Source of the DNA: Niebla homalea
Lineage: Eukaryota; Ascomycota; Lecanoromycetes; Lecanorales; Ramalinaceae
Direction: 5' to 3'
Assembly (NCBI GenBank): GCA_019925105.1
Contig: JAHGAU010000026.1
Coordinates: 124,001 to 188,000, forward strand
DNA length: 64,000 nt
Part shown: piece by piece, positions 1 through 64,000 of the stretch
Layout of the letters: every line of letters begins with the position of its first letter
Numbering within the stretch: position 1 is the stretch's first letter
Notes under the pieces: generated by a model
The model's input: the letters and a program-made list of their open reading frames with translations, nothing else
Told to the model about the DNA's origin: nothing
Database searches by the model: none
Program-made: the position numbers and the translations under genes

Positions 1-36
1 ATACACCATTCCGCATCTATACACCATTCCGCATCT
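1..36. repeat. Two tandem copies of an 18-bp unit at the window edge
   Basis: The unit ATACACCATTCCGCATCT occurs twice in perfect tandem and then stops. It may be the end of a longer array lying to the left of the window. It adjoins the decayed tyrosinase-like gene, so it may reflect local duplication in non-functional DNA. Confidence 0.85.
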
Positions 37-49
37 AAGTGCAACGTAA

Positions 50-743
50 GCTTTCTGATTGCATACGGCTCCTTCAGAAGGGAAAAGACTTGGCCTCTGG
101 AAAACCTATAGGCTCAGGAAGACTTACGCAAAAGCCCTAATTCTTGCCACTTCGACCCTGGCTTTCCCACCTGAAGTATGTCATCTAATTTCACCCTCTA
201 TGCTTGGAGCTCATCCGCGGATAAATTGAGAATGTCCTTTCGAATTCTTAAAGTCGCTGGGGGATCATTGGGTGGTGGAATCATGATCTTAGAGACACTG
301 GATGCCGCCGACGTTCGACGGAATCCTTGGTTCGCCCAGAGTCGAAAAGTTTCCAGCGCATCCTCTGGCCAAAGTTCTGAAGATTTCGATGTGACTGGCA
401 TCCCTGTAGAACGGAGATGTTGGTAGACTGTTACAGCGTTATCTTGAACAGATGCACGGTCTGCAAGATCAAGGTGGAGGTACGCCGGCTCAGGTGGGCT
501 CCATGAAAGCATCGCTTCTCTCCAGCCACAACCAACGACTTTGCCGTTCGCCACCCAATACGGATTGCTGAAGAGAGACGCAATCTGGTCGTTCCATGCG
601 GGGCTACTCACAACGCTTGAAATCTTTGGCCTGCGTCGGCCGTAGCTGCCAGTCCTTGTGGCTGGATAACGAGAATTATGGGTGCGCATAGCAGGGCATT
701 TAGTACTTCGGGTTGAATTCGTCTCCAAGGAAGCTTGTTGCAT
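50..743 (-). pseudogene. Decayed tyrosinase-like protein, N-terminal part
   Basis: The minus-strand reading (743 to 198) has features I recall from the N-terminal region of fungal tyrosinase-domain proteins: a PAWNDQI segment, a short stretch around LRSTGMPVTSKSSELWP, then ALETFRLWANQGFRRT and an IRKDILNLSADELQA segment. A TAG at 198-200 sits where family members have tyrosine. The frame then continues with KLDDILQVGKPGSKWQELG. Farther on, after a possible short intron, an EAKSFPF segment is followed by TGA where the family has the tryptophan of its copper-binding FWHRAY-type motif. These two stops, and no intact copper-site histidine motif, point to a pseudogene. Copper type 3 phenol oxidation is the family's known role. 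The separate frame at 757-1041 may be an eroded upstream exon but I cannot support it. The identification is from memory of the family and is moderate. Confidence 0.5.
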
Positions 744-1462
744 ACTTACTACTCCTTCAGCACTCAGGGAGAGCCCTTTGAATTGTTGGAAGGAGTTGTG
801 GATCGACTGTCCAAGGTGTAGCAGTCCACGACAAGAGGAATCGTAGACCTCTAATTGGGATCGGTTGGATCCTCCCAGCCGGTGTCATTTCCAAGAAAGG
901 CGCGTTCACAGGGGTTTTAGTTGCGTATGGGAGAGTGAACCCAAACTCATCTAGGGGTAACGGGCGATAGAGCCTTTGTCGAGACTCAGCAAGCGCCAGG
1001 TGTTGCTTCGTGCCCTCAGTTGTGTTGAATTGATTTGCCAAGGCGTCGAAGTATTGCTCTATACCAGCCTCTCAATGTCAGCAATATCTATGATAAAAAC
1101 ACCAAGAAGCATACCAAATACGGGGCTCATGTTACCCATTACATCAGTATGAGCGTTTCCGCAGCAACGATCCTGGCGAAGGCGACCGAACCAGTGTCTT
1201 TTTGTAATCCAGCGGATGCATCAAGTGCCGCGCCCGCTGCAGCAGTAGCCGGCGAGCAACCAGGAAGAAGCGAAGCGAAGGAACGCATCTTTCCCTTCCC
1301 CAGAGTGGTCGGAAGATAGTATGCCTCAATAGGCTGAGTGTTCTCCCATTGATTTTCTTTTAGCTTCCTCGTCCGACATAGGAGTATTGAGGACGGCAGA
1401 AATGACAAGCAATGAAATCCATTCCTTGAAATATCCCTTACCAGCTGTTCGCGCGTCATGAT

Positions 1463-1483
1463 TGGATAGATAAGCCTATTGTT
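1463..1483 (+). repeat. First copy of a palindromic GATAAGCCTAT motif
   Basis: The bases read GGATAGATAAGCCTATTGTTT. A near copy, GATAGGATAAGCCTATCGTT, lies near 2320-2340 in the same orientation. The second copy contains the inverted pair ATAGG/CCTAT around a 5-base centre. The two could be remnants of an old mobile element or a binding site; nothing else links them. Confidence 0.4.
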
Positions 1484-2318
1484 TCAAAAAAACGCATATC
1501 GGTTGTTATGTTATCGATCAAAGGGGGTTCACATTCAGAGCTAAGCCGATTTCAGCTAGATAACCATACAGATAGGAAGCGAACAGATTGCAGGGAGTGT
1601 TTTTCAGCAGTACTCCATCTCACGAGCTGCTACATCAGCTTCGGGGGACAGCCGCCCTCAAATCTGCTGAGTTGCTGGTCAATCTCAGCAAGTCGGGAAT
1701 GTGCTTTAAGAGACAAAGTCACCAAAACAGTCATTCCACGCATGATCTTCAGTTTCGACGCCTTTTTGTATGTCTTCTCATTCCTCGCCAGATTTCGGAG
1801 CACAAGCTGCTTGAGATATCCCCGGTTCGACACTAGATCTAAGGAACACCGCAAGGAATTTTCTGATGGTAATCGATGACTGGCTTGGTCAGATGAATAA
1901 TGCTAAACTCTGTGGGCCATGCGTACCAACTTTCGCGAACAGAGCTATCTGCAGTAAATCAAAACTGGTCTGGGTCCATCATTGCTGATACAGAGCGATA
2001 CTGCAATGTTCTTACTTGAAGTTGAGCAGCTACCCAAGCTACCTCTTACCGAACATGTCGGAATGTACGCCCACTGGTCGCTTGTTACTTGTGAATGTTA
2101 AGAGTTCTTTCCTGACCTTGGTGCATATCCGACACCAGACAACATGCGGTTGGAGACCCCAGCAGACTCATAGCCACTAGCGTCAATCATGAGGCGTCCA
2201 ATGAAGGAATCCTAACGTATAGTACTCCGTACATATCGTCGAATCCAAGAGGAATGACCACTGGCGCTAGTGAGATGTGAGATATAGATTTCCTGTATAA
2301 ATTCGTGTATTATCAAGC

Positions 2319-2340
2319 TGATAGGATAAGCCTATCGTTA
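2319..2340 (+). repeat. Second copy of the GATAAGCCTAT motif
   Basis: This copy reads TGATAGGATAAGCCTATCGT and contains an ATAGG-ATAAG-CCTAT inverted arrangement. It lies about 860 bp from the related sequence near 1465, in direct orientation. Function is unknown. Confidence 0.4.
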
Positions 2341-4170
2341 CAGATCGTTGATGAACGTACGAACAATATTACTCACTCCCTAGTAATAGCAGATGTGGAT
2401 GATATTGCCTTTTGTATTAGCTCTCGAACAAATTATGTAAGACCTGTTTTCCCTATGAGGTCCATTGATTTTGCAATTTCATTCCAAATCACAAATTTGC
2501 CTGAACAGTCAGAAAATCTGGACAGCGACATTAAACACTGAGACTATATGATATTGTCAATGACAGTCCAAACTTTAGCGATAGACCATGACAGGCTTGT
2601 TTTGGCAGCTTCCACGGGTTCTTTGTATGATCAATACCTCATACCGAGCAAAATTGTTGCTCGCATCTCACCAGCGCGGGTCGCCACTTCTTTTAGTTTG
2701 AATGATGTCTAGATCATCAGAAATGCCATTCGGTCGGCACCATGATCTAAGGCTCGTGCTGAGGGTTTGGCAGGCGTCCGAAGGTACATGGAACTAATGG
2801 AACAGGGGTTGGCACCTCGATACAGACACTCTCTCGAACGACTCGTCTAAGACAATCATCTGTTAAAGTCTCGCTAGCCGTGCTGGCCCACCTGATTCTG
2901 TTCAGCGAAGCCTGCATTTGGCAATGAGGTTCCTACCGCTGTGACGCTTATCCGCAGCTGTCGGCTTTTGGAAGCTCAATGTTGGAGCAAGATCGACGTG
3001 AAACAAATGCGCTGTGCGGTCAGATCGCTCACGCTATTGTTGGTGTGGAATACATGTGGTGATTACGTTGGCAATACATTCTCCGCAAGTGGGGGCGACT
3101 AGGAAACATCGAACTCATATGCTGCGCCCGGGCACGTCCATATGTTCAATTGATAGGATTCGCGGAATTTGTACTCTAATCCATCTAATTGAACTCACGC
3201 TTCTTCTTGGTTTCGCATCAAGCTCATTTTTTACAGCTTGGAGATTCTTTTCTTGCATCTCAACGAACTCGATCCCGCCAACGAGACGACTTAACAAGCC
3301 TTACTCACATGAACAGCTAGCTATTCGAAAGAGTGGAGTGATAATTGGTGAAATGGCCCCTATGATATTGAGCAGGTCCGATCGGCTGCCGTCCGTCAAC
3401 CGTATTGACGGACGAGGTGCAAACGAGTGGTGCCTCGAAGGTGCTAGTACTTGGTCTTTGCAGGGTTTCTTCCAAGTCATGATGATCGTTTCTGATTTTT
3501 AAAAGGCAGTTTTGACGTTCTACCATGTTCAGAATCAATACCGATTCGATATGTATTGCTTTCGAACGAGCCAGACTATATGGATCATCCCTTGCCTGTT
3601 GCCAGGGTTTCTCCATAATTTCCCTCGCGGGCAAGACTAAATGCTGAATAGGGGTTTTGCTCTTTCCAGAACACTCTTAGTGCCCTACCGAATGCTATAC
3701 TAACTGAGACCGCAGGAGCTCCCTGGAAAAAGAAAAAGGCCAGGATCAGCCATAAAGCTCAATGCCTCTAACATTGCTGTCCATGCTTTTGCACCAAAGC
3801 TCATTGCCACCTGTCAAGCGCTAAGGCGATGCTAAGCAATCGCGATGTCGACATCTGCCAGGCGGCTTACCGCCAGTGTGCAGATGGTCTCCCGACTAAG
3901 GTCAACGTGGATGTTTAAGGCACTGCAAGCAGGTGCGGAACCTGATTCGAGACAGCTTGATCTGTCTGACTGAGACTGCTTTATTTAGCTGTCAGTAGAA
4001 GTCCTCGCTTAAGACGAATAGTAATAATATGGTAACATTCTTTCTTGCCCTAGGCCACGCGCTTGACTCCCTAGACGCCTCTGCGCTAGTGTTAGACGTC
4101 CGAAGTTCATCCCGCAGGATCCCAAACTTCGGCCACGTTAGGGCCGGATAATGTGAAACAGGACCTTTAC

Positions 4171-4509
4171 ATGAGACAACGTGGCGAGCGTGGTGCAGGT
4201 ACCGTACTCGGTGTACGCCGCACGAGGTTGGGCAATGCCATGCGGCATCAGCTAAATATGGCTTTCAAAGAGGTCCCTAACTCTTCTTCTTCACCTTCCG
4301 ATTCCAGCATCATCATCCACCAAGGCGAAACAAGATTCGTCCTTGAGCTGGATGCGCATGAACCACAATTGCCTCGGTTCCTTGGTTTCTACGACTTGTC
4401 GTTGTGTACACGTCATGCTCGTGTGTTTCAGGATCACTTCCGTCAGGTTGGGCAAGATTATTTGATCTTGACTGGCGATGAGAAGGGCAGTTTTGGTTTC
4501 TTTGCTTGA
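4171..4509 (+). other. Open frame possibly forming a 5' exon of the surface-protein gene
   Basis: From the ATG at 4171 this frame runs 112 residues to a TGA at 4507-4509. It has no signal peptide or recognisable domain. It is in the same frame as the downstream surface protein. An intron from GTTGGG at 4447 to the AG at 4547-4548 would keep the frame and remove both intervening stops, but the donor is weak. It may be a genuine first exon or unrelated decayed sequence. Confidence 0.2.
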
Positions 4510-4548
4510 TGTATGCTTGCTTTTGATATTAGAAGTTGTTCATAGTAG

Positions 4549-6141
4549 GTGCCTGTTCTACTCATACTTCGAGATGGCTTCCTGACTCGAGAAGGCCATG
4601 TAGTTGTACGATACCACCTTCCCAAAGCCTTAGGTCCGACATCACTACCCCCACTTAATAAGCAACGTGATATCGCTCGCGCTGTGCCGGATGGAGCAAT
4701 TCTTGGTACTGTTGGCGCGCAGACCATAACAGGCGATGCATCGATAGCATTCGTCAATGGTCTCACGCTGAAGCCTGGCGTCCCGCCAATTACCGTGGCC
4801 GGGACCGCAATATCAATGCGTCAAGATGCCTTGGTTGTTGGTACAACCACGGTCCCTCTGCCTACACCAGACGCGGATCAGAATCGAAGAGCATTGGCAG
4901 AGGTCGGAGGGCAGCTCATTACAGGGGATGGACAATTTGCTGTGGTCGGGGATCAAAGGATACAAGCTGGTGCGGGAGCGGTGACCATTGAAGGAACCCC
5001 AGTCTCACTGGGTCAAATTGCCATCGTCATTGGGTCAAATACGGTGACTTTACCGCAGTCAGCCACTGCGTCTAGTATTCAGGCCCCAGTGACAAGTCGA
5101 CCAGCCATCCCCACGAGCCGAGAAAGCTCCTTCATTCCTGGTACATCAAATACTAATACACAGACTCAAACCAGACCCCTAGAATCTAGCACCACTGGAC
5201 CGCGTGTCAATTCAAGAAGCACTCAGACATCTCTGGAAGTCTCGTCAATCTCAGTCGGTCCAAGCCAGCCTACTTCGAGCACAATCGTTACCAGTCAGCC
5301 CTCGAACTCCCTTCCAATCTTGAATGCTGGAGGACACATATTCACTGCTCTGCCCGGCAACAATGGCGGGCTTGAAATTGGCGGCAACACGATCGCCTCC
5401 GGCGCACCAGCTGTGACCATAGATGGAGAATCCTACTCGATAGATTCCAACAACAGCCTTCACATCGGCAGTTCCACGTTCCCAGTCGCTACAGGTAATG
5501 GAGACGGAGCTTTGACCGCTGGGGGTGAGACATTCAAGCCCCTAGCCTCGGATGTGGTTTCGATCGACGGCTACACTATCACTGTATCAGGGGTCGGGGT
5601 CTTGAAGGATAACACCAAAATCCTCCTGGGGACTGGTGGGTTGATGATCGATTCCTCGACGTACGCATTCGCAGCGCCATCCAATCCGGGGCCAATAACC
5701 GGGACGATGTCCAAGCAGTCAGCACCGCTACCTTCGGTGTTCATAATCGATGGGCAGACATTCACAGCAAATACGAGTGGATTGGCCATATCCAACACCA
5801 AAGTCATGGTGGATGGTTCTGCAATCACTGTTAACGGCACGACCATTTCATTGGATTTGTCAACGCTAGCCGTGGGGTCAGACCAGATACCGATTGCCTC
5901 TGTGTCTGATCTGGGGCCGGCTTTATTCGGGGCAGTGCCTGTTGCCACTACTGCAGCGTCGACTACAACGGCTGCGGCTACGACCAGCTCTATGACTACT
6001 ACCCCCTTTAGCTCGCCCTCATTCACCGTCTTACAGCCAACTTCGACTTCTGGCAATGCGGGGCGTGCATCTGGTATGGAAGCTGTGCGCTGGGTATGGA
6101 TCACTCCTATTCTATGTATGATGCTGTGGATGGCATCCTGA
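4549..6141 (+). CDS. GPI-anchored surface protein with beta-strand repeats; 5' end unresolved
   Basis: The open frame encodes about 530 residues. It contains several imperfect repeats of roughly 60-90 residues in which short beta-strand patterns alternate, such as GGQLITGDGQ, GQTFTANTSG, VTIDGESYSI and ITVNGTTISL. A Ser/Thr-rich linker lies in the middle and another (TTAASTTTAAATTSS) near the C-terminus. The protein ends in a short polar stretch followed by a hydrophobic tail (VWITPILCMMLWMAS), the usual GPI-attachment layout, so it probably sits on the plasma membrane or cell wall. The frame begins just after an in-frame TAG and has no ATG or signal peptide nearby. The true start therefore lies in an upstream exon, or the 5' end is degenerate. 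Proteins of this type are common in Pezizomycotina and their role is unknown. The same repeat style appears at the N-terminus of the large secreted protein at 42,296-46,854. Confidence 0.7.
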   Translation: MPVLLILRDGFLTREGHVVVRYHLPKALGPTSLPPLNKQRDIARAVPDGAILGTVGAQTITGDASIAFVNGLTLKPGVPPITVAGTAISMRQDALVVGTTTVPLPTPDADQNRRALAEVGGQLITGDGQFAVVGDQRIQAGAGAVTIEGTPVSLGQIAIVIGSNTVTLPQSATASSIQAPVTSRPAIPTSRESSFIPGTSNTNTQTQTRPLESSTTGPRVNSRSTQTSLEVSSISVGPSQPTSSTIVTSQPSNSLPILNAGGHIFTALPGNNGGLEIGGNTIASGAPAVTIDGESYSIDSNNSLHIGSSTFPVATGNGDGALTAGGETFKPLASDVVSIDGYTITVSGVGVLKDNTKILLGTGGLMIDSSTYAFAAPSNPGPITGTMSKQSAPLPSVFIIDGQTFTANTSGLAISNTKVMVDGSAITVNGTTISLDLSTLAVGSDQIPIASVSDLGPALFGAVPVATTAASTTTAAATTSSMTTTPFSSPSFTVLQPTSTSGNAGRASGMEAVRWVWITPILCMMLWMAS

Positions 6142-6346
6142 CCATCAGATCTTTTGGTTTACGTCTTACGAATTTGAGTGTGCATTGTTTTGCCAGTAGG
6201 AGCTGTACATAGCTGCATGACACTATTGTAGATATCTTGACGAACCCAGCAGAAGTCTACGCAGATCACCGAACACAGCCGCTCTATTTTGTTTGACTCG
6301 TCGATGGTCGTTCTTACTTTGCCCACATCGAGCATCGTTCGTTATA

Positions 6347-6463
6347 CCCCAATATGCAAATTCGTTGGCCCCTTCAGTTTTTTTGCAACTTTTTGGAAGG
6401 AATTTTTGTCAAAACCACGTTTCCACCCTGCACTCCACAACCACACATCTAGTATGGCTTAAA
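6347..6463 (+). repeat. Left terminal inverted repeat of the TA-flanked MITE
   Basis: This arm pairs with 6751-6865 on the opposite strand. The outer part includes a GTTGGCCCCTTCAG segment, and the inner part includes CCTGCACTCCACAAC in both arms. Confidence 0.85.
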
Positions 6464-6750
6464 CCAAGTAGATTCAGGGTTCATAGTATAAAGTAATATG
6501 TTAAGAAGTTAATAGATTAATTAAATTATATTAAGGGCATAAAAGGTAATAATCTATAAATACCCCTGAATCGGCTTATAGTGGGATTGTTTAAGGATAA
6601 CGCGGGGTAGTTTCCCGGGGTAGTTAAAGTGGATTAAGGGTACTTAAGAGCAATACTTAAAAACCCCCTTATATCTCAGCGTAATTAAATATGAATTTTA
6701 TATTATTAATAGTAAAGCTTTTAAGTATAATAAAGATGGTATCTTAATAC

Positions 6751-6865
6751 TTTAAGCTATATTAAACGTATAGTTGTGGAGTGCAGGATAGAAACGTAGT
6801 TTTGATAAAAAGTTCCCAAAATTTGCAAAAAAAACTGAAGGGGCCAACGAATTTACATATTGGGG
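6751..6865 (-). repeat. Right terminal inverted repeat of the TA-flanked MITE
   Basis: This is the reverse complement of 6347-6463 with scattered mismatches. Inside the CCTGCACTCCACAAC segment the differences are nearly all transitions. Confidence 0.85.
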
Positions 6866-7100
6866 TACTCTCGTAGGGCTGATGGCCGTAAACTTTTCTC
6901 CTCCATACTTTTTATTTTACAGCACACACTTGCAGCCACTACTATTCTCTCTTTAGCTAACCCACCATGCTTCCGCATGACACATCGTGCTGTGGCTGAA
7001 TGATAGGCTCACCACGTGTCTACACACGTCTTGCCACCTTAGGCAACACTTAGGCACCCATTATCCCCACCCCCTTCCATCCGTCTCCTTCTCCCAGAAC

Positions 7101-7956
7101 ATGTCCTTAGGCTTCGTCTCGGGTGGCACAACCGAAAGCCCCACGGTCCGGTCGGACGAATGGCTCGCCGCGCAGCAAGAAATCGAAGCCAGCCGTCGTC
7201 GCAAAGCTGATGGAGCGTCACGCCAGCAGGACGGGAAAACGCTGTATGAAGTGTTGCAGGGGAATAAAGGTGACTTCACTCCCCTGCATGAAGCTTCCCC
7301 ACTTCCAGTCCTTCGTTGCTGTTCCCAGACTGACATGTCAGGTTGACCTTCCGCCCGTGGATTAAGCTGCCAAACAAGAAGCCTTTGAAGAAGCCGCAAA
7401 GCTCAAGAATCAATTCCGCAACCTAGACGAGGACGAGGTTGAGTTTTTGGACTCGGTGCTCGAGAGTACGAGAAGAAGGGAAGCCGAAGTCAAGAAGGAG
7501 ACGAGGGAAGGATTGGAAGCGTTTAGGAAACAGCAAGAAGAGGCAGACAAGGCACTGAAGGAGCAGGAAGCTGATGTTGGTGGAGAAGCGGGCAGTCCTA
7601 CTACAGCTGAGGTGAAGGCTACGGGGAGCGAGTGGAAGATCAAGAAGCGGAAGAGGGGAATAGAGAAAGAAGGGACGTTGAAGGGATTGAAGCGGAGGCA
7701 GAGTGAGCCGACGAAGGAGGAGGGTGGTGTGGAAAGGGAGAGGAAGATAAGCGGAGACGGAAAAGCTCGTCAAGGGAGCGGTGTGGAAGTGAAGATCAAG
7801 GAAGAGCAGAAGAGTGAGGTTTTACCACGATCAGAGAAGGATGCCGTCTCAGCAGTGAAGGAGGAATCACCGAAGAAGGAAACCGCAGCATCAACAACTC
7901 CCAAGCCTGTTGTTGGATTAGGCTTGGCCGGCTACAGCTCTGACGAAGACGATTGA
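7101..7956 (+). CDS. FAM192A/Fyv6-family nuclear protein
   Basis: There are two exons, 7101-7269 and 7367-7956, with a 97-nt intron that has CTGAC branch sequence and joins in frame, giving 252 residues. The N-terminus starts MSLGFVSGG, followed by DEWLAAQQEIEASRRRK, SRQQDGKTLYEVLQGNK and, across the junction, AAKQEAFEEAAKLKNQFR and LDEDEVEFLDSVLEST. This is the hallmark FAM192A/Fyv6 (NIP30) domain over about the first 110 residues. The rest is Lys/Glu-rich and disordered and ends with a GLAGYSSDEDD acidic tail typical of the family. Family members are nuclear: yeast Fyv6 is a spliceosome factor acting near the second step, and human FAM192A binds the proteasome activator PSME3. The continuous family motif across the splice supports the junction strongly. 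Confidence 0.92.
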
Positions 7957-8123
7957 TAGTATTGCAGCCCTATCTTGACTGTCCTGGACCAGTCAAGAAG
8001 CTGCCAAGTTCACACAACTAGGTGAACTAAAGAGGCTTTGTCGACACACAAGGACTTTTCACTTAACAACCCGGCTTTGTCTGTTGTCAAAGCGTCCTTC
8101 AACTTTGCATCAGTCTGTTCACA

Positions 8124-10178
8124 ATGCTATTGTCTACATCACTACGGCAGGCCCCTCTGGGCTTATCGATGTTGCTGGATCCGTTGCATTACAATCTGTC
8201 ATCTCACGAAACTGCCATGTTGAAGACGGCTCAGCACAATAGCTTTTTGTCGTTGCTAAAGCCGGACAGGCGTAGCTCAACTGCCGTCAAAACGCAAGTC
8301 AAGGAGTCTGTTCGGGGGGCACCTACCTCCTCAAAGTCTGCGGCGACTCTTAAAGGCCAAAATCCATCGATTGAGTTCGGCTCCAGCCTCAGACCAAAAG
8401 CTCTGAGACGGGGGTCTAGCGAGGTCAGCTCTTCCAGCGACCCCGAGTCTGATCGTGAATCTCACAATTCCAAAGATGCCGAGCCACTCCCGCAAACGAG
8501 TACGGATCTTGATGGGGACATTGACATGTTGATAGCCGGTATCAGTGATCTTGTGGCTATTAAGGACAGAGCTGTGCTAGATCATAAGGGAATTGAGGTT
8601 CCAAAAAGCTTCGAAACAGTATCCGAGGTGGGTGCTGCTGAAGTACATAGGACAAGGATAGACATTCGTCTCCATGTCAAGCGCAAGAGGCAAGAAGGCC
8701 TTCTACCTAAAGCTCTAGGAAATGATTGGCGGAACGGAGGAGGCTTCAAGCCCCAGGAGATCATTTCTTCGAACGCCGTGTCGCTTCCAGATTGCAGGCC
8801 TTCCAGCCTCACCAACGAGATTCACCCCCTACTTCAGTGCTCCCATTGGGACAATACCCCCGACGCCATCTATGACCAGCTGGTCCCTGCTCTTCGTCTT
8901 GCCACACAATTTCTTACGCAACCCATCTGTATGAAGTTCTGGGTGACCGTCGCCCTTGGTACTCGTAACGACGACCCCGACATGGCATCAAAGTATGGCA
9001 AACCCTGCCAACGCATCTCCTCTCACGTCCCTCTCACTCCCACCAATACCACCAAGATCATCAACCATCTCCACGAACTCGGGGAAGCCGACATAATCCA
9101 CTTCGCCTTCAAAGAAAAACTGCACCAAGAAGCCGGCGGCGGCGTCTGGGCGACCTCCGGCCCCATCTGCGACTATCTTGGTGTCCGCCATCACAACAAG
9201 GCTCAAAAGCTCACCCGATCCATCATCCGCTTCCATGCCGACCACTACATTATCGCCAAGAAGCTCTCCAAACTAAAGTACCCGGAGATGTCCCAACAGC
9301 TCCGTTTCAGCTTCTTCTTCGCCACGCTGATCATGCACGAGCTCGCACACTCCATTGAGGGAGCTTATATTCGGATGCGGAATGACCAGTGGGCAGAGTT
9401 CCAACGGTCGCGGACCTATCTGGAGCCGTTTTGGCTGGACTGGCAGCGCCCGCCTGAGTGTGGCAAGGCCTGGGAGGCGACGCTGTTCGGTGGAGAGATC
9501 CAACCGGTGAACAACCGCATTGATGGGACTCACGGAGTCAGTGTGTGTGATTGGCCGCCGAGGGGAACGCAGGAGGACGAGGAGAGGAGGACGTGGTATA
9601 CAGTGCCAATGAGTTATGTCGAGAGCTTGTTCCAGAAGAGTACTTGGGAGAAGAGCTACAATTTGGAGAAGGATGGAGAGGTATTCTTCGTGCCTAGGAA
9701 TGGGGCGCGGAGTTTTTATATCAATTGGTTCACGACGATGAAATTCCGAGAGGGTGAGAAAGCCAGAGAGGAGATGGCAGAAATCGTAGATGTGGTGAAG
9801 GAACAGCCGCCGAAGAAGGTCAGAGTCAAAGGCAAGGGGAACAAAGAGGAGAAGCGGAGGGTGAAGATTGAGGAAGTCCTGAGCAAGGTTGAGGAGGGAG
9901 CAGATACCTTGATCGAGAAGAAGCATCCCAAGAACGCTGCGAGAACCTCCGCCCCAATCTTTCAACAAACGCGGAGACTCTCGACTGTGTTGCCCGAGGG
10001 ACTGTCAACGTCCAGAGAAGACGGCGTGGAGGATAAAGCTGACGGGATTACCTGTCAGCTGCTGAGTCAGATCGCCGAGTCAATTCAGCCGCATTCTGTA
10101 CAAAAACCAATACCGCCTGTACAAGTTGGAAAGCGGGAAGCAAAGCTTGCAAAGAAGGCGAATGAAAAAAGTACTTGA
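8124..10178 (+). CDS. Uncharacterised fungal protein with an HELAH metalloprotease-like motif
   Basis: A single open frame of 684 residues starts at ATG 8124; an in-frame ATG at 8217 is an alternative start. The first 230 residues are Ser-rich and look disordered. The middle (about 245-560) looks folded and contains MHELAHSIEGAY, with HELAH at residues 405-409. Conserved-looking aromatic segments follow, such as YLEPFWLDW and CGKAWEATLFGG. HExxH is the zinc-binding core of zincin peptidases, and the alternating hydrophobic residues before it suit an active-site helix. A third zinc ligand is not obvious. The C-terminal 120 residues are Lys/Glu-rich. I do not recognise a named family. It could be an inactive zincin fold, and activity is unproven. 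The 3' end faces the gene for stomatin-like protein 2. Confidence 0.8.
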   Translation: MLLSTSLRQAPLGLSMLLDPLHYNLSSHETAMLKTAQHNSFLSLLKPDRRSSTAVKTQVKESVRGAPTSSKSAATLKGQNPSIEFGSSLRPKALRRGSSEVSSSSDPESDRESHNSKDAEPLPQTSTDLDGDIDMLIAGISDLVAIKDRAVLDHKGIEVPKSFETVSEVGAAEVHRTRIDIRLHVKRKRQEGLLPKALGNDWRNGGGFKPQEIISSNAVSLPDCRPSSLTNEIHPLLQCSHWDNTPDAIYDQLVPALRLATQFLTQPICMKFWVTVALGTRNDDPDMASKYGKPCQRISSHVPLTPTNTTKIINHLHELGEADIIHFAFKEKLHQEAGGGVWATSGPICDYLGVRHHNKAQKLTRSIIRFHADHYIIAKKLSKLKYPEMSQQLRFSFFFATLIMHELAHSIEGAYIRMRNDQWAEFQRSRTYLEPFWLDWQRPPECGKAWEATLFGGEIQPVNNRIDGTHGVSVCDWPPRGTQEDEERRTWYTVPMSYVESLFQKSTWEKSYNLEKDGEVFFVPRNGARSFYINWFTTMKFREGEKAREEMAEIVDVVKEQPPKKVRVKGKGNKEEKRRVKIEEVLSKVEEGADTLIEKKHPKNAARTSAPIFQQTRRLSTVLPEGLSTSREDGVEDKADGITCQLLSQIAESIQPHSVQKPIPPVQVGKREAKLAKKANEKST

Positions 10179-10426
10179 GGAATGAGGAACGAAACGTGGA
10201 AAGTCGGGTTTTGGACAAGGCGAACTGGAGGCGTTGTATAACATAGACAATGGAGGGAACAGTTTGGCTAGCGATTACGTTCCCTGCACAGAACGTCTTG
10301 TGAAGAGAAGGGGCAAAGGCTTTCATGAATTCTTGTACAGTTTTGTACATGTGGGGTTGAGTAGAAAAGCAATGGTAAATGTTATACGCCCTTTAGCCAT
10401 GCTTGAATCAAAATCCCACCTCTTCA

Positions 10427-11722
10427 CTACTTTTTCTGCCTCGTCTCCTCAAAGCCCTGCAACACGCTCTTGGCCACTTCGTCGGTCTTCTCGTTTGCGA
10501 CCTCATCACTCACTTTCATCACCTGCTCCCCTTCCCGCTGGCTCCTACTCTCTCCTTTCCCCTCCACTACCTGGCCCTTTGCCATCGCTCTCGCCTGCCC
10601 TTCACTCACCTTCCCATACACCGCCATCGCACTCGCAATCATCCCCCCCATATCCCCCACATTGCCTGGTACCACCACGGCGGTCCCCTCCTTGGCCAAG
10701 TTCCCAAAGGCCTCCACGTACTTCTCCGCGACACTCAACCCGATCGCACCCCTCGCATCCTCGCCACCCCCTTGCAAACTCCCTGCCACAGCATCGATCC
10801 CCCTCGCCGTCGCTGTCGCCCTCACGAGGATCGCCTCGGCCTCCCCACTCGCCAGATTGATCTGCTCACTCCGCAGCGCCTCACTCGCGAGGATCACACT
10901 CTGCTTCCTGCCCTCGGCGATATTGATGGCGCTCTGCCTCTGACCCTCACTATCCAGGATCTCCGCCCGCTTGCTCCTCTCGGCCGTGACCTGCCTGTGC
11001 ATCGCGGCGACCACACCCTCGGGGGCATGGATATCGCGGATCTCGTACCGCAGACAGACGACGCCCCAATCGCGGGCGGCCTCATTGATGGCCTCGGTGA
11101 TATTCGTGTTCAGCGCCGCGCGCTCCCGCAACACGTGGTCCAACGTCAGGCGGCCGATCTCGCTCCGCATCGTCGTCTGCGCGAGCTGGGAGATGGCGTA
11201 CTCGGCATCCTCGACCCCGTACGAGGCCTTGTAGGCGTCGAAGACGCGGGTGTAGAGCACGCCGTCGAGCTCCAGGGTCACGTTGTCGGCGGTGATGGCG
11301 GATTGGCTGGGGATCTCCATGGCGGCTTCCTTGAGGGATTTCACGTAGGCGATGCGGTCGAGGAAGGGCACGAGGATGGCGATGCCCGGGGGCAGGATCC
11401 GGGAGAATTTGCCCATGCGTTCGACGATCCAGGCGGTTTGTTGGGGGACGAAGCGGATGATTGTGTTGGCGGGGAGGGAGGGGCGGGGGAAGTAGGTCGC
11501 TCGGGTGCCCGAGGATTGGGAGGAGGAGGTGTTGGTGGGGGAGAGGAGGGAGCCTGTGGCGGAGAGGAGGGATTGGTTTGAGAAGGCGCGGGGATGGTGG
11601 AGGGAAAGCGGAAGGGAGGGAAGGGCGGAGGAGGGGATTGGGGGGCGAGGCGATCTTGAGGAGGCGAGTAGGCTGGTTGCGAGGCGGCGAGAAGGGACCG
11701 TGGTGAGGAGTGTGGATGCCAT
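10427..11722 (-). CDS. Mitochondrial stomatin-like protein 2 (SPFH/band 7)
   Basis: This is an intronless frame of 431 residues. The first 75 residues are rich in Ser, Arg and Leu and lack acidic residues, as in a mitochondrial targeting sequence. The SPFH core follows: IIRFVPQQTAWIVERMGKF, LVPFLDRIAYVKSLKE, then TADNVTLELDGVLYTRVFD, YAISQLAQTTMRSEIG and an Ala/Glu-rich helix with AEILDSEGQRQSAINIAEG. These match STOML2. Members form ring-shaped scaffolds in the inner mitochondrial membrane that bind cardiolipin and prohibitins and affect respiratory-complex assembly and protease function. The C-terminal 60 residues are Lys/Glu-rich and variable. The promoter side faces the 15 kb transposon nest, which begins about 180 bp upstream of the start codon. 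Confidence 0.93.
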   Translation of the reverse strand: MASTLLTTVPSRRLATSLLASSRSPRPPIPSSALPSLPLSLHHPRAFSNQSLLSATGSLLSPTNTSSSQSSGTRATYFPRPSLPANTIIRFVPQQTAWIVERMGKFSRILPPGIAILVPFLDRIAYVKSLKEAAMEIPSQSAITADNVTLELDGVLYTRVFDAYKASYGVEDAEYAISQLAQTTMRSEIGRLTLDHVLRERAALNTNITEAINEAARDWGVVCLRYEIRDIHAPEGVVAAMHRQVTAERSKRAEILDSEGQRQSAINIAEGRKQSVILASEALRSEQINLASGEAEAILVRATATARGIDAVAGSLQGGGEDARGAIGLSVAEKYVEAFGNLAKEGTAVVVPGNVGDMGGMIASAMAVYGKVSEGQARAMAKGQVVEGKGESRSQREGEQVMKVSDEVANEKTDEVAKSVLQGFEETRQKK

Positions 11723-11900
11723 GATTGCGGAATACGAGGCACCGCCGCCGCCTCGAAGCTTGAGTGATACTCACGATTCAAGGGGACTGTGCGTGAGCAA
11801 GGAATATTCAAGGCGTCGATGTAGGGAACATCATTGAAATTTATGGATGGCGCTAATCGTTTCATTTTGTATTTTTGACTTCCTCTCCAAAGCCGCGACC

Positions 11901-11908
11901 CACTTCAG
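11901..11908 (+). repeat. Left 8-bp target-site duplication, CACTTCAG
   Basis: This is identical to 27201-27208, directly outside the inverted-repeat element. The identity extends two more C residues to the left. Confidence 0.65.
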
Positions 11909-11920
11909 GGGTATACACAT

Positions 11921-11960
11921 GACCAGGTCGGCTAGTAGAGCTGACCTGGTCCGGTCTAAC
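11921..11960 (+). repeat. Left 40-bp inverted repeat of the outermost element
   Basis: It matches the reverse complement of 27148-27187 at 39 of 40 positions. It begins GACCAGGTCGGCTAGTAGA and contains an internal 9-base hairpin stem. Confidence 0.9.
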
Positions 11961-12211
11961 CTGATATGATTTCCGGCTTAATATTATTGGTTAATTATAT
12001 TATAACGTTTAATATAGTATTATTAAAATACTTTTACTTAAAAACTAGATTTATCCCGGTTTAAAAGTAGTTTATAAAATTTTTTAATATTATTTAAGAA
12101 AAAAAATTTATTTAATAAATAATTAATATAAATTTAATAAAAAACCGGTTTAAAACTAAAATTAAACCGGGTTAAAACTGGGTTAAAACCAAAATAAACC
12201 CGGTTTATAAG

Positions 12212-12358
12212 TGTTGGTGTATGGACCAAAAAGTGTGATAATATATGAATAATGATTCTACCTGAATGTAGATGGGATCCTAAGGATTATCTATCCTCTA
12301 CGTATAAAGAGTATCCTATATTTATGAATACTCCTTAATATCCTTTATATATATAATA
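12212..12358 (-). repeat. 3' LTR of the minus-strand Gypsy element
   Basis: This is a direct repeat of 26720-26866. Its outer end (TGTTGGTGTATGGACC) is well preserved, whereas its inner end is reduced to A and T. Confidence 0.85.
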
Positions 12359-15300
12359 AATATTATTAAAAGAAAAAAGGCCACTGCTTATAATAACGTT
12401 TACCTTAATATTCTAATATAAATATTAATACTTAATAATACGTTATACTTATATTCTTATATTAAAATCTTACTTAATCTTACGGGGGCGGCCTTAATTA
12501 TGCTTAAAACAGAGCGTATAAAGAGTACCGGTAAATGATAAAGGCGTTACTTTAATAAACGCTAATAATTATTATAAAATAATACAAGGTTTATTATAAT
12601 AGGTAATAATGACGTTATTAAATTCAGGATAAATAATATAGAATTCACGTAATAAGTTTAAATATAACTTTAATAACGGAAGCTTACTATTATGTTTTAT
12701 ACCTTAAGTAGTTTACTTAATTAAATATTTATTATCTTTTTCTTTATAAATAATTTTTTTAATAATATACTCTTCCTTATTTTCGGAATCTGTTTTAAAT
12801 ATAAACGGCGCGTTATAATTAAGTTATTTATTAAAAGGGTTTTTTATTAAATTATTAATTAACTTAAGTATATTAATTAAAATAACCGGTATTATCTTTA
12901 TATTAATAGGTAATTCGAGCTTATATATAAGGTAATTAATTTTCTTAATAATAAAAAAAGGTTTAATACGTTATTAATATAGCTTATAATTTTTAATATT
13001 AAAAATATTATATTTATAATATAATTTTAAATAAATTAAATTATTAATATTAAATTAAATTAACTTATAACTTTAATTATACCGGAATTTAATTATTATT
13101 TATATAAATTCCAGCGTATTTTATGCTTTTTTATAGTTTTATAATTAAAGTATATCGTACTTAAGAATTAAAAAGGTTATTAAAAAATTTAAAGGGTTAT
13201 AAATATTCATATTATAGGAGATTTTATTTGGAGTAAATTTGGTTAACGTTAACTTTAAATTATTTAAGATACCTTAAATATATAAGATAATATTTATTTA
13301 GTTATAATCCGGATATATAGTTATAAAGTAATATAGTATGATCTTAATCGTTTAATTAATCCGTTTTAACTAATTATTAATTTAAAAATAATATACGTTA
13401 AACGTAAGAATATAAATCTTTATTTCTTTAAATATAGATTTCTAAAATACGGAAATAAATTTACGATCTTTATTTAATATAATATTAAAGGGAATATTTT
13501 AATTTTATCTCGTTAATTCTATTAATAATAATTTTACTTAATTATTAATTTTAAATTTAATATTATTAAGGAATAAAAATACCCGTTTAAAAAACTTATC
13601 GGTAATAGTAAGGAGTATATCGTAATTATATTAATTTAACAGAACGATAATAAAGTTTATATAAATAATATAAAAGATAATTAACGGGCTTAAAATTAAT
13701 TAAAGCGATCTATAAGGTATATATTTTTTAATTTAATTCAGATTATATTTAAAGTAATATATAATGTATTTCCGTAGTTATTTACTTAACCCGAATAGAT
13801 ATATTGAATTCGCTAATTTATTATAGGATCGGTTAAAGCCACTATATAATAAATTATTATATACTTATTAAAAGATTACCCTTTTAAGTTTATTAAGTAT
13901 ATATAATCATAATAAATAATTAACGGATTTTAAATTATAAATAAGGCCGTCCTTTAATATAAAGTATAATTTAATTTTTGTATTTTATAAATTTAATTTT
14001 TCCTTAATTATTAAGACTTTTTATAATTTCATTTATATTTTATTTTTTATATACTTTTCTTTAATTTACCCTTTAAATTCATTTAAGATATAAATATAAT
14101 AGAAAGTAGGTAATTTACTATTATTTACGTTATTAAGAATTCCAATTTTTATAAATAAAATTTACGTATTATTAATTAATCGTAAAAATACGTTGGGAAT
14201 AATATTTACTGAATCCGATTTATAACGTAATAAAATATTAAATATCGATAAATATTATAATACGTAAATTAAGCGGAGATTAAGCTTATTAATTACAGAG
14301 GTTTTTAAATTAATTTATTTAAAGATATTAATAATTATATTATAATTTATAAAGATTATATAATTAAACTTATAATTTTTTATTTTAATTAAATATTTAA
14401 TTTTACGTATAACCCAGATTATACCCATAATTTTTAATTCTATTAATTAATAATTTTTCTCGGTTATATTTAAGCTTCTATTAAGGAATATTATTAATTA
14501 TACTTTATTACGTATAATTTTTAATAAATCGTTAATTTCCGTAATATTATAAAATAATAAATTATCCTTAATATAATATATTATAGTTATAATACTTAGT
14601 TCCTTTAATATATTAATATTAATAAATAGGGGTCGATTAAGATTATAATATATAAGAAATAACGGTTTTAAAAACGCATTTTTTAAATCTTTAAAAATAC
14701 GGTTTTCTTCTTAAATAAATATAAACTTAATTTGAAATATTTTTTACTTATGGCGTAAACCGGTATACTTTGGATTTACTTTTCTTAAATCTATAATAAA
14801 GGAGATTTTACGTATTTAAAGCGGGGTAACGCGTTAAATATAATTCTTTACTCCGATACGTAATTAATTTATAAGATTAAAGAAAACTTTAAAGTCTTTT
14901 AATAAATTAAGAAATTTAAGGTTTTATATAATTTTAATTTTATTATTAAGCATAAATATCCTTAAAAAATCAATTCATTAATTAAGGAACTTAATTATAA
15001 AGTAATTAATAAATAATTTTATCGGTGAAAAATCTATATATTTATTTTTAAGAATTTAAAAGACTTAACATAAATAAATAATATACTCCTTTAATAAATA
15101 ATTAAAAATAATTATATTATTTATAAATATTTGCGTAAAATCTTATATTAAACGTAATATATTATTTATTTATCTTTATATATATAAAAAAATACTTTTA
15201 AAACCCATTAATATAATTAAAGATTCCTTTTAACCTTTATAAGAGATAATATAGAGTTTATATTAATTAAATTTACGTATAAGAAATTAATAGAAATAAC

Positions 15301-18300
15301 CACGGATATCAACTATAATAATATATTTATAATTTATAATTAAAGAAATTATTTCTTACTATAATAATAGCGGGTATAAATCGGAAATCATAATTTTATT
15401 AAATAATTAAATATTAATTATAATACGGCCTTTATGTCCATTTAAGGTATTACGTTAAATAATAAAGCAAAATATAAAAATTCCGTAAGTTATATAAATT
15501 AATATAACTTACTTTTATTATATATTTTATTTAAAGTTTAATTTATAACCTTTTAATCTTTACGCTTAATATTATATATTTTCTTAAGTTTAATAATTAT
15601 ATTAAATTAAAGAATTCTTTATATATATAACTTACTTTTAATTAATTTAAAGTTAATAAGTATATATTAATTTTTTAAAATATTAACTATAATATTATTA
15701 TCTTTAAAGATGTTATTGAATTCTTTAATAATATTATTTAATTAAATTTACGTATCTCCGTTATATATATAAATTCTAATACCGTTAAATAAAATTTATT
15801 CTTTATAATTATTAATTTATAATAACCGGTTTAAGTAAATCTTTAAATAATTAAAAGTTATAAAGATTATTCCGGAGAGTACGAAGATTAATATTATTAT
15901 TACGGTAACTTTATAAATTTATAATTTGGATTTTTAAGTTCTTTATCTATAAGTAATAAGTAATATTAATAAACTTAAAATTACTATATAGTAAAATTAC
16001 GGAAATAAATTATATAAAATTCCAAGTTTTATTTTACGTAATAAATTAACCTTTTAATTAATATCGTTTTTAATTTAAATAACCAATATTTTTAAGTTAA
16101 TAATATATATAAATACGTTACCTCGGAATCCAAGATTATAAGACGGTATTAATTACGGTTTAAAGATAAAATCCCGGGACTTTAATAGTTTTTTTAAAGT
16201 CCCTTTTTTTTAATATATAATTGGTATTTATATCGTATTATAAGTTAAAATTTAAGTTTATTATTTTATATAAATTATATATTATAATTGCGCTATTTCC
16301 TTTATAAAAGTAATTAACTTAATACTTATATTTTTATAAGTATTAATAATATATTTTTAATTATTAAAATCGACTATTATTTTATTAAAAGTTATAATAT
16401 TAATAACGATTAAAATATTAATAAATAAATTACGTATTAAATAAATTTTAATTAAGATTTTTCTTAAGGTAAATATCGTATTCTTTTTCCCCAAAAAGAA
16501 TAAATTAAATATTATAAATTTATCGGTAATTAACTTAAAATTATTAATATTTATAACCGGAATTAACTTAAGTAATTTCTGGATTTTAAAATTTAAATCT
16601 GAAATTTAAGAAAATATAATATTATAATTAATAATTATAATAAAATATCCGCTATTTATATAAAAGTTTATTACGGGTGAATTAAGGGTAAATTGGACTT
16701 TACTTATAATATATTAATATACCTTAAAAGCAAAACTTATAAAGTATATACTCCTTACTACGGTAAAACTAATAATTATAGGTAATATATTATTAATTTA
16801 TTAAGTTTACGTATATTAATTATTAACGGATTAAATCCGTTAATTCGGCGGAAAGGTTTTAAAAGTATTTAAGTTTACTTTTTTTAATTTCTAATAATTA
16901 TATTTAAGATAAATAAAAAATTTATTCCATAATAAGTATTTTAATACGTATTTAATATATTAATAATATACGGGGAATAAATATACGAAATATACCTTTT
17001 TTATAGTAAAGTTATTATTATCTTAAAATCCTTTTAATTCCTCCATATTAAATAACGTATTCTTTTCTTTTTTATCCTTAAATATAAAGGCTTAATTAAT
17101 CCTTTATTTTATACGGCGCGTTTAATATTTAAAATCGAACCCTCTTTTTAAGGGCCTTAATTTTCCTTAATTTAATATTAATATTTTCTTTTATAATATT
17201 AAGGGGAATTATCGTTATCCTTTTTTTTAAAAGCGTATATTATAAGCTTTATTTTATTTATACGTTTAAAAGGATAATGTTAATAATTAAAAAAAAGGAT
17301 TAATTTCTGAATTTTCTATAAAATTCCGGTTATTTTAAAATAATGTATCCGTTTTATAATTTTACGGATATATTTATAAAGGTATATAATATTTAATAAC
17401 GTAAGCTTATTAATTATATTTAAATTTATTTATAAGTTTAAAATAATTATTAATAATAATAATTATAATTAATAATTATAAAATTTATTAAAATTTTAAG
17501 TTTAACCCGTTATAAATAAACGTAAGTTAATTTTAAATATTATTAAAATTTAACGTATATATAGCCCGTAGAATAATCTACGTATATTTATGGGGCTCTT
17601 AATTCTGAAAAATATTATTTATAATATACTTTTCGGTAATCAGAATATTTAAATTAACTTATTAAAACGGCTTAAATTTAACGATAATTTAAAAAGTTTA
17701 TTTAATTAAACCGTTATTATATTTAATGAATCGTTTCTTAATATTTAATAATTCTATAATATATTACTTAAGAATAATATTTCTTAAGTATAATTATAAA
17801 TTATTCCGTAATAATTATATATCTATTATTTAAGTAATATCCTTTAATTAATTAATAAAGATATATATATTCCGGAAAAAGGTATATTTCCCGGAATACT
17901 TAATTATAGGAATTATATCGGAGGACTTATTTTTATAAAAAAAGTTAAAAAATCTGATATTATTAAGATTAAAATTTATTAATCGGTTTAATTATAAGCT
18001 TTTTATTAATTATATTACATTATTAAAAGGAAGGAATAAATTATTATTAAGATTATTTTATTATTAATTTTATATAATAACAAGAATTAATTCTTAAATT
18101 ATACCCCGTAATTATATTATTTATTTTTCGGTAAAATTTATTATTTTTAACCGATTAAACGGATTAATAAATTAAATGAAAATTGCTTTTTTAATAAAGG
18201 TATTTTTTATTTAATATAATAAACCTGGTTTTAATAAATTTAATTCTAATATATTAAATTTATTAAGCTTAAATTCTAATTTAATATTTAAAGCCGGAAA

Positions 18301-18807
18301 AGAACGTTATAATATTAATATTAATATAAAAGGTAAATTTAATAACTATTATAAAGGTAGAAAACTATTTAATAAAAGTAATAATCTTATAATATTAAAT
18401 TTTTAAGGACTTTAATTATATTAACGTAATTTAAACCTATTTAACTTTATTAAAGTTAATAACGATTTATATAATAATTATAACGATAATAAAATATCTT
18501 TAAAGTATAATAGATTACGTTAAAGTATTATAAGATTTAAAATCCAGTTTTTAAAAATTAGATTAAAAGGAGTAATAAATTTTATAACTTTAAAAGATTT
18601 TAACCGAAATAATTTACCTACGGTAAATATAATTTTTAAATTGCTTAATTATTAATTATTCTTAATTATTTAAATAATTTTTTCTAAAGTTAAATAAAAG
18701 ATCGTTACGGTTATTAAGTTACCGGATTTTAATAAAGCGTCCAATTAATATATTAAAGTAATAATACTGGAATCCGGTAATGCTTAAAAGGTTTATAATA
18801 TATATAT
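12359..18807 (-). pseudogene. Degenerate gag-pol body of the minus-strand Gypsy element
   Basis: The stretch is extremely AT-rich with stops in all frames. A minus-strand reading near 14,641-14,700 preserves the FKDLKNAFLK and NLNRPLF segments of a Gypsy RNase H region. Shorter traces near 13,700-13,850 are compatible with an integrase zinc-binding region, but I could not fix them. No other gene can be seen in this 6.4 kb. Confidence 0.7.
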
Positions 18808-18812
18808 TTTTT

Positions 18813-19172
18813 TGTTAGCAGCTAGCGCCATCTCTGCGCCGGCGCTGTAGTGGTGCGCCATACTGCTACGCCAAGGTAGGCCGTTAGGCCTTAGTAAAAG
18901 GCCTTGGCAAAAGGCCTTGGTAAAGGGCCTTAACAAAGGGCCTTAATATACGTCATTTATAAACCGTAGTTCAACAGGCGTAAAGCGGGGTAATTATTAT
19001 TTTTACCTTAAGTAAAGGTTATATCCTAGTTCTTTCTAAGTTCCTTAAGAATTAATCTTATTATTAATTTACTTATTAAAGTAATACTTAAGTATTTAGA
19101 CCGTAACGTTATATCTTTTATATTTACCTTTATTAATCCCGCCGGCATACCATTAACGGAGTTAATTTAATA
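18813..19172 (+). repeat. 5' LTR of the chromodomain Gypsy
   Basis: It is 360 bp and starts TGTTAGCAGCTAGCGCCATC. The first 100 bp is GC-rich and apparently unmutated, while the 3' part is strongly AT-shifted relative to the other LTR. Confidence 0.92.
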
Positions 19173-21089
19173 TTTTAATTTTTCTTTTTTATTAAGGAAA
19201 AGGCTTAACGTTATCGTTATAATAAATATTTAATTAACTTAATAAACTTTAGAATAAAAAGGCGATATTCGCCCTTTAATTAAAAATCTTTTTATTATAA
19301 TTAAGTAAATTAAAGCAACGGAGTATTACCGTAATATTACGGCTTAATAAGTTTAACTCCTAGAACTATAGTTTAAAGCTAACCGACTTAAGGTTAAGAA
19401 CCATATTTATTAAAAGTATATATTTAACCACATTAATATATAATATAAAGGTTTACGCTCCGGGATTCTCCCCCGCGTTAACCCTACTATAAAGCTTTAT
19501 ACCGATAACGTACCGTTAACGGCCTTTATTTTGCCCCGTAAAAATAAGTTTTTTTATCCGGAAAAACTTAAATTATATTAAAATAAGTCTAAAAGTAAAT
19601 ATTAAATATAATTTATTAACTTAAAGAGATAATTTATATTTTATTTTAAGTACTTCTTTATTAAGAGAAAAAAGGTAATTTTTTATTTAAAGTTTATCTT
19701 TTATAAAATTTTTAATTTACCGGACGAAAAAATTAATAGAATAAATTATTAAAAGCTTAAGGATAAACTCCTGGACCTAATAATTAATCCGGAAAACTGC
19801 TGGCTTACTTATTATAAACGGTTTAAGGATATTAAGTAACGTTTTAATTAAAAAATAACGTAATTCCGTAATACTTTAAAGACTATAAAAAAGGACTTAT
19901 TATTATTATTAGATAAATTTTATACTTATATATTTTTTATAAAATTTTTATTAAAGCTTAAAATTAAAATCCTCGTAATTAATAAGGTATTAAAAACCCG
20001 GGATAATATCGTAACGGCGGTAATTATATAAGAGAATAACTTAAAGCGTACTATTAATAATAATTAAAAAATTAATAAGGGTAAATCCCTTAAAAATAAG
20101 GTATTTAAATTTGGTTCTGATAACTTAAAGCCGGCGTATATTTTTATTAAAATTAATTCTCGCGGTTAAAAGCGTAAAATTATACCCGAAAACTCTAATA
20201 CCGCCCTTAAAATAAATAAGAATATTAAGTATTATATATATTACGGAAAAAACTATTATATATTTAATTATTTTATTATTTTATAAAATAAAATCTTAAT
20301 AATAAGCGTAAAATCCTATAAAAAGGATAATACGTTAAAAAACGATAAAGCTTCAATGGCGTTTTAAGGTTGGAGTTAATAAAAAAACAGTTAAAAATAT
20401 ACCTAGCTTTTATTATTAAAGGTTAAATAAGTTTTCAGGATAATCCTTAATTATTAAGTATATTAATTAATATTAAAGCTTAAATAAATTTAATTTTATA
20501 AATATATATGGTTTAATAAGACTTATAATTAACTTCCGCCGTTTTACTATAAACGGCTTTTCTTAATAATAAGTAAATCTTTTATTATAGTATTTATTAA
20601 TTATAATATTATTTAATTAATAATTAAAAGTAATAGAAATAATATAAAATATTCTTTTATATTATTAATTAAAAAGGTTTAAATATAATCTTTAATTTAT
20701 TAACCTTATATATTTTATAAATAACAATCGATTTAACGGCGGATAAATAACGCTTTAAAGTTAATTCTTATAAATTATAGATTAATAATATCTATAACTT
20801 TAATTAAAGTTTAATAAAAATTAATAAGGTCTTTATAATTGTTTATATTAACGTAATAACGGAGCGCTTAAAAGTACTATAAATCCCTTAAAGTAATTTA
20901 ACGTATATAAGTACTATAAAAGACTTTATTAACCGGAGTATCCCGAAGGAATTAAACGAATATATAAATATTTTTTTTAATAATATAGTTAATACCTTAT
21001 TTAAATTAAAACAGGGAGATTATATTATTAACTTAAATAATAAAAAATTATTATATAATCCCTTATATAATTTATCTCGGGTAGAATTA

Positions 21090-24000
21090 ATAAAGCTCCG
21101 GCGGTATCTTAAAAATATTATAACCCGGGATTAAATTTATTACTTAACGTCGCCCGTAGGCGCCCCGATCCTTTTTATATTTAAGAAAAACAATGGCCTT
21201 TATCTTTATATCGATTACCGTAGGTTAAATACGGTTATAATTAAAAATCGATACTTATTACCCTTAATTACCAAGACCCTTAACTGGTTAAATAACTTTA
21301 AACGGTTTATTAAGTTAAACCTTAAGGATATTTATTACCGGTTACGGATTAAGTCTAACGATAAATAAAAGACGGCGTTTTATATACGTTATAATTACTT
21401 TAAGTATCTTATTATACCGTTTAAATTAATTAACGTTTTAACGACCTTTTAAGCTTATATTAATTATATCCTTATTAATTTTATTAATATAATTTATATA
21501 ATTTATTTAAATAATATTTTAATATTTAATAAGAATCCGGCGGATTATTAACGTTATATTTAATAAGTTTTTAAGTAACTTCGTTAATTCTAGCTTTATA
21601 TTAACTTTAAGAAGTATTAATTTAATATTATTTAAATAAAGTTCTTAAGGTTTATCGTTTTTATTAAAGGAATTTAAATAAATTAAGAGCGTATTTAAAT
21701 TATTAAAAATTAACTTACTTTAAAAATTTACCGGGAAATATAAATCTTTTTAAGTTTTATAAATTTTTATTATTATTTTATTTATAAATATTTAAAAATA
21801 ATTAAGCCTTTAATTAATTTACTTAAGGGTAATAAAAAAAAGAAGAAAACTAGCCCGTTAAAGTAAAATAATACGGTTAATACGGCGTTCCGCTAGCTTT
21901 ATAAAATATTTATTAATACGTTATTATTCTATTATTTTAATTTAGAATAAAGGGTATAAATAAAAATTAATATATCCAATTTTATTATTATAAATATTTT
22001 ATCTTAATAGTTTAAGGAAAATTATTAACGTTTAATTACGTATTAATTTAGAAAAATAATTTTTATTAAATAAAATTATAAAACGTATAATTAAAAGCTT
22101 TTCGTTATTATTATAACGTTTAAGTAATAATAATATTATTTAAAAAGGAGCCTTAAAGCTATTTAAATATAAATAAATTATAATAACTTTTAAGGATTTA
22201 TAAAATAGTTAATATTAAGCTTACGTTAAGTTAAATAAGCCTTAAAACTTATTAATTATAACTTTAAAGTATTTTATTATTAAAATAAAATAAACCCTAT
22301 TAATCCTTTATTAAGACGTTTAAACTATAAAGGAATCTTACCTTTTAATATTACCTTATTATTTACCTTATAGAATAAGCTCGTACTTTAATCCGATAAA
22401 TCGGTAAAACGCCGGTAAATAATAATTATTAATTATTAATTATTACTTACTTTAAAAGGTATTTAAGTTATTATTCCGTAAAAAGAGATTTAATAATTAC
22501 TTAAAGGGCCTTATAAGGAATCCAGGCCGATTAAGTTGCTTATTAAGGATTTATAGGTTAACGATATATTTATATATAAGATTAAGGACGATAATATAAC
22601 GCCAATATATTCTTATTAAGGTTATAATAATACTTGGAAACTTAATCTTAATAACCTTATTATTTATAAGGGCCGTATATATATCCCCCGGGATAAAGCG
22701 GTTAAAAAAAAGCTGATTAATAAATATTATAATAATCCGTTAATGGGCCACTTTAAAGCTAAAAAAACTTACGAACTCCTGGCCCGTAAATATTATTGGG
22801 ACGGTTTAAAGGCTTAAGTTAGTAATTATATTAAAACGTATAATATTTATTAAAGGATTAAGGTACTACGTTACCGTTTTTACAGTGAATTTACTTTATT
22901 CCCTTAACCGGTTATACCCTAGAAAGAATTTAATATAGACTTTATTATTAACTTACCTATAAGTAAGGTTAAAGGTAATATTTATAATTTAATTTTAATA
23001 ATCGTAAATAAATATATAAAGATATATAAATACCTCCCCGTTATAAAATAAATTAATATTATTACGTTAATAAACCTTTTCTTTAAAGAAATCGTATTAC
23101 GTTATAATATGCCGGCTAGAATCGTAATTAACCGGGGGTCTTTATTTATTAATAAATTCTGGGGTTTAATATATTATTATATAAAAATAAAGCGTAAATT
23201 AAGTATTGCTTTTTATCCGTAAACGGATAATTAAATAAAGCGTTAAAATTAAGGCCTTAAATAATACTTAAGGACCTTCGTTAATTCCGAGTAAATAAAT
23301 TAAATAAAATTATTCCCTTTAACTAAATTTATTTATATAAATTCAGAATACTTAACTTTAAGCTATAGCCCTTTTATAATAATATATAATTATAATCTAA
23401 ATATTTATTTTAAACTTAAGGATAAACTTATAGAAAAAGAAATACCTATAATAAAAAATAAGGTTAAAATATTATATAAAATATAATTAATATTAATAAA
23501 TTAATAACGCTATATTATTAAATTAACTTAAAAAATATATAATAAAAAATATAAGTTAAAATTATATAACGTTAATAATTTAATAATATTAAATATTAAA
23601 AATTTTAAGTTAAAGTAACTGAATAAAAAACTTACGCCTTAATTTATGGGACCTTTTAGAATTAATAATAAAATTAGAACGTAAACGTACCGTTTATTCC
23701 TTTTTATTATTTATTAAATCCACCTTATTATTTATATTTTTCTTTTAAAGTTTTATTATGCTTACGTTAATAATTAAACGGCGGAGGCTATAATATAAGT
23801 ATTTAAATTAATTAATAATAAAAAGGAATAAATAATCGAAGAAATTATTAATAAGGTTAAAAATAAAAAAGGCGTTTAATATTAAGTTAAGTAAATTAAT
23901 TAAGGTTTTAAATATAATTAATAAATACCGGAAACGGACTTAAAGTACTCTTAAGAATTACGGGAATAATATAATGAAACAATACGGAGTAAAAAGAAAT
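21090..24000 (+). pseudogene. Degenerate pol polyprotein: reverse transcriptase, RNase H, integrase, chromodomain
   Basis: Reverse transcriptase traces include SPVGAPILFIFKKNNG, YLYIDYRRLN (about 21,145-21,220), LKDIYYRLRIKSND (about 21,320) and a YLNNILIFNKNP segment (about 21,500) where YLDDIL would be expected; Asp-to-Asn is the RIP direction. The integrase zinc region reads NPLMGHFKAKKTYELL and RKYYWDGLKA (about 22,740-22,815). Its core includes FNIDFIINLPISK and LRYNMPARIVINRGS with IAFYP. A chromodomain follows near 23,820-23,970 (EEIINKVKNKKG and later remnants). A gag zinc knuckle trace with most cysteines lost lies near 20,228-20,290. Frequent TAA/TAG stops replace CAA, CAG and TGG codons. 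Confidence 0.85.
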
Positions 24001-24699
24001 ATAAATAAAATTATAACGTTATAATGGCGGAAATTATATATATGGTTAATAATTATATATATAATTAATACTATAATTACCTAGTTTTTATACGTTATCT
24101 TCCCGTAAGATTATTAGAGTTTAAGCTTTAATTAATAACTTTACTTATTACGGATACTATATACGCGGATAAACCGGCGTTACGAAAACGATTATCTTTA
24201 TTATAATATTATATTTAATAAAAGTAACTTTAATAATAGTTATAATAATATTAAAAAAGGTAAAAAAACGCAGGCGTTAAATTATAAGCGCTTAATATAC
24301 TATTAAAGAAATATTAAGTAAATAAAATTAAAAAAATAAAGTTATTTAAGGTAATAAAAGATTAATAAGTATATTTATTAAGTTTATATTAACGCGCCGG
24401 TAACTTTAATAATATCGTCCGCTTTATTACTTTTTAATAATATATAAATTATAAGTGTTTAACGTTTAACGTTGTTAGCTTTAATATTTAACGTTAAACT
24501 TTAATAATATTAATATATAAAAATAAAAGAATAATCTATAACTTTATATTAATACGGGCCCTTTTCCTTTATAAATAAGTTAACAAGGTTAAGAATAAAT
24601 ATAAAGGTATTATATTTTCTTTATTTTCCTCTTTTTCCTCCTTTCTGCCTTTTTCTCCGCCTTAATTAAAGGCCTCTTTTTAATATTATTCGCCGGAAA

Positions 24700-25250
24700 G
24701 GCTCCTTAACTTGATTCTAAGGTATTATTCTTAAAAGTTAAGGTTAATTTTTTTAACGGCGTTATTAAAGAAAGTATAACTTTTTTTTCCTCCTCCTTAA
24801 ACGGGTTAAAGTTTAAGTTATACGTACTTAAAAATTCAGAGTTAAATTTTTTCGTTGCCGGCGATACGTTAAAATTTAAAGGTAAATCCTTTAACGGATT
24901 AATTAATAACAGAAAGCCCGGACTTTTTATAATAATTTAATTTAATTATTAAACGTTAACGCCGTTACGCTATAAGCGGATTAAATATATTTATTTATTT
25001 TTTAAGGAAGCGGATTTCCTTTTCCGCTGTTGCCATATATATAATAAACGTATCTCTCTTTATTTAAAGAATTAAAGCCTCCTTTTTAATTTTTATAATA
25101 ACCTAACGAAGCGTATATTCCGTATGGCCGGTTATTATTAATATTTAATTAATATTTAACCGGAAAACCTTTAAATTCCGAAGAATCTTCTTACGCTTCT
25201 ATACGTATTAAGTAAGCGCCCCGATAAATAATAAATTAACGCGGCGTTAT
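24700..25250 (+). pseudogene. Decayed extra open frame downstream of the Gypsy chromodomain
   Basis: After the chromodomain the element has nearly 2.2 kb before its 3' LTR. About 24,755-24,940 reads open for some 60 codons despite the AT-rich context (segments such as GLKFKLYVLKNSELNFF and AGDTLKFKGKSFNGLI). A second open stretch follows, with FFKEADFLFRCCHIYNKR. This looks like a remnant of an additional protein-coding frame in the element, perhaps with a cysteine-rich motif. I do not recognise it. It could also be chance openness, so confidence is low. Confidence 0.35.
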
Positions 25251-26135
25251 TTACGTAATTATTAAGTTATCCGGGGTTAAAATTAATTTAAGAACTATAT
25301 ATATATTAAAATAATAACGTTATAACGGTATTAAGGATATTTACGGGGATATAGCGGCTTAAATATTATTTATTATAATACTTATGGTAGGGTACGGGGC
25401 CCCGCCGGTATAAAAATTTATCCTATAAGAAGTAAATTAAATAAAATATTATTATATATATTATTAATATTATATTTACGCTTACGCCGGTAATGCGTTA
25501 TTATATATACGTTATATTATTTAAAAATTAAAGTAAACTTATATATCTTATTAATAAATAAAAATAAACGGATTATTAACGTAAATAAAACGTTTATATA
25601 ACGTTAATATTATTTATTATAATAATAATATAAATAATAAGGGTATATAATTATACGTATATTAACTTATAAATACTTATATAGACTTTTAATATATTAT
25701 ATTTATAAAAGCGATTAAAATTATTAAAGAGAAAAAAAGAAAAAGTTTAAAATAGAATAAAGGCCTTATTATAATTGTGCGCCGTTTTTATAATAACGCT
25801 TACCTTTATTATAGCGTAATAAATTAATAATAAAGTTTTAAGTAATTATTAATTAATACCGTAAAGACTTTTTTCCTATTTACCTTTTTTTATTGGGTTT
25901 TATAAAAAGGTTTTTAATAAATTTTATAAGTCGCGTTAATTATTCGTTAGCGTAAAATGTTTTTATTATATTATTATTAAATAAATATTATTATACTCAT
26001 TTATATACCTAAAGATTTTTTTCCTTTTACCCTTTTTTTATTAGGTTTAATAATAGGTTTTTAATAAGCTTTATATTTAATTAGCTTTACGTTAACTTCT
26101 TAAATATATCTCTTTATACCTTAAAGATTAACATA

Positions 26136-26151
26136 TAAAGGGGGAGATAAT
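26136..26151 (+). other. Polypurine tract of the chromodomain Gypsy
   Basis: AAAGGGGGAGATAA lies immediately before the right LTR, the normal position of the plus-strand DNA primer in LTR retrotransposons. It defines the element's orientation. Confidence 0.75.
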
Positions 26152-26511
26152 TATTAATAATTAACGTTATTTTTACGCCGGCGTTATAGTAATACGTTAT
26201 ATTATTACGTTAAGGTAGGCCGTTAAACCTTAGTAAAAAACCTTGGTAAAAGGCCTTGGCAAAGGGTTTTAATAAAGGGCCTTAATATACGTTATTCATA
26301 AACCGTAGCTTAATAGGCGTAAAGCAGGGTAGTTATTACCTTTACCTTAAGTAAAGGTTATGCCTTAGTTCTTTCTGAGTTCCTTAAGAATTAATCTTAT
26401 TATTAATCTACTTATTAAAGTGGTACTTAAGTATCCAGACCGTAACGTTACGTCTTCTACATCCACCTTTACTAGTCCCGCCGGCGTGCCGCCAGCGGAG
26501 TCAGTCTAATA
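26152..26511 (+). repeat. 3' LTR of the chromodomain Gypsy
   Basis: It is 360 bp and matches 18813-19172. Here the 5' part is AT-shifted (TATTAATAATTAACG) and the last 80 bp is GC-rich and apparently unmutated, the mirror image of the left LTR. Confidence 0.92.
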
Positions 26512-26719
26512 TTTTTCTATAATATCGTTTTTAGTTTTTCTTTAGAAATATTTAAAAGTAAATTAAAGGCGGTATTTTAAAGGATATAAGGTTAATATCT
26601 TTAATATTATTATAAAAGAAATATCCACTATAGTTAATAAACTGATACTTTAATTCGTATTAATAGATCTTACGATATACGTTAATATAATACTGATATA
26701 AGTAATTATTACTATTATT

Positions 26720-26866
26720 TATTGGTATATAAACCAAAAAGTATAATAATATATAAATAATAATTCTACCTGAATATAAATAGGATCCTAAGGATCATCT
26801 GTCCTCTACGTATAAAGAGTGTCCTACACCCATGAATGCTCCCTGGTATCCTCCATGCACATAACA
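26720..26866 (-). repeat. 5' LTR of the minus-strand Gypsy element
   Basis: This is a direct repeat of 12212-12358. The outer part (about 26,780-26,866) keeps many C and G bases, while the inner end is mutated (TATTGGTATATAAACC). Confidence 0.85.
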
Positions 26867-27147
26867 ATAAGTAAGTATTATTAAATATATAATAATAATA
26901 AATATTTAATAAAGAACCGGTTTAAAATTAAAATAAACCCGGTTTAAAACCAATATAAACCCGGTTTATAATTATTAATAAAATTATAATAAAAATAATA
27001 AAGATAATAATTAAAATAATTTAATTAATTTATAATTATTCATATTATAAATTATTTACCAGTTCCTTATTAATCTTATACTGGTTAAATACCGGTTCTT
27101 TGAATATTTCAACTAAAATTTTAAAGTTTATATTTCACCTGAAAGGA

Positions 27148-27187
27148 GTTAGACCGGACCAGGTCAGGTCTACTAGCCGACCTGGTC
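27148..27187 (-). repeat. Right 40-bp inverted repeat of the outermost element
   Basis: This is the reverse-complement partner of 11921-11960. It has normal GC content, unlike the DNA between the two copies. Confidence 0.9.
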
Positions 27188-27200
27188 AGCTGTAGCCCCC

Positions 27201-27208
27201 CACTTCAG
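27201..27208 (+). repeat. Right 8-bp target-site duplication, CACTTCAG
   Basis: This is identical to 11901-11908 on the far side of the nested block. Confidence 0.65.
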
Positions 27209-27379
27209 ACTCATTTCATCGGACCCGCACTACAGCTCAGACAGTTGTGCCTTGAAGCCTTGTGGGATGGATGGAAGCGGGACAACTACAGCTAATCCTT
27301 CCTTTCGGTGACGCATCTTTGTTGCTTTGGTGAGCGAAGATAACCTCACCTTGGCGAGCCTCCGCCCTCTACCGCAAAA

Positions 27380-28348
27380 ATGTCAGAGTATTGGAAGTCA
27401 ACGGTGAGCAAGCCGTGACTATCAACTCTAGCCGTCTTGCTGACGATCTGCCAGCCCAAATACTGGTGCAAGCATTGCAAAACCTATGTCTGCGATTCAA
27501 AGCTCGAGCGGAGCAATCACGAAGCTACACCCCGCCATCAAGGCAATCTACAGCGCTTCCTGCGCGGCCTACACAAGGATCATGAGCGAGAAGAAAGAGA
27601 GAAGCAGCGGGCCAAACAAGAAGTCGATCGGTTGAATGGCGTCACCGCAGCTTCACCACCGCCGCTGGGGGGGCGAGCGTCCGCGATTCCATCAAGCAAT
27701 GCCAGTAGCACACGGCAGGCAACACCAGCGGAGAGAAAAGCACAGCTTCAGCAGCTAGCGGCCATGGGTGTTGCTGTGCCCGAGGAATTCCGGAGGGAGA
27801 TGGCCATGCCTGGGGAGTGGTCAGTGCAAAGCCAGCGGATCATTGAGAACGGTGGAGAAATGGACGAGGGGATCAAGAAAGAGGAGGATGAAGATGACAA
27901 GAAGAAGGTGCTCAATATAGGCGTTAGGAAAAGGAAACATGAGGGTCAGGAGGAAGAAGAGGAGGCTGGTGAGAGGGTTGTGCGGAAGGGCTGGGGATCG
28001 ACGACAAAAACGTATCCTGGAGTTAGTGGAGACGACGACTTGGATGCGTTACTGAAAGTGACGAAGAAACCGGAAGAAGTGCATGGAGACGGTCCTAGTG
28101 TGAGATCAGAGTCATCGCGAGAGCCAGGAACCAAGGCAATCCAAGGGAATGATGTTGGGCCTCCTCAAGAAAATCATGGGACTCTTCATACACATGCAGA
28201 AGAGCCAAGGGAGCCCACTCTTAGCGAAATGGACGACAAAGAGGTTAAGGTCGAAAAGGTAGATGAGGTAGCAAAGCCCAGCCTGGATGATGCCGTCTCT
28301 GGTCCAATTTTCAAGAAGCGAAAATCGAGACCGATGAAGGCAAAGTGA
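27380..28348 (+). CDS. WBP4/FBP21-like spliceosomal protein with U1-type zinc finger
   Basis: Exon 1 (27380-27403) encodes MSEYWKST. A 51-nt intron with GCTGACG branch sequence leads to exon 2 (27455-28348), giving 305 residues. The junction creates STPKYWCKHCKTYV, the canonical start of matrin/U1-C type fingers. C13, C16, H30 and H36 form the zinc site, and HEATPRHQGNLQRFLRGLH completes the family motif. The remainder is Glu/Lys-rich with a KRKHEG segment, a central VVRKGWGSTT segment seen in fungal relatives, and a basic FKKRKSRPMKAK tail that is likely a nuclear localisation signal. WBP4/FBP21 is a component of activated spliceosomes; no WW domain is visible here, as in many fungal forms. 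The right edge of the transposon nest lies about 170 bp upstream. Confidence 0.88.
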
Positions 28349-28724
28349 TGAATCGAAACGGCTATCGAGCTGGTCGAAATTTTGGATACCTGATATACTC
28401 GATACTTCACAAAAATTGCAGGAACATCCACTTCGACGGACAAATATAGAAGATGTTGATGCCGCTACCCGCTACCCGCTACCGACTATGCCCATCGGCT
28501 CCTAGGGTCCTAACACTTCGGCGCCATGGCTTGGTTAGGACTCGCCTTGACAGCCGATGGGAGCCTCGGTCTTTGCGATAACGCAATGACCAGTGCGCAA
28601 AATGAGTTGCGGATTTGCTTGGAAATCGAAATGCTTGGCTTGCAGCTTCAATAAGAGATAAGAACTCAAGCCTGCTTGTCAATTCCCAATTCACATCATC
28701 CTATTCACTCAAGCCACTGTCACA

Positions 28725-29919
28725 ATGAAGGAAGCGCTTGTCAACCCCGACCTTGCCGTCAATGTCGTGGACTCGCCCATCCCTTCCCCCGGTGCAGACC
28801 AGATCGTCATTAAAGTCGCAGTCTCCGGCTCCAATCCCAAAGATTGGAAACGCGCCGTCATTGCAGACAAGCCCATAAATACTGGCGACGACATCGCTGG
28901 AACCGTGCACACAGTGGGCTCCAATGTGGTCGAGTTCCACCCCGGCGACCGCGTCGCCGCCTTTCACGAAATGATGGCCCCTCACGGCAGCTTCGCTGAG
29001 TATGCCGTGGCCGAGGCCTATTGCACATTCCATATCCCCAAGAAAACCAGCTTTGAAGGTAAGCTGTTCAGTATACCCAATTAGCCCATCATGCCTTGCC
29101 CACCATCGGCAATTTCATACCATCACCCTCTGCCTCCTATCTCGGCAAATCACTCCAGGAAACACCGTCTCATGTCTACAAACAGAAGCTTCCACCATCC
29201 CCCTAGCCGCCCAAACCGCCGCCATCGGCCTCTACCAGTCTCTCGCCCTGCCTCCACCATGGCATCCCACGCTCACGCCCACCCCTTTGATCGTCTACGG
29301 CGCCGCCACCGCAGTAGGCTCCTTCGCCATCCAACTAGCCGTCCAATCCAACATCCACCCCCTCATCTGCGTCGCCGGCCGCGGGATCCCGCACGTCGAA
29401 TCCCTCATCGACAAATCCAAGGGCGACGTGGTGCTCGACTACCGGACCGGTGACGCCGAGCTGGTGACGCAGCTGAAGGAGTTGGCGCACCAGCACGGCG
29501 GGGCGCCGCGCTTCGCCTTCGACACCATCAGCGAACACAATTCCTACCAGAACATCAGCCCGGCGCTCGCCGCGGACGGAGGGAGCGCCAGCATCACGCT
29601 CGTCTTGCCGGGCCGGGATTACTCGGATATCCCGGGGCATATCCAACAGTCTGTCACGTATGTGGGCGTCTCGCACAGGGCCGCGGATGGCGAGCCGTGG
29701 CAGGAGAAGACGGGTGGGGCGACCAAGACGGGGAATCAGGAGTTTGCGTACCTGTTCTTCCGGTACTTTGCACGGGGACTGCAGGAGGGGTATTTCAAGG
29801 GGCATCCGTATGAGGTGGTGCCGGGGGGGTTGGACGGGGTGGAGAAGGGGTTGAAGGATTTGAAGGCGGGGAAGGCGAGTGCGGTGAAATACGTCTTCAG
29901 GATAGGAGACGAGAAATAA
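28725..29919 (+). CDS. Zinc-type MDR dehydrogenase / trans-enoyl-reductase-like protein
   Basis: There are two exons, 28725-29058 and 29186-29919, with a 127-nt intron that starts GTAAGC and joins in frame (FEEASTIPLA), giving 355 residues. The catalytic GroES-like part holds VSGSNPKDWK, GDDIAGTVHTVGSNV and GDRVAAFHEM. The Rossmann part has IVYGAATAVGSFAIQLA and a late RYFARGLQEGYFKGHPYEVV segment. This set is typical of fungal NADPH-dependent medium-chain reductases related to quinone oxidoreductases and to the stand-alone enoyl reductases of polyketide clusters. No structural or catalytic zinc cysteines are apparent, which fits a quinone-reductase-like member. No polyketide synthase is nearby, so a general cytosolic reductase is likelier than a cluster enzyme. 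Substrate is unknown. Confidence 0.88.
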
Positions 29920-29963
29920 AAATGGGAATGAACAAGAGATTGGTAAAATAACTGTAGGCTTTT

Positions 29964-29985
29964 GGGGGGGAGGGGGGGGGGGGGG
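29964..29985 (+). repeat. Poly-G tract in the 3' flank of the MDR gene
   Basis: Seven Gs, one A, then fourteen Gs lie between the convergent MDR and OLA1 genes. Such a run could form a G-quadruplex and is prone to sequencing-length error. Confidence 0.85.
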
Positions 29986-30056
29986 AAATTGGAAAAAATT
30001 TGATGGTTTCAAGATCGCCAAGTTGCTAGGTCAAGCTGAGAAGGGATCAGAAATTC

Positions 30057-31676
30057 TCATCCTTTCGCGGCTCCAGCTTTGATCAATATTATGTCGCCGT
30101 CGTCGACCACGTAGTCTTTGCCCTTGGTCATGACCTTGCCCTTCGCCTTCACCTCGCCTTCGTCGCCGAGCTCCTTGAGGGTCTCGAAGTTGTAGACAAT
30201 GCATTGGATGAACGTCTTCTCAAAGTCTTATGTATGGCATGCCCCAAGAACCCGTCAGCACTGGCAAGGGGGGAAAAAATCTTCTTCTTCCCTCCCCCAC
30301 GAAAAAGACCATCTGCAAAAGAAAGAAAAAAAGGGGAGGGAAAGAAGAACTCACCTCCATGTATCACCCCGGCGGCCTGCGGCGCCTTAGTCCCCTTCCG
30401 AATCGTCCACTGCCTCACCTCATCCGTCCCCGTCGTGAAGAAGCTGCCCAGCTCCAGGGCCTGCCGCATGGTCAAAATGACCTTCGGCAGCGCCGACTTG
30501 GTGCCCAAGTTCTTCAACTCCTCTTCCTCCTCCTGGGGGGTCTTGCACCTGCCCAGCCGCTCTTCCAGGGCGACGGAGATGGGGATGATGGGGTCGCCCG
30601 TGGCGTGCGTCTTGACCCACTCGGCGATCTTGGGGAGGTGCTTGTTCTTCTGGCGGATGTAGTCGCGTTCGCTGAGGTTGACGAGGTAGACGACCGGTTT
30701 GGCGGTGAGGAGGAAGAGCGGGTTGATTACTTCGATCTGTGTGAGGGGACTCCTCCCAACAGCGATTAGCTCCATGCGGCCAACCGTTCAGGGGTGAAAC
30801 CATGGAGGCAAGCTGGGCGAGCGGGGGGGGGAGATTCGCGTATGTTTTTGGTCAGATGGGACGGCTTTTCAGTACGACCTCTTTTGCGTTGTAATATGTG
30901 TGAGGCCGTTCAACGAGCTGGGATTATGTCGAGCACTATGGGCTCTTGTTCATCATGATACGCAGAAAAACCCCCCCCCCAACTTTTCCACGCCAGCACC
31001 AAACGACAGCGAAGGGAGAAGAGAAACGAGAACGGACACTCACCTCCTTAGGCGTCCAATGTTCCTTCCTAACATCCTTCCCCTCATTCAACCACCCCAA
31101 GATCTTCTCCACCGTCGCCTCCTCCTCCTTCAACTTCTTCATCTCCAGACTCTGGCCCCCGCGCCTCGTCTGTTTCTTCAGATTCTCCAGCGCCTTCTCG
31201 ACGAACTCGATATCCTTGATCCGCAACTCCTCGCTGATGATGTTGAGATCGCGGATCGGATCCACATCCCCCTCCACGTGGATAATCTCCGCATCATCGA
31301 AGCACCTCACCACCTGGAAGATCGCATCCACGGCCCGGATGTGGCTCAGGAACGCGTTCCCCAGCCCGGCCCCCGTGGAGGCCCCGCGGGTCAAGCCGGC
31401 AATGTCGTAGACGGTCAGGTTGGCGGGGACGCGGGACTTGGGCTTGTAGTGCTCGCACAGCCAGTCATAGCGGGCGTCGGGGACGAGCACGCGGGCTTCC
31501 TCGGGTTCGATGGTGGCGTAGGGGAAGTTTGCCGGGTTGCCTAGATGGCATTTGGTGATGGCTTGGAAGAGGGTGGATTTGCCGACGTTGGCGAGGCCGA
31601 CGATGCCAGATTTGAGATTGTTGCCGGGGCGGCCGAGGGGGATCTTCTTCTCTTCGACTTGCTTTTTGGGGGGCAT
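30057..31676 (-). CDS. OLA1: Obg-like ATPase 1 (OLA1/YchF)
   Basis: There are three exons on the minus strand: 31676-31044, 30736-30355 and 30226-30057. The introns are 307 and 128 nt, all GT..AG and in frame, and the protein has 394 residues, the normal length. It starts MPPKKQVEEKK. The P-loop is GLANVGKS at residues 27-34 (Pro is usual where Ala is found). DIAGLTRGAS is the switch II region, and NLSE is the family's altered G4 motif that favours ATP over GTP. The C-terminal TGS-like domain reads AAGVIHGDFEKTF and YVVDDGDIILIKAG. YchF proteins bind ribosomes and act in translation control and stress response in the cytosol. An upstream in-frame extension to 32039 is open but not family-like, so I chose the internal ATG. 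Intron 1 contains a long C run near 30,970. Confidence 0.93.
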
Positions 31677-32158
31677 TTTGTTGCGGCGATAGGTGGGAGT
31701 GGTGGTGGTAAAGGGGCGGTGCTGGGGGCAAAGGGGGAGGAGAATGTTAGCGCGGTGGTGCTGGTGACTCGGAAGGAAAATGCAGACCCGGCTGCTGGGT
31801 TGGGAAGAATTGAGAGTGGAGAAGTGAAAAGGAGGTATCGAGAGTGGAGAGACGTAGTAACTTGGATGGAGGCAAATTAATGCCTCTTCTCCTTGGTAAG
31901 ATGATGCGTCGTTCGCAGCGATATGGGTGAAACTATTGTTGTACAAGTTAACATAGGTGGACCCCGGTGGAGATCGAAGCCTGGAGTTTTCGCTGTGGGG
32001 ACCTGGCGCGTCAAGAGCCGCCCAAGCGCGGGGGCGCATTGCTCCCTACCGAGCCTACCTATCATATCAAAGCCTTGACTCAACACCGAAATCACGACAA
32101 TGGCTCCAAACTATATCCTTAGCCGTCTTCCATCTTACAGGCACCACCACGCCCTATA

Positions 32159-32891
32159 ATGCCCACGACCAATGCTTCACACACCACTTCGCTATCTGAT
32201 CCTCCCAATCACGCCATCCACCTCTCAATCTACGACCTCCTCCCCACCCCCTCCCCCCTCTCCAGCTTCCTCTGGTCCCTTGGCTCCTCCCTCCTCCACA
32301 CCGGCGTGCACATCCCCCACCTCAACCTCGAATATGCCTATGGCGGGCATAACATCCCCAATCGCTCTGGCGTCTACCACACCTCCCCCACGATCCTCCT
32401 CCGGGTGGGCACTTCCGCGATTCCATCTTCATCGGCTGGGCCAGGCTGAGTGAAGAGGAGATCGAAAATGTTGTGAAGGAAGTGAGCGCGGAGTTTCTTG
32501 GAGGGGAGTATCGGCTGTTGGAAAGGAATTGCAATCACTTTTCCGAGGAGATGTGTAGGCGGTTGACGGGGCGGGGGTTCCCGGGTGGGTCAATCGGGCC
32601 AGTAGAGTTGGGGGGTGGGCACCTTGTGTGGTGCCGAGGGAGTGGATTGAAGTGCCGGAGTGTGAGGGTGGGGAGGCTGGTAGAGCTGGAGATGAGGGGG
32701 CTGGTGGAAGAGAGAGTGAGGATGAGAGGAGGGGGATGTTGAGTCGGAGGAGAAGTTGGGTTGTGGGACATGAAGGCGAAGATGGGCAAGGGAATGAGGG
32801 AGCTGGAGAATCCAGCGCGACGGTAAGGGATGCGGAAGGGAGGAAAATGCCCATCAGCGAGGTGGCACCTGTGGCAAGAACAAGCCCTTGA
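32159..32891 (+). pseudogene. DeSI-type PPPDE peptidase with two apparent 1-nt losses
   Basis: The frame from ATG 32159 encodes HAIHLSIYDLLP, then HLNLEYAYGGHN with the expected catalytic histidine, and RSGVYHTSPT. It should then read PPPGGHFRDSIFIGW, but that lies in another frame, reached by adding one base near 32,390 in a CCTCCTCC stretch. The second part has LSEEEIENV and LLERNCNHFSEEMCRRLTG with the catalytic cysteine in NCNHF. A further one-base shift near 32,580 (TTCCCGGG) is needed to reach GWVNRASRVGGWAP and VVPREW. Together these are the complete landmarks of a desumoylating isopeptidase of the PPPDE/DeSI family, which removes SUMO or ubiquitin-like tags. No intron fits the shift points. 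Either this strain's gene is broken, or the sequence has two homopolymer errors. The C-terminal 80 residues are Glu/Gly-rich and variable. Confidence 0.75.
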
Positions 32892-33147
32892 GGGGAATGA
32901 TGTTGGGAGCGTGCGTATCCTGAGCGAAGGCGCCAGTGGTATTATTTGATTTCCGATATTTTCTGAGATACCCTTCAGTGTACCCTTTGTACAGATTTTG
33001 TAGATGGCTCGAGTGCTAAACACGTTCAATGCGACGATCCTCCAACCTAAAGCCCATTGGTTCCCTCAAGGCGAAGAGTCCGTCCCACAAGCCTGCCGCC
33101 TTTTCCCCAGCCAAATGTTGAGGTACAATGAGTTTTTGAGAAGCTCC

Positions 33148-33795
33148 TCAACCCAACCTCCTCTTCTTCTTCGACCTCGTCCCCCCAAATTTCAACCTCG
33201 TCCCATCCATCACCCTCAACACCTTGTCCCTCAACAGCCTCCCCTCCGCCCCGAGCAGCACCTTCTGCACCGCCTCTCTCCCTGGCCCAAAATCCCTCCA
33301 AATCACCTCCAAGCTCCGAATGGGCCCAATTCGGGGATCACAGCCCTCGCTATACAGCCCCCTATTCTTGATCTGCGCCAGCATGTACACGCCTAACTGA
33401 TAAGCGGCGTCATACGTCCCGCGACTGGCTTTGCGGAAATTGAGATTCCCGGTCGAGAGGGAGATGATGGCATCGCGGGTACCGTTGGTGAGGGTGATGT
33501 GGGTGTTGTGTTTGGTGGCGCAGATGTGAAGGTGGTGCGGTCTGGGTGGGTACCAAGGGCGGGTGAGGGAGAGGGGTTTGGGGGCGTAGTCGGGGGATCG
33601 CCTGTCGAAGGATTTGGATAGGATGGAAAGCGGGGAGTCGTCGAATGCGGAGGAGGCTGTAGAGGAGGTTGTCAGGGAGCGGAAGTGCGGCGTGTGGGAT
33701 TGGGAGAGGCGCGAAGAAGTTGTGGCGGAGTGTCGATGGTGGCAGGAGGAACATATAGAGGACAATCGGAGGAAGGGTCGCAGATAGGGACCCAT
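33148..33795 (-). CDS. Mitochondrial small-subunit ribosomal protein uS11m
   Basis: This is an intronless gene of 215 residues. The N-terminal 45 residues are rich in Ser, Arg, His and Thr with no acids before FDDSP, fitting a mitochondrial presequence. The conserved core reads HHLHICATKHNTHITLTNG, then LSTGNLNFRKASRGTYDAAY and GVYMLAQIKNRGL. These are uS11 landmarks in the mitochondrial form. The C-terminus ends TRSKKKRRLG, a basic rRNA-contacting tail. The protein belongs to the head or platform of the mitochondrial 37S subunit (yeast Mrps18). It is divergent from Tim44 across a 255-bp intergenic region. Confidence 0.88.
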   Translation of the reverse strand: MGPYLRPFLRLSSICSSCHHRHSATTSSRLSQSHTPHFRSLTTSSTASSAFDDSPLSILSKSFDRRSPDYAPKPLSLTRPWYPPRPHHLHICATKHNTHITLTNGTRDAIISLSTGNLNFRKASRGTYDAAYQLGVYMLAQIKNRGLYSEGCDPRIGPIRSLEVIWRDFGPGREAVQKVLLGAEGRLLRDKVLRVMDGTRLKFGGTRSKKKRRLG

Positions 33796-34050
33796 GGTGA
33801 TTTGTGAGCCAGCAGGATAATGAGAGGGAGAGGGAGAGAGTCTAGTGTAGAGAGCGAAGATAGTGGTGAATGACGGTAAACTGGTGGTTTTTCTGAGGAT
33901 ACGAAAAGGCTTGGCATCGCTGCTCTTCGGATTTTAAATCTAGATCAACGATCCCCTCTAAATAGCACCGCTTTTCTCAGATATCTTCCGCAGTATCTGA
34001 TACACTCCCAGCAAGTGATTCTATGAAGGCACAGCGTCATTCACTGTAGC
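33796..34050. promoter_or_regulatory. Shared divergent promoter of uS11m and Tim44
   Basis: 255 bp separate the two start codons of genes transcribed in opposite directions. Both products are nuclear-encoded mitochondrial proteins. The stretch includes CT-rich sequence on the uS11m side. No specific transcription-factor site can be assigned by eye. Confidence 0.5.
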
Positions 34051-35834
34051 ATGATACAATCTTCGCGACTCATCGCCAGGCGCAAACTCCCGTCCACTCT
34101 TCCCAAAAGTTGTCTCACCTCTACTGCCCTTTCACAGGGCGGTAGGACGCCACCGTATAGGAGGATACAAACCATCACAAATCATGAAAGATTATCCTCA
34201 GCATCATTTCAACCTCTCAAATACCCTGGCCTTTCAACTGCCTTCACTAAACATCTATCCCTCCCAAAACACTTTTCCACAACGCCACCAGCCCAAGCTG
34301 TAAGCTTCAGAGACCTCAAATCTGGCGATAAGCCAAAGCCATCAGCGAAGAAGGAAGAAGCCGTAAAAGAGGAAGCTGAGGTAGACCCGGCAGAAGAAGC
34401 TTACCAGCAAGCTACTCGAGAGAGTCGGGCCAAGGCTAGGGCTGATCGAGCGAAGGAACAGGCACGAAAAGAAGAGGAAGAGAAGGCCGAGAGGGAAGAA
34501 GCTGACCGGCAACAAGAAGGCAGTGAGGGTCCAGAGGGCAAGCAAAACCACCAAAGCGATGGTAAGAGGAAGGAAGCGCCGCCACCACCACCGCCGCACG
34601 GAAGCAAATCCCCTTGGCAAGTCTTTACCGAAACCCTGAAAACCGAGTTCAAGGCATCAAAAGAGTGGAATGAGTCCACAAAGCAGCTGGCTTCATCCGC
34701 GCACCAATTCACCGAAAATGAGTCTGTGAAGCGGGCAAGAGCAGCATACAGCGCCGCTTCAGGTGCCGCAACCTCATCAACAGCTTCGGCGTTGAAAGGC
34801 ACCGGGAAAGCATTAGGGCAGGGTGCTGCATGGACTTGGGATTCTTCCGTGGTGAAAGGGGTCCGTGCAACCGCAAATGCTGCGGGCAGAGGTATTGACA
34901 AAGCTACACAACCCATCCGAGAAACAAGCGCGTTCAAGAGTGTCAAGGATGTTGTGGATGATGGCAGCAGCTCCAAGTACGGTGGTTGGCTTGAGAAAGA
35001 AGAAAGAAGAAAACGACGAGAGCAGCGAGAGCTTGAAGAAGCCTCGAGTACTGGCAAGCCTGGTGGCAGGAGGGCGGAGAAAGCGGAAGAAGATCCAAAG
35101 TAAGTCGGGTCGTCCTTCGACCAGCGCCCATAGTTCTTTGGCTGATGTTGTTTCATAGTGCTGGCACCAATGTGACTTTGCATAAAGACTCCCGGCTCAA
35201 TGAGAAATGGCGCGAATTTCGAGACTCCAACCGAGTCATGCAGTCTATCTTCTCCCTCAAATCTTCTTACGCCGAATCCGAAAATCCCCTGATCTCGACC
35301 GCTCGCGGCATCACTGATCGGGTCGCTGGCTTCTTCGCCGAGAACGAAACGGCGCTCGTGATCAAGAAGTTCAAAGAAATGGACCCTTCCTTCAGCATCG
35401 AACCTTTCCTACGCGAGATGCGCGAATACATCCTCCCCGAGGTGCTTGACGCCTATGTCAAAGCGGACACGGAGACGCTCAAGCTCTGGCTTTCAGCCCC
35501 ACAGTATCAGGTCTACACGGCATTGGCGCAGCAGTACAAGCAAGCCGGGCTGAAGAGTGATGGGCGCATCCTAGATATCCGGAACGTGGATATCCTGTCT
35601 GCGAGGAAGTTGGAGCCGGGTGAGATACCCGTCTTCATCATCACTTGTCGAACGCAGGAGGTACATGTGTATCGTAATGCAAAGACCAATGACCTGGCTG
35701 CTGGCATGGAGGATAAAGTGCAGCAAGTCACCTACGCAATAGGGGTCACGCGTGTGCCTGAAGACGTCAACAACCCGGATACTAGGGGGTGGCGATTGAT
35801 TGAGCTGCAGAAGAGCGCAAGAGATTACATCTAA
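34051..35834 (+). CDS. TIM44: Mitochondrial import inner membrane translocase subunit Tim44
   Basis: There are two exons, 34051-35099 and 35159-35834, split by a 59-nt intron that begins GTAAGT, giving 574 residues. The N-terminus (MIQSSRLIARRKLPSTLPK) is a presequence. A long Glu/Lys/Arg coiled region follows, then PWQVFTETLKTEFKASKEWNEST, which matches the Hsp70/Tim23-binding part. The C-terminal Tim44 domain includes HKDSRLNEKWREFRDSN, FSIEPFLREMREYILPEV, LDAYVKADTETLKLW, ILDIRNVDILSARKLEPGE and IPVFIITCRTQEVHVYRN. Tim44 tethers mitochondrial Hsp70 to the TIM23 channel on the matrix side of the inner membrane. The protein is somewhat longer than yeast Tim44 because of extended low-complexity sequence. 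Confidence 0.95.
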
Positions 35835-36653
35835 GCCATGGTTCGATTGTTGCTCCACTGGCTGCCAGCTTCACAGGTAGGGGTGTAAGGGAAGGCCATC
35901 CAGCGTACTGCATTTAGCGAGCATCTTCTTCTCTTCAAGATATCAAAATAGGGATTCAATCCACAGGCTTCGCATCGAAGCAAGAGGGGCCAGGGTAAAT
36001 GTGATTGGAGGCATTGGGCGCATGGTCACATTTCAGTCGCCACTCTCAAAAGATAATTCTTTATTTCATGTATATGATGACAAGCGGGGGACTTGGGTAT
36101 CAACTTCAATTGTATTACAACCATTCTGAAACGCTCAACTTGCCCAGACTTTTCCCTTCCACTGATATGAGAGTCGATGCACCGTAACGTCACGGGTGAT
36201 GCACATTGGGGAAAAGCAACCTCACGAAGGCTTCTTTTGAGAGCTAGCGCGCCGCTGACAGCGTACTCGTTGGTTTGAAAGCTTTCAACCTCATCCTTCT
36301 CAGGGGCATCTTGTCATCGATCTTTGATATTGACCCCCCACGCACAACGCAAATGCTCACATATTTCAGGACGTCCAGAACCCTATATCCAAGTCAAAGC
36401 CGAAACGCACCGCGCGTTCAATAATTCCAAATACCCCTTTGATTGCACGTTCGAAATCCACACACCCCCGAAACCAAACCAACATCACACCAGGCAAGGC
36501 CCGCCCTACCAAGGGCGCACGATCTGCACCAGCCTATGACACTTCGACCCAAGCTCCACATCGAAGCTTCATCGAACTCCCATGAACCAACTCTCGTACC
36601 GGGCTTCGATTCAAACCCCCACTTAGCCACTGATCCGACAACATCTCTGTTTC
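35835..36653. other. Intergenic region between Tim44 and the secreted family
   Basis: No frame here has a recognisable domain. It should contain the Tim44 3' UTR at the left and the 3' UTR of the minus-strand secreted gene at the right. C-rich and A-rich short tracts occur around 36,330-36,500. I see no RNA gene. Confidence 0.5.
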
Positions 36654-37353
36654 TCACGTCACATCCACCCTCCCCACCCCACCACCATCAGTACCCTTCC
36701 CTGCTGGCCCCAGCCTCACCGGCTCCGGAATCTGCGATGGATCCCAGATCCCCGTCACCCACACCGTCAACTCGTTCTCTCTGCCCATCCGAGTTATGCC
36801 GCCGACATATTGTATATGTGATTGCGGCATCTACGGGGGGTTGGAAGCCCGAATACCAGTCAGCTATGTATTCGTTTCGTCTGCCCAAAAATGTGCTCAA
36901 AAATGCAAAGATGTGTGTGTATGCATATTCCATGTTATGTATGTAGATGCAAATAGAGCGCGCGCGCGACAGAAAGCGAGAGAGAAAGAGAAAAAGCGGG
37001 AGAGATCAACGCACCAACAAACACCCCCCCACCACCTCCCCCACCACCTCCGCCACCTCCTCGAAGCTCGCCCGATCCTCATCGATCACATCGATCCAGA
37101 GCTGGCACGTGCCTTCGCGTCGCAGGTACCGCGCCGAGCGGATGAAGGCCTGCGCTTGCGACGCCGACGGCAGCGCGCGGAGGGTGCTTGCGAGGAGGCG
37201 ACAGTCGGCGGGCCGCGGGGGGGGGATGTGCTCGGTGGGGATGGATGCGTCGGCGATGCAGAGGGGAGGAGAGCGGGAGGGGGGTGCGGCGCTGGTGAGG
37301 AGGGGGAGGAGGGGGGAGATGAGGAGGGTGAGGAGGGTGGTGAGGGGAGGCAT
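36654..37353 (-). CDS. Small secreted four-cysteine protein, paralogue A
   Basis: Exons are 37353-37015 and 36830-36654 with a 184-nt intron (donor GTGCGT, branch GCTGACT, acceptor GTAG), giving 171 residues. A signal peptide is evident (MPPLTTLLTLLISPLLPLLTSA). The mature part has C32, C51 (ADCRLLASTLR), C83 (REGTCQLWIDV) and C111 (FEEVAEVVGEVVGGC). Exon 2 encodes TVWVTGIWDPSQ and ends GRVDVT. The same arrangement occurs in the next two genes, with 32 residues from C2 to C3 in each. The protein is likely exported and disulphide-stabilised. I do not recognise the family; the DC and GTC motifs loosely recall Hce2-type secreted effectors, but this is not established. Exon 2 has no ATG-initiated frame of its own and was located by its similarity to the paralogues. 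Confidence 0.72.
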
Positions 37354-38534
37354 GCGGTGGGCCGAGGGGGGGGTTAGGGGGGCCGAGATGGGTGTTTGAT
37401 CGGGAGGATGTTTTGGGAAACGGGGGTGGGATGCTGCAGCTGGATAGAGCAATTTTCTGGTTTTCTTGTCAGATGCTGAGGGGGCGAGGAGAGCAAGTGA
37501 AGAGCAGTGATCAGGAAAGAGGGTTTTCCTTCGCGACAAGAAGGGCAGCTTTGGGGTTGTCTCATTCTTCTCTACTGGGAGCAGCAGACATCTGAGTCAA
37601 AATGGTAGCCGCTTTTACGCTTTGGGGGCTACAAACCAGTGGTGTCACATAGCAAAGTGGCTGTCGCTCTTTATTCATCGTGAGCTCCTTTGTGATTACT
37701 GTCTCACTTTATGTGAAGTGGATCACACCACATGAATACATTGCCGCTTTGGAGAGCGCTGGATGCAGGGGTAAAACTTTGGTGCCGCATATCTGAGTTC
37801 TTACGAAGTATGATACTTATTAGCATGATGGGGAATGTTACTTGTTTTGCCATCCATGAGATTTCAAGGCTTGTTTGCTCTTCACTCAGTGCACAATGCG
37901 CTCAGTATCGGGTGTTATAACAGCGACCTTAAGCATGATCATATACCCGTTATGAAGATGGTCTTTGCTGCTGTACGGATGACAGGCTTTTACATGAGGC
38001 TTATGTGCTTCATGATGAATGGTAGACTCCTCGTCGATGTTGACACACGGTTTGCAAATGGTGCGGTGACGATTCATGAAGAGAGCGACTTTACAGAGCG
38101 TACATGACAGAGGGAATCTCCATCTACGTCGCTTGGCGAATCGAAGACACTTGACAATGGGAATGTGGGTTATTGGAGCCTGAAAGGCAGACCAGAATGA
38201 CAATCCAGGTGATGTTGATTGATCTTTGCTGTTATATTTAATATCATTTCTGAACAAGAGGTAATCCCGGATCGGTTGGAGTCTGTCGAGCTTTCACGAT
38301 CAATCGGTAACAGAGAAGCAGCAACAATTCGCACAGCTCCATCGCTACGCCGAAGAAGATCAATATGGCGAGTGTCGAGGATCAATATAATCCACGAAAT
38401 CCGTCTTGGTGTGGAGGAGATTACACCGCCGACCATCTGTCACCTCCATCCTGCCCTTCGTCACACGTGGAAAAGCTTTTGCGAAGCGGCATTGCTCCAG
38501 CAGACCAGCCTTTCCATCCCTTTCCTACTTCCCT
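37354..38534. other. Intergenic region between secreted paralogues A and B
   Basis: It should contain the promoter of paralogue A and the 3' UTR of paralogue B. No coding frame with recognisable features was found, and there is no repeat shared with the neighbouring spacer that I could see. Confidence 0.45.
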
Positions 38535-39216
38535 CTACGTCACATCCACCCTCCCAACCTCAGCATCAGTGCCATTGAGCTGCGACTGGTCATCAAAATT
38601 ACCAAAAGGGGACCAGATCCCCGTGACGCCCAGGTCCATGAGTTTCATCGCGCCAATCTGAATGCTACCGCCCTTATAGTTCGGTTTATTGATCTAGGAA
38701 CCACGCAAGTCAGCAAGCAAATTCCTCTCTGCCCCGTCACCTCTTCACGAATATACAACACCTTGTTGCAAAAGGTAGGGGAAACAATTAAAAAAAAAAG
38801 AAACGTACACATGTCGCCACCACACGATCGATACCATCCGCCAGATCATTGAAGCTTACGTAGTCCCCCGAGGGCCGGATCATGGGGTGAGTAAAGACGT
38901 AGACCTGGCACGTGCCGCGCCTTCGCAGAAATTGTTCTTGTCTGGTGATGAGACGTTCGTGCGAGGCCGAAGGGTCACTGCGGAGGATGTTGGCTAGCGC
39001 CGTGCAGTCGGCTGCAACGGGTTTGGTGTATGACTTCCCAATTGCCGAGCTTCCGTCTTCACAACGGGGTTGGGCGGCTCCAACTGGTTGGTTGATGGAG
39101 AGGGGGGAGCTATCGGTGGTGGAGATGGGGGTGGCACTGGTGGTGGAGATGATGAAGAGGATGAAGGAGATAACGGTGAGGAATGGAGTGAGGAAGGGGC
39201 GGTGGGGGGTGGCCAT
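38535..39216 (-). CDS. Small secreted four-cysteine protein, paralogue B
   Basis: Exons are 39216-38809 and 38693-38535, with a 115-nt intron (donor GTACGT, branch GCTGACT), giving 188 residues. The start at 39216 gives a signal peptide (PFLTVISFILFIISTTSATP); the frame is open further upstream but without secretory features. The cysteines are C52, C71 (AADCTALANILR), C103 (RRGTCQVYVF) and C136 (IDRVVATC). Exon 2 reads KGGSIQIGAMKLMDLGVTGIW and ends EVGRVDVT followed by TAG. The intron sits directly after the fourth cysteine, as in paralogue A apart from two residues. The arrangement supports a shared origin by tandem duplication. Function is unknown; a secreted role at the cell surface or in host or competitor interaction is inference. 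Confidence 0.75.
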
Positions 39217-40510
39217 TGTAAGGCAATTGCTTGTCAAGAGGCCTGAATCAATGAGATTGTTGGGATGGTGCTCGGTGTAAGAACAATGGCCGAATTCTGG
39301 TAGGTGCTCAATAGTAAGTAGTGGAGGTGGAAAGGGGTGCGGGTGCTTTTGCGAGGGCTGATACGTTTTCCAAAAACGAGGTTGCCTGATAGATTTCCTC
39401 TTTTCAAGAAAATGAAGAGCTTTGGGTGGAATAAGTACTCTTGTCTTTGACATTGGGTCAATGTCCCTACCAGCCAGAGATACTCTAGCTATCAGGTTCG
39501 GAGAGCCGCATACGCGCTCGGGGGCTATAAAAAATTCCGAAATGTTGGCGATACGTAAATTTCTTGGGAGACCGGCTCAAAGCGTTCATTGGGGTGACCC
39601 TTTGACTAATCAAACACCTGGCTCATGACTTGGGTTGACTGTCGACCTGTTGGAAGCTTTGCGGACGGTCTCAGACAACAATTCAAAGGGTGCCGAAAAG
39701 CTGATTTATACTGTTGTACCATTACCACAATGGGCGGTTATTAAATCCTTGACTCAGCTTGCTCAAAGGTTGAGTATCCACGCGTCAATCCCGAATCGCC
39801 CCTTCAGGGCATCATCAGAGAGTTCAAACCTCCGGTACTTCACACAATTGATCCGTACGACGGGTACCTTGAAAGATCTCGACGATGAAGCATGGAATCT
39901 CAAACCTACCGACAACAAAGAATATCATGACTATGGACTGGCAATCTCTGGGAACCAGTGATTGAGGACTGACGTTATTTTCCGCAGCACGGATTGCAAT
40001 CCAAGCAGTAATGGTCGACGATCCGACATCAACTTCTTACTTCGTGCCACTCGGGTAATTCGATAATCCTGCATGCGCGCATCACATGCATCAATGCGCC
40101 AGTCGCTTGGGTAGGTCCGCTAAACCTTGGCTGACCTATTAATAGGATGCAGAGTAATCACTTTTCCAATCAAATGTTTGCAGAAAAACCCTCTCTTGGT
40201 GACTCTCTTCACGACCTCCAATTTCTCCTCGTCGAGTCCAGCTTCCAAACCACCACCAAAGCTTGTCTGATAATCGCCGCTAGGCAGGGAAAAGCTGACA
40301 TGCAAAAGTCCCCCCTCTCGGCCCCTACACTTGTTCCGTAGTTGTGCGGTGGTGATGGAACAGTTGTCCTACCCTCAACCACGCAGTCCAGTATTCGGCT
40401 TGGCAGTCCAGTATTCGGTCCAGCAATGCAAATCGCTTCCCTCCCTTTCCAGACCTCTTCACACATACTACCTCCCCCTCTTTCCCTCCCCCCCCCCTCA
40501 ACAATAACAA
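39217..40510. other. Intergenic region between secreted paralogues B and C
   Basis: A plus-strand frame at 39,635-39,961 (108 codons, no ATG at its start) has a protein-like composition toward its end but no recognisable domain and no signal peptide. A direct repeat, CAGTCCAGTATTCGG, occurs twice near 40,387 and 40,405. A C-rich and T-rich tract lies at 40,470-40,560, at the 3' end of paralogue C. Confidence 0.4.
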
Positions 40511-41406
40511 CTAAACCCTCCCCTTCCTCCTCGTCACATCCACCCTCCCCGCCGTCCGATTCCCCCCTCCCCCACTCAACACCAAAGCACCACCCCGCCC
40601 TTCCTCTTCTCCTTCCTCCGGCAAATCCCACAACCCCGTCACCCAAACCCTCAACAAATTATTATTCCCGATCTGCTCCCGCCCGCCGATGTACCCCTCC
40701 GCTTCGCCGGCGCCGGTCAAGCACCGCACCACCACATCGCCCACCACATCGGCGAACTGCTCGTAGCTCGCGAAGTCGTAGCCCGGCCGCCCGTCGATGT
40801 CGACGTCGAGTTGGCAGGTGCCGCTGACCTTCTTGAAGCCTGGCGGTTGCGTGATGCGTTGCGGGATGTGCACGACAGGGGACTGGAAGGGAGTGGGGGG
40901 GGTAGTCAGCGGTTGCGTTTTGTGGGCCAAAAAAATTGGACGGGTGTCTAGGTAAGGAAGGGGATAGCGGAAATCTGGTATTAGGGGGTTTTGTGGGGCT
41001 TGAAAGGGTGAAGGCTGAGGCGCCGTGCGCTCGTTGTGTGTCCTCATTTTTCTTTTAGGATGGATCGATGTACAATAATTTTGAGGATTGGAAGGGGGGA
41101 GGGGGTAGATATTGTGAGATTGATGACACGGTTGGGTGAGCGAGGGAAACGGAGGAGGCAATATTCCATCCAACTCACATCGCGGATCGATTCTGCGAGA
41201 GCGGTACAATCTTCCGCCTTGGGTGCATCCACGTGGTAGGGGATATCGCCGCGGCGGAGACAGATCGCTTCGGCCCTGTCGTTGGCGGAGGACGAGAGGG
41301 GAAAAGAAGGAATGGCGGTCGCGAAGGAGCTACAGAGGATGAGGAGCAGTGACGACGGCAGGAACCGGAGCCGCAGATAATAATAATAAGTTCCCGTCAT
41401 GGCCAT
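40511..41406 (-). CDS. Small secreted four-cysteine protein, paralogue C
   Basis: Exons are 41406-41179 and 40882-40511, with a 296-nt intron (donor GTGAGT, branch GCTGACT, acceptor CCAG), giving 199 residues. The signal peptide follows a run of tyrosines (LRLRFLPSSLLLILCSSFATA). Cysteines are C49, C67 (AEDCTALAESIRD), C99 (SGTCQLDVDID) and C130 (FADVVGDVVVRC). The C-terminal part reads RVWVTGLWDLPEEG and GRVDVTRRKGRV. Spacing from C2 to C3 is 32, as in A and B. The intron lies between C2 and C3, whereas A and B have theirs after C4. The tail extends seven residues beyond the GRVDVT end of the others. An ATG two codons into the protein (41400) is an alternative start. Confidence 0.72.
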
Positions 41407-42295
41407 GATGCGAGCGCGTGGGCTCTTCCTGCTTGTCTTATGCGGAGCCGTGCAGGGCAAAAGGGGGCATGGCAAGACAGGAGAAACCAAAAAACAATAG
41501 TGAATGGAGAATTAATTGCTTTTTCTAGGCATGCTTTGCTTGCAGTGAGAGAAGTTCTTGAGGATGGTCGAATGAAAAATGGCGCAGGGTTGGTGTCTCT
41601 GGTTCCTGCAATCGGGAGAGAAAAATATCTCAAAATTTTGGGAAGAATAGCAGCCGCACAGGCGCTTTGGGGGCGAATCGAGCGGCGCACGGCCCAAATG
41701 GATAACGAGATCTATGGAGAAGAACGACAGGAGTGTCAGAAGTTTATCTGGGTTGTACTGGTATGATTTATCTGGTATGTGGGTGAGCGAGGTGACTGAC
41801 AGGGTGCTGAACTGCTGATGCTGGATCAACTTTCGATATACAGAGGTTGACATATCGCGAATCATCCTACATCTCAATGTTTGTACCTTGGAGCGGACGA
41901 GAGAGACTGGCGATCTTGCTGGCGTTTTTAGGGTGAGTTATTTTGTATGTGCGCAGCATATCCTTTGCCGTGGGTGGAGTGATTGATATGGTCTTGATGC
42001 TGACGATTCAACCACCTTTTCGGCGTCGGCTAGTACGTTGCGCATCGCCTTGGTCCTCAGAATTCACCCACAACAACAATATTGATCGCGAGCGTAAATT
42101 CCTGTCAAGAAGAATGGGCGAGACAGGTGGTGGGACTAGTAGCGTATGGAGAGCGAATGTTGAAACTGACTCGAAATCCAAAGTTTTGGAGTTTTAGGTA
42201 GCATGACTTACCATCATCCCCAAACGGCAAACGCATTCCCAAAAAATCCGCCAAAATTCAACTCCCCATCGCTATGCAAGAAATATGACAACTCA
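41407..42295. other. Intergenic region upstream of secreted paralogue C
   Basis: It should hold the paralogue C promoter and the 3' UTR of the large secreted gene. An ATG-initiated plus-strand frame at 41,440-41,766 (108 codons) starts 34 bp upstream of paralogue C's start codon, on the opposite strand. It lacks a recognisable domain, and I do not support it as a gene. Confidence 0.45.
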
Positions 42296-45200
42296 CTAAT
42301 TCCGATCTTGCCACGAACAGCTCGCCATGGGCGTGATCCGATTCGTATAGCCACTCCCACAGTGCGTAGCCTGATCCGCACCTATCTGCACACACAGCAG
42401 ATTCTTGGGTCCCGGGTCATCACAACTCAAGGTCCCCGGCCCTTCACCAAGTCCCTGGTCATCATGACCAGAGGGATCCCACTCGCAGTCCCGATCACCT
42501 TTATCCGTCTTCACGGTGAAATGGAAAGGTCCAGTCGGCCAGAAGATCGTTGCCGTGTCGATGCCGGAGGGCACCTCTTGAGACTGGATCCACGATTTCG
42601 AGGCGCAGTAGTCCGGAGGAGAGGCGTCGTTCTCGGTCGACCAGACTTTCCAGTAATCGTTGGTTTGAGGGTAGCCACCGCCACCGGTGTAGATTTGGTA
42701 GGCGAGGTAGACGGCGTACGACGCTCCTGTGGGAAGGGCCGCTTGGGAGGAAGCTGACACGACGCTGGCGGCGGACGCGGCGGATGCTTTGCTAACGGAC
42801 TCCACGGACGCCGCGGAGGCCGAGGAGGCGGCTATGCTCGAGCTGAAGCTCGTCACGACGGGGCAATTGTTGGCGGTCGGTTGGAGGGTGTAGCCGCAGC
42901 TGATCATACTGCCGACGGTGTTGAGGTTGGGAACGTACACCTCGTTGCAGTTGCAGTAGCCGTGCTCGGCGTACGGACAATTGCTGTCGGCGCCAACGAC
43001 ACCGCGGCAGCCGCTGAGACCGCCTTCGCCGGGGATGTTGGTTGGGGCCGCGGAGACGCTGACGGGGTGAATGGTCTTTGAAGGATCAATGGTTGAGTAT
43101 GTGCACATGGCCGAGGAGCTGTCTTGGCCTGTGATGCCAGCAGAGACGGGGAGAGCAGGGAGCGAGGCGCTGGCGCCACAATCACACCACGATGTGGGGG
43201 AGTACCATGGTGCGCCATCGGCCATACACCAGAGGGTATTGGATGGCGCCAGTGTTGTAGACGCAAGATTTGTACCGGTCCCAGTGCCGCTTCCGCCACT
43301 TCCAGTCGTCCGTGCTGGAGTTGAGGTAGGACCAGAAGCTGAGTTTGACAAAGGGCCTGAAGCCTTGGTAGTAATACCAGATGTGGTGGCGGGCGAGGAA
43401 GTGATCGAAGGCCTATTAGACTGAGTCCCGGAGTTGGAGCCGCTATTGCTTGTACCACCGGCTCCAGAAGATGCACTTGATGCTCCAGATGTCGCTGAAG
43501 ACCTGCCGCTGGGAGTGTATGCACAAGCAGCACCAGCAGCGCCGGAGGCATCTGCTCTCTCGATCAGATCCCGCGCTTTTAACGTTCCAGTAGACCATGA
43601 GAGACCGAAATCAATGGTGAACTTGCTCTCTGAATACCCACTGTAGGCTTTGATCTGGTCCAGAGCTTTGAGTTGCGCCGCAATGGCATTATCGTTGTCA
43701 TTGGACGGTTGAGTTGGGTCCGTGAGCTGATGTTCCAGGAGCGGCACCGTATCTGAGACCCAAGTCCAGGCATCTCCCGCGATAGCAGTGAGGAACTGCT
43801 CTAGCCAGGTCTTGTAGCTAGACGCCCAATCAGCTGCGATAGGACCTGAGCCGTCATCTTTCATGTAGCCGGCAGCGGTAATTTCTGAATCAATAGTCTG
43901 CCAGGCTTTATAGATACGATCGTTCGTAATGTCGAACATTTTCTTGAATTCAGTATCCTCCATCACCTCGAAGAGCATGATGAAGTCTTGAATGGTCTGG
44001 ACTTGCAATTGATTGCCCCTGTTGATTCGGCGTTCGAAAAAGGACGAAGGGGGATTGACAGTTCGATCAAACATCTAAGATCGAATTAGCAGAAACACCA
44101 TGAAAGCAGTCATTGCAGCATCATACATAGCCCTTGGCACCATTGACATCTTGCTCCAGTCCAGCGAAGCCGAAATTGATGTTCTTGGGGTTACCCGGTT
44201 GGTTCGAGAATTGCATTCCAGGCAATTGATCAAAGAGGAGTTGAATCTTGTTAGCAGTCACACCATTTGCACCACACGGGAAGAAGACTGTCTCCATGTC
44301 TTTGCAGTTGAAGCCACCCTTATTGATCCTGGTTTGCAGGAAAACATTTATGAGTTGCTTTTCATCTGGTGACACGAGATTAGTAGGGCGAGACGAAGAC
44401 GATCAAGATGCTATGTGACTTACAAACATGGTCGACACTTTGTCTGCTCCCTGTAGGAATATCGTCTGGACCCCCAGTGGGTGTCTTGAACATCTTGAAG
44501 CCATTTGGTAAAGTGCAGTTGTGTTGACCAACATACCATTTTGGCACAGCGTCGTAGACTGTGCCTGATTGCCCTGAGTTGCCACCACGCTGTCGACCGA
44601 GGTTGCGAAAACCTGCAAGAGCTGAGTACCCCGGCTGTACGCCCTGCATACCGCCAGGGAAGGTACAGCCATTGACGCTATTGATTGGCGGACCCTGGAC
44701 ACGTTTTGCCAACTCATGTCGACCGTCAGGGTTATCATTAACACTGCTTTGCCCACGGGTGATTTCGCGTGGGCGACTTCTCATGGCAAGCATGCGCTTG
44801 CTAGAACCATCAGTTCCCGGGTCGGGCGTACCCTCCCATTCTGTGATATCATCTCCAGGATCCACGTATGAGGGGCAGCCTGAGACGGCAGACGAGGTCG
44901 TAGAAGAAGAGGTTTGCGAAGACGATGTCTTTGTACCGGAACTTTGAGAAGAGGTACCGGATGTCTTTTCGGCGGAAGAGGTCTTGGACTGATCCTCAGA
45001 CTGCGAAGATTGATCTTTGTCATGCTCTTCCTCCTCAGCTGCCTTTTCAAGGGCGTCGAGCTGTGTCGAGATGCTACTGATGACGTCTGGAGGAGGCGGC
45101 GGGCCGGTGAGAGGTCCGATCTCCGTCGAAATATCGTTGACGATGTCGTCTACACAACCTGCGAGACCTAAGGCATCTTTGGCCAGCCCTTCAACTGCAC

Positions 45201-46854
45201 TGATAGGGTTAAACAGCCTCTTCCGGAATCTCTTTGAACCACCACCCCCCGAGCATGGATGGGTGGAAGGAGGGAAATCACCACCGAGATTCTTAATTAT
45301 GTTTTCGGTGTTGTCCTTGAGATTGTTGATTTCGTCGATTGCTTGAGTCTTGATCTCTGGCTTCGTAATGTCGCTCACCCAGTTACGTCCACCTTTGACG
45401 AAACCAACTAGGATCCCACCAAATACGGAGTTCTGGGAAGATGCTGCAGATCCACCGGTTGGAATCGGCGTTAGGGGAATCCCCCCTGGTGCGGTCGTGT
45501 TTGGGACATCGAAGAACGTGGTCGATGCATCGCCAGATCCTTGAGTACCAGAGGGCCTACTGGATCCAGATGTAGCCGAAGGCCCAGTGGCTGAGCCCGT
45601 GGATCCCGGAGCAGGAGTGCTCTGTCCACCGGATGTCGTGGTACCACTGTTCGAGTTCGAACTGCCTGATTGACCCGTTCCCACGGGCGCTCTGTTCGAG
45701 CTGGTACCTGTGGGTGGAACTCGCGCTGTCTGAGAGCCGCTTGATCCTGTTGTGACGCAACACGGCAAGTTGTTTGAGCTTGCACTTGTGGAATGACCCA
45801 GTCCACTTTGAGAGCCCGATTCGCTGTTCGAGCTAATAGAGCTTGGCTCGGTGCCACATGGCACACAGTTTGCATTGGTGCTTGTTGAAGAGGATGGACC
45901 AGTCTGGGAGCCCCCAGGTGATATAGTGTTTGAAGTACCTGGGGGAGGAACAGACCCTGTGCGAGTGCCAGATCCGCCATCTGTGTTGATGGAGCTAGGC
46001 CCAGTACCTGATGGCCTAGTGTTTGTACCTGTTTGAGTGCCCTGCCCAGTCTGAGTGCCCTGTCCAGTCTGAGTGCCCTGCCCAGTCTGAGTGCTCTGTC
46101 CAGTCTGAGTGCCACGCCCAGATTGAGTGCCAGAGTCGCTGTTGGAGTTAGTATTGGCAGAGCTTGGCCCAGTCACAGTCGATCCGCTATTGAACGAAGT
46201 GCCAGTCTGAGTGCCCTGCCCGGTCTGAGTGCCACGCCCAGATTGAGTGCCAGAGCCGCTGTTGGAGTCGGTATGGGCGGAGCTTGACCCAGTACCAGCC
46301 GATCCGCTATTGGTCGAAGTACCAGCCTGAGTGCCTGACTCACTGTTCAAACTGGTATTGGCAGAGCTTGGTCCAGTAGCAGCTGATCCAGTGTTCGTAG
46401 CAGTGCCTGTCAGACGTGAGGGTCCGGTCAGAGAGCCTGTAACGCCATCCGATAGTCCAGAGCCGGTCGAGGCCCCAGAGGTGCCGCTCACGTCTGAGCG
46501 AGTCGTACGTGGCGTTTGGGAAGGGAGGACAGGACCAGTGATGGCTTCGGAACCATTGATGAAGACATCGTTGGATTTATCGACCGAAAGGGTTGCATAA
46601 TCTATCACTACTGGTGGACCGGTGGGTGCGATAGTGGTGCTATCAATGACGATGTTTGTGGGGTTGACGGCGAACGAGCTGCCATCGATTACGATGGTCT
46701 CGACCGTGACCGGAGGCTTCACCAATTGTCTTTTTGCAGGAGCTTGAGGTGCTCGTTGCGCGACGGGTTTGTTAGCAGCACTCTGGCCAGTCTGCAGGAG
46801 TAATATGAAGCACACAAGGGAAGCCGATGTCGGCAAAGATCGGAACAAATGCAT
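42296..46854 (-). CDS. Very large secreted mucin-like protein with chitinase-tail-like segment
   Basis: Three exons (46854-44424, 44365-44127 and 44074-42296) with 58- and 52-nt introns join in frame to 1,482 residues. Both introns have TACTAAT/GCTAAT branch sites. The N-terminus is a signal peptide (LVCFILLLQTGQSA), followed by a likely Kex2 site at AKR. A short beta-repeat module follows (VETIVIDGSSFAVNPTN). Residues about 110-470 are Ser/Thr/Gly-rich with GTQTGQ tandem repeats, so heavy O-glycosylation is likely. Around the junctions the protein reads QSVDHVYEKQLIN, FNCKDMETVFFPCG, LLFDQLPGMQF and GLEQDVNGAKGYMF. From memory these resemble the non-catalytic tail of large fungal GH18 chitinases; no GH18 catalytic motif (DGxDxDWE) is present. 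A Cys-rich C-terminal half with a second Ser/Thr/Ala linker ends MASCSWQDRN, with no GPI tail. It is likely cell-wall or extracellular; its function is unknown. Confidence 0.8.
46016..46330 (-). repeat. In-frame tandem repeats encoding GTQTGQ in the mucin-like gene
   Basis: An 18-bp unit encoding GTQTGQ (with STQTGQ and GTQSGR variants) is repeated, with at least five successive units near 46,030-46,125. A longer repeat of about 40 residues (SGS...GPSSANTNSNS...GTQSGR) occurs at least twice around it. Such arrays change copy number easily and would alter protein length between strains. Confidence 0.85.
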
Positions 46855-48803
46855 TCCAAAAAGAGAGCGTCAAAATCTAAGGATATCGAAATAGAAAGCG
46901 CAGATGGGGTTAAATGTACAAAGCAATAATGGAGATAGGTCAAGAGTGGTAGAAGCAGAGGTAAAGACAGTATATAAAGACTGTTATTCCAGGGATTGAG
47001 GCTCAGTAAAGAGGTCCATTCTGAGAGAAAATTGAGATAGGATGAGGTCTCCCAACGAGCAACTACGTAGACAAGGTGGAAGATAGTACCCAACATCGGG
47101 AATTTCATATTCCCTGCGTAGCTAACCAACAAAGGGGTTACTACAGAGATTGCTAGTGGAGCACAGGGCTGAATGAGGGAGTAAAAGCCAACAGCCTTGT
47201 TGTCCAACCACTGAATGTGCGTATCCATCAAAGGCATGGTCAATGCGGGAGTGAGGCAGTGGACTGTTTCCGATCTCAAAGGCATCAAATTGTTGCTTCC
47301 AAACTTACACCCAGTCTTGAAGAACCCAACAACAAATGCGGTAGAAAGAGGTTGCGATTGGAGGCTGAAGCAGAGAAGCCAGAGTTTGGGAGATGAGGAT
47401 GTACACCGCTAGGCGACTAAGGCGAGACTGACGATGGCCTATGCTTGTGCCATCACGACAAGACTTGAACCATCGATACCATGGGCCGTGGATCGGCGAA
47501 GCTTAGTACGTGCGGCCTTACGCAAGAAAGAGGCACAGCGACAGACGAGGGCGGTAGCAGTGTGGCTGTCCATTGGTGTAATTGTGCGCCAGTCTCCAAA
47601 GGGCCGATTCAATGGTCAGTCTAATAATTGATGCAACGTACCTCGGCCGTCAATAGATCTGTATGCTATTGTATTATCTTCTATGAGTTTGCATGCCGTG
47701 TAGGCAGCATATGGATCTGCAGTATGATAAGAGTCAGGAGTCCACTAGCCTGTACAAAGTCTTTAGAGTTCAGACTCTCTACACAAGCTTTTTCAGCCGA
47801 CTTGAAAGTCTACCGAAGCATCAGACTAGTGGAGATTACGGGACGCCTGATGACGATGGATATGTCGTTTACTCGTTTCAGATTGCAAGGCTTGTCAAGA
47901 TAAACACAGCCCCTTTGTCGCAGGGTTGGTCAGTTCAATTGGCTGGAAGCTGAATTTAAGATGAGAGGTGATGAGAGGTAGTGATGAAGCGGTAAGCCTT
48001 ACGGTTTTTAATGTCTGGTACACGAAACACGCTTGACATCTCAAACATCCTGGAGGCACGGTAGGTCGGTCTTACTCGGTGGAATTTGTGAGAAGGATCA
48101 TCCACCAACAATTATACTTCAAAGTCAAGTAGGGCCAACAAGTTGGCAACTCCTTGGTTGCGCCCTGCCTTAGATTGTGTAGCATTATTAGCAAGTTGAA
48201 CGAAGCAGGTGGCAGGTGGGGGGCGGTTTCGGGTCGCTACGCCCGCTAAATCCCACGTTTTGTGAAATACCACCTAACCAGTGCTGACGGCGAATCTTTG
48301 CTTCATGAATCATCAGCCTCAGTCAGCCCTTGAGAGAGAAAAGTCAAGCCTCGTAAGCTGCAACATCTGTGCCTCCGGCTTGCAGCAAGTGTTACGAAAA
48401 GCCATGATAAGATTTTGTTGCACTCTGTATTCGATAGTCCTCCTCAGAGTATCAGTCGGCGATCATGGCCTGACAAGGGGAGCACCAACACTTTACGAGG
48501 TGCGCAGTCGCTGAGTCGCTGCTGTTCCTTGTGTAAGTCTATTACTTTCTTAGTACCATGGGCCATCATCCCATCTCTTAAGAAACACCACATCGAGCCA
48601 AGTGCAATTCCTTTAGAACTTCAACTAGCTTTGTTGCGTCTCATCTGAGCCAGGAGGGACTAGTTAGTCTTGCGATACTCATATACCTGATACCCATCTT
48701 CGTCAAAATCACTCCCTGTCAAGAGCTTCTCGAAAAGGCCCAACTTTGCCATACCACTCTAGATTTGATACACCTCATCTGCAAAGCCACTTCATCCATC
48801 ACC
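46855..48803. other. Intergenic region without a supported gene
   Basis: It should include the promoter of the mucin-like gene on the left and that of the CxxC protein on the right. Several short frames are present, mostly starting at GTG or TTG, none with a recognisable domain. I see no repeats. Confidence 0.45.
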
Positions 48804-49942
48804 ATGTTGACCAAGGAAAAATACTGCGCCATTTGTGGCTGCCTCTTTAGCCTGCCCCTGATACGCAACCCGGAGAAGCCCGACCCCAACGAAGATCCAA
48901 TGCTTCCCCTGAATGACCCATACGACTCAAGGGTGCTTCCAACACAATCCATAACAGTACAACGCCTATCTTCCCTCTCAAATAACCACACTAATGAGGC
49001 CTGTAGTGGCTCACTGACTTCCGACTTGTTGGTCGATGGCATGGCATGTCAGTCTACCCTTGCTCCTGAAGTGCGACGTCATTCTTGCTAATACAGATCA
49101 GACACTCCCTCTTCGTGAACCAGTCATCCAAACCCGACTTTTTTGTCTCTGGCCCTGCCACTTGGCAATATCGTACCACCCTCGATCCGGCTATCCCAAC
49201 CACCGACGGCAAAATACAACAGCTGCCCGTATATGAAAGTACCGACAATGAGAACGGAATGCTATTCCCTATACACCGAACTTGTCTTGACATGATTGAT
49301 CGAATGGGCGAGACCCGGAAAGACCAAGACACAACCGAACCAAAGACCTTGGAAGACTTCTGCGATCTTCTGGAGCTCCGGCGGCGCGTTAACTCCAACG
49401 AGTCGGAGAAGATAATGGAAGACCAGTACTATGCCAACCAAGGAGGTCTGGAATGGACCCATGGCTACTATGGCGCAAGGCAATTCTGGGCCGACGAATG
49501 GGAAACCTCACCGGGATGGGAGGTAAGTCCGTAGCTCCATAACGAACCCAAGAACTCCGCCCTGTGGGGCTTTTCAAGACACTCCTAATCTTTCATGTAG
49601 ATGCTATGTGCGGACCCTGCTTCCATGAGGATACCCAATCTCACATCTTTCATATTATCCAAGATTCCTGTAAAACCCTTACAGGACCAGTCTTGTCCGG
49701 ATACACAAGGGCCAGCTTCTATCGACTGGCTGTTTCCAGCAGAGGCCGAGGAAATCCATCACACGAATCGCGAGTATCGCCACTGGAACGAAGGTGCACG
49801 CTTGGCACGAGAGTCGGCCGAACAAGCCAGTGAAGAGAAAGGGGCCGAGCCTCAAAACAGCACGCGGGTGAATGCAACGCCTCTTGGATTGAGGAATCGC
49901 TGGAGAATATGGAAAGTCCTAGAGCATATCAATGAGGAATGA
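48804..49942 (+). CDS. Uncharacterised fungal protein with N-terminal CxxC motif (first junction unresolved)
   Basis: The start is MLTKEKYCAICGCLFSLP at 48804; a CAICG start is familiar from a large fungal family of uncharacterised, often F-box-associated proteins. Exon 2 covers about 49,106-49,522 and includes FFVSGPATWQYRTTLDPAIP, MLFPIHRTCLDMIDRM and FWADEWETSPGWE. A clear GTAAGT donor at 49,523 and a CTAAT-containing branch give a 78-nt intron to exon 3 (49,601-49,942), which begins MLCADPASMRIPNL and ends in frame. The intron between exon 1 and exon 2 must end at the CAG at 49,105. Its donor is unclear: GTCAGT at 49,048 breaks the frame, while a weak GTCGAT at 49,032 keeps it. The motif LFPIHRTC (a histidine-cysteine pair) recurs in the family. 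Function is unknown. Confidence 0.65.
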
Positions 49943-52900
49943 ACGGAAATGGAAAAGGGTTCAATCATTATGGATCCACCCATTTCCTTCACTAATCATC
50001 ATGGGACCCATTTCTGATCGACAAATTGGTGATACAAGAGGGGTTACGAATCAGCGCAGTCATCTGTCGATGTTGGGTAAAGATAGCTACACAACTGCTG
50101 TCAGGCAGCCTGCATGGTCCAACATAACCGGAAGCGAGACGCCGGCGTTCCGCCATTGGTGGGATCCCTCACTGTGTATTGGTGAGCTGTGCCACTAGAT
50201 TTACTCCTTCGAAAGAGAGCGCGTGAGCGGAGACGGGTGTCTCGACCCACCATAATGTAAGCGCGAATTCGACGGTCCAAGGGAGCCACACGGTCCAATG
50301 CACACCGTTTTGGCATGTCCAAATGGCTGTCACGAAGATCACTTCTTATTGGCGTTGCCTGCATACTAAAGTCACCGAAGCCGGCCCCCCATTCAAGAGA
50401 TTTGCACGGAAACAGCTATATCTTCAGAAAGCCAAACCTATCACTCTAGTGGCAAAGAGCTGTATGCGCATATGTAGATGACGCGTAAGTCGGATCCTCG
50501 GGCTCAAAAATGCCTTGGAGGAGAATGGAGAACGGGCAGGAGTGGGTCGGGTTATCGTGACTGACTATCGCACACCCGATTCCACACGGAGTCATCTCAA
50601 CCAAACTGGTTCGAGTAGCTGGTTTCTTCCAGCATTGTATGCTAGACGCATCTGCCATGAAAGTCAGAGACCCTGCATACATATTGCTTCACCAGAAGGG
50701 CATTTACCCGCAGCATCGGCACCACTTGCCCCATGCTCCCTCATCAGAAGTCCGAAGAGTGACGCCTCTGAACAAGACGGCAGCATCGTGATCAAGATAT
50801 CCAACGTGCAACACAGGTCCAGCAATGGCCACCAGTGGAGCCCACTAGAGAAAATGGTGCCCTTTGAACATCGTATGTCGATGCTTCTGATGTAGAATCC
50901 TCTGCATGCGTGTGGAAAGCCGGCGGTCCGCATGGCTCACTAGTCCAGGCGAATCCACGCGGCCTTCAACCCGTTCAGCGCTATCCATCTCTTATGTGAG
51001 GGAACGTCAGTAGCAGATTCGATGTATCCAAAGAGAACCTTTGGGGAGTAAGAAAGAGCACAAAGCAACTTTCGGTCTGACGGAAATGTAGTCAAAAATT
51101 CCCCACTGGACAAACACCAAATCCCCAGTCAGTCCCAGTGTAGTAAATGCCCTGTCCAGCATCGTATGCACGTCGATCGCTCACGAAAACAGGGCGTTCC
51201 ATCGCCTGCACGCATATCGCCCCAGCACCAATCACCAAATAGCTCTATCCCCCATCCGTCAAACTCCCCTCATCCAGCGTCGAATCCAGTCGGACGCCGA
51301 AGGTGAGACCGCGCAACATCCCAAACGGAGATGCTCCCCTATTCGCTGAGCCGACTCAGCCGAGAGGCCATTGCACTCTGCAAGTCTGCAGCAACCGTTT
51401 TTACTGCAGCAAGACCCACCCCGGGGAACCACGGCCGAAGCGGCCGAAGAACCCGAACCCCGCAAGGGTTCCCCCCCCCAAAATTCGGTGCAAGGGGGAC
51501 GGCTCCGTCGGTGCGGGCGCCGAAGATGTGAGATTGCAGCCACAAGGATCGGGGGTTGCATGCCGGGAGTGTCGGGCCTCCTCCGACCCAAATCGACGCT
51601 GGAGGGGGTGAGTTGGATGGATGGGGGATAGAGGACGGAGGTGGGGCCGTGTTCCCCGAGCTGCTGGTTGCATCGAGTGGCGATATGCGCAGGCGTAGAT
51701 GCGTAAGGGCCAGGTTCGATGATGGGCATGATGGGTTTTGCTCGAGTGAGCAAAAGTTGGAGCGTCTGGCGTTGGATTGGGCGTGCAGAATTCGGAGGGT
51801 TGTGGCAGTGATCGGTCGGCGATTCGGGACATTTCCAGCAATCAGCAGCGTCAGAGATGGTGCCACATGCTTCGATTCCAGAGCCTAACGCTTTTGCTAC
51901 TTCGAGGTGAATGCGCGGGTTACCGAGTTGAATCTGAGTTCTGTACGGATAGATTCAAATGCGTCCATATTAGGCCCATAGATCATCCCTACCACAACGC
52001 CGGCGAGCTTTGAATTCATGTTCCATGTGTAAATATACTAATATCCTGAGAAGGAGTCCTCAGTAGTGTACGGCTTCCTTCATCGTGTTAGTTCACAGAT
52101 GTGAACCATCGGTCGGCCTCCCTTCCACTCATGGTAACATCAAAACCTCATTTGCAGTCCCGACGGTTCTTCATCTCCCCAGTTCAACGCTGGGAATGAA
52201 AATGTTCCTTTTCGAGAGCACCGAATTAGACTCTACCAATCAAACCCTCATAATTTCTTTCTGTACCTGCAGCAAAAGTGCCGAATCTCTTCAGCGCCTG
52301 CATATGCCCCCACTTCAACGCGCGAGGAATGGTATTTTCCCCTTTTGGGCAGAAGGGCTGCGGGTTGTCGATGGAAAGCCGACTGATCTCCAATAACACA
52401 ACAACAACATAGCTGACTGGTTTATCTCAATCCGGATCTCGTCTTCCTCCATGCTAACCACTGGGTCGCGCACCCTCCTGGCACATTCAGATGGCAAAAA
52501 GAAATCGCAAAACTTACAACAGCTGCCATTCGCTGGTCGTCACCGACCCAACTACTACGCAGCCGGTACACAGCTTATCTTTGGGTGAGCTGACGGGAAC
52601 CCGAGTTTTCTGTGTCCTATGGTCGTAAGTGGGGATGATTCTTTATCACAAAATATATTCTTTGCTCTTTCTTGAAGTGGCGAGGCATATCTTTGAGGTT
52701 CTCCATGGCTGGTAATTGCGTCGACGGTGAAGTGAAGAGATTATCCTCCTTTCGCATGGTTCAGATGTCATCCCGAATTCTATTACGCTTGAAGGTATAA
52801 TTGTGAATCGTTTGAGGGTACTGTGGGATCTTCTCCTGCCTGTCGACAATCTGAATCTCACAGTTTGCGACCCTTGAAAATAGCAATAAGGAGACACCTT

Positions 52901-53423
52901 TCAACATTTCAGCGGAACATTTCATGATCCGGAGTCTTGTCGTTGCCGGTTATGCACGCATTGTTCTTATGATAAGCTCAGTCGGGGCTGACAATGCTCC
53001 ATCGTTCGTAACCTTTGCTTAGGAGCACTCCTCGCAAGTTACAGAGATTTCTTGTCTTTGGTTACCACGTGCACCGTCGGACAATGCATTGTGATACCCA
53101 TCCCAACGTTGTGGTCTTTTAGGCGAAGAATGCACTTTCTTTCATGCAAGGCCGACCCCAACTCAACGCCAGAGATCAAGGAAGGCCTCATCCGGCATAA
53201 TCAACGTCCACAATTTGTAAGATCCATTTCTGAGATAGCTTGCGCTTCCGCCACTCATCGTATGCCGTTCGTCGACAAACACCGTCTCGGAAACTTTCGA
53301 ACCTCAGCGGGATTGGAAGTTTCCGAGAAGCGTCCGCAGAGACGTTTGCTGACAAAAACCTAAGGCGATTGAAAGGATACTTAAAGGGACCACGTTCGAG
53401 ATTGAAGACATTTGTCCAGCTTC
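49943..53423. other. Sparse region without a supported gene
   Basis: Frames at 50,515-50,895 and 52,085-52,396 are open but have no recognisable domain. At 51,260-51,890 both strands are open over more than 100 codons, mainly because of high GC. A GC-rich patch with CGGCCGAAGCGGCCG and a run of Cs sits at 51,415-51,485. None of this can be assigned to a gene or RNA. Confidence 0.45.
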
Positions 53424-54532
53424 ATGAAAGCATTGCCACCTATCTTCCGAACCCTCCGTTCCCAGTACGCCGTCCCCAAAATGTCCAGACACAACCCTGC
53501 CGGCTACTCTGGCCCCCTTGCCGAGACCTACAACGCCCGCACCGGAGGCTGCAACGTTCGGCTTGCCAACGCCATGCTATCGCGCACGCTCCCGCACTTC
53601 CCTACCCTATCAGCCCTCCAAAAAGCCGGCGGCAACCCCCTCCGGATCCTCGACTCCGCGTCCGGTCCCCTCGTACTGACCGCCCAACTTCTGGCTGACC
53701 CCACTTTCCTACCCAAATACTCCTCTCCGGGCGTGGAGATCGTGGCCGGAGAAATCTCCGCCGACTTCGTCAAAGCAAATCAAGCCAGTTTGGGCACCGC
53801 TCCGTTGTACACGAGCCTCCCCGGCAATGTCAAGGTGACAGCGGATACTCTCGACGGCCAAGATCTCTCCCGTTTCCCCTCCAGCGATTTCGATGTCTCG
53901 TACACCTCCCTCGCTCTCTTCGCCTACCCCGACCCTGCAAAGGGTGCCAGCGAGCTGTACCGCACGCTCAAACCCGGAGGCGTCACTAGTGCAAGTTCAT
54001 GGAAGAGGTTGGGGTGGCACGACATCTTCCATGCTGTTGAGAGAGATTTGGGAAGGCAAGGGCCGGAGACGAGGTTTGAGATGGTGGAGGCATGGCTACC
54101 CGCAGGGAAGCTGAAGGGATTGTTCGAAAGGGCCGGGTTCGGGGCGCAGGAAGTCACGGAGGAAGCTGTGCCCGTTGAGGCTTGGTGGGGAAGTGTGGAG
54201 GAGGCGGCGAAGTGCATGGCGCAAGTAAGAACGATTTCCACCTGATTTTTGTTATCTTAAGATCTCCAATTCCGCGCGAGGCTCGGCGGGCGATCCTCAT
54301 GACCAGCGATGTCATGAGTGTGCTGGTAATGCTGACATCTCCAAATCGGCAGACTACCACGTTCATGGTCGCCGGCAGAGATTGGACGAAGGAGCAAATT
54401 AGCGGCTTGGAAGCTGGATATCTGAAGGTGCTGGAGGAACGGGGTAAGGAGCTGGGCTTGCTGATTGAGGAAGAAACAGGTAGAGCTGGTATAAGAGCGG
54501 AATGCTGGATCGCTTCCGCTGTAAAAAGGTGA
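53424..54532 (+). CDS. SAM-dependent methyltransferase (class I)
   Basis: Exon 1 runs 53424-54224 and exon 2 most likely 54281-54532, giving about 350 residues. A second in-frame ATG at 53481 (MSRHNPAGYSG) is an alternative start. The cofactor-binding loop is LRILDSASGPLVLTAQLL, with the acidic residue after the next strand in IVAGEISADF. VSYTSLALFAYPDPAKGASE and YRTLKPGG are the motif II/III part typical of ubiE-like type 11 methyltransferases. The donor GTAAGA at 54225 is clear. The acceptor giving an in-frame join is GCGCGAG at 54280 (56-nt intron); the nearer TTAAG would leave only 37 nt and the wrong frame. Exon 2 supplies FMVAGRDWTKEQ and ends ECWIASAVKR, as in relatives. The substrate is unknown, and no biosynthetic cluster is evident nearby. 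A start at 53424 may give an organelle-targeting N-terminus. Confidence 0.8.
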
Positions 54533-55893
54533 GCATCTAGATCGTCCAATACTAGGGTCATGCCTTGCAGCCGAACTGAGATGAACCCTGTATATGCCGA
54601 ATAATGAGAGCAAGTGATCTTTTCCTTTCAACCCTTGAAATGTGTGGCGTCAAATCTGAGGTCCCTATCTAGTCAACGTTCGATCAAGCTACACTTCTGA
54701 AAACCCGATGTCTTTCTTGCCAGTAGAGACAATCAGAACCAAGAGCTGTCGAGCAGCTGATATGGGTATCACTCACTCACTCACCAAGAAAACGTATCCC
54801 CCAAGGCAACCAACCCCTCAACCCGAAACCTCGTCTATCCACTACACTTCCTCCTGTCCTTCCGCACAAACATCTAACTTCTCATCATCCCCTTACCCAC
54901 TCTTTCCCCCCCTTGCTCCCTCGACATTTACTTCCCCTCCTACCACCACCACCACTACCACTTTCCCTCGGCTGAACCATCCAACAGACCCTCCTCCCCA
55001 GCGGCGTCGAACCGGTTCCTACAACTTTGATTCGCTATCCACACTCACCACCGCTCCAACAAAACTTCCAATCCACCAAAATGAGCACTCAAACCGAAAT
55101 GGTCATCCAGAAATGCGATCGGGACGTACGATCTTCCTCTGTACATATGGGGCTTTTGTTGCACTCGATGTGTGACATGTGATGGTAGTGGTTATCCTAC
55201 CCAGCGCAAATGTTTTCGCAATATACCCACTCTTCCCCCTAATGCGCGAGAAACTGGGAAAGGGTGTGTGTACGGAGAGCATAGTACAGTAGTGTCGGTC
55301 AGCTAAGTGTACGCGGGTGATCCCATCTGCATGGTCCGATTCTTCTTTCTTTTTCTTCCTTCCTTTCTTTCCTTCTTTTTTTCTTCCTTTCTTCCTTCCT
55401 TCCTTCTTTCTTTCTCTTCATTCATCATATCGGCGTGTGTGTGTCCGTGTGTGCGTCCTTGTTTGCTCCAAGCATGTCCACGCGCCAAGTGTTTGTGTGT
55501 TCAATGCCAACATGTCCGTCGAAAGGATATTGTGGCATTCCCAGATAATGCACAGATGGTGTAAGGGCTTGTGGCAATACCGTTCGACACACAAGGCTGG
55601 GGTTGGGGAAAGTGGTTTCGTGAGTACAGCTTTATTATTTCCCGCCCGGTGGTCAGATTGGGGGAGGGATGTGTAGATGATGATTTCTTTTTGGTTGTCA
55701 GGTCTAAGTGAAAAGGAGAACAATCTGTTCGGACCGAGTATGACGATCAATCGAAGTATGTCTATGTCATCGCCCACTACCCCATGCGGCTCTATTATGA
55801 ATACAGGGTACCAAAATTATACATGAGAATGACTGATCGCGCTCTGCTGGAGTTGGTGTAGAGGAAAACGTCGTGCAACCTCAGATGGCCTTG
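54533..55893. other. Intergenic region, possible tiny gene near 55,080
   Basis: A plus-strand frame at 54,708-55,175 is open from an ATG but its composition (Pro, Thr, Ser, His) looks like a pyrimidine-rich leader. A short ATG frame begins at 55,080 (MSTQTEMVIQKCDRD) after a CCACCAAA context typical of fungal starts. It may splice at GTACGA, but the product would be under 60 residues. I do not call a gene. Confidence 0.35.
55341..55419 (+). repeat. Polypyrimidine microsatellite (TTCC/TTTC)
   Basis: Nearly 80 bases consist only of T and C, with irregular TTCC and TTTC units. It is likely to vary in length between isolates and can form triplex DNA. It lies in the 3' flank of the sugar transporter gene. 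Confidence 0.9.
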
Positions 55894-57741
55894 TCACCTC
55901 TCGGACTTATCCCCCAAATCCTCTTCATCATCTGACCCCAGCCTGTACAGACTACCTTCACTTCTCTTCCGACTCCGATCCAGGCTGCCATCATCATGTC
56001 TCCTCTCAAAGTCCTTCACCATACTCTCCCCTTCTCCACTCTCCCCCCGCTTGAGTGGCGCCCGCACCGCTCTCGCCTCTGCATCATCCTCCCCGCTAAT
56101 CCTCCCATCTAAATGACCATTCGGCTTGACAAACAAGCCACTACCGACTTCACTCGTCTCCCCATCGTGAACTTTATGTACGAACCAGCCCGGATGCGCC
56201 GCGAACCACCGATCAATCTGCTCGAGACTCTTCCCAGCCGTTTCCACAATGAAGAAGTAAATTAGCGGCACAAAACTGGCATTGAACACTGCATACACCA
56301 AGTACAGTCCCCAATGCAGGTAATGGATCCCCGGTGGCGTCGTCTGCACCACGAAATAATTGAACAGCCAATCACACGCCGTCGCGAGCGCGGCACCCTT
56401 CGTCCGCATGGACAAGGAATTCACTTCTGCAGGGTACAGCCAGGGCGTAGCGACCCAGCCGAACCCAAAGGCCAAGAAGTACAAGGAAATGAAGATGGTG
56501 GCGACGATACCTGGGATGTGTGCGCCGCCAGCGCCAGGCTCATGCCCGATCTCTGTGGAGATGGCGATGCCGAGGAAGGCGATGGATTGGGCGGCGGCCA
56601 TGGACATCAGCAAGGGGCGACGGCCGAGGCGCTCAATGAAGAAGAGGGAGGCCGCTGTGGCGAACATGTAGGCGATGGCGATCCCCGTGGCGAGCAGGCG
56701 GGAGGAGAGTTGGGTGAGGCCGACTGATTTGACGAGGACAAGAGGGAGATAGTAGCAGAGCACGTTGATACCGGTAAGCTGTTGACACACCTGGAGTCCC
56801 ATTCCAAGAATCATCCTCCTCGTAGCCTGCCCACCCTTGAAAATCTTCCCCCACGACACCTGCACGGCCATCTCCTGCCTCACACTCTCCCTGATCTCCT
56901 TGAATTCGACATCGATATCCACATCCTCCTCACTCAACACCTCCAACTCCCTCTTGGCCTCCTCATCCCGGCCCCGCGCAAGCAACCACCGTGGACTCTC
57001 GGGCAAGATCGGCACCAGCCCCAAAATAACCACAATGAAGATCAACTGGATCCCCAACGGGAACCGCCACTGCGCCTCTGTGACGATCCCCGAGAACGCC
57101 AGGGTGATCATGTTACTAACCACAAACCCCATCACATTCACCACCATCTCCTTCACCACCGCCTTCCCCTTGGCACTCTGGTGGCTCGTCTCCACATGCC
57201 ACACGGGCGCCGTGGCCGTGTTACCCCCATTCCCGATCCCCGCCACGAAGCGGCCCCAGAGGAGATGCTGCATGTTCTGTGCGCCGGTCTGCACCAAGAT
57301 ACCTGACGCCATGATGACGGTGAAGATGATCAACATGCGTTTCCGGCCCAGCCACTCGCCCACAAACAGCGTCAGCACCGCCCCCGCGAAACAGCCGAGA
57401 TCGTAGACCGAGGTGACGAATCCCACGAGACCCGGGGACGGGTCGTGGAAGTAGCGGATGAACTCGTCGCCGACGATGATGCCACCGAAGACGCCCTGTT
57501 CGTAGCCGAAGAGACACATCACGGTGCCTGCAGCGACCGAAATGGCCGTGTGGGTGCGCGCGGTGTCCCATGCCGGGGAGAGGAAGAATGTCCGGCCGGC
57601 GAGGGAGATGCGCGAACGGGTGGATGGGCGGCGAGAGTGGTGATATTGGTTGGAGCGTGGGGATTTGGACGATGGTTCCAAGGCATCGAAAGTATTGGTT
57701 CGGGTGATTTCCGTGGAGTCGGTGAGACGTTGGTAGGACAT
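55894..57741 (-). CDS. MFS sugar transporter (major facilitator, 12 TM)
   Basis: An intronless frame encodes 615 residues. About 65 polar residues precede the first helix. Sugar-porter signatures are present: FVGEWLGRKRM after TM2-3, LLWGRFVAGIGNGGNTA, LPESPRWLLARGR before the central loop, LQVCQQLTGINVLCYYLP, IERLGRRPLL, and LYPAEVNSLSMRTKGAALAT with a CDWLFNYFVVQ helix. These define the sugar transporter family of fungal plasma membranes, moving hexoses or related polyols by proton symport or facilitated diffusion. The last 110 residues form a long acidic, Ser-rich cytoplasmic tail (ending DDEEDLGDKSER), longer than in most family members and suited to phosphorylation or ubiquitin-dependent turnover. 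Substrate cannot be read from the sequence. Confidence 0.93.
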   Translation of the reverse strand: MSYQRLTDSTEITRTNTFDALEPSSKSPRSNQYHHSRRPSTRSRISLAGRTFFLSPAWDTARTHTAISVAAGTVMCLFGYEQGVFGGIIVGDEFIRYFHDPSPGLVGFVTSVYDLGCFAGAVLTLFVGEWLGRKRMLIIFTVIMASGILVQTGAQNMQHLLWGRFVAGIGNGGNTATAPVWHVETSHQSAKGKAVVKEMVVNVMGFVVSNMITLAFSGIVTEAQWRFPLGIQLIFIVVILGLVPILPESPRWLLARGRDEEAKRELEVLSEEDVDIDVEFKEIRESVRQEMAVQVSWGKIFKGGQATRRMILGMGLQVCQQLTGINVLCYYLPLVLVKSVGLTQLSSRLLATGIAIAYMFATAASLFFIERLGRRPLLMSMAAAQSIAFLGIAISTEIGHEPGAGGAHIPGIVATIFISLYFLAFGFGWVATPWLYPAEVNSLSMRTKGAALATACDWLFNYFVVQTTPPGIHYLHWGLYLVYAVFNASFVPLIYFFIVETAGKSLEQIDRWFAAHPGWFVHKVHDGETSEVGSGLFVKPNGHLDGRISGEDDAEARAVRAPLKRGESGEGESMVKDFERRHDDGSLDRSRKRSEGSLYRLGSDDEEDLGDKSER

Positions 57742-58487
57742 GTTGGGGGCAGTTGGGTGCTATCGAAGCTGAGCTTCTGAAGCAATTGGTAAGGGCGAGA
57801 TGAAGGGTGACGGCGATATGAATGTTAGAGACGCTAGCATGACTTGCCGTTCTTAACTAGGTGAGCTGACAAGGCTGAATATGCGCCTTCCCCTATCTTA
57901 CAAACACGCTGGGGATTACTATTTAGTGACAAAGGTGATACTGCTCATCTACAGAGATCAGAAAAGAAAGAGAGTGACGCTTGAGTAATGAGGTTTCATT
58001 CAGTCTGTTGTCATGTCACAAGCCATAAATTGTACAAAGCGGAGCAGCACGGAAGAAGGAGAAAAGGTTGAAATGAAAAAGTTGAAAGATTGGGTCTTTT
58101 GGATTCCCGCCGTAAGAGATCGGGTTGGACGCTAATGCAGCCCTGCGGGACATTTGATAAAGGAGCTTTGGCGTGATCGGCTACGGTGGGCGAGTATATC
58201 CAGATCCGCATTATGCTGTAACGTGCCGAGTCCAAATGTTTGATGCCATAGAAGGAAGATGCTGATTTTGAACCTCGACACTCCGGATCAAAACGCTCGT
58301 TCTTTTTGCGTATATTGGGCAACCGACTGTCGAACTATATTCAATGCAATACAAATCGTTCTAGGTGGGTATCTCAACACGAAAAGCGCAGGGCCATCCC
58401 TACGGAAGAGCATTCCATTTCCAACCAAATCCAGAACCCCCCCAGGTCCCCACCCAAAGATTCTCGTGTCCCAAGCTGGCGATATAC
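57742..58487. other. Intergenic region between transporter and VARP-like gene
   Basis: It should contain the sugar transporter promoter and the 3' end of the minus-strand VARP-like gene. The frames at 58,011-58,594 show no domain. A strong donor-like GTGAGT overlaps the stop codon of the VARP-like gene at its right end. Confidence 0.45.
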
Positions 58488-61400
58488 TCACTGATTATTG
58501 CTGCTGCTTTCTTCGCGCTTGGCGACCTGTATTTGACGCAGAGCCCGCCTCATGCCCTGCAAGCGATCCTTCTCTCTCACCACCATCCCCTTAGCATAAG
58601 CACGAATCGCCCTCCGTCCCATGGCTGCGTGCAACTCCCACCACCCAGCTAATTCAGCCGCGACCGTCTGCTGCGTGTAAGCCAACTCGCACCCCACCTC
58701 TTCGAGCTCCCTCCGGCTTTGAGTCGCCTTCTCGGCTGCTTCCGCGTGCACGGCTTTCCTTGTATCGTCCAGCAGGCCTAGCGGCCAGCGATCGGAGCGC
58801 CGTAGCGAGGAGTTGTGGCGGTCGATAGTTTTCTGAATGGACACGACGTTGGCAATCAGGGCGTGAGGACGGGCGAGGGTAGAGAGCATGGCGAGAGTGG
58901 TGGTCGCGATGGAGAGCATGGATTGCAGAAACGCTTTGTGGGGATCGGAAGCGTACGGCTGCAAACCAGATGCGTATCGCTGGATGGCATTGAAGTAGGA
59001 GCTAGGTAGAAAGGGCAGAGTCGACAGAGCTTTTGCAACGAGCGAGGCGGAGAGCGCTTGATCTAGAAGAGACGATGACATCAGTACGAAAAGCGGCCAA
59101 GCTGGACATAAGCAAGATGAGCTTACTTGACAGGCCAATTCGGAAGCTATTCGTCCTTCGAGCGACGCTCTTGGTAGAATGATGAACGCCTCTTATTGAC
59201 TCACGCGCATGATCCGCAAAGGAGGATACGTCCTGCACATCTTCAACCGGCTGATACTCATCACGAATATTTTCAGACCGAAGCTCCGCCTTCTGGCGGC
59301 TCCGCTCTGCCATCATGTCAGGCTGAATCTCTGGAAACAGGATGAATTCCCAAAGTAACTCATGCGTCGAAAATGTTGAATGTGCCAGCATGATGCGCAG
59401 GAATTCATCAAGCCGAACCTGTATGTCTCTCAACACAGCCCGAGCCGGCCTCGACGGAATCTGGAACGGGGAGCGGAAATTGAATATGGAGGGCAGCCAA
59501 GATGCAGGATGCTCCGATGCCAACCACCTTGCTAGGTTCTCAAAATCCGAGAGGGAGCGCCTGCAGGTGGTCACACCGATCATGCCGTCTGGGTTCCTAG
59601 TGGCGGACTTGATGATCATTCGCACGGACCCGTCTTCGACGAAGAATGATCTGACAACAGCGGTGACAAGGCCGTCAGGCGCAGGGATGTTGGAGACCAG
59701 TACCATGTCATCGATACGATTACGGATTTCATCGTCCTTGGCGAGCTCTACTGCTGTCATTCCTCTAGCCTCCCTGGCGCGCGCGTCAACCCTTGGATCG
59801 CCGAAGAAGGCCCTAACCATATCTAAGCGGCCGAACTTGCTGCCTACCATCAATGGAGTGAAGCGCCTGTCATTGGCCGCGTTGGGGTCGGCGTCACACG
59901 TCCGCAGTAGGCGTACGGCGAGGCTGGGATGATTCACGACGTGCAATAGCGTATTGCCCTTAAAGTCGGTGTGGTCGTCAAGGTGAAGGGGTTGACCATC
60001 TCCTTGGTAGATTTTGGCCCAGCTCAATGCTGCATCTACCATTTCGACGTAGTCGGGATGATCGTAAGACCTACATAGCGCTAATAGTGGAGTCTGGCCG
60101 ATCTTGTCTTTCTGCGTCCAGGGGATGAGGGCACCAATTTCTGGAAGTAGCCATGGAGCATTGAAAACATAGTGGGTGGCTGTTCGGCCTCGTGAGTCTG
60201 CGTGGCAGAGGTATCGCCGAATCTCGGTGTCGTCTGAAGCCTCAAAAACCCGGTCCAACAAAAGCTGAACCATCTCTTGAGGATCAGTCTGGATGGCAGC
60301 GCTCAATAGCGTCGTCCCTTCTTTGTTGCTATCTTGGAGGATCATCTTCAAAGGATAGAGGTCTTCTAAAGTGAGCAAATATTCTAAAGCAGCACGCTGC
60401 CGAGCTTCTACTGCCATCATTGCCACGGAGCTGCCGTCACCGTTCTGTGTTTGGGCAAGAGTCTCGATGGACGTGTCGCCTTCAATAGTGCTCATGGTGG
60501 AATCCAGGGTAGTCGTCCGAGATATGAAGGAATACTCTGACGCATTGGAGATGCTCTGCAAATCTATTGACACTCTTTTGCCTTTCTTCTTCTCTGCCAC
60601 TGCTTCAAAAGGGAAGACATGCGCTAGAGTTGAGCCTTCTGAGACATATCCATCTTCGATAGGGGTTTGCGCCCCACTGCTTGTGCTTATCCAGGAATGA
60701 TGCTTAGTGTACTGATTTGAAGTGCGTGGCCTCACCACCTCATTCAATGCTTTGCCACCATTGTCCTCATCATTTTGTATGGTTGAACTGGCGATAGGAT
60801 CTTCGATAGCCTCGAACGCTTCGAATATCGATTTCATGGTCTCGACATCTCCGCTTTTAGTAGCCTGCCATAGGCGCTTGTTTCTCTGGCTGGCCTGCCT
60901 CAATCCTGCTGAATCGGTAGACAGATATGATATCACAGCCTCCAAGGTACTTAGAGCATATCCTATTTCGCCTGTCTCTACATCTTCGATGAAGATGAAG
61001 TTGCGCATGTAAGATAGACGAGCGTACAGATGTCGAACTTGTGAACGTATCACCACCACGAGCAGCAAGGAGACCAAGGTATCCGCATTCATAGTCTGCA
61101 ACGGGGACTTTTGCAGTTCTTCATTCCCTACATTGTTAAATTCCGTAGGTGCCTTCTCCATGCGACTCTGCTGACCCGTGACCAACTTCTGGGTGGTAAG
61201 TAAGATCTCCACCATCTGCTGCGGACTGCCCGCGACACCCAATTTACGAAATTCTTCGGCCGCCTTCGTGATATTATCCACAAGACGATCTTTTCCACGC
61301 CGTCCATCTTCGATTGTGATTCCGACCTGAGCCACGTCGATGTTTTGCATGCCGTGAACTTTGGATTCCAGCTCATAGTCTTCGACTTTTTTGCTATTGC

Positions 61401-62445
61401 AGAGGCGTGGGAACAGGAAGGAATCGTGCAATTGCTCTGCCACATACCTCTCGATCAGCCTCTCTACATCAGGACCCGTCAAATCTGTCGTCGCGCCAAG
61501 GAAAGATAATTGATGCTTGTCCACTTTCTGAAAGAGATCGATGGCAGACGTGACGGCAGACTCCAACGTTTGCCTCATGTGATCCTCCTCTTCATTGACA
61601 CGAAAGCTTGCCATGGAAGCTGGCGACTTTGGATGGCCGTTTGAGTACTTCCTAGATATTGAGCCATTGCTCTCGAGGTTTGTAGAGCTAGATGACGTTT
61701 GAGAAGCGATTGAGGAGCGAGGAGACTGTACAGAAGGTACCCATTCGTTCATGTCTTTGTTGAACTGTTTCAAGACATTTTCAAGACCACCCTGCATTTG
61801 CCGAGCGATCATGGGGAAATGGTTGAGGAGATCATTGAACGATTTCACATCTCTCTTGTCTGGCTTCTGAGCGGAAGACTTTCCAGCCTCGTTCCCCACA
61901 TCTTCACGATCCTTCAAGCTGCTCAGGGCATTTGCGATAGTGGCAGGCGTAATCTCGATGGGCTCGTAAGAACCAAGCAGAGGACGTGAAATATAGTAGA
62001 CAAGCCATTGTGGCGCGTCAAGGCTGTCAGGGTAGTAGAGCTGATCTGACAATAGCTGTGCTTGATTGAGGTTCCTGAAGCCTGAACAAGTGAGCAAGAG
62101 CCATCAGCAGAATATGTGGTCTCGCGAACCTTTGTTGCTGTATACAAATGACTCCTTCACAACCACAGTCCGCCCATTGATCGTATTCAACTGCTTGGCT
62201 TTGCCCCTGCTGTCCCTCACATTGGTCTCACCGCCCTGATCGGGACCTGACATACGTAAGACGTGGCTTGCTAGGAAATCCTCGGACGAGGTGATTTCGG
62301 CATATGTAGATCCAGCTTCCCGGTCTCTGCCAGTCAGAAGGCATTCTGTCGTTGGTACGAGAAGGATGTGATTGGTGACAGGGTTGCATTGTGTCACGAG
62401 ACTGCTCTTGAAAAAGGCCCGCAGGAATGGGTTGATTGAGTGCAT
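58488..62445 (-). CDS. VARP/Vrl1-like protein: VPS9 domain, ankyrin repeats, PX-like domain, helical tail
   Basis: Exons are 62445-62130, 62081-59127 and 59062-58488, with introns of 48 and 64 nt. All joins are in frame and give 1,281 residues. After an N-terminal NHILLVPTTECLL region, a VPS9 domain spans about 270-490, with MNADTLVSLLLVVVIRSQVR and LYARLSYMRNF as its core. Ankyrin-type repeats follow at about 650-880 (GRTATHYVFNAPWLLPEI, GNTLLHVVNHPSLAVRLL, RFTPLMVGSKFGRLDMVRAF). A PX-like segment lies near 900-1020 (RSLSDFENLARWLASEHP), then a long helical tail rich in Ala, Arg and Glu. This order matches yeast Vrl1, a VPS9-bearing sorting nexin with a BAR-like tail in the VINE endosomal coat, and partly human VARP (ANKRD27). 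VPS9 domains activate Rab5-type GTPases. The stop codon overlaps a GTGAGT donor, so a further 3' exon is possible. Confidence 0.85.
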
Positions 62446-62925
62446 ACAGACGACATCGAGTCAGGCTGTCTGTTCTCGAAAGGGAAGACACGTTCAGCTG
62501 ATTGAAGGTCTTGCAGCTTGAGGGCTGTTATTAGCCTGATACCGACCCATATCTCGCAACGACATTAATTATTGGAGTAACAGGATCCTGGTCTCGCCAT
62601 CATTCTAGGTAAAAGAGGGAACGACCGGTCTAGACCCAGAAAGAAAGTGACAAGTGGTTGCCTTTGGCTTCAGTGAAGCTCTCAGATACCGAGCTCGGCT
62701 TCGCAAATATGTTTAACCGAGATCTTCTTACTCGTCCGCAATCAGATGCAAACTACTGCCTGGAGACATGGAACATTACGACATCCATGTACGTCGACAT
62801 TGATCTCTTCCGAGATCGTGACAGTCGTCAGTAACCCTCTAGATGAATGCCCAATATGATGTAATGCTCCGGGTTTCAATGGAGTGCCTACAAAGCTTGA
62901 TCTCTCCAATATCAAATCATCTAAC
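62446..62925. promoter_or_regulatory. Divergent promoter of the VARP-like gene and MON2
   Basis: 480 bp separate the start codons of two opposite genes whose products both work in endosome/Golgi traffic. I see no clear TATA box and cannot assign factor sites by eye. It could coordinate the pair, but separate core promoters are equally possible. Confidence 0.45.
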
Positions 62926-64000
62926 ATGACCGCCCAATTACTGTCATCAGAGCTTACAACTCTGCTGCAAGATTCGAGGAGAAAGAACCCTGAGCTTCGT
63001 GCGGTATGATCTCCATCATACGAGACATGAGAGGATTCTGATTTCGACCGTTCCAGGCCACCGAGAAATCTTTGTCCGATCTAAATGCTCTTCCCAGAAC
63101 GTCGGAGGCGCAGATCGTGGCAGGTTTGTCCTTCCGAATCTTACTGTACGAGTGCTTTCCTAACTTTCCAAGAGATTTGAAAAGTCGTCCACTCTTCGTC
63201 AAGCCATTCTTGCTCGCATGTAGCACGCGCAATCCTAAATTCTCTGGAAATGCGGTTGCCTGTCTGCAGAGGTTGATCGTTGCGAATGCGTTGCCAACGG
63301 ACACTCTGAGCGATGTCTTGAACGCTCTACGTGACTGTTCGAGTCTAGGTCTCGACATTCAACTCAAAGTGCTCCAAGCCTTGCCGTCACTGCTGCAGAA
63401 CTACTCAAATTCTCTAACAGGCCAACTGCTTACGGCCGCATTCCAAGTATGCTTTCTCCTCTATGGCAGCCAGACCGCTGTCGTCACAAACCTTGCTGCT
63501 GCTGCTCTTCAGCAATTGACCAATACTACGTATGAAAAAGCGGCCAGTGATCAGGCAATTGATCCTCAAGATGCGCCTGTGTCTGAAGTATCTCTTGGCA
63601 ATAGCACGTTATTAATCCGAGGTTCAAGACTTGATGCATACAGAGTCTTCGATGATGTGTGTTTGCTTACCGAAGGACATAAGCCAAAGTACATTCAAGG
63701 TGCAACGCTCGCACAGAATTTTGGGCTTGAATTGATTGAATCTATCATGGCGAGCCATGCGGCAAGCCTTTTGGACAGACCTGAACAGCTCCACACCTTG
63801 CAAATAAGACTCATGCCCCTTCTCACAAGGCTTCTATCGGAAAAAAGCTCTTTCTCCACTACAGTACGTACGATCAGGGTATCCAAGCTCGTGCTTGTCA
63901 ATTTCCTGGGTGAATTAGACAGTCAGTGTGAAACCCTCCTGAGCTTGCTCAATCATCTGCTTGATCAGGATGGTGCCCCTGCGTGGAAACGCGCGATGTG
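62926..64000 (+). CDS. MON2: MON2 homologue, N-terminal part (runs off the window)
   Basis: Exons are 62926-63003, 63057-63123 and 63175 to the right edge, with introns of 53 and 51 nt, giving about 323 visible residues. The start MTAQLLSSELTTLLQDSRRK, then AATEKSLSDLNALPRTSEAQ and, across junction 2, DLKSRPLFVKPFLLACSTRN, matches the conserved N-terminal DCB region of MON2/Dopey-partner proteins. Further landmarks are LQALPSLLQNYSNSLTGQLL and a later RSEK-type helix pair. MON2 is a large peripheral Golgi/endosome protein related to the large Arf-GEFs but lacking a Sec7 domain. With Dop1 it controls membrane recycling from endosomes. The stop lies outside the window. Confidence 0.9.

What the first reader, a model, noticed from the sequence alone, without database searches (positions are those of the whole stretch)
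36654..41406. A tandem family of three divergent secreted four-cysteine proteins
Three minus-strand genes share a signal peptide, a C-x17/18-C-x31-C-x27/32-C frame with exactly 31 residues between the second and third cysteines, DC...LA and GTCQ motifs, a VVxxC turn, and a VTG(I/L)W...GRVDVT C-terminus. Other residues have diverged strongly. Tandem duplication with rapid change near a transposon-rich block is the usual profile of effectors or self/competitor-interaction proteins. I do not recognise the family and suspect it is undescribed.
Basis: partly seen in the sequence, partly recalled or inferred. Interest (0 to 1): 0.75.

Follow-up and report, generated by a model that had tools for sequence, protein, structure and literature searches.

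The report
Killer-fold secreted proteins in lichen fungus
Three neighbouring genes of a fungus from the lichen-forming class encode small, apparently secreted proteins with four conserved cysteines; they look like a remote, uncatalogued branch of a known fungal killer-protein/effector fold, of which this genome carries about eight further scattered loci.

Summary
In detail: A (41406-40511), B (39216-38535) and C (37353-36654), minus strand, are homologous, with hydrophobic N-termini and C-x17/18-C-x31-C-x27/30/32-C. Corrections: "exactly 31" is read directly only in B and C (in A it depends on a splice choice), and paralogue D has 41; GRVDVT is not terminal in A; the AT-rich block ends 9.6 kb away.

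They are not alone: the genome (50.6 Mb; nearest named relatives are lichen-class Lecanoromycetes) has eight more loci with this layout, one of them weakly linked. D encodes both halves in one open frame, which supports joining the exons.

Best guess: secreted proteins that antagonise or modulate neighbours. Fold about 0.85 likely; function far less certain. Rapid evolution was not shown.

The parts
40511..41406 (-). Gene A: four-cysteine protein with hydrophobic N-terminus, 199 aa; exons 41406-41179 and 40882-40511
   Evidence: an unnamed exon-2 relative P0001 is 74% identical over 115 aligned residues
38535..39216 (-). Gene B: four-cysteine protein with hydrophobic N-terminus, 188 aa; exons 39216-38809 and 38693-38535
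   Evidence: unnamed exon-1 relatives P0002-P0004 are 68-71% identical over 93 aligned residues; subthreshold Hce2 match E 0.077
36654..37353 (-). Gene C: four-cysteine protein with hydrophobic N-terminus, 171 aa; exons 37353-37015 and 36830-36654
   Evidence: no clear orthologue of C itself among the 9 proteins
40883..41178 (-). Predicted intron of A (296 nt), between Cys2 and Cys3
   Evidence: GTGAGT...TTCCAG; chosen from 17 frame-keeping single introns
38694..38808 (-). Predicted intron of B (115 nt), directly after the Cys4 codon
   Evidence: GTACGT...TCCTAG, one of 17 frame-keeping single introns; 8 of 8 exon-1 relatives read C-V-C at the same point
36831..37014 (-). Predicted intron of C (184 nt), two codons after Cys4
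   Evidence: GTGCGT...CCGTAG, chosen by eye

Best explanation
A, B and C are secreted proteins of a fungus of the lichen-forming class Lecanoromycetes that belong to a divergent, uncatalogued branch of the KP4-fold/Hce2 superfamily. Each has a signal peptide, a compact alpha/beta sandwich carrying four conserved cysteines (two disulphides inferred), then a low-complexity tail of variable length, often with a [DN][VL][TA] motif near its end. They are tandem duplicates within a dispersed family of about eleven loci. Most likely mode of action, inferred: they are released around the hyphae and act on neighbouring cells (competing fungi or yeasts, possibly the algal partner) as killer-type antagonists or modulators, as fold relatives do. 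Shown here: homology, gene models by sequence, dispersed paralogues, class of the organism, predicted fold of paralogue D. Inferred: secretion, disulphides, transfer of the fold to A-C by homology, the lichen lifestyle of this very fungus, and all function. Fold/superfamily about 0.85; killer-type role about 0.45; the figure below is for the whole statement.
Confidence: 0.5

Rival explanations
1. The proteins are lectin-type: the same fold binds sugars on algal or fungal walls and serves partner recognition or adhesion rather than killing.
Confidence: 0.25
2. Symbiosis effectors: the proteins act on the photobiont's physiology (for example calcium signalling) to keep the partnership, with little direct toxicity.
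For: Genome of the lichen-forming class; a KP4-like gene with ratio 150 in Cladonia coculture (PMC6652019, section 12) and 'Calcium channel inhibitor' among selected coculture examples (passages); KP4 blocks calcium channels (PMC13211469, passages).
Against: No expression data for these genes; the Cladonia gene was not shown to be of this branch.
Confidence: 0.2
3. A truly separate, undescribed family; the KP4/Hce2 resemblance is convergence on a common alpha/beta arrangement.
For: No Pfam cut-off reached; no relevant PDB sequence match.
Against: Fold match and weak sequence match point to the same superfamily, with a clean shuffle control.
Confidence: 0.12

Closest known systems
Hce2 / Ecp2-type effectors (PF14856), including Zt-KP4 (PDB 8acx)
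   Same: Small, apparently secreted; B residues 52-135 align to profile positions 2-88 of 103; predicted fold of paralogue D; tandem copies also known: VmHEP1 and VmHEP2, 604 bp apart (PMC6637899, passages).
   Different: Scores below the Pfam cut-off wherever there is a match; a fungus of the lichen-forming class rather than a plant pathogen; tail with a [DN][VL][TA] motif in 7 of 10 sequences, not compared with Hce2 proteins.
KP4 killer toxins (PF09044; PDB 1kpt)
   Different: No sequence similarity: in 12 of 12 pairs of A-D with three canonical KP4 proteins of this genome, at least 21 of 300 shuffles scored as high; those three carry eight or ten cysteines.
Y3 (5v6i) and L. decastes alpha-galactosyl lectin (4nds)
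   Different: Mushroom lectins; not found by the PDB sequence searches; sugar binding untested here.

Membership tests
Hce2 (PF14856) | Score above the curated Pfam cut-off of 25 bits | tested here: not met
   A and C no match, B 13.7 bits; relatives best 16.9 bits; 8 of 19 members of A3 match at E<=10; 0 of 5 further paralogue frames match
Hce2 (PF14856) | Fold of the solved Hce2-domain protein Zt-KP4 | tested here: met
Hce2 (PF14856) | Small secreted protein with ordered cysteines | tested here: inconclusive
   Four cysteines in A-D; hydrophobic N-termini by hydropathy only, no signal-peptide program
Hce2 (PF14856) | Necrosis or cell-death induction, or fungal growth inhibition | not testable with these tools
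   needs protein
KP4 killer toxin (PF09044) | Sequence match to PF09044 | tested here: not met
   No Kp4 match for A, B, C or D; scores against three canonical KP4 proteins of this genome lie within shuffles
KP4 killer toxin (PF09044) | KP4 alpha/beta sandwich | tested here: inconclusive
Y3/LDL-type lectins | Sugar binding at the known site | not tested
   fold similarity only; model coordinates were not at hand

The most novel reading that the evidence does not exclude
Lichen-forming fungi keep a large private repertoire of cryptic KP4-fold secreted proteins, invisible to current profile libraries, beside canonical KP4 genes, and use it to police or tune the thallus community (alga, yeasts, rival fungi); the recurrent C-terminal [DN][VL][TA] tail behind a flexible linker is a new functional element of that branch.
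Probability: 0.2. Interest if true: 0.7.

Novelty: new variant of a known kind. Interest (0 to 1): 0.42.

Why it matters
What small secreted proteins of lichen fungi do is largely open. If this branch is a killer-fold family, it gives defined candidates, in a tandem cluster and eight further loci, for how such a fungus antagonises or accommodates neighbours, and suggests that Hce2/KP4-type effectors extend below current profile thresholds into lichens. In the held library, papers with both 'Hce2' and 'lichen' (6) or 'Ecp2' and 'lichen-forming' (2) are, by title and start of abstract, not studies of lichen Hce2 proteins; nothing outside that library was searched.

Tried and rejected
Led nowhere: single-protein PDB searches with B, D and P0002 gave only matches at E 0.5 or worse to unrelated proteins. 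The match C26:444762 (E 0.43) I take for chance: its stretch bears a stop and the frames shown have no family layout. The PF14856 search of the own genome found nothing, but its controls rang nowhere, so it says nothing. Pfam found no family at E<=0.01 in the large Ser/Thr-rich neighbour, so my recalled idea of a chitinase neighbour was dropped. PMC9493481 concerns Ecp20/Ecp32, not Ecp2 (passages). PMC9232553 (term counts and passages) has no mention of Hce2 or killer.

Considered and rejected: pseudogenes or chance frames (protein-level conservation of A exon 2 and B exon 1 in unnamed relatives); transposon origin (no such domain; the block is 9.6 kb off); very recent duplication (identities of A and C to B are 32 and 38%).

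Limits: profile-profile comparison with Hce2 was not possible because no Hce2 alignment was at hand; the third and last protein search went to identify the organism rather than more distant relatives. One search scored only the 7996 candidates sharing most words. Own-genome searches score only the best candidates, so family size is a lower bound; paralogue frames were read without introns, so their ends may be wrong. The [DN][VL][TA] tail was noticed first and tested afterwards on the same ten sequences.

Full report
WHAT IS THERE. The window lies in an unnamed 50.6-Mb assembly (G000:C26:124001-188000). Three minus-strand genes, whose shared C-terminal stretches lie 1.88 and 1.99 kb apart, encode A (199 aa), B (188 aa) and C (171 aa). 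Their similarity far exceeds chance: 0 of 500 cysteine-kept shuffles reached any of the three pair scores, z 24-36.

CORRECTIONS. The 31-residue spacing is read inside one exon in B and C and in 8 of 8 unnamed exon-1 relatives. In A it spans the intron, and 17 single-intron solutions keep A open. D and P0011-P0015 have 41. GRVDVT ends B and C but not A. The AT-rich, transposon-like block covers about 12-27 kb at 14-27% GC, 9.6 kb from the cluster, with GTPase-domain and Tim44-domain genes among the frames between.

SPLICING. No RNA-seq was available. Two indirect supports: D (C31:284123-284785, minus) encodes both halves in one uninterrupted frame; and in 8 of 8 exon-1 relatives Cys4 is followed by V-C, as expected if translation runs into a GTNTGY donor, where similarity to B ends. 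A's intron lies elsewhere, between Cys2 and Cys3.

FAMILY SIZE. Own-genome searches with B, C, A, D, C14 and C1 proteins found eight further loci: D on C31, then C41, C13 (two copies about 50 kb apart, alike in the shared stretch), C5, C42, C14 and C1. In an alignment of 12 sequences (ten from this genome, two relatives of D) the four cysteines and two glycines are invariant; some loci carry extra cysteines, and C13 has GA where the others have GG. Links by cysteine-kept shuffles, 400 each: D-A z 36, C41-D 18, C13-D 15, C14-A 14, C5-C14 34, C42-C14 24. Not every pair links: B shows none with C14, C5, C42 or C1 (z 2.1 or less). C1 is the weakest: z 8.2 with C42 and 5.8 with C14, 4.6 with A (at least one shuffle reached it), and 1.4 or less with B, C, D, C41, C13 and C5. 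So A-D are certain relatives, C41, C13, C14, C5 and C42 likely, C1 possible. Of the ten sequences, 7 carry [DN][VL][TA] in the last 15 residues, against 1.5-6.7% expected for each from shuffles of its own last 60 residues; the motif was defined after seeing the data and part of the agreement is simple homology.

ORGANISM. Of the 120 matches listed (1551 found) for the VPS9-domain protein of the window, 19 bear an organism name, and all 19 are names I recall as lichen-forming Lecanoromycetes; highest identities Psora testacea 69% and Mycoblastus sanguinarius 67%, with two unnamed proteins at 87%. Taxonomy was looked up for two names: Psora testacea and Ramalina farinacea, both Lecanorales. That this very fungus forms lichens is inferred from its class.

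HOW IT MAY WORK. Relatives of this fold are reported to inhibit fungi (8ACX is from de Guillen et al. 2025; that paper is not held, and only its title was seen), block calcium channels (KP4) or bind sugars (Y3, LDL). Hce2 genes respond to nonself in Podospora, 5 of 8 up (PMC3689799, passages), and tandem Hce2 genes contribute redundantly to virulence in Valsa mali (PMC6637899, passages). In Cladonia grayi a 'KP4 killer toxin-like' gene has a coculture/monoculture ratio of 150 (PMC6652019, Table 3, section 12 read); its supplement was not read, and whether it belongs to this branch was not checked. I therefore favour extracellular antagonism or modulation of neighbours, with lectin-type recognition and algal modulation as rivals.

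NOVELTY. A new variant of a known kind: a divergent branch of the KP4-fold/Hce2 superfamily, beside five loci of this genome that exceed the canonical KP4 cut-off. Nothing here shows a new fold, and rapid evolution was not demonstrated.

Noticed in passing
window 12000-27000: AT-rich block (14-27% GC); to the eye it looks like a retrotransposon worn by repeat-induced point mutation, but no domain search was made.
   Followed up: partly
G000 C13:507372-507821, C17:72640-73086, C5:1806293-1806745, C43:206910-207113, C29:576021-576233 (L020-L024): Five loci score above the cut-off for canonical KP4 killer proteins (PF09044), apart from the family studied.
   Followed up: partly
window 42296-46869 (-): One or two long Ser/Thr/Gly-rich frames with repeats 18 bases apart, next to gene A; no Pfam family at E<=0.01.
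   Followed up: no
L030 and L032 (C13:1422276-1422704 - and C13:1372159-1372500 +): Two copies of one paralogue about 50 kb apart on opposite strands; the shared part looks identical in translation while the upstream parts differ, as if one copy lacked its start region.
   Followed up: no
P0001 (unnamed relative of A exon 2): Its tail holds V[DN]VT five times where A has one GRVDVT, hinting at expansion of the tail motif.
   Followed up: no
P0004 and P0007; P0003 and P0008: Each pair is listed with a longest contig of identical length (84859 and 5252), suggesting neighbouring copies in other genomes too.
   Followed up: no
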